The notes: generated by a model not told the origin, from the sequence alone. A stretch of 32,172 nt of DNA from Treponema sp. (GCA_009781635.1 WQXU01000027.1:1-32172), one strand, 5' to 3'; positions 1-32,172 are shown, numbered from the stretch's first letter. Translations and numbers: made by a program.

Positions 1-156
1 AAAGAACCAAAAGTAAAAATAACCATTACATTAAATAGTGGCAGTGTTAATTTTTTTAAGAAACATGCTCAAAAAAATAATGTAAAATATCAAACAATGA
101 TAAATGAAGTGTTGGATAAATATGTGCAAAAATATGGAACAACTGCATTAATATAA
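1..156 (+). CDS. C-terminal end of a ribbon-helix-helix (CopG/BrnA-type) antitoxin-like protein, partial
   Basis: Frame 1 is open from the window edge to a TAA at 154-156, followed at once by a second TAA; 51 codons are visible. The translated end has a beta-strand (KVKITITLNSGSVNFFKKHA) and then a helix-turn-helix-like stretch with YQTMINEVLDKYV. This matches the C-terminal ribbon-helix-helix of BrnA/CopG-type antitoxins, where the strand pairs in the dimer and reads DNA. Such proteins usually repress their own operon and neutralise a toxin encoded just upstream, which would lie outside this window. The 5' end is missing, so the gene start and any toxin partner cannot be seen. A stand-alone RHH regulator is the alternative. 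Confidence 0.6.
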   Translation, partial: KEPKVKITITLNSGSVNFFKKHAQKNNVKYQTMINEVLDKYVQKYGTTALI

Positions 157-171
157 TAAACATAACCCACG

Positions 172-375
172 GCGTTTAACACACGTGCCTGTTGCACAAC
201 CAAAAAAACCACCGCCGCAAATGTTATTTTGATACCTATGCGGGAGATAAGGGCTCGCTTTTTATGTTATTTTTTTATTTCCGGACAGAATGCAATCATA
301 TCATAGAATATAGAATAATCTTTCTTCGATCATGGAAAAAATAAAAGTTGCGCAACAGGCACAAATAATTAACGC
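172..375. repeat. Long imperfect inverted repeat in an AT-rich non-coding gap
   Basis: Between the antitoxin-like stop (156) and the next promoter (533) I see no credible gene. The arms 172-200 and 347-375 are inverted copies of each other, identical at 22 of 29 positions, including an unbroken 11-base block (GCAACAGGCAC in the right arm). Each arm holds the near-palindrome GTTGyGCAAC. The outer ends read GCGTTTAAC and TTAACGC. The 146 bp between the arms is AT-rich and codes for nothing obvious. A heptamer GTTAGGC lies at 499-505. It fits the GTTRRRY core of integron attC sites, but I find no matching partner at normal spacing. A MITE remnant, a large hairpin or an attC-like site are all possible. 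Confidence 0.45.
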
Positions 376-520
376 TGCACCGCATGAGGGCGACTTGGGT
401 CTACATTTAGCTCGGTTGAAACCTCCACCGCAGTTTGCCAGTATTGCAATCTTAAGGTTTGCTAATTCGGGCTGTCAAGCCGTTGTCAATTTTATACGTT
501 AGGCAAAATAATCCAAGGCG

Positions 521-550
521 TTACATCTAAAGTTGACAAAATAGATGTAA
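521..550. promoter_or_regulatory. Palindromic operator-like site over the -35 region of the LiaF-like gene
   Basis: TTACATCTA at 521-529 and TAGATGTAA at 542-550 form a perfect 9-bp inverted repeat with a 12-nt gap. The gap contains the TTGACA -35 hexamer, and the right arm lies in the promoter spacer. A dimeric repressor bound here would block RNA polymerase. Which protein binds is unknown. The RHH gene upstream or the MerR gene downstream are possible, but nothing in the sequence ties either to this site. Confidence 0.5.
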
Positions 551-562
551 TGTGAATATAAT
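533..562 (+). promoter_or_regulatory. Consensus sigma70-type promoter for the LiaF-like gene
   Basis: TTGACA at 533-538 and TATAAT at 557-562 are both perfect matches, with an 18-nt spacer. The expected transcription start, 6-7 nt after the -10 hexamer, falls on or beside the GTG start codon at 569. The mRNA would then have almost no 5' untranslated region. Confidence 0.7.
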
Positions 563-568
563 AATGTT

Positions 569-1120
569 GTGGAACTACTGGAAGGAAAAAAGGAAAATTT
601 ATCAAAAATATTATCTGAACAATATTCCCAAAATATAATAAACATTGAAGAGTATGAACGAATATTGGAATATATAAATAAAATTGAAACAAATAAAGAA
701 TTGTACATTATTGAAAAGATAATATATGAAAACAATATAAATAAAAATTTATCTGTAAATGAAGCAAATAAAATTATAATACATGAAACCAAAGAAAAAC
801 ATTTATCAATATTTTCCTGGAGAACAAATAATCTAAAATCCATAAATGGCAATGGCGGAAAATATTTAAGTATATTTGGAGCTAACAGGATACTTGTAAA
901 TGATTTACCCAGGGGAAGAACAGTATTAAATGTTAAATCAATATTTGGGTTAACTGAAGTAATAGTGCCGAAAAATGTTAAAATAATAAATAAAACAATA
1001 CCAATATTAGCAGGAATATTCAGTCCGCCTGAAGTTGATAAAAAAGAAGAAGATTCTCCGGAACTATATATAATAGGAAAGGCAATATTTGGAAATATAA
1101 CAATAATGACAGCAGAATAA
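569..1120 (+). CDS. LiaF-like protein (SHOCT-like N-terminus plus LiaF C-terminal domain), 183 aa
   Basis: The C-terminal half (about residues 78-180) has the repeating 'SIFG' pattern of the LiaF C-terminal/DUF2154 beta-helix-like domain: HLSIFSW, YLSIFGANR, VKSIFGLTEVIVPKNV and GKAIFGNITI. The N-terminal part (about 5-45) resembles a SHOCT or DUF1707-type short helical module, with LSEQYSQNIINIEEYERIL. No membrane segment or signal peptide is visible, unlike full-length LiaF of Firmicutes, which has N-terminal helices. LiaF proteins modulate envelope-stress signalling; the role of soluble, single-domain versions is not established. GTG at 569 is the first start codon after the in-frame stop at 548-550. 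There is no Shine-Dalgarno sequence. Base composition is much more AT-rich than in the genes after 2.2 kb, which suggests accessory DNA. Confidence 0.65.
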   Translation: MELLEGKKENLSKILSEQYSQNIINIEEYERILEYINKIETNKELYIIEKIIYENNINKNLSVNEANKIIIHETKEKHLSIFSWRTNNLKSINGNGGKYLSIFGANRILVNDLPRGRTVLNVKSIFGLTEVIVPKNVKIINKTIPILAGIFSPPEVDKKEEDSPELYIIGKAIFGNITIMTAE

Positions 1121-1157
1121 GATTGGAAAATGAAATAAAAATAATTGAAAATTTCTC

Positions 1158-1188
1158 TTGACTCTGCCTTTAGGGAAGAGTTTATTGT
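1158..1188 (+). promoter_or_regulatory. MerR-type promoter/operator with 19-bp spacer
   Basis: TTGACT (1158-1163) and TATTGT (1183-1188) are separated by 19 bp, the over-long spacing typical of promoters activated by MerR-family proteins. An imperfect dyad fills the spacer: ACTCTgCC on the left and GGgAAGAGT on the right (1161-1181), centred at 1171. It lies directly in front of a MerR-family gene, so autoregulation is likely. The implied 5' untranslated region is about 30 nt and contains the AAGGAG ribosome-binding site. Confidence 0.7.
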
Positions 1189-1224
1189 TAAACTTGACAG
1201 ATAAAATGATCAAGGAGAATAATT

Positions 1225-2190
1225 ATGAGCAGCTTAATTAAAATCAAGGATATGTCAAATAAATATGACATAACAGCCCGTACACTGCGTTATTATGAGG
1301 ATATGGGGCTTTTGACCAGTACCAGAAGTGATGATTACGGATACAGAATGTATGATGAGGAGGCAGTTAAGAGACTGGAGCAGATACTTATCTTGCGCAA
1401 GCTAAACATCAGCATAAAAGATATTCAGCGTATTTTCGGAGCTGCGGGCTCTGAGGTAGTTTTAGAGGTACTGCAGAAGAAAGTGAAAAACATAGATGAT
1501 GAAGTTGCGCTGTTAAATGAGCTGAAAGAAATAGTATTGGATTTTATACGCAAGATCGAAAGAATGAATTTCACAGATAACTCAGACATAAAACTGTTGT
1601 ACGACAAGGCAAAAGAAATAGAAACGCAATTGGTAAGCGTTGATTATATAGGCAAACCTTCCAATATTAACCGGCTGATTGAGATAACGGATAAGCTGGA
1701 CAAAAAAATTCCGGATGTAATGATAGTCAGGCTGCCAAAATTCAAAGCGGTAACAACGGGATACGGAGATTTTGGGATGGTGTTTGACAGCGGAATTGAC
1801 AAATGGCAGGAAGAGCATCGTGATTTGTTAAAAGACATTATATTTAGCTGCCCCGACTTCTTAATGGGAGGAGGAACAAAGAGCGGTGACGGCGTGCAAT
1901 GGATTTGGGCAGTCAAGGATTGTGTCAGCGAAGCGGACACTGTGCCATATAAGATAATCGAGTTTGAAGGAGGATTATATGCTTCCGCTGTGTGTATTGA
2001 CAATGACAATGAAAGTATAGAAAAAGTTCATAGTAAAATTTTACAATGGATTAAAAGTACAAATTTCGAACACAATGCAGAGCGGGATTTTATGGGACAT
2101 ATGACTTACATAGATGATGAGATCAAAAAAGGGCTTGGTTATGAACAACTGCAAAGATATGTTCCAATCAAATTGAAAGACGGTAATTAA
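1225..2190 (+). CDS. MerR-family transcriptional regulator with GyrI-like effector domain, 321 aa
   Basis: Residues 4-75 form a MerR winged helix-turn-helix (YDITARTLRYYEDMGLL, then YGYRMYDEEAVKRLEQI). A dimerising coiled coil follows at about 78-115. The C-terminal half (about 160-318) resembles the GyrI-like/AraC effector-binding fold of BmrR-type regulators, which bind small, often hydrophobic or cationic compounds. The start is ATG at 1225 with AAGGAGAA about 7 nt upstream. The gene has its own MerR-type promoter, so it probably activates itself on ligand binding. No efflux pump or other obvious target lies beside it. The downstream ribF-like gene is convergent and overlaps its stop codon. 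The ligand is unknown. Confidence 0.85.
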   Translation: MSSLIKIKDMSNKYDITARTLRYYEDMGLLTSTRSDDYGYRMYDEEAVKRLEQILILRKLNISIKDIQRIFGAAGSEVVLEVLQKKVKNIDDEVALLNELKEIVLDFIRKIERMNFTDNSDIKLLYDKAKEIETQLVSVDYIGKPSNINRLIEITDKLDKKIPDVMIVRLPKFKAVTTGYGDFGMVFDSGIDKWQEEHRDLLKDIIFSCPDFLMGGGTKSGDGVQWIWAVKDCVSEADTVPYKIIEFEGGLYASAVCIDNDNESIEKVHSKILQWIKSTNFEHNAERDFMGHMTYIDDEIKKGLGYEQLQRYVPIKLKDGN

Positions 2191-2753
2191 CCCGGCAGAT
2201 ATGCCCGTCCTAGCATTTTTTCTGCAAGTGAAAAGTCTCCGGCGGCAATGGCAGTGCGGATGCGGCTTGAGCTTATGGGCAAAGAACCCTCTGTGACTTC
2301 CGGTACAATCTCTGCAGGAATGCCGCAGGAAGCAAAAAAACCGTGAATCATTTTTGCGTCTGTGTCCAACTGCCGGCCGCAGCGGAAGTCGCTGCCGATT
2401 GCGATAAAACCAACGCTGCCGTGTTTTAGTAAAATTTCAAGAAACTTTATCCCGGGCATTAGCCTGAACTCTTCTGTAAAATCTATAACAATTGTTATCT
2501 GAATGCCCAGTTTTTCAAATTGTTCCAGTCTTTGCTCAAAGCTTTGTATACCGGTCTGTTCCAGAGTTTTGTGATTTTGCCGGAAGGTAACTACTACAGG
2601 CGCATATTTATCAAAGCTGTGTGATGTAACGCATTTTAAAAGCTCCTGATGGCCGAGATGCACTCCGTCAAAAATGCCGACAGTCATGGAAGACAGCCTG
2701 CCGTTTAAGGGCAAACCGTTTTCAAGAAAATCCTGCCAGTCAATTACGAGCAT
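2187..2753 (-). CDS. ribF: FMN adenylyltransferase (FAD synthetase) domain protein lacking riboflavin kinase, 188 aa
   Basis: The protein matches the N-terminal nucleotidyltransferase domain of RibF. It has the HxGH-type motif in VGIFDGVHLGH (residues 25-35), GSDFRCGR (120-127) and ISSSRIRTAI (160-169), the counterpart of the ISSTRIR nucleotide-binding motif. In standard RibF (about 300 aa) the chain runs on into a riboflavin kinase domain. Here it stops eight residues after the 'LGRAY' motif. The predicted activity is therefore FMN + ATP to FAD only, so FMN must come from another kinase or from uptake. It lies 58 bp downstream of the TPR gene on the same strand and is probably co-transcribed. 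Its stop overlaps the MerR stop by 4 nt (2187-2190). I see no frameshifted kinase remnant, because the MerR gene occupies that DNA. Confidence 0.85.
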   Translation of the reverse strand: MLVIDWQDFLENGLPLNGRLSSMTVGIFDGVHLGHQELLKCVTSHSFDKYAPVVVTFRQNHKTLEQTGIQSFEQRLEQFEKLGIQITIVIDFTEEFRLMPGIKFLEILLKHGSVGFIAIGSDFRCGRQLDTDAKMIHGFFASCGIPAEIVPEVTEGSLPISSSRIRTAIAAGDFSLAEKMLGRAYLPG

Positions 2754-2811
2754 ATATATTCCATATATTGATTAATATTTTTTTCACTCCATTATTCCTT
2801 TGCTGCGGGAG

Positions 2812-4608
2812 TTATTTTGATTTTGCCTTATCAAAAAAATATTTTGCGCTTTTTGTATTTCCTGTGCTATGCAATAAGTTTCCCGCATGTTCAGCCATCT
2901 GTCCTTCCTTATCCTCAATGTTTTCAAGCGCAAGCTTGAGTTCATCGGCAAGAGCAGGATTTTTATCGCCGTTTATCAATTTAATTTCTGCAAGTTTAAA
3001 ACGAAAAAGGCCGTAATCCGGAGCAAGCTTTACCGCTTTGTCCAGCAGGCGGATTGCTGTTTTTATTTTTCCGTGCAGGCTAAAAACAAGCCCCCACAGA
3101 TAATAAAGCGCAGGGTCAGCTTCCGGCCGCGGTTTAAGCGCGTTCCTTAATTTGTTTGAAACAGAAAATTCCTGCGAACATTTAAAATAATCTTCCATAC
3201 TAAATGCCCATTTCCCGACAAGCGCGCGCGCTTCCCAGTTTTTCTCGCCGAGAAGGGACAATTTCGGCATTATCACATCAAGCTCCGCCCTGTTGTCTTC
3301 GTTAAGAAATATTTTTCCCGCATCAATATAACGCGCAAGGGCGTTTTTATTCATTTTTGCCAATTCATATGCGTTAGCTGCATTAGCGGCATAAACGCCC
3401 GCCTGGCCTCTTACCGCCGCGGAAGTGTCAAGTTCAAAAGCTTTTTCCCATGCCCCGGCGGATTCGGCGTAATCATTAAGCTCCCAGTGGCATCTTGCAA
3501 GTATGGTGTAATAATCAATATCTTTAATAATTTTAAAGGGATTACTTATAACAAATTCTTTTATTTCTGAATACTTGTTTAACTCATATAAGATCTTTAT
3601 TTTTTCTGTAAGCGCAAATTTTCCTTCCGGGGAATCCGCCCATTGATCCAGAATAGTGTCAATATATTTATCAGCTTCATTGTACAGCTCAAGCCGGAAA
3701 GCCATTCGCGCGGCCAGCAGAAGTTCTTTTTTGGTTCTTACTTCCGATGCAGAAACCGCGCTTATAACTTCATCTCTGCGTTTCCATGCCTTAAAAATTT
3801 GTTCCAGCGCTTTTTCCGGCTCGTTCATGACTGCAAATGTTTCTGCAAGCCTTAAACGTTCTTCTGCATTAATGTTTGAATCATCAGTCCATTTTAAATA
3901 ATCCGCTTTTATATATTTACTGCGCGTATCAATGGAAAAGTAATCCAAAAAGGCCTTGCAGACAAATCCTTCTTTGTTATCTGCATCATCATGTTCGTAA
4001 GACGCAAGAGCAAAACCCGGACGTCCGCAGGAAGTTTCATCGCTTTTTATTTCGCCGAGCCATTTGCCGTTAACAAGAAAAATGAAACTGGCGCCGAAGG
4101 TAATGATTTTTATATTGATATTGGATCCGTCAAAACCTGAAATTTCTGTCCAGGCAATTAAAGTTTTCGGCGAATTATTTTTTACGGAATCAAGGCGGAA
4201 ATATCCCTTGCTGGAAACAAGCGCCAGATGATATGTGTCCTCATCCATTATGTGAAATATAATTCCTGTTGCGGCATATCCTTCGAAATTATCAAGGCGT
4301 ATTAATGCTTCTATTACATGATCCTGATACTCGCAATCAGGAATGTCCACCCAGGCGATGCAATTCTGTTTTTTCAGCCCGAGTTCAAGCGGGCCGTTTG
4401 ACTGGTTGGCACTATAAGAAGATTCTGATTTAATATTAAAAAGAGATGTTTTTCCTGTTAACCGGCGTCTTATAAATTCCGGCGCAGGCTGGGTAAAATT
4501 GATTGTAAGTTTGCTTTCAGACGGGTTTAAATTATGTTTAACCCACAAAATTCTTTGCCAGATTTTATTAGAGAGCGTATAAATGAGCCTTTTGGAGAAA
4601 GCCAGCAT
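2812..4608 (-). CDS. TPR protein with N-terminal LamG/concanavalin-like domain, 598 aa
   Basis: Roughly residues 70-225 look like a jelly-roll carbohydrate-binding or laminin-G-type fold (EALIRLDNFEGYAATGIIF, YFRLDSVKNN, IFLVNGKWLGEI, GRPGFALASYE). The rest, about 240-598, is helical with TPR-like pairs such as AEERLRLAETFAVMNEPEKALEQ, TILARCHWELNDYAESAGAWEKAFELD and YYLWGLVFSLHGKIKTAIRLLDKAVKLAPDYG. No signal peptide or lipobox is clear at the N-terminus, so the location is uncertain. I chose ATG at 4608; no upstream start is obvious and no Shine-Dalgarno sequence is present. That ATG overlaps the ATG of the divergent solute-binding gene. The architecture suggests a sugar- or envelope-binding scaffold; no specific role can be assigned. 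Confidence 0.65.
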   Translation of the reverse strand: MLAFSKRLIYTLSNKIWQRILWVKHNLNPSESKLTINFTQPAPEFIRRRLTGKTSLFNIKSESSYSANQSNGPLELGLKKQNCIAWVDIPDCEYQDHVIEALIRLDNFEGYAATGIIFHIMDEDTYHLALVSSKGYFRLDSVKNNSPKTLIAWTEISGFDGSNINIKIITFGASFIFLVNGKWLGEIKSDETSCGRPGFALASYEHDDADNKEGFVCKAFLDYFSIDTRSKYIKADYLKWTDDSNINAEERLRLAETFAVMNEPEKALEQIFKAWKRRDEVISAVSASEVRTKKELLLAARMAFRLELYNEADKYIDTILDQWADSPEGKFALTEKIKILYELNKYSEIKEFVISNPFKIIKDIDYYTILARCHWELNDYAESAGAWEKAFELDTSAAVRGQAGVYAANAANAYELAKMNKNALARYIDAGKIFLNEDNRAELDVIMPKLSLLGEKNWEARALVGKWAFSMEDYFKCSQEFSVSNKLRNALKPRPEADPALYYLWGLVFSLHGKIKTAIRLLDKAVKLAPDYGLFRFKLAEIKLINGDKNPALADELKLALENIEDKEGQMAEHAGNLLHSTGNTKSAKYFFDKAKSK

Positions 4609-5908
4609 GATACATAATAACCTGAAAAAATTAATAAAGTCGATACTTTATCCCAACAGGATCGAGATATTTGCCATTATTGTCCTTCTTGCTCTGATAA
4701 TAACTCCCATCACCGTAAACATGTATTCAAAAATGGATGCTAAAGCCAGACAGGTAAACCTGTACTTTTCTCCCTATGCAGAAAAATTGTTCGGCAGTAA
4801 TTTAATGGAAGAATTAATCAGGGAATTTGAAGAAAAAAATCCGGAAATAAAAATACAGCCGGCGGTTTTAACAGCGGATACTGAATCTTTGCCGGGCGCA
4901 AAAAAAGCAGGCGAAATTTCCGGCGTTGATATTCTTTTTTTTGATGACGATGATTTTGATATTTTTGCAGCAGCAGGTTTTTTAACAGAGTTAAGCTCCT
5001 TTACAAATTACGATTCCGGCACGCTGCAGCTTGCAATTCCTCTTGCTTCATTTATGGATATGCTCTTTTACAACATCAACATTCTGAATGCTGCCGGTTT
5101 TGATTCGCCGCCAAGGAGCAGAGACGAATTCCTTGCATACGCAAGAGCTGTTTCACGCGGTAATTTCGGCGCATACGGCGCAGCGCTGAGTTTATACCCC
5201 AATGACCGTCAGGCTCTGACGCGCGATGTTCTTGCATGGATATGGGCAAGCGGCGGAAATTTCTGGCCGGAAGAAGAAGGCCCGGTGTTAAATGCAAGAG
5301 CCGTTATAAACGACATCAATTTCCTGGGAACCTTAAACCGCGAAGGCCTGTTGGCGCCGGATGTATTTAATACGGCAGGGGATCAGCGTATTGAACAATT
5401 TGCAAGGGGAGAAATAGCGCTGATGATTGCGTCTACCAGGATCATTCCCTACCTAAGGCAGAGAATGGGAGACGAAGCATTTGGCATAACGGTCATTCCC
5501 GGTTCCGGCATGGGAGGAAAGTACAGTATTAATATTTCTGCGGTGTACGCCGGCATAAACGCAAACAGCGATCATCCCGATGAGGCGTGGAAATTTCTTG
5601 AGTTTCTTGCAGATAAAAGCCTTCTTCTTTGCGCGGAGTTAAAGGCAGTACCGGGCATGATATCCAATATTATTCCGGGTGATTATGTAAGGGATGATCC
5701 CTTCTATTCTAAAGCCTGGGATATATTTGAATCTGCTTTAATTGCCGAAAATTTTTCAGGGAAACCTGGCGCCGGACAATACGAAAGAATCTTTATGGAA
5801 GAAATTGAGATTCTTTTTAAAACCAGCCGTACAGCGCAGGATACTGTTCTTGCAATCCAGCGGCGCTGGGACAGAATCAAAATGGAATTATCGGCGGAGC
5901 TGCCTTAA
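4607..5908 (+). CDS. Extracellular solute-binding protein (family 1) with N-terminal membrane anchor, about 433 aa
   Basis: An N-terminal transmembrane helix (EIFAIIVLLALIITPITVNM) without a lipobox precedes a family 1 periplasmic binding protein fold: FSPYAEKLFG with LIREFEEKNPEIKIQ, GVDILFFDDDDFDIF, LFYNINILNAAGF, FARGEIALMIASTR, and HPDEAWKFLEFLADK near the C-terminus. The frame is open from an ATG at 4583. ATG 4607 is the better start because GGAG (4594-4597) sits 9 nt before it. The protein is probably a sugar-binding subunit tethered to the outer face of the inner membrane. No permease or ATPase lies beside it, so it is either an orphan that serves a remote transporter or a sensor. Its 5' end collides with the divergent TPR gene. 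Confidence 0.8.
   Translation: MIHNNLKKLIKSILYPNRIEIFAIIVLLALIITPITVNMYSKMDAKARQVNLYFSPYAEKLFGSNLMEELIREFEEKNPEIKIQPAVLTADTESLPGAKKAGEISGVDILFFDDDDFDIFAAAGFLTELSSFTNYDSGTLQLAIPLASFMDMLFYNINILNAAGFDSPPRSRDEFLAYARAVSRGNFGAYGAALSLYPNDRQALTRDVLAWIWASGGNFWPEEEGPVLNARAVINDINFLGTLNREGLLAPDVFNTAGDQRIEQFARGEIALMIASTRIIPYLRQRMGDEAFGITVIPGSGMGGKYSINISAVYAGINANSDHPDEAWKFLEFLADKSLLLCAELKAVPGMISNIIPGDYVRDDPFYSKAWDIFESALIAENFSGKPGAGQYERIFMEEIEILFKTSRTAQDTVLAIQRRWDRIKMELSAELP
4614..4643 (-). promoter_or_regulatory. Candidate promoter of the TPR gene, inside the divergent gene
   Basis: On the minus strand TCGACT (4643-4638) and TATTAT (4619-4614) are 18 nt apart, and the -10 ends 5 nt before the ATG at 4608. 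The site lies within the first codons of the divergent solute-binding protein gene. Transcription from it would give an essentially leaderless mRNA. The -35 is a 4/6 match, so confidence is modest. Confidence 0.35.
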
Positions 5909-5911
5909 AAC

Positions 5912-5941
5912 ATAAAAAAACCCCGGACAATTGCCGGGGTT
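5912..5941 (-). terminator. Rho-independent terminator of the minus-strand lipoprotein gene
   Basis: An 8-bp perfect stem, AACCCCGG (5919-5926) and CCGGGGTT (5934-5941), has a 7-nt loop. On the minus strand it is followed by a T-run (the A-run 5914-5920 on the plus strand). It starts about 20 nt after the lipoprotein stop codon at 5961. It also lies just beyond the plus-strand solute-binding gene stop (5908), so the stem may end both transcripts. A T-run is present only on the minus strand. Confidence 0.85.
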
Positions 5942-5960
5942 CAACTCAAAAAAGTATAAA

Positions 5961-6515
5961 TTAGTTTCTTGTAAGAGAAAATTCGCTGACGTTAAGAGTT
6001 ACAGGTCCGTCTGACTGTGCGCCGAGTGTAGCAAAAATCAATGTGTTTGCTCTGGCTGCTGCGCCTGATGCATTTGAAAGCAGTGTAATTGTAACTTCAG
6101 CAGTTACTGTCTCGCCTGCTTTTGCTGCCGGGAGTTCTGTGCCGCCGTTGCGGGTGTTAGGTATATCAATGCCGCCTGGCTGACGGAATGAAAGAGGTGA
6201 CCATGGGGTCATATCTGCAAAACCAACGCCGATTGCCTGTGTGTCGCGGCTTGGAACGTAGGAAATTTTAAGTGTATAGGTTTCGCCTCTTGCAAGCCTG
6301 TGGCCGTTAAGCAGGGCAGGGTTCTGTAATTCAGCCTGGAAATTCCGGCCGTTCGCCCAGTTGTCTTTGAGTACGAGCTCAAATGCTCCCAAATTGCCGG
6401 CTCCTGCGATTGGCCCCAAACTGGCGCCTGCGCCGCCGCCGCCGCCTTCTGTTGATGCACAGGACAGTGCAAACACTAAACAAAGACCAGCGAGAACTAA
6501 TAATGCTTTTTTCAT
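5961..6515 (-). CDS. Small lipoprotein of unknown function, predicted beta-sandwich, 184 aa
   Basis: The start is ATG at 6515, with GGAGGA a few nt upstream. The frame is open further, to 6608, but that part overlaps a promoter-like sequence and lacks a ribosome-binding site. The signal peptide is MKKALLVLAGLCLVFALSC; Cys19 fits the loose spirochaetal lipobox and is followed by a Gly-rich linker. The remainder is beta-rich (FELVLKDNWANG, GETYTLKISYVPS, ETVTAEVTITLLS, VTLNVSEFSLTRN) and resembles a CBM4/9-like jelly roll, though I cannot place it in a named family. It is probably surface- or periplasm-exposed and may bind a sugar. It is monocistronic, with its own terminator. Confidence 0.75.
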   Translation of the reverse strand: MKKALLVLAGLCLVFALSCASTEGGGGGAGASLGPIAGAGNLGAFELVLKDNWANGRNFQAELQNPALLNGHRLARGETYTLKISYVPSRDTQAIGVGFADMTPWSPLSFRQPGGIDIPNTRNGGTELPAAKAGETVTAEVTITLLSNASGAAARANTLIFATLGAQSDGPVTLNVSEFSLTRN

Positions 6516-6547
6516 AAATCCTCCAATGTAAAATGATAATTTATATA

Positions 6548-6576
6548 ATAGTATCATTGAAATTTTGAGAATGCAA
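6548..6576 (-). promoter_or_regulatory. Candidate extended -10 promoter of the small lipoprotein gene
   Basis: On the minus strand TTGCAT (6576-6571) is followed 17 nt later by TACTAT (6553-6548), which is preceded by TGA (an extended -10, TGn). This implies a 5' untranslated region of about 25 nt containing the GGAGGA site, and it supports a start at 6515 rather than 6608. Confidence 0.45.
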
Positions 6577-6604
6577 CCATTTTCTGAACTTTTTTGATCA
6601 TTTT

Positions 6605-6652
6605 CCACCGGTGGCTTTATACAGTATTATTTATAATGCATTACGCATTATA
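6605..6652. promoter_or_regulatory. Two palindromes in the divergent lipoprotein/aroA intergenic region
   Basis: CCACCGGTGG (6605-6614) is a perfect 10-bp palindrome. TATAATGC (6632-6639) and GCATTATA (6645-6652) form a perfect 8-bp inverted repeat with a 5-nt gap. The second includes a TATAAT hexamer, but no good -35 lies at the right distance. Both could be operators for the divergent genes; no binding protein is evident. Confidence 0.4.
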
Positions 6653-6706
6653 TTGAAGAAAATTACTGTTTAGCATTGACGATGAGGCGCTGAATATGGT
6701 AATCAA

Positions 6707-8005
6707 ATGGCAATGCGTGTCTGTATTGTTCCGCGCCGGTTAACCGGTACTGTAAAAATCCCGGCTTCCAAGTCTCATACGATAAGGCAGTTGATTATTG
6801 CCTCCCTTGCGGACGGCGAATCCGAAATAATCAACCCTCTTGATTCCCTTGATACACGTTCGTGTATTGCTGCCTGCAGAGCTTTCGGCGCTGAAATATC
6901 AGAACATCAAATTGACGGTGAATTGCTCAGTTTAAAAATAAAAGGCAATAATAGTTTTAAAAAGGGGCTGAATTATCATGCTCCGGTTGACATAGGAAAC
7001 TCCGGCACTACCTTCTACCTTGCATTGGCAGCTGCAGGCCTTCAATCTGAATGGATCGAGTTTACAGGCGATGAGCAAATTCAAAAACGCAGCGCCGCTC
7101 CCCTTCTTGAAGCATTAGCCTGCTTTGGTATTGAGGTGCAGAGCAGTAATGGCTGCGCGCCGGTTAAAATAAGGGGTCCCTGGAAGGGCGGCAAGGCAAG
7201 CCTTCCGTGTCCCACAAGCCAGTACCTTTCGGCATTATTAATCGCATCTCCGCTGGCGCCTGCCGGCACGACAACTGAAATTGAAGTTCCGCTTTTAAAT
7301 GAAAAGCCGTATATCGATATGACTCTTTCCTATTTAAAAGCAAATGATATAACTGTCAAAACAGCTCCTGACTATTCCAGCTTTACTGTTCCCGGCGGTT
7401 ATTCATGGAAGGCATTCTCCGGTGCGGTGCCGGGTGATTTTTCTTCGGCTGCCTTTCCTGCCGCCGCTGCTGCGATAACAGGAGGTCCTGTAAGCCTGTC
7501 CGGTCTTGATTTACAGGATACCCAGGGGGATAAATACTTTTTTGAAATTCTAAAAGAAATGGGCTGTACAATTCACTGCGGTATTGATAATGGCAGTTCG
7601 ATTACTGTGCTAAGGGATGGCATTCTGCGGGGCGGGAGCTTCGATTTAAACGAAACGCCGGATCTTCTTCCGGCAGCGGCAGTTGTTGCGGCCTTTGCTC
7701 ATGGGGATACAAGGCTTTATAACATAGCTCATGCCCGTATCAAGGAGACTGATAGAATTGCCGTAATGGCCCGTGAGCTGGCAAAGCTTGGCGTTTGCTG
7801 TACAGAGTTACCGGACGGGCTTGTTATTCACGGAAAAGGCTCGTTGTTTCCGGCGGAAAACCCAGTGATTGACGGCCATGGCGATCACAGAATTGTAATG
7901 GCATTTGCCGCCGCAGCCCTTGGCAGCCCTTTTCCTGTCGAAATAACAACTGCTGAATGCGCCGGTGTAACATATCCGCGCTTTTTTAATATGCTGCAAT
8001 CATAA
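6707..8005 (+). CDS. aroA: 3-phosphoshikimate 1-carboxyvinyltransferase (EPSP synthase), 432 aa
   Basis: The enzyme joins shikimate-3-phosphate and phosphoenolpyruvate to give EPSP, the sixth step of the shikimate pathway. Visible motifs are the SKSHTIR substrate loop near the N-terminus, GNSGTT (E. coli: GNAGTAMR), CPTSQYLSALL, ETPDLLPAAA (catalytic Asp), RIKETDRI, and DGHGDHRIVMA near the C-terminus. The length is normal. Two positions differ from E. coli: the Arg that closes the NAGTAMR motif is Tyr here, and the Lys before the C-terminal TFP motif is Val (GVTYPRFF). The second change is also seen in class II enzymes. ATG 6707 and ATG 6713 are both possible starts; neither has a clear Shine-Dalgarno sequence. 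No other aromatic biosynthesis gene is nearby. Confidence 0.9.
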   Translation: MAMRVCIVPRRLTGTVKIPASKSHTIRQLIIASLADGESEIINPLDSLDTRSCIAACRAFGAEISEHQIDGELLSLKIKGNNSFKKGLNYHAPVDIGNSGTTFYLALAAAGLQSEWIEFTGDEQIQKRSAAPLLEALACFGIEVQSSNGCAPVKIRGPWKGGKASLPCPTSQYLSALLIASPLAPAGTTTEIEVPLLNEKPYIDMTLSYLKANDITVKTAPDYSSFTVPGGYSWKAFSGAVPGDFSSAAFPAAAAAITGGPVSLSGLDLQDTQGDKYFFEILKEMGCTIHCGIDNGSSITVLRDGILRGGSFDLNETPDLLPAAAVVAAFAHGDTRLYNIAHARIKETDRIAVMARELAKLGVCCTELPDGLVIHGKGSLFPAENPVIDGHGDHRIVMAFAAAALGSPFPVEITTAECAGVTYPRFFNMLQS

Positions 8006-8068
8006 AATTAAAAGGTTTGTTTAATACCGGTTGTTTTTCCTCAGGATGCCTTAGTTGGAAAAAAATTG

Positions 8069-8097
8069 TTGACGGTTATAGATAATAAGGGTATTAT
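8069..8097 (+). promoter_or_regulatory. Strong sigma70-type promoter upstream of the saccharide-uptake cluster
   Basis: TTGACG (8069-8074) and TATTAT (8092-8097) are each 5/6 matches with the optimal 17-nt spacer. The predicted start near 8104 leaves a leader of about 175 nt before the lipoprotein ATG at 8281. The leader contains a small GGCC-TTTC-GGCC hairpin (8168-8179) and a stem TTTCAAA/TTTGAAA (8218-8224 with 8233-8239), followed by a T-run at 8241-8245. These could be an attenuator or simply AT-rich structure. Confidence 0.6.
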
Positions 8098-8280
8098 AAA
8101 ATTCCTGTAATTTGAGGCTATTAAAACACTTGTTAAAAAAATAACCTTGGATTTAAGGAAAAAATCGGCCTTTCGGCCAGTTTTAAAAAGCCATTTTACA
8201 ACCAGACCAAACCAGAGTTTCAAAACAAAGGGTTTGAAAGTTTTTAAAATGGTTAATTTTACTTTTGAAAAGGAGTCTTT

Positions 8281-8880
8281 ATGAAAAACATGCAAAAAGT
8301 ATTAGCTTTGGTACTTTGCGGAGCTCTTTGCGTTGTCATGATTTCATGCGCAACAGGCGGCGGCAGCGGCGAGTTTGGCCCGGGCGTTCTTGCGGTTGGC
8401 GAATGGAATGTCTATAACGACAGAACAAGTGACGGCGGTTCATCAATCTCTTATTTGAATATAATAGAAGAAGTTATTGATGGTCAGACAAAAAGCGTTA
8501 AACATGTTACCGGAGAAGTAACAGAACAATTCCGGTATGGTTTTGCCGGCTGGGGTCTTGATGCAGACGAAGCCACAACTGAGCTTTATAAAACAGCAAG
8601 AGCTCTTTCATTTACAATTCTCGGTGACGGAAAAAGATATTCACTCAAGTTCAAAATAAGCAGCGTTACAGATTATTGCTACCACGAATATGCCTTCCAG
8701 ACCGAAGAAGGCGTAGTGGAAACATTTGAAATACCCATGAGATTTTTAATGCAGCCAAGCTGGGGAAATCCTGCAAGATTAAATCAGTCACTGGTAACAG
8801 GCGTTGAATGGCAGACCCACGAGAGCTGGAGACCGGGTACATTCGATATCAAAATGTGGGACTTTAAGATTCATCAATAA
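8281..8880 (+). CDS. Lipoprotein with CIA30/CBM11-like galactose-binding fold, 199 aa
   Basis: The signal peptide (about residues 1-22) ends in VMISC, a relaxed spirochaetal lipobox, followed by a Gly/Ser linker. The mature part resembles the CIA30/CBM11-type beta-sandwich: FAGWGLDADEAT, ARALSFTILGDGKRYSLKFKI, YAFQTEEGVVETFEIPMRFLMQPSWG, and a closing FDIKMWDFKIHQ strand. Such domains bind beta-glucans or other sugars in some families, but binding here is inferred. The start is ATG with AAAAGGAG 5 nt upstream. It is the first gene after a strong promoter and precedes the GH5 gene by 115 bp with no terminator between. It may capture polysaccharide at the cell surface for the downstream enzymes. 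Confidence 0.7.
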   Translation: MKNMQKVLALVLCGALCVVMISCATGGGSGEFGPGVLAVGEWNVYNDRTSDGGSSISYLNIIEEVIDGQTKSVKHVTGEVTEQFRYGFAGWGLDADEATTELYKTARALSFTILGDGKRYSLKFKISSVTDYCYHEYAFQTEEGVVETFEIPMRFLMQPSWGNPARLNQSLVTGVEWQTHESWRPGTFDIKMWDFKIHQ

Positions 8881-8962
8881 AAGCAAATTTGTTAATAATT
8901 GTTCAATAAGCATATTTGTTCATTTTTGCTGATGATGCGGTTTATTGTTATAAGGAGTATTG

Positions 8963-8992
8963 ATGAACGCTGCGGTTAGCCGGGAGTTTTAA
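8963..8992 (+). CDS. Possible 9-residue leader ORF before the GH5 gene
   Basis: ATG at 8963 is preceded by TAAGGAGT (8951-8958), a better ribosome-binding site than that of the next gene. It encodes MNAAVSREF and stops with TAA at 8990-8992, only 3 nt before the TTG start of the GH5 gene and in the same frame. Its last codons contain the GGGAG site used by GH5. Ribosomes finishing this peptide would be well placed to restart, so translational coupling is plausible. Whether the peptide is made is unknown. Confidence 0.35.
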   Translation: MNAAVSREF

Positions 8993-8995
8993 GAA

Positions 8996-10255
8996 TTGAT
9001 TAAAAGATCATTACTTTTCACGATTGTGATTTTCTCTCTCCTGCTGACCGCATGTGTCTCTTCTTCGGGAAAGCCTGCCGCTTATTATGTTCCGAGTGTT
9101 CCGGATGCAGTCCGTGAATATCCGCTGGAACCTGTAAGCGGCAAAACTGCATTTGAATATTTCAGAGACGAAAAAATTGTTGTTGGATGGAATCTGGGCA
9201 ATACCCTGGATTCCTACAGCAGCAACGGCAGTATTCCGGGCGAAACTACATGGGGTAATCCCCTGACCAATCAGGAAATCATGAACGGCATAAAAGCCGC
9301 AGGATTTGATATCATCCGCATTCCGGTGTCATGGATGAGTGATATCGGCAGCGCGCCGGATCATAAAATAAACATAAGGCGGCTTCAGCGTGTTGCAGAT
9401 GTTGTGGACATGGCGCATAAGGCCGGCTTAAAAGTAATTATCAATCTGCATCACGACGGTTCAACGCCTTCTCTGGGCAGGGAAGACGGATGGCTTTCAA
9501 TTACAAAGTCATACAGAAATGAGGCGGATTACAAAAGAATAACGCATCAATTTGCCCGGGTTTGGGATCAGATAGCGGCCTATTTTAAAAATTACGGCGA
9601 CTGGCTGATGTTCGAACCAATGAATGAGATTCATGACGGCGGCTGGGGTCACAGCGTAGAATTTAAAATGTTTGCGAACCGGCAGCTGGAAATAATAAAT
9701 AAATGGAATCAGGTTTTTACAGACAGAGTGCGCGCGGCAGGCGGCAATAATACAAACCGTTATCTGATTATCCCCGGTTACTGTACAATTCCTCAATATA
9801 CGCTGCCGGATGCTTTTAAGCTGCCGGATGATTCTGCTGCGGACAGGCTGGTTGTAAAATTTCATTACTACGATCCCCACGAATTCAGCATAAGGGGAAG
9901 CCGTTCTGCCTGGGGTACGCCTGCGGATATTCAAAAAATTGACAACGACTTTGCTCCTTTCAAGACTAACTATGTTGATAATAACATCCCGGTAATTATC
10001 GGGGAAACAGGCGCTGTCTTGCAGTTATTTCCAGATGATCCTGCAAGAGAAGCCCTGGCGCGTCAAAACAGGCGGGTATATTTTCAGCACATATATGCCG
10101 GTGCAAAAAGATACGGATTAATTCCGATTTACTGGGACAATGGTTCAACAATAGGCCCCGGAGAGAAATTTGGTTTGTTTGATCGCAGGACAGGCCAGCC
10201 GAATTCGCCGGAAAGCGAAGCTCTTATCAGAATAATAATGAATGCTATAAAATAA
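8996..10255 (+). CDS. Glycoside hydrolase family 5 lipoprotein (endo-beta-glycanase, subfamily 4-like), 419 aa
   Basis: A TTG start with GGGAG 9 nt upstream gives a classic lipoprotein signal peptide ending in LLLTAC (Cys20). The catalytic domain (about 50-415) carries GH5 hallmarks: GWNLGNTLDS (64-73), RIPVSW (108-113), INLHHDG (149-155), EPMNEIHD (207-214) with acid/base Glu211, HYYDPHEFS (290-298) and IIGETGA (334-340) with nucleophile Glu337. GWNLGNTLD with ETTWGNP points to subfamily 4, whose members cut cellulose, lichenan, xyloglucan or glucomannan. The exact substrate cannot be read from sequence. The enzyme is anchored outside the cytoplasm and feeds oligosaccharides to the importers encoded directly downstream. 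The GH130 gene at the end of the cluster favours a mannose-containing substrate. Confidence 0.88.
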   Translation: MIKRSLLFTIVIFSLLLTACVSSSGKPAAYYVPSVPDAVREYPLEPVSGKTAFEYFRDEKIVVGWNLGNTLDSYSSNGSIPGETTWGNPLTNQEIMNGIKAAGFDIIRIPVSWMSDIGSAPDHKINIRRLQRVADVVDMAHKAGLKVIINLHHDGSTPSLGREDGWLSITKSYRNEADYKRITHQFARVWDQIAAYFKNYGDWLMFEPMNEIHDGGWGHSVEFKMFANRQLEIINKWNQVFTDRVRAAGGNNTNRYLIIPGYCTIPQYTLPDAFKLPDDSAADRLVVKFHYYDPHEFSIRGSRSAWGTPADIQKIDNDFAPFKTNYVDNNIPVIIGETGAVLQLFPDDPAREALARQNRRVYFQHIYAGAKRYGLIPIYWDNGSTIGPGEKFGLFDRRTGQPNSPESEALIRIIMNAIK

Positions 10256-10282
10256 ATTTAACGAATAAAGGCTGTCAGGGAT

Positions 10283-13174
10283 ATGATTGAAAAAATTGCA
10301 AGATTTAAAGGTGTGATAATTGCCGCTGCTGTTATTATTCTCGTGGTGTTTATCGCTATACTGGCAAGGGGTCCGGATTTATATTTCTACGAAAAATACG
10401 CCGGCTTTGATCTGAGCGGAGCCAGTTCCGGAAGAACAAATCTTTATGCCCGGTACATGGAAAGGCTTGCCGGTGTTCCAAACGGGACACAGGATATCCC
10501 TGTTGATATTTTTACGTGGACTTCCGCCGAAGGTGTTTCTGTAACTGAAAATTTTGAAGGAGAAGCGCGGGTTCTTCACACAGAGGAAGTAAGTTTTGTA
10601 GAGTACATCGTCAATGTTGAACGGGCCGGGCTTTATAATATTCATATTGAGTATTTTCCGATCCATTCACGCGGCATACCAATGGAACGCGCCTTCTATA
10701 TAAACGGTGAAATTCCGTTTCTCGGCGCAGACAGGCTTATGTTCCAGCGTGTTTGGGGTGACGGCGGAAACAGGCGCTTTGATAACCAGGGAAACGAAAT
10801 ACGCGCGGCGCAGGTTGAAAGACCCCGCTGGGAATCCGCATGGTTCAGGGACTCGCTTGGCCGTACAACAGAGCCGTATGCTTTTTATTTTAATCAGGGC
10901 GAAAACACAATCAGGCTTAGAAGCATAAACGAACCTATGACAATTCGTTCGCTGGAATTAAGAGCGCCTTCCAGAATTATGAATTACAGCGAGTATGCTT
11001 CCGCAATAGATACAAGCCGTTTCAGAAACAGCCGCAGTAATTACCTTTTAAAAATTCAGGGTGAGGATGCTACAAGAAGATCCGATCCTTCCCTTTATCC
11101 AATTTACGATCGTTCTTCGGGAGCGACAGAACCTGCCAGTGTTGCGAGAATTCGCCTTAACATGATAGGCGGTCAAAGCTGGCGTGTGGCAGGGCAGTGG
11201 ATTGAATGGGAATTTAACGTACCGGAAGACGGAATGTACCGTATTTCGATTAAGGGCCGTCAGAATTATAACCGCGGCTTTGTTTCAAACAGGACAATTT
11301 TGGTAAACGGAGAGATTCCGGTTCAGGAACTTTCTGCTGTACCGTTCAGATATAGTAATAAATGGAATCTTACTACGCTTGGCAATGAACAGGGCGATTT
11401 CTTCTTCCCCATGAGAGCCGGCGCAAATACAATTCGTGTTCAGGCAACTCTTGGCGGTATGGGTGAAATGTTAAGTGTAATGGAAGAAAGTGTTTACAGA
11501 TTAAACTCCATCTACCGCAAGATACTTGTTCTTACAGGCCCGGATCCTGATATTTTCCGCGATTACCGCGTTGATATTGTCTATCCGGAAGTAATAGAAG
11601 CAATGGAGCTGGAAAGCAAAATCCTTTACAAACTGGTGGACGACTTAACCCGTTATACGGGTGAGCGCAGTCCGCAGGCTGCAGCTACGCTGACCCTTGC
11701 GCGGCAGTTGGAGCTCTTTGTAAGACGCCCGGACAGAATTCCAAGAATGCTTGTCAATTTTAAAGGCAACATCAGCTCGCTTGGCGACAGCTTGCTTGCG
11801 CTTTCCCAGTCGCAGCTTGATATCGATTATATTGTAGTTAGCGCAGAAGAAGCGCCTCTGCCGAAAATGAATGAAAATTTCTTTGTATCGGCATCGCATG
11901 AGATACGATCATTCTTTGTCTCTTTCTTTGTTGATTATGACAAGATCGGCGATACTTACCGCAAGGGTGATGATGTTGTCGAAGTCTGGATATTAACAGG
12001 ACGCGATCAAAGTACAATCCTTAAAACAATGATAGATGACACCTTTACTCCGCAGACGGGAATAAGGGTAAACGTCAAACTTGTCGCGCCGGAGACAGTT
12101 ATGCCTGCGGTTGTAGCAGGTACGGGGCCGGACATGGCGCTCACTGTTCCGCAGGTAGATCCTGTAAACTATGCAATCCGTAAAGCCGTTGTGGATATAT
12201 CACAGTTCCCCGGCTTTGATGATGTAATTAAAGAGCTGCATCCCAGTGTCATTGTTCCGTTCAAGTTTCAGGGCGGCGTGTACGGCCTGCCTGAAACGCA
12301 GTACTTCCATGTTATGTATTATAGAAAGGACGTCTTTGCCGATCTGGAACTTGAGATTCCCGATACATGGGACGACTTGATAAATATATTCCCGGTTATA
12401 CAAAAAAATAATATGCAGGTCGGTATTCCTTCAGTTGCAACTAACGAGCAGGCCCTTATCGACTTTTCAAACTTCCTTGCGCACCTGTTCCAGCGCGGCG
12501 GACGCTTATACAATGATGACGGCTCCCGCACTCTTTTGGACAGCGAAATTGCCATTGAGGCCTTTGATGTTTATACAAAGTTCTTTACGCATTATAAGGC
12601 GCCGGTTGTTTACAATTTTGTTAACCGCTTCCGCACAGGTGAGATGCCGCTTGCGTTCGCAGATTATACAAACTTTAATACACTTGAAGTATTTGCGCCG
12701 GAGCTTCGCGGTCTTTGGGGTTTTGCCAGAGTACCCGGTCTTAAAAGACCAGACGGCGTAATAGACCGTTCTGTTTCGACGGGAACTCTTGCTTCCATGA
12801 TTTTCTCCAATTCAAAACGTCCCGATTTGGCATGGGAGTTCATGAAGTGGTGGGTAAGCTCTGATACGCAGCTGCGGTTCGGACGTGAGCTTGAAAGTAT
12901 AATGGGCGCTGCAGCCCGCTATCCTACTGCAAATTATCAGGCATTCAGACAGCTTTCCTGGGGCTCCGAGCAAATGGCAGTTCTTGATGAACAGCGCTCC
13001 TGGGCAGTAGGCGTACCGGAAGTACCCGGCGGTTACTTTATCAGCCGCCATATTACAAACGCAGCGCGCCGCATATTAAACGAAGGCCAGGACACGCGCG
13101 AAACGCTGCTGGATTATACCATCGTAATCAACGATGAGTTAAAGAAAAAACGACAAGAATTTGGTCTGGAATAG
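10283..13174 (+). CDS. Giant membrane-anchored solute-binding protein with two sugar-binding-like domains, 963 aa
   Basis: A transmembrane helix (about residues 10-28, no lipobox) tethers the protein. Two beta-rich modules follow, about 75-230 and 250-400, each with CBM6-like signatures such as AGLYNIHIEYFPIHSRGIPMERAFYINGEIPF and QWIEWEFNVPEDGMYRISIK with FVSNRTILVNGEIP. A helical linker spans about 430-520. The C-terminal part (about 565-950) is a family 1 solute-binding protein (VVEVWILTGRDQSTILKTMIDD, GTGPDMALTVP, YGLPETQYFHVMYYRKDVF, DLAWEFMKWW). A normal sugar-binding subunit has about 420 residues, so this is a fusion. It sits 27 bp after GH5 and 8 bp before the first permease, and is probably the receptor of that importer. 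The added domains may hold polymer or long oligosaccharides near the transporter. Confidence 0.85.
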   Translation: MIEKIARFKGVIIAAAVIILVVFIAILARGPDLYFYEKYAGFDLSGASSGRTNLYARYMERLAGVPNGTQDIPVDIFTWTSAEGVSVTENFEGEARVLHTEEVSFVEYIVNVERAGLYNIHIEYFPIHSRGIPMERAFYINGEIPFLGADRLMFQRVWGDGGNRRFDNQGNEIRAAQVERPRWESAWFRDSLGRTTEPYAFYFNQGENTIRLRSINEPMTIRSLELRAPSRIMNYSEYASAIDTSRFRNSRSNYLLKIQGEDATRRSDPSLYPIYDRSSGATEPASVARIRLNMIGGQSWRVAGQWIEWEFNVPEDGMYRISIKGRQNYNRGFVSNRTILVNGEIPVQELSAVPFRYSNKWNLTTLGNEQGDFFFPMRAGANTIRVQATLGGMGEMLSVMEESVYRLNSIYRKILVLTGPDPDIFRDYRVDIVYPEVIEAMELESKILYKLVDDLTRYTGERSPQAAATLTLARQLELFVRRPDRIPRMLVNFKGNISSLGDSLLALSQSQLDIDYIVVSAEEAPLPKMNENFFVSASHEIRSFFVSFFVDYDKIGDTYRKGDDVVEVWILTGRDQSTILKTMIDDTFTPQTGIRVNVKLVAPETVMPAVVAGTGPDMALTVPQVDPVNYAIRKAVVDISQFPGFDDVIKELHPSVIVPFKFQGGVYGLPETQYFHVMYYRKDVFADLELEIPDTWDDLINIFPVIQKNNMQVGIPSVATNEQALIDFSNFLAHLFQRGGRLYNDDGSRTLLDSEIAIEAFDVYTKFFTHYKAPVVYNFVNRFRTGEMPLAFADYTNFNTLEVFAPELRGLWGFARVPGLKRPDGVIDRSVSTGTLASMIFSNSKRPDLAWEFMKWWVSSDTQLRFGRELESIMGAAARYPTANYQAFRQLSWGSEQMAVLDEQRSWAVGVPEVPGGYFISRHITNAARRILNEGQDTRETLLDYTIVINDELKKKRQEFGLE

Positions 13175-13182
13175 GGGGAAAG

Positions 13183-14115
13183 ATGAGTCTTGCCAGGTAC
13201 ATAAATAAAATAAAAGACAGGGATGAAAGCCGCGCCAGAGAAATATACAAACACAGAGTTTGCTATTTGTTTCTTGCGCCGTATGCAATTGTATTTTTTC
13301 TTTTCTTTGTTACTCCCGTCATAATATCGGTCTTCTTTAGTTTTACGTATTTTAATATTCTTGAGCCGCCAAGATTTATCGGCTTGCGGAATTATATCAA
13401 CCTGCTTTTGGCGGACGATGTATTTTTAATATCAATGAAAAATACATTTATAATGGCAGCAATTACAGGCCCGATTGGTTACATCATGGCGTTCCTGTTT
13501 GCGTGGTTTATAAATGAGCTGCCCAGATATATCCGCGCTCTCGTTACTTTGATTTTTTATGCTCCTGCAATTTCCGGCTCTGTTTTTATGATTTGGGCAT
13601 TAATATTCTCCGGCGATGCTCACGGTTACATTAACGGCACTTTAATGTTCTTCGGCATTCTGGATCAGCCTGTTCTCTGGCTGACGGATCCCAAGTATAT
13701 GATGCCGGTTATGCTGGTAGTCATTCTCTGGATGAGTTTGGGTGCAGGCTTCCTTGCATTCCTTGCAGGACTTTCTACAATAGACCCGACTCTTTATGAG
13801 GCCGGACTTGTAGACGGCATTTCCAACCGCTGGCAGGAGCTCTGGTATATCACGCTTCCGAATATGAAGGGGATGCTGATGTTCGGCGCAGTTATGGCAA
13901 TTACGCAGTCGTTTGGAGTCGCGGATGTCACAATTGCGCTTGCGGGGTTCCCGAGTACGGACTATGCGGTTCATACGGTTGTTAATCACCTGATTGACTA
14001 CGGTTCAGTCCGTTTTGAGATGGGGTATGCCTCAGCCATTGCTACAATATTATTTTTCACCATGATTATACTGAATTCGTTAATTCAGAAAATGCTCAGA
14101 CGGATAGGAACCTAA
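13183..14115 (+). CDS. Sugar ABC transporter permease, MalF/LplB type, 310 aa
   Basis: This is an inner-membrane subunit of a carbohydrate uptake ABC transporter (CUT1). About six hydrophobic helices are visible, starting near residue 28 (YLFLAPYAIVFFLFFVTPVI). The ATPase-contact EAA loop is YEAGLVDGISNRWQELWYITLPNM (residues 205-228). The start ATG follows GGGGGAAAG. It lies 8 bp after the giant solute-binding protein and 9 bp before the partner permease, and the two should form a heterodimer. No ATP-binding subunit is encoded in the window. Confidence 0.92.
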   Translation: MSLARYINKIKDRDESRAREIYKHRVCYLFLAPYAIVFFLFFVTPVIISVFFSFTYFNILEPPRFIGLRNYINLLLADDVFLISMKNTFIMAAITGPIGYIMAFLFAWFINELPRYIRALVTLIFYAPAISGSVFMIWALIFSGDAHGYINGTLMFFGILDQPVLWLTDPKYMMPVMLVVILWMSLGAGFLAFLAGLSTIDPTLYEAGLVDGISNRWQELWYITLPNMKGMLMFGAVMAITQSFGVADVTIALAGFPSTDYAVHTVVNHLIDYGSVRFEMGYASAIATILFFTMIILNSLIQKMLRRIGT

Positions 14116-14124
14116 GGGGTAGTT

Positions 14125-14994
14125 ATGAAAAAAATAAAAAAATTAATAGGCGGCAAGAGACTCAATCGTTCGTACGGCGGCGATGCGTTTATTATTTCGA
14201 TACTCACTGTTTTTGGTTTGTTCTTTGTGTTCCCGCTTGTTTTTTCCATAAACCATGCTTTTAAACCCTTAAACGAAATCTTCCTTTTTCCGCCCAATGT
14301 TTTTGTGAAACGCCCGACAATAAATAATTTTCAGGATATGTTCATTCTTATGGGTCAGTCCTGGGTTACTTTTTCCCGCTATATTTTTAACACAGTATTC
14401 ATTACTGCTGTTGGAACAGCCGGATTAATCGTTGTAGCCAGCATGGGCGCATTTGTAGTTTCCAAATACAATTTCCCCGGCTCCAAAGTTTTCTTTAAAG
14501 GCGTAATTATAACCCTTATGTTCTCCGGTTATGTCACAATGATTCCCAACTATTTAGTTATGGCTCAATTGGGTTGGGTCGATACTTACTTATCCATAAT
14601 TGTTCCGGCGTTTGCCATGCCTATAGGTTTCTTCCTGCTAAAACAATTTATAGACACCATACCTGATACGCTCCTTGAGGCGGCAAAGGTAGACGGCGCC
14701 AAAGAGTTTCGTATCTTTATATGGATCATCCTGCCGATGATAAAACCGGCATGGCTTACTGTAATGATCTTCTCTGTTCAGAACCTCTGGAATGCAAGAG
14801 CTTCCATATTTATCTATTCTGAACAATTAAAAACGCTGCCCTATGCGCTTGGGCAGATAATAATGGGCGGTATTGCGCGCGCCGGTGTAGGAGCTGCAGT
14901 CACGCTCTTTTTAATGGTTGTTCCTCTTGTACTGTTTATTTTTGCGCAGAGCAATATCTTGCAGACAATGGCAAATTCGGGGATAAAAGAATGA
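14125..14994 (+). CDS. Sugar ABC transporter permease, MalG/LplC type, 289 aa
   Basis: This is the second CUT1 permease of the first importer. Hydrophobic segments run from about residue 22, and the EAA loop reads LLEAAKVDGAKEFRIFIWIILP (183-204). AAGGGG upstream sets the ATG start. Its TGA stop overlaps the ATG of the next gene (ATGA), a sign of translational coupling with the NHL-propeller protein. This ties that protein physically or functionally to the importer. Confidence 0.92.
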   Translation: MKKIKKLIGGKRLNRSYGGDAFIISILTVFGLFFVFPLVFSINHAFKPLNEIFLFPPNVFVKRPTINNFQDMFILMGQSWVTFSRYIFNTVFITAVGTAGLIVVASMGAFVVSKYNFPGSKVFFKGVIITLMFSGYVTMIPNYLVMAQLGWVDTYLSIIVPAFAMPIGFFLLKQFIDTIPDTLLEAAKVDGAKEFRIFIWIILPMIKPAWLTVMIFSVQNLWNARASIFIYSEQLKTLPYALGQIIMGGIARAGVGAAVTLFLMVVPLVLFIFAQSNILQTMANSGIKE

Positions 14995-16454
14995 GAAATA
15001 ATATCGAACTTGGCTTACGCCGTTTTATCTTGTTATTCATAATATGTTTTTTTGCGGCTGCGCCGGTTTTCAGCGCGCCTACAAATTATACTTACAATTA
15101 CGACTTCTGGCGCGAGCAGGTCGCTTCCCCGGATGCCTACCGGGTTGGGGCTTATATTCTTGGCACAACTTTGGGTATCGGGAACTTCAGGGATCCTCAG
15201 GGATTATATATCCGTGAAAACCGCATTTACATCTGCGACTCCGGCAATAACCGGATAATTAAAGTTGAAGTGCAGGAGAACGGCGAGCATGTTGTGACCG
15301 ACGTAGTCACTCATGTTATGATCGACGGTGAAAGCTCGGCGCTTAATTATCCCATGGATATTTTTGAAAACAGAAACGGGAATCTTTACATTGCCGATAC
15401 AAACAATCAGCGCGTGCTGGTTCTTGATAACGACTGGAATTATATCCATGCAATTTTTAAACCGGACGATGAAAGCCTTGGGGATTTTTTGGAATTCCTT
15501 CCTTCAAAACTGGTTGTAGATTTTGCAAACCGCGTTTTTGTTCAGGCGCGTAACGTCAACAAGGGATTGATGGAATTTGACAACCGCTGGGAATTTTCCG
15601 GTTATATGGGCGCAAACAGGGTAAGCGTAAGTATAGCCGACTATATATGGAAACTTCTTTCCACGCAGGCGCAGAGAGAGAGGATGGATCTTTTTATTCC
15701 GACTGAATACAGCAATGTCGCCCTTGATAGTGACGGATTTGTCTATGTTACAAATGCTTCCGGCCAGACAGATCCTATCCGCCGGCTGAATGCAGTGGGA
15801 CAGGATATTTTAATCCGTAATGGTTATGAAGAACCCGTCGGCGATTTGGTTTTCGGAAACGCCGCCGGTATAATGGGCCGTTCCCGTTTTATTGATGTTG
15901 TTTCCTTTGATAATGATTCATATGCATGTTTTGACAGAACGCGCGGCCGTATTTTCATGTACGATTTCCAGGGCAATTTATTATACGCCTTCGGCGGCGT
16001 TGGCAACCGCGAGGGATCGTTTATACAGCCTGTGGCGCTTGATAGAATGGGTTACTCCCTGTACGCGCTGGACTCAAGAACAGGCGCGCTTACACGTTTT
16101 GATCTTACAGGATACGGAGTGATGATAAACAGAGCATTAAACGAATACAGGGCCGGACGTTACGAGTCATCTGCGGATGTATGGGAAGAAGTGTTAAAGA
16201 TGAACGGAAATTACGATCTTGCATATATCGGCATTGGCCGGGCAGCGCTCAGACAGGGCGATTATCAGAAAGCAATGAGATACTACAGTTTAAAACACCA
16301 CCGTGAAGGCTATGGAAAGGCATTCCAGTTATACCGCAAACAATGGACAGAAGAAAATCTGTGGTGGATGCTGCTGGTGCTGGGACTTATAATCTTCCTG
16401 CCTATGGCCGTGAAATTTTCCATTAAAACAGTCAAGGAGATTATAGAAGCATGA
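14991..16454 (+). CDS. Secreted NHL-propeller/TPR protein with C-terminal membrane anchor, 487 aa
   Basis: A signal peptide (about 1-28, ending AAPVFSA) is followed by a six-bladed beta-propeller of NHL type (about 45-370). Its repeats include FRDPQGLYIRENRIYICDSGNNRIIKV, NYPMDIFENRNGNLYIADTNNQRVLVLD and SFIQPVALDRMGYSLYALDSRTGALTRFD. A short TPR pair lies at about 380-440 (ALNEYRAGRYESSADVWEEVLKMN, AYIGIGRAALRQGDYQKAMRYY). A transmembrane helix near 455-475 (WWMLLVLGLIIFLPMAVKF) and a short charged tail end the protein. It is thus a periplasmic domain facing outward, anchored by its C-terminus. NHL propellers bind proteins, RNA or ligands; the role here is not known. It overlaps the permease before it and the YIP1 gene after it by 4 nt each. 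Confidence 0.75.
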   Translation: MRNNIELGLRRFILLFIICFFAAAPVFSAPTNYTYNYDFWREQVASPDAYRVGAYILGTTLGIGNFRDPQGLYIRENRIYICDSGNNRIIKVEVQENGEHVVTDVVTHVMIDGESSALNYPMDIFENRNGNLYIADTNNQRVLVLDNDWNYIHAIFKPDDESLGDFLEFLPSKLVVDFANRVFVQARNVNKGLMEFDNRWEFSGYMGANRVSVSIADYIWKLLSTQAQRERMDLFIPTEYSNVALDSDGFVYVTNASGQTDPIRRLNAVGQDILIRNGYEEPVGDLVFGNAAGIMGRSRFIDVVSFDNDSYACFDRTRGRIFMYDFQGNLLYAFGGVGNREGSFIQPVALDRMGYSLYALDSRTGALTRFDLTGYGVMINRALNEYRAGRYESSADVWEEVLKMNGNYDLAYIGIGRAALRQGDYQKAMRYYSLKHHREGYGKAFQLYRKQWTEENLWWMLLVLGLIIFLPMAVKFSIKTVKEIIEA

Positions 16455-17107
16455 GATACCTTATGGAAAAAGCCTGGTGGGAACGCCTTGGCATAACGCT
16501 TAAATATTCTCTTTATGTAATTACACATCCGCTTGACGGTTTTTGGGATTTAACGCATGAAAAACGCGGATCCATGGGAGCTGCCAATGTAATTATCAGC
16601 CTTGCTGTTATAGTGGAAGTATTACGCATGACATTAACGAATTTCCAGTTTGTTACGGTCAATATGGAATATTTTAATTCGCTTATTGTAGCAATGCGCA
16701 TTCTTCTGCCTGTCGGATTGTGGACAGTTGCAAACTGGAGTCTTACAACCTTAATGGACGGCAAGGGAAGAATGCACGAGATATATATGTCCGTCTGTTA
16801 TGCGCTAACTCCCTACGTGATTATAAACGCCGTCATGATTTTAATCAGCCAGTTTATCACTTTTGATGAAGGCGCAATTTACTGGGTGCTTGCCGGGTTT
16901 GCGGCAGTCTGGACAGGCTTGCTTCTGCTTTCTGCGATGATGATGGTACATGATTACAGCCTGCTAAAAACACTGTTTTCCAGTATTTTAACGGTGATTG
17001 GGATGGGCGTAATGGTATTTATCTTTGTAATATTTTTCAGCCTTATAAGCGATGCTATTGCCTACTTTGTATCGTTGTATAAAGAATTAATGTTCCGGTT
17101 GATATAG
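16451..17107 (+). CDS. YIP1-family integral membrane protein, 218 aa
   Basis: The pattern matches bacterial YIP1-family proteins: an N-terminal hydrophilic stretch (LDGFWDLTHEKRGSMGAANVIISLAVIVEVLRM) followed by about five membrane helices, with the polar segment TTLMDGKGRMHEIYMSVCYALTPYVIINAVMILIS between helices. That segment (a Gly-Lys-Gly, then YALTPY) is characteristic of the family. No biochemical role is established for bacterial members. The ATG at 16451 overlaps the previous TGA stop (ATGA), and AAGGAG (16434-16439) lies upstream. Its position between an NHL protein and a DUF5696 lipoprotein suggests a membrane partner for the importer, but this is inference from gene order. Confidence 0.75.
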   Translation: MRYLMEKAWWERLGITLKYSLYVITHPLDGFWDLTHEKRGSMGAANVIISLAVIVEVLRMTLTNFQFVTVNMEYFNSLIVAMRILLPVGLWTVANWSLTTLMDGKGRMHEIYMSVCYALTPYVIINAVMILISQFITFDEGAIYWVLAGFAAVWTGLLLLSAMMMVHDYSLLKTLFSSILTVIGMGVMVFIFVIFFSLISDAIAYFVSLYKELMFRLI

Positions 17108-17115
17108 GGGGTCAG

Positions 17116-19659
17116 GTGAAAAAACTTACATGGCTAGTTATAGCGATCATCTCGGTATTCATGGTTGTTTCATGTACTGCAAGGACAGCAAGACCAAAGC
17201 CGGTGATGATATATGAATATCTTGATGAGGTTAGTGAAAATATCGTTCTGGAAAATGAATATCTGCACCTTCTTTTTATACCCGAAACTGCGGAAATAAT
17301 TCTTACGGATAAATCCAATGGCGTGCAGTGGCGTTCAAATCCTCCCGATCCTGAAGGTGATCAGCTCGCTGATGTTATTACTACGCAGCTGATGGAATCG
17401 CAGTTTGCGCTGGATTATGCAGATAATTCCGGCGTTGGAATGACACTGCAATCCGGTATTTACAGTGTACATCGCGGAGCTTATGAATTTAGTGTTAATG
17501 ACGGTGTTCTGGAAGTAAATTATACGGTAGGCGATGAACGCTATTTCCGCATTCCGCCTGCTCTATCCGAAGAAAGAATGGCGCTCTTCATGGATCGCAT
17601 GGAGTGGGAAGACCTTGGCATGATCGAAATGACATACCGTCTTTACGACATTAACAATCTGCGTTTGAGCGATGACAGAACGCAGCTTCTTAATGACTTC
17701 CCCGATCTTGCAAGAATAAAGTTATGGGTGCTTAGAACAGGCTCTCCTGACTACCTGAAGGAAATCGCAGAAGAAAGTTTTAAAAATGCAGGTTACACAG
17801 TAGATGATTATATAGAAGATTCAATGCGTTATGAATTGATGGGTGAAACAGTTAAACCGGCGTTCAGTTTAACCCTGCGTTATTATCTTGACGGCAGATC
17901 GCTTATGGTTAATGTGCCTTTTGACAATATCGGTTACCGCCCTGCATATCCAATTACGCAATTAACGGTTTTACCTTTTATGGGTTCCGGTAATATGCAG
18001 GACAGCGGGTACATGCTGGTACCGGATGGAAGCGGCGCGCTTATTAATTTTAACAACGGAAAGCACAGTCAGGTTCCCTACAGCATAAGAGTATACGGAT
18101 GGGATGAAGCAATGCCGCGTGAGGCTGTAATAAGCGATAACAAGGCTTTGTTCCCGGCATTCGGCATTTATAAAAACGGCGCATCGCTGTTTTGCGTAAT
18201 AGAAGAAGGTTCGGCATATGCAAATGTCCGCGCGGATGTAGCCGGCAGGAATGCGTCATGGAACAGGGTATATCCTGTTTTTGATATGGTTCACGGCGCA
18301 TTAATGGACATTGCAGGACGCAGTCAGCGGGCAGTATATCTTTATGAAGCCGCCCTTCCTCCGGGTGAAAATATCACCCTGCGTTACACGCCATGCGCGC
18401 CCGGCTATGTGGGTATGGCGGAGGAATACCGCTCATGGTTAACTGATAATTATCCAATACTTAAAAACAGGCGCGTATCCGGCGGTACTCCAATAGCGGT
18501 GGAAATAATCGGCGCTGTCAATAAAACACAGCACCGTCTTGGCCTTCCCATGGATCTGCCTTTAAAGCTTACCTCCTACAAAGAAACCGAAAACATGATA
18601 AATGATTTTGCGGGTTTTGGATGGAAAAACTTACATATCAAATTAAACGGCTGGTTTAACCGGAGCGTTGATCATACAGTACCTACAAAAATAAAACTTG
18701 TTAATCAGCTTGGCAGAAAAAGAGACTTTGTGAATATTGTTAATACCGCCGGAAAAAATAACTATGAATTATATCCGGAAGTAGATTTTGTCTTTATGAG
18801 GGATGTTGGTTTATTCAGCGGGTTTAACCTTTACAGGGATGCAGCCCGTTTTGTAAACCGCGAACGTGTACAGCGCTTTCCATATAGTTTTATCTGGTTC
18901 GGAGAGCGTAAACAGTGGGGTAAAATAAATTATCTTGCGCGTCCTGCCGTTACAGAAAAAATGATAGACGGGTTTATGCCGAAGGCTAAAAGTTACGGAA
19001 TAACAAATATTGCATTCAGAAATATGGGTTCCAGGCTTGCCGGCGATTATCACGAAAGACGGCATCTGAGCCGCGAATCAAGCATGAGACTGAGGCAGCA
19101 GCAATTTGAAAAAATGAATCAGGCGGGAACAGGAATGCTTATGCATACCGGTTTTGTTTATTCTGTTCCGTGGGCTTCGATTATTACAGACATGATTTTG
19201 GAAGATCAGGGGTTTGGAATTACAGACTCATCCGTACCCTTCCTGCAAATTGCATTGCGGGGAATGGTGCCGTATACCGGAAGAGCCATAAACCTTGCGG
19301 AAGACTATACAAAGAATCTGTTAAGATCAATTGAAAGCGGAGCCGGACTGTACTTCAGTTTTATGACGGAGGAAACGGCGGTACTGCAGGAAACAAAGTT
19401 CAGGCAATTTTATGCCAATGAATACAGCAAATGGGTTAGAGATGCAGATGCGCTTTACAGGCAGTTTAATGCTGATTTCGGAAATCTGTACAGCCAAAGA
19501 ATTATTAACCATGAAATATTGTCACAGAGCGTAACAGTCACTGAATACGAAGACAGAACAAGAGTTGTTGTTAATGCCAGCGACAACGATTATGATTTTG
19601 GCGGCATCAATATAAAAGCGGACAGTTACATTGTACTCAGGCATGGAATGCAGAGGTAG
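17116..19659 (+). CDS. DUF5696-type lipoprotein, glycoside-hydrolase-like architecture, 847 aa
   Basis: A GTG start with AGGGGGTCAGG upstream gives a signal peptide ending MVVSC (Cys20). The N-terminal half (about 35-440) is beta-rich and reads like the super-sandwich of large glycosidases (IILTDKSNGVQWRSNPPDP, MLVPDGSGALINFNNGK). Residues about 455-760 alternate strands and helices as in a TIM barrel: PIAVEIIGAV, WKNLHIKLNGWF, NYELYPEVDFVFMRD, RFPYSFIWFGERKQ, ITNIAFRNMGS. The last 50 residues form a small beta-domain (SVTVTEYEDRTRVVVNASDNDYDF). I assign DUF5696 from memory of this pattern. Acidic residues such as Glu555, Asp557 and Asp563 could be catalytic, but none is proven. It lies between the two importers and is probably an extracytoplasmic glycan-processing enzyme. 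Confidence 0.65.
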   Translation: MKKLTWLVIAIISVFMVVSCTARTARPKPVMIYEYLDEVSENIVLENEYLHLLFIPETAEIILTDKSNGVQWRSNPPDPEGDQLADVITTQLMESQFALDYADNSGVGMTLQSGIYSVHRGAYEFSVNDGVLEVNYTVGDERYFRIPPALSEERMALFMDRMEWEDLGMIEMTYRLYDINNLRLSDDRTQLLNDFPDLARIKLWVLRTGSPDYLKEIAEESFKNAGYTVDDYIEDSMRYELMGETVKPAFSLTLRYYLDGRSLMVNVPFDNIGYRPAYPITQLTVLPFMGSGNMQDSGYMLVPDGSGALINFNNGKHSQVPYSIRVYGWDEAMPREAVISDNKALFPAFGIYKNGASLFCVIEEGSAYANVRADVAGRNASWNRVYPVFDMVHGALMDIAGRSQRAVYLYEAALPPGENITLRYTPCAPGYVGMAEEYRSWLTDNYPILKNRRVSGGTPIAVEIIGAVNKTQHRLGLPMDLPLKLTSYKETENMINDFAGFGWKNLHIKLNGWFNRSVDHTVPTKIKLVNQLGRKRDFVNIVNTAGKNNYELYPEVDFVFMRDVGLFSGFNLYRDAARFVNRERVQRFPYSFIWFGERKQWGKINYLARPAVTEKMIDGFMPKAKSYGITNIAFRNMGSRLAGDYHERRHLSRESSMRLRQQQFEKMNQAGTGMLMHTGFVYSVPWASIITDMILEDQGFGITDSSVPFLQIALRGMVPYTGRAINLAEDYTKNLLRSIESGAGLYFSFMTEETAVLQETKFRQFYANEYSKWVRDADALYRQFNADFGNLYSQRIINHEILSQSVTVTEYEDRTRVVVNASDNDYDFGGINIKADSYIVLRHGMQR

Positions 19660-19667
19660 GGGGAATA

Positions 19668-20594
19668 ATGTATTTTATCAAAAAAAATAATAAGTATTCA
19701 TTAACACTGGAAGGCAAAAATGCTGTTACGGGGTATTTATTTTTACTTCCGTTCATTATCGGGTTTTTGGCTTTTATGTTTTATCCCATTGTGGAATCCC
19801 TGCAGATGGTATTCAGCGATGTAAAAATCGATACCGAAAATTACGGGTTTACAATGGATTTTGTCGGAATAGAAAACCTAAGGCGCGTTGTTGCGGTAGA
19901 CCCGGAGTTTAACAGATTCCTTGCCGAGGAAATCGCGCGCATGGTGCTGATTGTTCCTGCAATTATTATTTTCAGTTTGTTTGTCGCTCTTATTTTAAAT
20001 CAGGAATTTAAAGCCAGGGGCTTTGTACGCGCCATTTTCTTTTTACCGGTAATTCTTTCATCCGGCGTTATGATTGGCCTTGAAACCAACAATTCGCTTT
20101 TGAACAGTATGGCGGAGATTATTAAGGAAAGCAATTTGATGAAGTCTTCCGTTACCAAGGTACTGGAAGACATTCTTGTTGCAGAAGGCGCGGCAAGCGA
20201 TTTTATGGGTTACATCTTTGCAATCATTAATCAGATTTATGACATAGCAATGGCTTCCGGCATACAGATAATCATCTTCCTTTCTGCGCTTCAGACAATT
20301 CCGCCGAGCATGTTTGAAGCTGCAAAAATTGAAGGCGCTACAGCATGGGAATGCTTCTGGAAAATAACATTCCCGATGGTTAGTTCATTAATTCTTGTGA
20401 ATATTGTTTACAGCGTTGTTGATTACTTTATAAGAACGGATAACCGCGTTATGGCAAAAATAAATTTTACAACATTAAGAATGTTAAATTTCAGTTTTGG
20501 AACAGCAATGGCATGGGTTTACTTCCTTGCCGTTATTTCCATTATCGGCATTGCAATGGCAATAATTTCCAAGAGGGTATATTACTATGAGTGA
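19668..20594 (+). CDS. Sugar ABC transporter permease of the second importer, 308 aa
   Basis: This is a CUT1-type inner-membrane subunit. The first helix is YLFLLPFIIGFLAFMFYPIV (23-42). The EAA loop is MFEAAKIEGATAWECFWKITFP (215-236). Compared with typical MalF-like permeases it carries an extra polar segment of about 50 residues (about 140-190, with SNLMKSSVTKVLEDILVAEGAAS) between two helices. AGGGGG lies before the ATG. Its stop overlaps the next permease by 8 nt. Confidence 0.9.
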   Translation: MYFIKKNNKYSLTLEGKNAVTGYLFLLPFIIGFLAFMFYPIVESLQMVFSDVKIDTENYGFTMDFVGIENLRRVVAVDPEFNRFLAEEIARMVLIVPAIIIFSLFVALILNQEFKARGFVRAIFFLPVILSSGVMIGLETNNSLLNSMAEIIKESNLMKSSVTKVLEDILVAEGAASDFMGYIFAIINQIYDIAMASGIQIIIFLSALQTIPPSMFEAAKIEGATAWECFWKITFPMVSSLILVNIVYSVVDYFIRTDNRVMAKINFTTLRMLNFSFGTAMAWVYFLAVISIIGIAMAIISKRVYYYE

Positions 20595-21603
20595 TGATAT
20601 TTATACTGACAAAGAACGAACGGCAAATTGGGGAAATATTTCCCGTCACTATCATAAAAAGAAAAAAGCACTGGAAATTACGTATAAAATTTGCCGCGCT
20701 ATTTTGCTTTTCGGATTATGCTTTTTAATTATTCAGCCCTTATTGGACAAGTTAAGCGTAAGTTTTATGGCCGAGCAGGATCTGTATGACAGCACAGTAA
20801 TCAGTATTCCGCGTAATTTTACAACAGGGAATTACAGGATTGCCGCCCATTTAATCAATTATTGGGCAGCGCTGTTTGAAACCTTTTTTATAGTAACGAT
20901 CAGCGCGGTTCTGCAGATTGCCGCCTGTACTCTTGCGGCTTACGGTTTTGCGCGTTATAAATTTCCGCTTAAAAATTTCTGGTTTTTCTGCGTAATGCTT
21001 ATGATTGTTATTCCTCCCCATACCATTATGGCTTCGCTGTATCTTAACTTCCACTTTTTCGATATATTCGGCATTTTCCGTCTTATTACGGGAGAACCGG
21101 TTAACTTACTAAACAGCGTATACGGCTTCTGGCTGTTATCTGCAACAGGCATGGGTTTAAAGAGCGGTTTATATATCTTCATGTTAAGGCAGTATTTCAG
21201 GGGTATGCCGAAAGAACTTGAAGAGGCTGCATGGGTAGACGGATGCGGTAAATTTAAAACATTTATCAGAATCATGCTTCCCGATGCAAGTCCGATGCTT
21301 ACATCCTGTTTTCTGTTCTCCTTTGTATGGCAGTGGACGGATTCCTTCTATACAACGCTGTTCCTTACAAACTACAGAATGCTTTCCAGCGGTTTAGGCT
21401 CAATTGCCGAGCGTGTTTCTCAGTGGTGGTCGGCAACCAATATTGTCTCTGGAGCGGCTGTGGCCTCTACGGCGCCGGTTGGTTATGTACAGGCAATGAT
21501 TGCTACGGGTATGCTTATGTGCCTTGCCCCGCTCATTATATTGTATTTGATAGCCCAAAAGGCATTCGTTGAATCATTGAGCCAGACCGGTATTAAGATG
21601 TAA
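20587..21603 (+). CDS. Sugar ABC transporter permease of the second importer, 338 aa
   Basis: This is the MalG-like partner of the previous gene. A hydrophilic N-terminal extension of about 30 residues precedes the first helix (AILLFGLCFLIIQPLL). The EAA loop is LEEAAWVDGCGKFKTFIRIMLP (211-232). A long loop after MASLYLNF (149-156) and the extension account for its greater length. It overlaps the upstream permease by 8 nt, so the pair is translationally coupled. A 116-bp gap then separates it from its solute-binding protein. Confidence 0.92.
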   Translation: MSDDIYTDKERTANWGNISRHYHKKKKALEITYKICRAILLFGLCFLIIQPLLDKLSVSFMAEQDLYDSTVISIPRNFTTGNYRIAAHLINYWAALFETFFIVTISAVLQIAACTLAAYGFARYKFPLKNFWFFCVMLMIVIPPHTIMASLYLNFHFFDIFGIFRLITGEPVNLLNSVYGFWLLSATGMGLKSGLYIFMLRQYFRGMPKELEEAAWVDGCGKFKTFIRIMLPDASPMLTSCFLFSFVWQWTDSFYTTLFLTNYRMLSSGLGSIAERVSQWWSATNIVSGAAVASTAPVGYVQAMIATGMLMCLAPLIILYLIAQKAFVESLSQTGIKM

Positions 21604-21719
21604 TCTGAGCCGCTAAGGATTGTTTTATTAGTTAGCCCTTGCGGGTTATTGATGGTTTCAATGCGGAAGGCCGCGTTGCGGTTAAGCGCTTGAGATAAAT
21701 AAAATTTTGGAGGAAAGAA

Positions 21720-23111
21720 ATGACAAGAAAAAGTGTCATAATTGCTTGTATTGTACTTGCAGTTTTGTTCGTTAGCGTCGTATCAGTTTCTGCGATACCT
21801 GTTCCTAACGCTCCAAGCGGAGTCCGAAACACGCTTAGGGGAATGAACATTGTTCTTGGCAACTGGTGGTTTGATTATAACCCCGCAAGGTCACCGCCTA
21901 CAAATCAATGGGTAGGAAGTGATTATCAGGAAAGACAGCTTGATTACCGTAAAAGACTTTTGGCTCAATACAACTTCACCATGGTAGAAAGAAACATCGC
22001 CAGTTGGAACGAAATGGCCTCAGTTGCTGCCACCTCGATGATGGCAGGAAGACCCGCCGCTTCTGTTTTCCGCTTGCAGCCGGACTGGGCACTTGCATTG
22101 TACAGACAGAACCTTCTGTATCCTGTAAGCACCCGCAGATCTGTAAACTGGAATGCTACTACTCCTGTTGAATGGAACCAGATGGTTACACAGGCCTTTA
22201 CATTTGGCGGAAGAACATTCGCATTTGCCGATGATTACGGCTGGAGCCGCCACGCAGCTGTTGTATTCTTTAACAAGAGACTGTTCAGAGAAGCCGGACT
22301 CGATCCGGATCTGCCGTACAATGAGCAGAGAGCAGGCACATGGACATGGGAGAGATTCCTTGAAATCAGCAAACGTCTTACAAGAGACATTAACAACGAC
22401 GGCGTAATTGATATTTATGCAATGCCGGCGGATCTTTCAACGGAAATACTTGACGCCCTCGTTTCCAGTAACGGAGCCATGTATGTCGGAAGAGATGCAA
22501 GAGGCCGCCTCTTTAATGCAACAAATACACCAAACTTTATCGAAGCTGTTAACTTCTATATGAGACTAAGAGATGAAGGCATTATGAAGCCGAAACCGCC
22601 GGGAGACGGAACCCCCTGGAACTGGCATATTCCCGAATTTAATGACGGAAGAGTTGCAATGCGCATCGATCAGGACTATCTTGCAACAGGCGATCTCCGC
22701 AACATGAGAGATGACTGGGGAATGGTTCTTCCTCCCAAGGGCCCAAGAGCTCCGAACAACAACTATGTTGTATTTAACGATGAAAACGTAATGGTCATTC
22801 CTGCACGCGGATTTACAGATGCTCAGGTAGACGCGATTGTATGGGCAGTTCAGTCATGGGTAACCCCTGTTGATGCAAACTGGAGACTTCAGGAATATCC
22901 AAACTTCAGAGACAGAAGAGCTGTAGACGAAACATTCGCAATGATTCGTGACAGGAGACTGTGGCAGTGGAAATACCACCTGCATGTTCCTGGATTGCAG
23001 CGCGGTCATATTGCATGGCAGATCTGGGGTCATGACGGCGAACCGGCACAGTTGATTGAAGCAGTTTCACAAACATGGAACGCTTTAATTGCAGATGCTA
23101 ACAGCAACTAG
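21720..23111 (+). CDS. Secreted family 1 solute-binding protein of the second importer, 463 aa
   Basis: A cleavable signal peptide (cleavage near Ala25, VSVSA) and no lipobox suggest a free periplasmic protein. Binding-protein features include [43 protein letters not shown] and [16 protein letters not shown]. Residues 223-231 (DINNDGVID) look like a calcium-binding loop of the EF-hand type, a feature of several CUT1 binding proteins. Translation starts at ATG 21720 behind a very strong GGAGGAAAG site. That site and the 116-bp gap with small hairpins upstream probably raise expression above that of the permeases. The protein delivers oligosaccharide to the two permeases just upstream. Confidence 0.9.
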
Positions 23112-23119
23112 TTAATTAT

Positions 23120-24112
23120 ATGAGCAGTATCATCGTAAACGGAAACAGTTTGCCGAATATTCCATGGGAAGACAGGCCGCCGTCAAGCGATCCTAAAAAG
23201 GAGCTGATGTGGCGTTATTCGAAAAATCCGGTTATTCCCAGGGATTTAACTTTAAGATCCAACAGCATTTTTAACAGCGCTGTTGTTCCTTTTAAAGATG
23301 GATTTGCAGGCGTTTTCCGCTGCGATGATACGGCCCGTCACATGGACATAAATGCGGGGAGAAGTAAAGACGGAATCAATTGGGAGATTTCTGATGAACC
23401 CATAAAGTTTATCAAAACAGATCCTGAATTGCCGGATTCTGATTATAAATACGATCCCCGCGTCATTTTTATTGAAGACCGGTATTACATTATTTGGTGT
23501 AACGGTTATCATGGGCCGTGCCTTGGTTTGGGTTACACTTACGATTTTGAAAAGTTTTACCAGATGGAAAACGCAATGATGCCCTTTAACCGCAACGGCG
23601 CGCTTTTCCCCCGAAAAATCGGAAAAAATTATGCAATGTACAGCCGCCCCAGCGATTCAGGGCATACTCCCTTCGGCGATATGGTTTATTCAGAAAGTCC
23701 GGATATGGTTTATTGGGGAAAGCACCGGCATGTTATGGCGCCGTGCGGAGGCTGGCAGAGTACAAAAATAGGCGCAGGTCCCTGTCCTATAGAAACTACT
23801 GAAGGCTGGCTTGTGTTTTATCACGGCGTACTGACAAGCTGTAACGGATTTGTCTATTCATTCAGCGCTGCATTAATGGATCTTGATAAACCCTGGAAAG
23901 TGATTGCGCGCGCACGCCCCTATATAATTAACCCGCGGGAAATATATGAGCTTGCAGGCGATGTTCCAAATGTTACTTTCCCTGTTGCCGCGCTTGTTGA
24001 CAAAGACACAGACAGAATTGCCATTTATTACGGATGCGCAGATACTGTGACAGGCCTTGTCTTTGGTAAAGCAGGCGAGATTGTAAGCTGGGTAAAAGAA
24101 AACAGGTTATAA
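23120..24112 (+). CDS. GH130 family beta-mannoside phosphorylase, 330 aa
   Basis: There is no signal peptide, so the protein is cytoplasmic. It shows the GH130 five-bladed propeller pattern: [12 protein letters not shown] (30-41), [10 protein letters not shown] (49-58), [10 protein letters not shown] (61-70), YDPRV (111-115) with candidate catalytic Asp112, [24 protein letters not shown], and [11 protein letters not shown] followed by VFYHGV. The Lys and His in the last two motifs match residues that bind phosphate in phosphorylases of the family. The likely reaction is phosphorolysis of beta-linked manno- or manno-gluco-oligosaccharides to mannose 1-phosphate. The exact linkage (beta-1,4 is favoured by the GH5 gene) is uncertain. 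It is 8 bp after the solute-binding protein, with no clear Shine-Dalgarno sequence, so it may depend on coupling. It abuts ffh tail to tail. Confidence 0.85.
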
Positions 24113-25444
24113 CTAAAAAGACATTCCCGGCGGCATCTGCATTTTTCCCTTCGCCATCTTTCTCATCATTCCGCGCATTTTTTCAAACTTCTTTAACAGG
24201 CGTGAAACTTCTGCAACAGATGTGCCGGAACCGCGCGCTATTCTGCTTCTGCGCGGAGGCCCTATTATTAAATGGTTATTGCGTTCTTTTAATGTCATTG
24301 AACTTAGTATTGCTTCCTGGCTTTTTAATTCCGCTTTGTTAATGTCTTCTTCGCTGATCTGTCCCTGCATTCCGGGTATCATCTCCAGCATTTTTTGCAG
24401 AGAGCCCATTTTTTTCATTGCGCGGATTTGATTTAACCAGTCATCCAGAGTAAAATTTTCCTTCTCCATTTTTTTCTGGAGTTCAAGTGCTTCCTTTTCA
24501 TCTATTACTTCCTGCGCTTTTTCTACAAGGCTGACTACATCGCCCATGCCAAGAATACGGCCTGCAATACGCTCAGGATGGAAGGGTTCAAAGTCTTCAG
24601 GTTTCTCGCCTGTGCCTGTAAATTTTAAAGCCTTGCCGGTTACAGTTTTAAGAGAGAGCGCAGCGCCGCCGCGGGTATCAGAATCAAATTTACTCAGGAC
24701 AACGCCTGTCAGCCCGATTTTTTCATCAAATGTTTTTGCGATATCTGCGGCGGCTTGACCGGTCATTGAATCTGCAACAAGCAGCATTTCTTCAGGGGCT
24801 GCCGCTTTTTTAAGGCGGGAAAGTTCCTCCATCATTGGTTCGTCAATTTGCATGCGGCCTGTAGTGTCAATGATGATGGTGTCTATCATATTCTTTTTGG
24901 CCCATGTATATGCGTTTTGATAAACTTTTACGCTGTCCTTTGCGCCGTCTTCTTTGTGAACAGGCACGCCAATTTGGCCGCCCAGAACGGCAAGCTGTTC
25001 CATGGCAGCCGGGCGTATAAGGTCGCATGCGACAAGCAGAGGTTTTCTTCCTTCTTTTTTAAGGCGAAGAGCAAGTTTTGCGGCGCTTGTAGTTTTTCCG
25101 GAACCCTGTAAACCAAGCATTAATATAGTAGTAATTACATCAGGGCCCCGCAGCTTTAATGCGCGGCTTGCAGGATCTTCATCGCCTAAAAATGAAACAA
25201 GCTTATCATGAACAATTTTTATAAATTGCTGTCCGGGATCAACAGAACGAAGAACCTTTTCACCCTTTGCCTCTTCGATTGTAGAATTTACAAAGCGGCG
25301 CACAACACGCAAATTTACATCAGCTTCCAGGAGCGCCATTTTAATGGCTTCCACTGCATCTTCAATATTTTTTTCGCTGATCGAAGCTTTGCCTGTAACA
25401 AAGCGGAGCGCATCAGTGATTTTACCGGTTAATTTCTCAAACAT
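24113..25444 (-). CDS. ffh: Signal recognition particle protein Ffh (SRP54), 443 aa
   Basis: This GTPase binds the 4.5S RNA and signal sequences of nascent membrane proteins and delivers them to FtsY. The N domain spans about 1-95. The G domain has the P-loop GLQGSGKTT (111-119), DLIRPAAMEQL (141-151), DTTGR (193-197; DTAGR is usual) and SKFDSDTRGG (251-260). The methionine-rich M domain (about 320-443) contains RIARGSGTSVAEVSRLLKKF, the RNA-binding helix-turn-helix, and ends MQMPPGMSF. A GGAG site precedes the ATG at 25444. It follows gpsA by 34 bp and is probably co-transcribed. Its stop abuts the stop of the convergent GH130 gene. Confidence 0.97.
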   Translation of the reverse strand: MFEKLTGKITDALRFVTGKASISEKNIEDAVEAIKMALLEADVNLRVVRRFVNSTIEEAKGEKVLRSVDPGQQFIKIVHDKLVSFLGDEDPASRALKLRGPDVITTILMLGLQGSGKTTSAAKLALRLKKEGRKPLLVACDLIRPAAMEQLAVLGGQIGVPVHKEDGAKDSVKVYQNAYTWAKKNMIDTIIIDTTGRMQIDEPMMEELSRLKKAAAPEEMLLVADSMTGQAAADIAKTFDEKIGLTGVVLSKFDSDTRGGAALSLKTVTGKALKFTGTGEKPEDFEPFHPERIAGRILGMGDVVSLVEKAQEVIDEKEALELQKKMEKENFTLDDWLNQIRAMKKMGSLQKMLEMIPGMQGQISEEDINKAELKSQEAILSSMTLKERNNHLIIGPPRRSRIARGSGTSVAEVSRLLKKFEKMRGMMRKMAKGKMQMPPGMSF

Positions 25445-25478
25445 TTATTTCTCCGTCTTGCAAATAAAAGAAAAATAT

Positions 25479-26540
25479 TTACATATCCAGGACTGTAATC
25501 AGGTTTTTGCAGAATTTTTTGGGTTCAATTTCCCGGTTTAAAAGTTTGCATAAACCAACAGAAACAGGCATTTTAAGCTTGTATTTTTCCGCAAGAATCA
25601 TTATATATTTTGCCGCAGCAACGCCTTCCGGCAGATATCCGATTTCATCGATTCGCGCCAGCAGATCATCAATATCTTTATATTTTTCCAGAATATTCCT
25701 TTCGATTATTTCTTTGCCGAAACGGCGGTTCCTTCCAAGAACCGAACGGCATGTAACATCCAAATCGCCGATTCCGGATATAGAGGTAAATGTCTCCGGA
25801 TGTGTTGCGCCTAACGCTTTGCCGAGAAGCTGTATCTCGTTTAACCCGGCTGCAAGCAGAAGCGATTCCGTGCCGTCGCCGAACATGTCAGCTTTGCCCG
25901 ATGTTTTCAGCGCATCAAGCATTCCAAATGCAATTGCTATAACGTTTTTTGCCGCAGCGGAAACCTGCACTCCGCGGACATCCAAAGATGAATAGACCAT
26001 AAGGCGCGGATTTTTTAACAAGTCCCTGAAGCGGATGGAATTTTTCGGGTTTTCGCTTGCCGCTATCAATCCTGTTATCTTGCCGCAGGATACTTCCTCT
26101 GCATGACTTGGCCCGGAAATGTATACAAGCGATTGACGGAAAAATCCCGGCAGATAATCTTCCATTGTTTCAAGAATCAGGCGCGGCCCGTTATCGGTGG
26201 GAAGAAAACCTTTTGTAATTACGGCAATTACCGTTTTTCCCTCACGGATGGATTGTACGGAAATTGATTTTTTTAAGGTGTCCAGAAGGAATAAAGAAGG
26301 CACAGCATAAATTAAAAATTGCTTTCCCTCTGCCGCTTCTTCGATATTGGAAGTAGCCTTTAATGTTTCAGGCAGTTTTATATTCGGCAGGTATCTTGTA
26401 TTTTCATTTTTTTGATTGATATCATCCCTGACTGAAGTTTCATAACTCCAGATTATTACATTTTTTCCCTTGTCGGCAATTACTTTCGCAATTGCGGTTC
26501 CCCAGGCGCCAGCTCCCAGGACAGCTATTTGTGTATCCAT
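25479..26540 (-). CDS. gpsA: NAD(P)H-dependent glycerol-3-phosphate dehydrogenase, 353 aa
   Basis: The enzyme reduces dihydroxyacetone phosphate to sn-glycerol 3-phosphate for phospholipid synthesis. The Rossmann motif GAGAWG (9-14) starts almost at the N-terminus, which fixes the ATG at 26540. Further motifs are VITKGF with Lys110, SGPSHAEEV (142-150), AAAKNVIAIAFG with catalytic Lys198, SGIGDLDVTC (255-264) and GRNRRFG (269-275). The length is typical. It heads a two-gene unit with ffh. No ribosome-binding site is present and the promoter lies right at the start codon, suggesting leaderless translation. Confidence 0.96.
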   Translation of the reverse strand: MDTQIAVLGAGAWGTAIAKVIADKGKNVIIWSYETSVRDDINQKNENTRYLPNIKLPETLKATSNIEEAAEGKQFLIYAVPSLFLLDTLKKSISVQSIREGKTVIAVITKGFLPTDNGPRLILETMEDYLPGFFRQSLVYISGPSHAEEVSCGKITGLIAASENPKNSIRFRDLLKNPRLMVYSSLDVRGVQVSAAAKNVIAIAFGMLDALKTSGKADMFGDGTESLLLAAGLNEIQLLGKALGATHPETFTSISGIGDLDVTCRSVLGRNRRFGKEIIERNILEKYKDIDDLLARIDEIGYLPEGVAAAKYIMILAEKYKLKMPVSVGLCKLLNREIEPKKFCKNLITVLDM

Positions 26541-26545
26541 GCTTT

Positions 26546-26574
26546 ATTATGACTTGTTTTATGTTTTTTCTCAA
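26546..26574 (-). promoter_or_regulatory. Promoter of gpsA-ffh
   Basis: On the minus strand TTGAGA (26574-26569) and CATAAT (26551-26546) are each 5/6 matches with a 17-nt spacer. Only 5 nt separate the -10 from the ATG at 26540, so transcription should begin at or beside the start codon. Confidence 0.6.
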
Positions 26575-26585
26575 TATATTGGTGC

Positions 26586-26614
26586 TGGACATAGATTTCA
26601 TGCCGTGATAATCT
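26586..26614 (+). promoter_or_regulatory. Candidate promoter of the membrane-protein pair
   Basis: TGGACA (26586-26591, 5/6) and TAATCT (26609-26614, 3/6) are 17 nt apart, and TGA just before the -10 makes an extended -10. The -10 ends 6 nt before the GTG at 26621, again implying a leaderless transcript. It is divergent from the gpsA promoter, and the two are only 11 bp apart (26575-26585). Confidence 0.4.
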
Positions 26615-26620
26615 TAGATT

Positions 26621-27532
26621 GTGAGGAAATTAGCCAAATTAACTCTATTTTTCAGTCTTACCTTCATTATATCATTCGTAGCAGCGGCAGGAATCAAATT
26701 TCTTTCCCTACGGGTTGATTGGGCAAAAAGCCTGCCGCCGAAACCTGAAACCACGCTTACATTAATAATTGCCGCCGCTCATTGGGCTTTATCCCTTTCT
26801 CTTTTCTCAACAATACTTACTACATTAAATTATATTGTAAGAAGAAATCATTTTCCCTTAACGTCAATTGTCTGTGTGATACTTCTTTCTTTTTTCATGT
26901 GTTTTGGGATTTCATCAGCTCTGGATCAATGGAAATCAGTTCCTCCTGCCCAGCAATCAGGCATGTCATTCGGCGGAAGGGGAGTAGTTCTTACAAACAT
27001 GTTAAACAGAAATGAAACTGCGGTTGTTCTTTTAAACGGAACATCGGAGCCGCTAGGTCCGCGTGTAACTGCGATACCGAATCAGCCGATGACATTCCAA
27101 AGAACGGCAATCGGTAATTTTGATCTTCCTTCTGTTCCTTTTGGAGATGATACGCCATGGTTTTTGGAAAGCATCGCTATAGATATCAGGCTTAATGCCG
27201 AACTGTTCCAGAGAAAATACTCCGAAGGATTTTTTCAGTATTTGATTTACGTCGGCTCTCTGATTTTTCTTTTATGTTCGGTGGGTTATGCGGTTAAATT
27301 CAGCGTGTGGCCTCTTGCCAATCTTTTTCTTGCTACTCTTGCTTTCTGCGGCATTCTTGCGTTTAACACATTTTTTAATTCTCCGGAAATGCAGGAGATA
27401 ATCGGTTCATTCCTTGGCAGCAGGCTGCCTGTAGCTTTTGGCTCTCCTTTGCTGTTTTTGGGTTTTGGCTTGCTTGTAAATATTTATTCGTTTCTGGCTT
27501 TTGCCGCAAAAAGGCGTGACGACGATGATTAA
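26621..27532 (+). CDS. Unrecognised six-helix membrane protein, 303 aa
   Basis: I do not recognise a family. Three hydrophobic helices lie in the first 100 residues (about 7-27, 45-68, 78-100). A soluble stretch of about 110 residues follows (about 105-210, with GVVLTNMLNRNETAVVLLNGTSEPLGPRV, beta-rich). Three more helices lie at about 222-240, 245-262 and 273-294. The protein ends in a charged tail RRDDDD. This 3+3 layout with a central extracytoplasmic domain is shared by its downstream neighbour. The GTG start has no Shine-Dalgarno sequence. The stop overlaps the next start by 8 nt. Confidence 0.6.
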   Translation: MRKLAKLTLFFSLTFIISFVAAAGIKFLSLRVDWAKSLPPKPETTLTLIIAAAHWALSLSLFSTILTTLNYIVRRNHFPLTSIVCVILLSFFMCFGISSALDQWKSVPPAQQSGMSFGGRGVVLTNMLNRNETAVVLLNGTSEPLGPRVTAIPNQPMTFQRTAIGNFDLPSVPFGDDTPWFLESIAIDIRLNAELFQRKYSEGFFQYLIYVGSLIFLLCSVGYAVKFSVWPLANLFLATLAFCGILAFNTFFNSPEMQEIIGSFLGSRLPVAFGSPLLFLGFGLLVNIYSFLAFAAKRRDDDD

Positions 27533-29285
27533 TATAGATAAACTGCGGACTCCCAATTTTATTTTCATTATATATGTAGGCGCCTCCATTCTGCTTATAA
27601 TGATTTTCCGTTTTATCTTTCCCGGATCAAATCCGCCTTTAATAATTCATTCATTTAACTGGCGGATTCTGCAGGGAGTTCTTGAAGTATTTAATTTATT
27701 TCCTGCGCTTGCTTTTTCTGCGCTTGTAATTCCCTTTGGTCTTGCCTCGTTTGAAGAAAATTATCAGAGTTTTTCTGAAATGTTTTTTAAGCGGCTTGTT
27801 GTTTCAGTTATTACCGCAATCTGCGCAGCTGTTCTTTACGGAATTATTTTCTTTCTTGCTCTTCCAATGGTAAAAAATTACGAAGAGAATCTGCGTTACA
27901 GCGGAGAGCTTTATCATCTGGCAAAAAAGAATGCATATGAACGCAGGGATGCAGGCGACTGGTTTGAGGCATCGCAATTTCTTGTTGTTTGCGATCGTGT
28001 TTGGCTGAACAGTCCGGAGCTGGCTGTTCTTAGAGACGAGATTACAATTAACCTGGAAGGAAAACATGCTTTGGCATATGAGGATGAATACCAGGCCAGA
28101 GCGGCATTGGCAAGAGATTATTACCGCGCTGACGGTTCGTTATCTGATGATCAGCAGCCTTTGAGCGCAACGCAGGCAATTACAATGAGCAGAACGGCAT
28201 TTTCCGAGGAGCGTTTTTTTGACGCTCATTGGCTTGCAAATCTTGGAATACGCCTTGCTGTAAGGGGAAGCGCAGAAGCTGCAAGTGCAGCGCAGCTGGC
28301 AAGTGAAGCATGGAACATGATTTCTTCACAGGAGCCGAATAGAAGAGAAACTCGCCTTTATGATCTTTTTAATTTAAAACTTTCCGGCTACAGAGCAATG
28401 GGAGTTGATGACTGGATAGGCGCATATTATATTTTCCAGGAATTGATCGCTTTAACTCCGGATGATCCCGATGTTAAAAAATTTTATGCGGCAAGCGAAG
28501 AGGGAGCTAAAGAAACTGCGTTCTTTATAGACGAGATGCAATTATTTTTTGGCGATATATTAAATGGAGCTGTGTTTTCTCTGCCGGTTACCGGAGGCAG
28601 AGCGGTCATTCGTTTTTCCAGCCTGACTACATCGCCGGATGTCGCTTACGGCATTGGATTTGAATACATGGAATTTGACGAAAACTCAAATATCAGGGCA
28701 AGCGCCGCATCACGTTATGCGAAACTTATGCCATTTATGCTGAACGAAAAGCCGCAGATAATGATTTTAACGCATGCCCTGGATCGTTATGATAAAGATT
28801 ATTTTTATGAAGGTCAGTGGCTGCTTGGAAACCCGCCGGCAGGCGGCTTAATTCTTGATATAAGTTATGAAGATTTTCTTCTTGTCTCTCATGTTCGGCA
28901 CGGGCTTGCAAATCTTCAGATTGATGAGCTTTTTTCGGCTGCAAACAGGCTTAATAACGCCGGATACGTTAATCAAATATTCCAGGCGGAGATACTTAAC
29001 CGTTTCGGCACAGCTTTATTTTTCCTGCCAATGGCAATTATTATAATTGTCATTGGATGGCGTTACCGCGCAAAGAAAAAACCGCGGTACTTCTTTGTGC
29101 TTCTGCTTCCTGTTTTGCCGGTTGTTTTTCATGGTTTTACATTTCTGTACCGCTCGGTTCTTAACACTATTGGAATTTGGCTTGTTCTAAGCGCAGGGTT
29201 TACAGCCGCGCTTATTGTATACATTTTTACTCTTGCTGTTACATTATTTATATCGCTTATCGCGTTATCTGCACAGCACAGTTAA
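27525..29285 (+). CDS. Unrecognised membrane protein with large TPR-like extracytoplasmic domain, 586 aa
   Basis: ATG at 27525 (AAGGCG upstream) is preferred to the TTG at 27501 because it gives only an 8-nt overlap with the previous gene. Three N-terminal helices (about 10-30, 45-65, 85-107) precede about 350 soluble residues. The first part of these is helical and TPR-like (AYERRDAGDWFEASQFLVVC, RAMGVDDWIGAYYIFQELIALTPDDPDVKKF). The second is beta-rich (NGAVFSLPVTGGRAVIRFSSL). Three C-terminal helices end the protein. No named domain is recognised. It overlaps and is surely co-translated with the upstream membrane protein, so the two may form one complex. LptF/LptG share the 3+3 topology, but I see no sequence support for that identity. 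Confidence 0.6.
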   Translation: MINIDKLRTPNFIFIIYVGASILLIMIFRFIFPGSNPPLIIHSFNWRILQGVLEVFNLFPALAFSALVIPFGLASFEENYQSFSEMFFKRLVVSVITAICAAVLYGIIFFLALPMVKNYEENLRYSGELYHLAKKNAYERRDAGDWFEASQFLVVCDRVWLNSPELAVLRDEITINLEGKHALAYEDEYQARAALARDYYRADGSLSDDQQPLSATQAITMSRTAFSEERFFDAHWLANLGIRLAVRGSAEAASAAQLASEAWNMISSQEPNRRETRLYDLFNLKLSGYRAMGVDDWIGAYYIFQELIALTPDDPDVKKFYAASEEGAKETAFFIDEMQLFFGDILNGAVFSLPVTGGRAVIRFSSLTTSPDVAYGIGFEYMEFDENSNIRASAASRYAKLMPFMLNEKPQIMILTHALDRYDKDYFYEGQWLLGNPPAGGLILDISYEDFLLVSHVRHGLANLQIDELFSAANRLNNAGYVNQIFQAEILNRFGTALFFLPMAIIIIVIGWRYRAKKKPRYFFVLLLPVLPVVFHGFTFLYRSVLNTIGIWLVLSAGFTAALIVYIFTLAVTLFISLIALSAQHS

Positions 29286-29304
29286 TTTTAATTAACGTTA
29301 ATCA

Positions 29305-29775
29305 TTATATGCTGTTTTCTTTTTCTAAATTGAGCAGTTGCTGTTTAAGTTCCAGTCCGCCTGCATATCCTGTTAAACTCCCGTCATGTCCGATTATACG
29401 GTGGCATGGTATAATAATGGCAGCAGGATTACGGTTATTTGCCATGCCGGCAGCCCGGCTTGCTTTTGGGTTTTCAATCATAGCTGCCAATTGTCCGTAA
29501 CTGCGGGTTTCACCGTAAGGAATAACCTGTAAGGCATTCCAGATTTTAAGCTGAAAAACGGTTCCATGCAAAGCAAGAGGCAAATCAAAAACTTTCAGCT
29601 TCCCGTTAAAATAATCATTAAATTGTTTTGCAGCTTTTTTTATTATAGGAGTTTCGTTTTTCTTCCAGTCTTCTGTATTCTTTTTTATTTTGAAAGAGAC
29701 ATTGCAAATTCTGCCGTTTTCTTCCGCAATAATTAAATTACAGAATTTATAAGTATAATCGTAATAATAAATCAT
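29305..29775 (-). CDS. ogt: Methylated-DNA-[protein]-cysteine S-methyltransferase, 156 aa
   Basis: This suicide repair protein transfers methyl groups from O6-methylguanine to its own cysteine. The active site IIPCHRIIG (Cys124) is intact. Also visible are the helix-turn-helix VIPYGETRSYGQLA (84-97), the Arg-finger region RAAGMANNRNP (107-117) and the C-terminal GYAGGLELKQQLL. At 156 residues it is a compact Ogt/MGMT type without an Ada domain. The gene is convergent with the membrane-protein operon, 19 bp away, and has no clear ribosome-binding site. A TATACT hexamer at 29826-29821 on the minus strand with TTCAAA 17 nt upstream may be its promoter. Confidence 0.94.
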   Translation of the reverse strand: MIYYYDYTYKFCNLIIAEENGRICNVSFKIKKNTEDWKKNETPIIKKAAKQFNDYFNGKLKVFDLPLALHGTVFQLKIWNALQVIPYGETRSYGQLAAMIENPKASRAAGMANNRNPAAIIIPCHRIIGHDGSLTGYAGGLELKQQLLNLEKENSI

Positions 29776-29844
29776 AAATATGCTCTGTTTTCATGTTACT
29801 GGAATTATTTTTTTATGTATAGTATAAATAATCAGGAGATATTT

Positions 29845-30537
29845 TTGAAAACTTTTTTTGCATCCTGGAACCTCCGCCATCTGCTGCTGCTGGGAGTACG
29901 TTTTTTATATTTGGTTGTCGGGCTTTTTTTCTATGCGCTTGGAATAATTATAACTATAAAAGCGAATATAGGATATTCTCCATGGGATGTTTTCCATGTC
30001 GGAATTGTAAATAATACCGGATTAAGTTTAGGGATTATATCAATATTAGTAGGATTGGTGATATTGGTAATTGTTACCCTTTTAAAAGAAAAATTGGGTT
30101 TGGGAAGCATATTTAATATGGTATTGATAGGATTATTCATAGATATTTTTTTCCCGCACATTCCGGTAATGATGAATCCGGTAATCGGAACAATAATGCT
30201 GATAGCTGGTCTTTTTATTATTGCCTTGGGTTCATATTTTTATATAAAATCAGCTTTTGGCGCCGGGCCAAGAGATAATTTAATGGTTGTACTTGCACGG
30301 AAAACAAAACTGCCCATAGGTTTTTGCAGATGCATAATTGAATTACTGGTAACAATTATCGGCTGGATTTTAGGCGGTATGGTCGGATTCGGAACCGTAA
30401 TATCTGTAATTGCAATTGGAATTTGCGTTCAAATTGTATTTAGATTATTCAGATTTGATGTTACATCGGTTAAACATGAAACATTAGGTGACACGTATGC
30501 AGAGATAAAGAAAGTGTTTTTGAGGAAAGAGGTATAA
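29845..30537 (+). CDS. YczE/YyaS/YitT-like integral membrane protein, 230 aa
   Basis: The protein has five to six hydrophobic helices and the motifs common to the YczE/YitT group: GLFFYALGIIITIKANIGYSPWDVFHVGI and GSYFYIKSAFGAGPRDNLMVVLARKT. The function of the family is not settled; some members affect secretion or antibiotic synthesis. The open frame begins with ATG at 29815. I favour TTG at 29845 because AGGAGA lies 5 nt before it and the ATG lacks any ribosome-binding site. The gene stands alone, divergent from ogt and convergent with pcm. Confidence 0.75.
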   Translation: MKTFFASWNLRHLLLLGVRFLYLVVGLFFYALGIIITIKANIGYSPWDVFHVGIVNNTGLSLGIISILVGLVILVIVTLLKEKLGLGSIFNMVLIGLFIDIFFPHIPVMMNPVIGTIMLIAGLFIIALGSYFYIKSAFGAGPRDNLMVVLARKTKLPIGFCRCIIELLVTIIGWILGGMVGFGTVISVIAIGICVQIVFRLFRFDVTSVKHETLGDTYAEIKKVFLRKEV

Positions 30538-30567
30538 TTATAACTGGCATAAAGTAACAGTTGAACC

Positions 30568-31197
30568 TTAAACCATAGGAACAAATCTTACAGGGAGCAG
30601 ATCTTTTTCGGTAATATTTTTATCTTTTTTTGTAATGAGTTTTAACATTTGAGTCGAATGTATTTTTCCAACCGGTATAATCATTTTACCGTTTTCTTTT
30701 AACTGCTCAATTAATTTTTCCGGTAATTCTTCAGGAGCTGCAGTTACAATAATTGCATCGAATGGAGCTTCTTCCGGCCAGCCTGAGTAACCGTCTCCGT
30801 GTTTTACATTAATATTATTGATATTCAATGCAGTAAAAATCTTTTTTGAGCGTAAAGCAAGTTCATCCAATAATTCAATTGTATATACTTCGCAGCCAAG
30901 ATAAGCAAGAATTGCAGCCTGATAACCTGAGCCTGTTCCAACCTCAAGGATTTTCATACCGCAGGAAAGTTCAAGCTGCTCGGTCATATATGCAACAATA
31001 TAAGGCTGCGAAATTGTCTGCCCCAATCCGATTGACAAAGGCGAATCATTATAGGCCTCATTCTTTTGATCATCCAAAACAAAAAGATGCCTTGGCACAT
31101 TTAACATAGCATCCAAAACAACCAAAGACTTAATATTTCTTGCTTTTAACTGTTCAATAACCATTTTATTACATGCTAATTCAAAATCTTTTGTCAT
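30568..31197 (-). CDS. pcm: Protein-L-isoaspartate O-methyltransferase, 209 aa
   Basis: The enzyme methylates isoaspartyl residues in aged proteins with S-adenosylmethionine, starting their repair. Motifs are GLGQTISQPY (57-66), the SAM-binding loop EVGTGSGYQ (85-93), a post-I acidic motif VYTIELLDELA, DGYSGWPEEAPFDAIIVTAA and GGMIIPVG-like GKMIIPVG. The length fits the family when translation starts at ATG 31197. A TTG at 31215 would add six residues but lies too close to the predicted transcription start. The ribosome-binding site is weak (GGGA, about 12 nt upstream). Confidence 0.95.
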   Translation of the reverse strand: MTKDFELACNKMVIEQLKARNIKSLVVLDAMLNVPRHLFVLDDQKNEAYNDSPLSIGLGQTISQPYIVAYMTEQLELSCGMKILEVGTGSGYQAAILAYLGCEVYTIELLDELALRSKKIFTALNINNINVKHGDGYSGWPEEAPFDAIIVTAAPEELPEKLIEQLKENGKMIIPVGKIHSTQMLKLITKKDKNITEKDLLPVRFVPMV

Positions 31198-31232
31198 AGT
31201 AAATATTTTTCCCAAATAATAATCATAAATAC

Positions 31233-31241
31233 ATTATAGCA
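31233..31241 (-). promoter_or_regulatory. Extended -10 promoter of pcm
   Basis: The minus strand reads TGCTATAAT (31241-31233), a perfect -10 with the TGn extension. No strong -35 is needed or seen. The start of transcription should be near 31226, giving a leader of about 29 nt. Confidence 0.6.
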
Positions 31242-31309
31242 TATTTTTGTAAAGGAATTACCGTTTAAAAACTAAAGATTTTTTACGTAAAATATGCTAG
31301 TATTCTCAC

Positions 31310-32172
31310 ATGCCATTATCCTGGAATGAAATCAAGACACGAGCAGCCTCCTTTGTTCTTGAATGGAAAGAGAAAGGCGCAGCAGTAAAAGAAAAAGCCG
31401 AAGCCCAAACATTCCAGACAGAGTTCCTGAAAATATTTGGAGTATCAAGAAAAAAAGTTGCGTTATTTGAGCATGAAATACGTTACGAAAATTCAACAGA
31501 GCGCGGTTATATCGATCTTTTCTGGAAAGGTCAAATCATCATTGAGATGAAAACACCCGGCAAGGATTTAGACAAAGCGTTCGAACAAGCGAAGTCCTAC
31601 GCCTTGAGTCTGCCGCAAAAAGAAATACCTAAAGGCATTTTAACCTGCGATTTTCTCAATTTTCAATATTACGATTTGGAGCATGATGCGAAGTGCCACA
31701 CCTTCAAACTTGAAGAACTGCCTGCTCATGTCGAACTGTTTGGTCATCTTGCAGGTTATAAAGAAATCGATTCTTTCAAACAATGGGATCCTGTAAACAT
31801 CGAAGCTGCGGTGGAAATGGGAAAACTCTACAACCGCCTGAAAGAAATCGGTTATTCCGGTCATCAGCTTGAACTGTATCTTGTGCGCCTGATGTTTTGC
31901 TTGTTTGCAGACGACACAGGCATTTTTGAGCCACCGAATATGTTCAACAGATATATTCTTGAACGCACAAGCGAGGACGGAAGCGACCTTGCTCTGCATT
32001 TGCAAAAAATATTCGAAGTGTTGAACAAACCGAAAGATAAACGCCTTAAAACAATTGACGAGCAGTTAAATCAATTTCCGTACGTGAACGGCGCGTTATT
32101 CGAAAAAACAATCGAGACTGCCGACTTTGATCGTCCAATGAGAGATACGATAATCGAAAGCTGCACGCTTGA
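31310..32172 (+). CDS. MmeI-like type IIG restriction-modification enzyme, N-terminal 287 codons (runs off the edge)
   Basis: The open frame from ATG 31310 reaches the right edge. The first part (PLSWNEIKTRAASFVLEWK, AEAQTFQTEFLKIFGVSRKKVALFE) is typical of the MmeI family, single-chain enzymes that both cut and methylate DNA. A PD-(D/E)xK nuclease site is visible: Asp69 in YIDLFWKG, nine residues, then EMK (Glu79, Lys81). The helical spacer follows (GKLYNRLKEIGYSGHQLELYLVRLMFCLFADDTGIF). The methyltransferase and target-recognition domains would lie beyond the window. No Shine-Dalgarno sequence is present. TGCTAGTAT (31295-31303) ends 6 nt before the ATG and may be an extended -10. An alternative is a methyltransferase-only paralogue, but the nuclease residues are intact. 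Confidence 0.82.
   Translation, partial: MPLSWNEIKTRAASFVLEWKEKGAAVKEKAEAQTFQTEFLKIFGVSRKKVALFEHEIRYENSTERGYIDLFWKGQIIIEMKTPGKDLDKAFEQAKSYALSLPQKEIPKGILTCDFLNFQYYDLEHDAKCHTFKLEELPAHVELFGHLAGYKEIDSFKQWDPVNIEAAVEMGKLYNRLKEIGYSGHQLELYLVRLMFCLFADDTGIFEPPNMFNRYILERTSEDGSDLALHLQKIFEVLNKPKDKRLKTIDEQLNQFPYVNGALFEKTIETADFDRPMRDTIIESCTL

Follow-up and report, generated by a model that had tools for sequence, protein, structure and literature searches.

Nine genes on the + strand at positions 10283-23111 of a 32,172-nt stretch of Treponema sp. DNA (the window) are best read, with a probability of about 0.6, as encoding a conserved chassis for the uptake of oligosaccharides from plant hemicellulose, which would comprise a membrane-tethered protein for capture, a pseudo-GH129 protein that binds glycans, and a scaffold. 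Eight of these genes make up a core with the order SBPfus-P1a-P1b-NHL/TPR-YIP1-DUF5696-P2a-P2b; SBP2, the second solute-binding protein, is the variable member of the cassette. If this reading, which is predicted from sequence, is right, the eight core proteins would almost certainly be members of one functional unit.

All nine ORFs picked out in the earlier note lie where it placed them, on the same strand, and Pfam and NCBIfam back the family names that it gave. The close packing that it described also holds: P1b and NHL overlap by 4 nt, NHL and YIP1 by 4 nt, and P2a and P2b by 8 nt; the short gaps measure 8, 9, 8, and 8 nt, and a single wider gap (116 nt) precedes SBP2. The unit extends beyond the span first described: a GH5 gene (8996-10255, +) ends 27 nt upstream of SBPfus, and a GH130 gene (23120-24112, +), absent from that span, begins 8 nt past the end of SBP2; these distances make 8996-24112 the likely transcription unit. 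Promoter and terminator scans of this DNA gave sites no more numerous than in shuffled sequence and were left unused.

How far is this arrangement from chance? A genome collection queried with P1a alone yielded at least 579 relatives, the best 80 of which were kept, and the core is collinear in 80 of these 80 loci: 66 are complete, 14 end at contig edges, and none violates the order. Recurrence on this scale puts the cassette far from chance, within a view limited to the best-scoring P1a relatives, beyond which any distant exceptions would lie. The loci come from Lachnospiraceae, Paenibacillus, Thermobacillus, Gracilibacillus, Halalkalibacter, Epulonipiscium, Acholeplasmataceae, Christensenellaceae, Defluviitaleaceae, and Treponema; the fixed synteny spans two phyla. 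In one locus (L154), two additional ORFs are inserted between YIP1 and DUF5696.

The three proteins that an ordinary CUT1 importer does not have were also followed from the opposite direction, by searching 296 sampled genomes from the phylum of the window with DUF5696, YIP1, and NHL separately. Strong homologs of all three occur in exactly the same 11 of the 296 genomes and, in each, in the same stretch. Since some related genomes do not have the unit at all, the cassette is an optional module, gained and lost whole. In five further genomes YIP1 matched weakly (E 1e-7 to 1e-10), to what look like ordinary Yip1 proteins; weak PF18952 matches in other spirochetes (18-27 bits, mostly at profile positions ~270-410) were left out of the DUF5696 tally. 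In at least four loci (L032, from Paenibacillus cellulosilyticus, L052, L129, and G311) NHL/TPR and YIP1 form one reading frame, direct evidence that the two act together. The pairwise distances of the eight core proteins correlate across 86 loci (r 0.78-0.97), most highly among SBPfus, NHL, and DUF5696 (r 0.96-0.97), with P2a and P2b forming a pair of their own (r 0.93); any co-inherited operon should show such correlated divergence, and linkage alone would give much of it. The earlier note had proposed the three extras as parts of the apparatus and had named relatives in which they are separated from the importers as a finding that would refute this. In both directions, among the best 80 P1a loci and in the 296 genomes, the extras stay with the importers, and their membership is strongly supported by the two-phylum synteny, the three-way co-occurrence, the NHL-YIP1 fusions, and the correlated divergence.

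The importer parts themselves are of a familiar kind. SBPfus (10283-13174, +) begins with a membrane helix (residues 10-28), followed by two β-sandwich CBM-like domains, a linker of helices, and, at 561-963, a binding domain of the CUT1 type; Pfam places SBP_bac_1 at residues 579-863 (9e-22), with a weak CBM_35 match before it. Its AlphaFold model (pLDDT 91.1) matches oligosaccharide-binding proteins at Z ~38 (Foldseek, VIA). The binding domain filled this fold search, and the N-terminal domains are named from weak Pfam matches only: Golvesin_C in 18 of 30 sequences and CBM_35 in 10 of 30, with similarity to CBM_6 as well. Designed coiled coils in the PDB also matched the linker, a likeness dismissed as generic to helices. 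SBP2 (21720-23111, +), which is exported, is also of the SBP_bac_1 kind (Pfam, 3e-9), and its closest solved relative is an arabino-oligosaccharide-binding protein (6rjy, 5e-12). BPD_transp_1 is found by Pfam in all four permeases, P1a (13183-14115, +), P1b (14125-14994, +), P2a (19668-20594, +), and P2b (20587-21603, +; 7e-12); the match in P2a has an E of only 0.0016, under the Pfam cut-off, and this protein is a clear UgpA in NCBIfam (7e-11). The EAA loop of CUT1 permeases docks the ATPase. It is intact in all four, its E and G being kept among 66-81 homologs of each (81 sequences for P1a, 80 for P1b, 69 for P2a, and 66 for P2b), so both the P1 and the P2 pair should bind an ATPase, and the two pairs are plausibly two working importers. 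The genes of the cassette include no ATPase; a UgpC-like ORF (52% identity) lies on contig C12 of the same genome, and in P. cellulosilyticus ugpC stands directly upstream of the cassette.

Set beside importers of the MalEFGK/MsmEFGK/UgpBAEC type, the cassette shares the SBP_bac_1 proteins, the BPD_transp_1 pairs, the EAA loops, and a MalK/UgpC-type ATPase, encoded elsewhere and presumably shared. Its permeases and binding proteins make it a member of the CUT1 importers, within which the three extras and the doubled permeases set it apart. Unlike those systems, it keeps two pairs of permeases within a single operon, carries a binding protein to which CBM-like domains and an anchor in the membrane are fused, and has obligatory NHL/TPR, YIP1, and DUF5696 proteins. 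The alginate ABC importer of Sphingomonas, in which additional components serve long glycans, is a parallel in concept; it has one permease pair, and its accessory proteins are unrelated to those of the cassette, whose import of long chains is putative.

If both permease pairs have intact EAA loops and a binding protein apiece, why invoke a joint machine in the first place? A polysaccharide-utilization operon may merely co-regulate two independent CUT1 importers and their accessories; in Bacillota and Spirochaetota, importers ordinarily cluster with CAZymes, and the flanks here are CAZymes. Yet co-regulation alone leaves unexplained (i) why the order of the core is invariant across two phyla despite changing flank enzymes; and (ii) why the three extras co-occur so strictly and NHL is found fused to YIP1. 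We consider it an unlikely account of the cassette, although one that retains some weight.

The reading as an uptake chassis gives DUF5696 (17116-19659, +; Pfam, 4e-173) a part in holding glycans. This protein is a lipoprotein here, and nearly all of its relatives carry a lipobox or a membrane anchor. Its AlphaFold model (pLDDT 91.0, pTM 0.88) has a GH129-like glycosidase fold: the best matches are NagBb, an α-N-acetylgalactosaminidase (5wzp; Z 30.8, 564 residues aligned, rmsd 3.9; VIA), and ZgGH129, a 3,6-anhydro-D-galactosidase (5opq; Z 30.2), with α-amylases and GH101 as the next group (Z ~20). The likeness to GH129 covers the whole protein at Z ~30, and it is matched by a weak but significant similarity in sequence, ZgGH129 being found at 1e-11 and NagBb at 1e-6 in a profile (HMM) search with DUF5696. 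The GH129 Pfam model PF11308 has no match at E <= 0.01 in 57 DUF5696 proteins and none at E <= 1e-10 in the genome of the window.

Does DUF5696 cut glycans or hold them? Columns 636 and 677 correspond by alignment to D and E in GH129 protein L167, within the motifs CDATGE and GSEGGN, respectively; we take these columns to be the nucleophile and the acid/base, by D435 and E478 of NagBb. The title of a ZgGH129 structure entry gives D486N, which was used beside the NagBb residues in this assignment; the mapping as a whole depends on an alignment of ~12% identity and on the catalytic residues ascribed to GH129. The protein in the window has N636 and H677, that is, neither of the GH129 carboxylates, and in same-genus orthologs position 636 is N, S, or T. 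With these positions lost, glycan binding is likelier here than cutting, and binding is also favored by the fact that the cassette retains DUF5696 where cutting is improbable. An active GH129-type α-glycosidase, which would trim α-linked galactose, arabinose, or glucuronate side groups at the membrane prior to uptake, would fit the GH129-like fold and the significant sequence similarity, as well as the action of GH129 enzymes on α-links. Both carboxylates are present in 19 of 106 homologs, and the nucleophile position is kept in 67 (in 48 it is the only one, as D); but 32 of the 106 have neither, and cassettes that have lost both positions still retain the protein. These losses, together with N636 and H677, make active trimming improbable. 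Within the chassis reading, the DUF5696 protein of the window is probably non-catalytic, and DUF5696 seems to be a glycosidase relative turned glycan holder in some lineages. It differs from GH129 in usually having no complete pair of carboxylates, in being anchored to the membrane, and in being locked into an importer operon. The suggestion of the earlier note that the extras process glycans in the periplasm is weakened for this window, where the GH129-type fold of DUF5696 has lost the carboxylates at its presumed catalytic positions. Gating and the supply of long oligosaccharides to two importers, which the note also proposed, are speculative functions.

The remaining two extras are membrane proteins. 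NHL/TPR (14991-16454, +; Pfam NHL, TPR) combines an NHL β-propeller with TPRs; hydropathy gives it a signal peptide and, at the C terminus, a membrane helix (TM 12-30, 460-478), which should place the propeller and the TPRs outside. YIP1 (16451-17107, +; Pfam Yip1, 4e-10), with about five hydrophobic membrane helices by hydropathy, belongs to the Yip1 family (PF04893; 40.2 bits vs. a cut-off of 28.6) and is the sole Yip1 over the cut-off in the genome of the window; its family profile has no match by sequence among solved structures. That NHL/TPR-YIP1 and DUF5696 are instead a sugar receptor that reports to a regulator, with the importers linked by control and not by transport, is very improbable: a histidine kinase and a response regulator lie upstream of the cassette in Butyrivibrio, and AraC and LacI regulators are found in some flanks, but no such regulator stands directly beside the cassette in the window, and none of its proteins has a kinase or signaling domain in Pfam.

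What would the chassis import? The GH5 protein is an endo-glycanase with a lipoprotein signal (lipobox LLTAC; Pfam Cellulase, 1e-48), and among solved structures it comes closest to endoglucanases and xyloglucanases of the GH5_4 type (6wqy, 3e-74; 2jep, a xyloglucanase, 1e-60). The GH130 protein, cytoplasmic and with neither signal nor TM segment, is a β-1,4-mannooligosaccharide phosphorylase (Pfam, 1e-65), with the mannooligosaccharide phosphorylase UhgbMP as the nearest solved relative (4udg, 2e-147). An importer and glycan-specific enzymes (GH5, GH130) thus stand together, the mark of a hemicellulose locus, and these neighbors make (gluco)mannan the probable substrate here; granted the chassis, a mannan-type substrate, judged from the neighbors only, is quite likely. 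Across loci, the flanks vary (GH26, GH43, GH10, GH130, GH30, and CBM65) and their enzymes are mostly of the hemicellulose kind, suggesting a chassis to which enzymes and an SBP2 suited to the substrate are added. Gram-positive-type polysaccharide utilization loci (mannan GH26/GH130, xylan GH10/GH43) have the same flank enzymes, including the GH130 found here; in the published accounts accessible to us, ordinary importers are named and the cassette is unmentioned.

In the proposed mechanism, GH5 at the surface would cut (gluco)mannan outside the cell, and membrane-tethered SBPfus, with its CBM-like and binding domains, would catch the fragments and feed them to the P1 pair; the variable SBP2 would feed the P2 pair. 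NHL/TPR-YIP1 would act as a scaffold that holds the permeases and the extracytoplasmic parts together, and DUF5696, a presumed pseudo-glycosidase in this lineage, would hold the glycan chain at the membrane. A shared MalK/UgpC-type ATPase, encoded elsewhere, would power both pairs, and GH130 would phosphorolyze the imported mannooligosaccharides in the cytoplasm. If the cassette is such a chassis, we lean slightly toward its proteins forming one putative physical complex. A bolder version, in which NHL/TPR-YIP1 bridges two CUT1 importers into a putative supercomplex and a long oligosaccharide, gripped by SBPfus and the pseudo-GH129, passes from one permease pair to the other, is doubtful; were it true, ABC import would extend to glycans that are longer than those accepted by one importer, or branched.

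Bacteria of gut, rumen, and soil that live on plant fiber commonly carry the cassette, three of whose eight core proteins are without an assigned role. In a library made up mostly of open-access papers, we found none that names DUF5696, and none that describes the cassette among those on YIP1 or NHL with ABC importers, four-permease importers, or Paenibacillus and Butyrivibrio loci. If the extras are subunits of the importer, much of the apparatus is absent from models of how Lachnospiraceae, Paenibacillus, and Treponema take up oligosaccharides; DUF5696, for its part, gains a fold and a testable role.

Among closer relatives, the same gene order is found in 20 loci from the same genus and the same taxonomic order, with GH130 in most and GH5 in many. 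Two SBP2 genes are present in some of these loci.

Among the 80 cassette loci (the best 80 of at least 579 P1a relatives), a single insertion falls within the core: at L154, two additional ORFs, each of ~330 aa, lie between YIP1 and DUF5696 (14038-16089). The surroundings of the cassette also vary; on a Paenibacillus cellulosilyticus plasmid (L032, 4311-27010), the flanks carry no glycosidases but a set of several flavin oxidoreductases of the LLM class, together with two additional SBPs, and thus the substrate there may be something other than hemicellulose.

Among spirochaetes, one genome (G003) has four DUF5696 genes, on contigs C106, C144, C148, and C188, a number that suggests several cassette copies; one of the four is divergent (448 bits). 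In G323 (contig C1, 1017252-1022945), a divergent cassette has a TAA stop within the NHL match, which is separated from YIP1 by ~1.3 kb; this is possibly a decayed or rearranged copy.

In the window, a CIA30-domain lipoprotein-like gene (8281-8880) lies immediately upstream of GH5 and may be part of the GH5/cassette unit; its product is probably a carbohydrate-binding β-sandwich. Farther upstream, an unrelated third SBP gene (4583-5905), without permeases, is divergent to the gene for a 598-aa TPR protein (2812-4608), whose 5′ end overlaps it. At the 3′ end, only the start of an MmeI-like restriction-modification protein gene is present (31310-32170); the gene continues past the window end.
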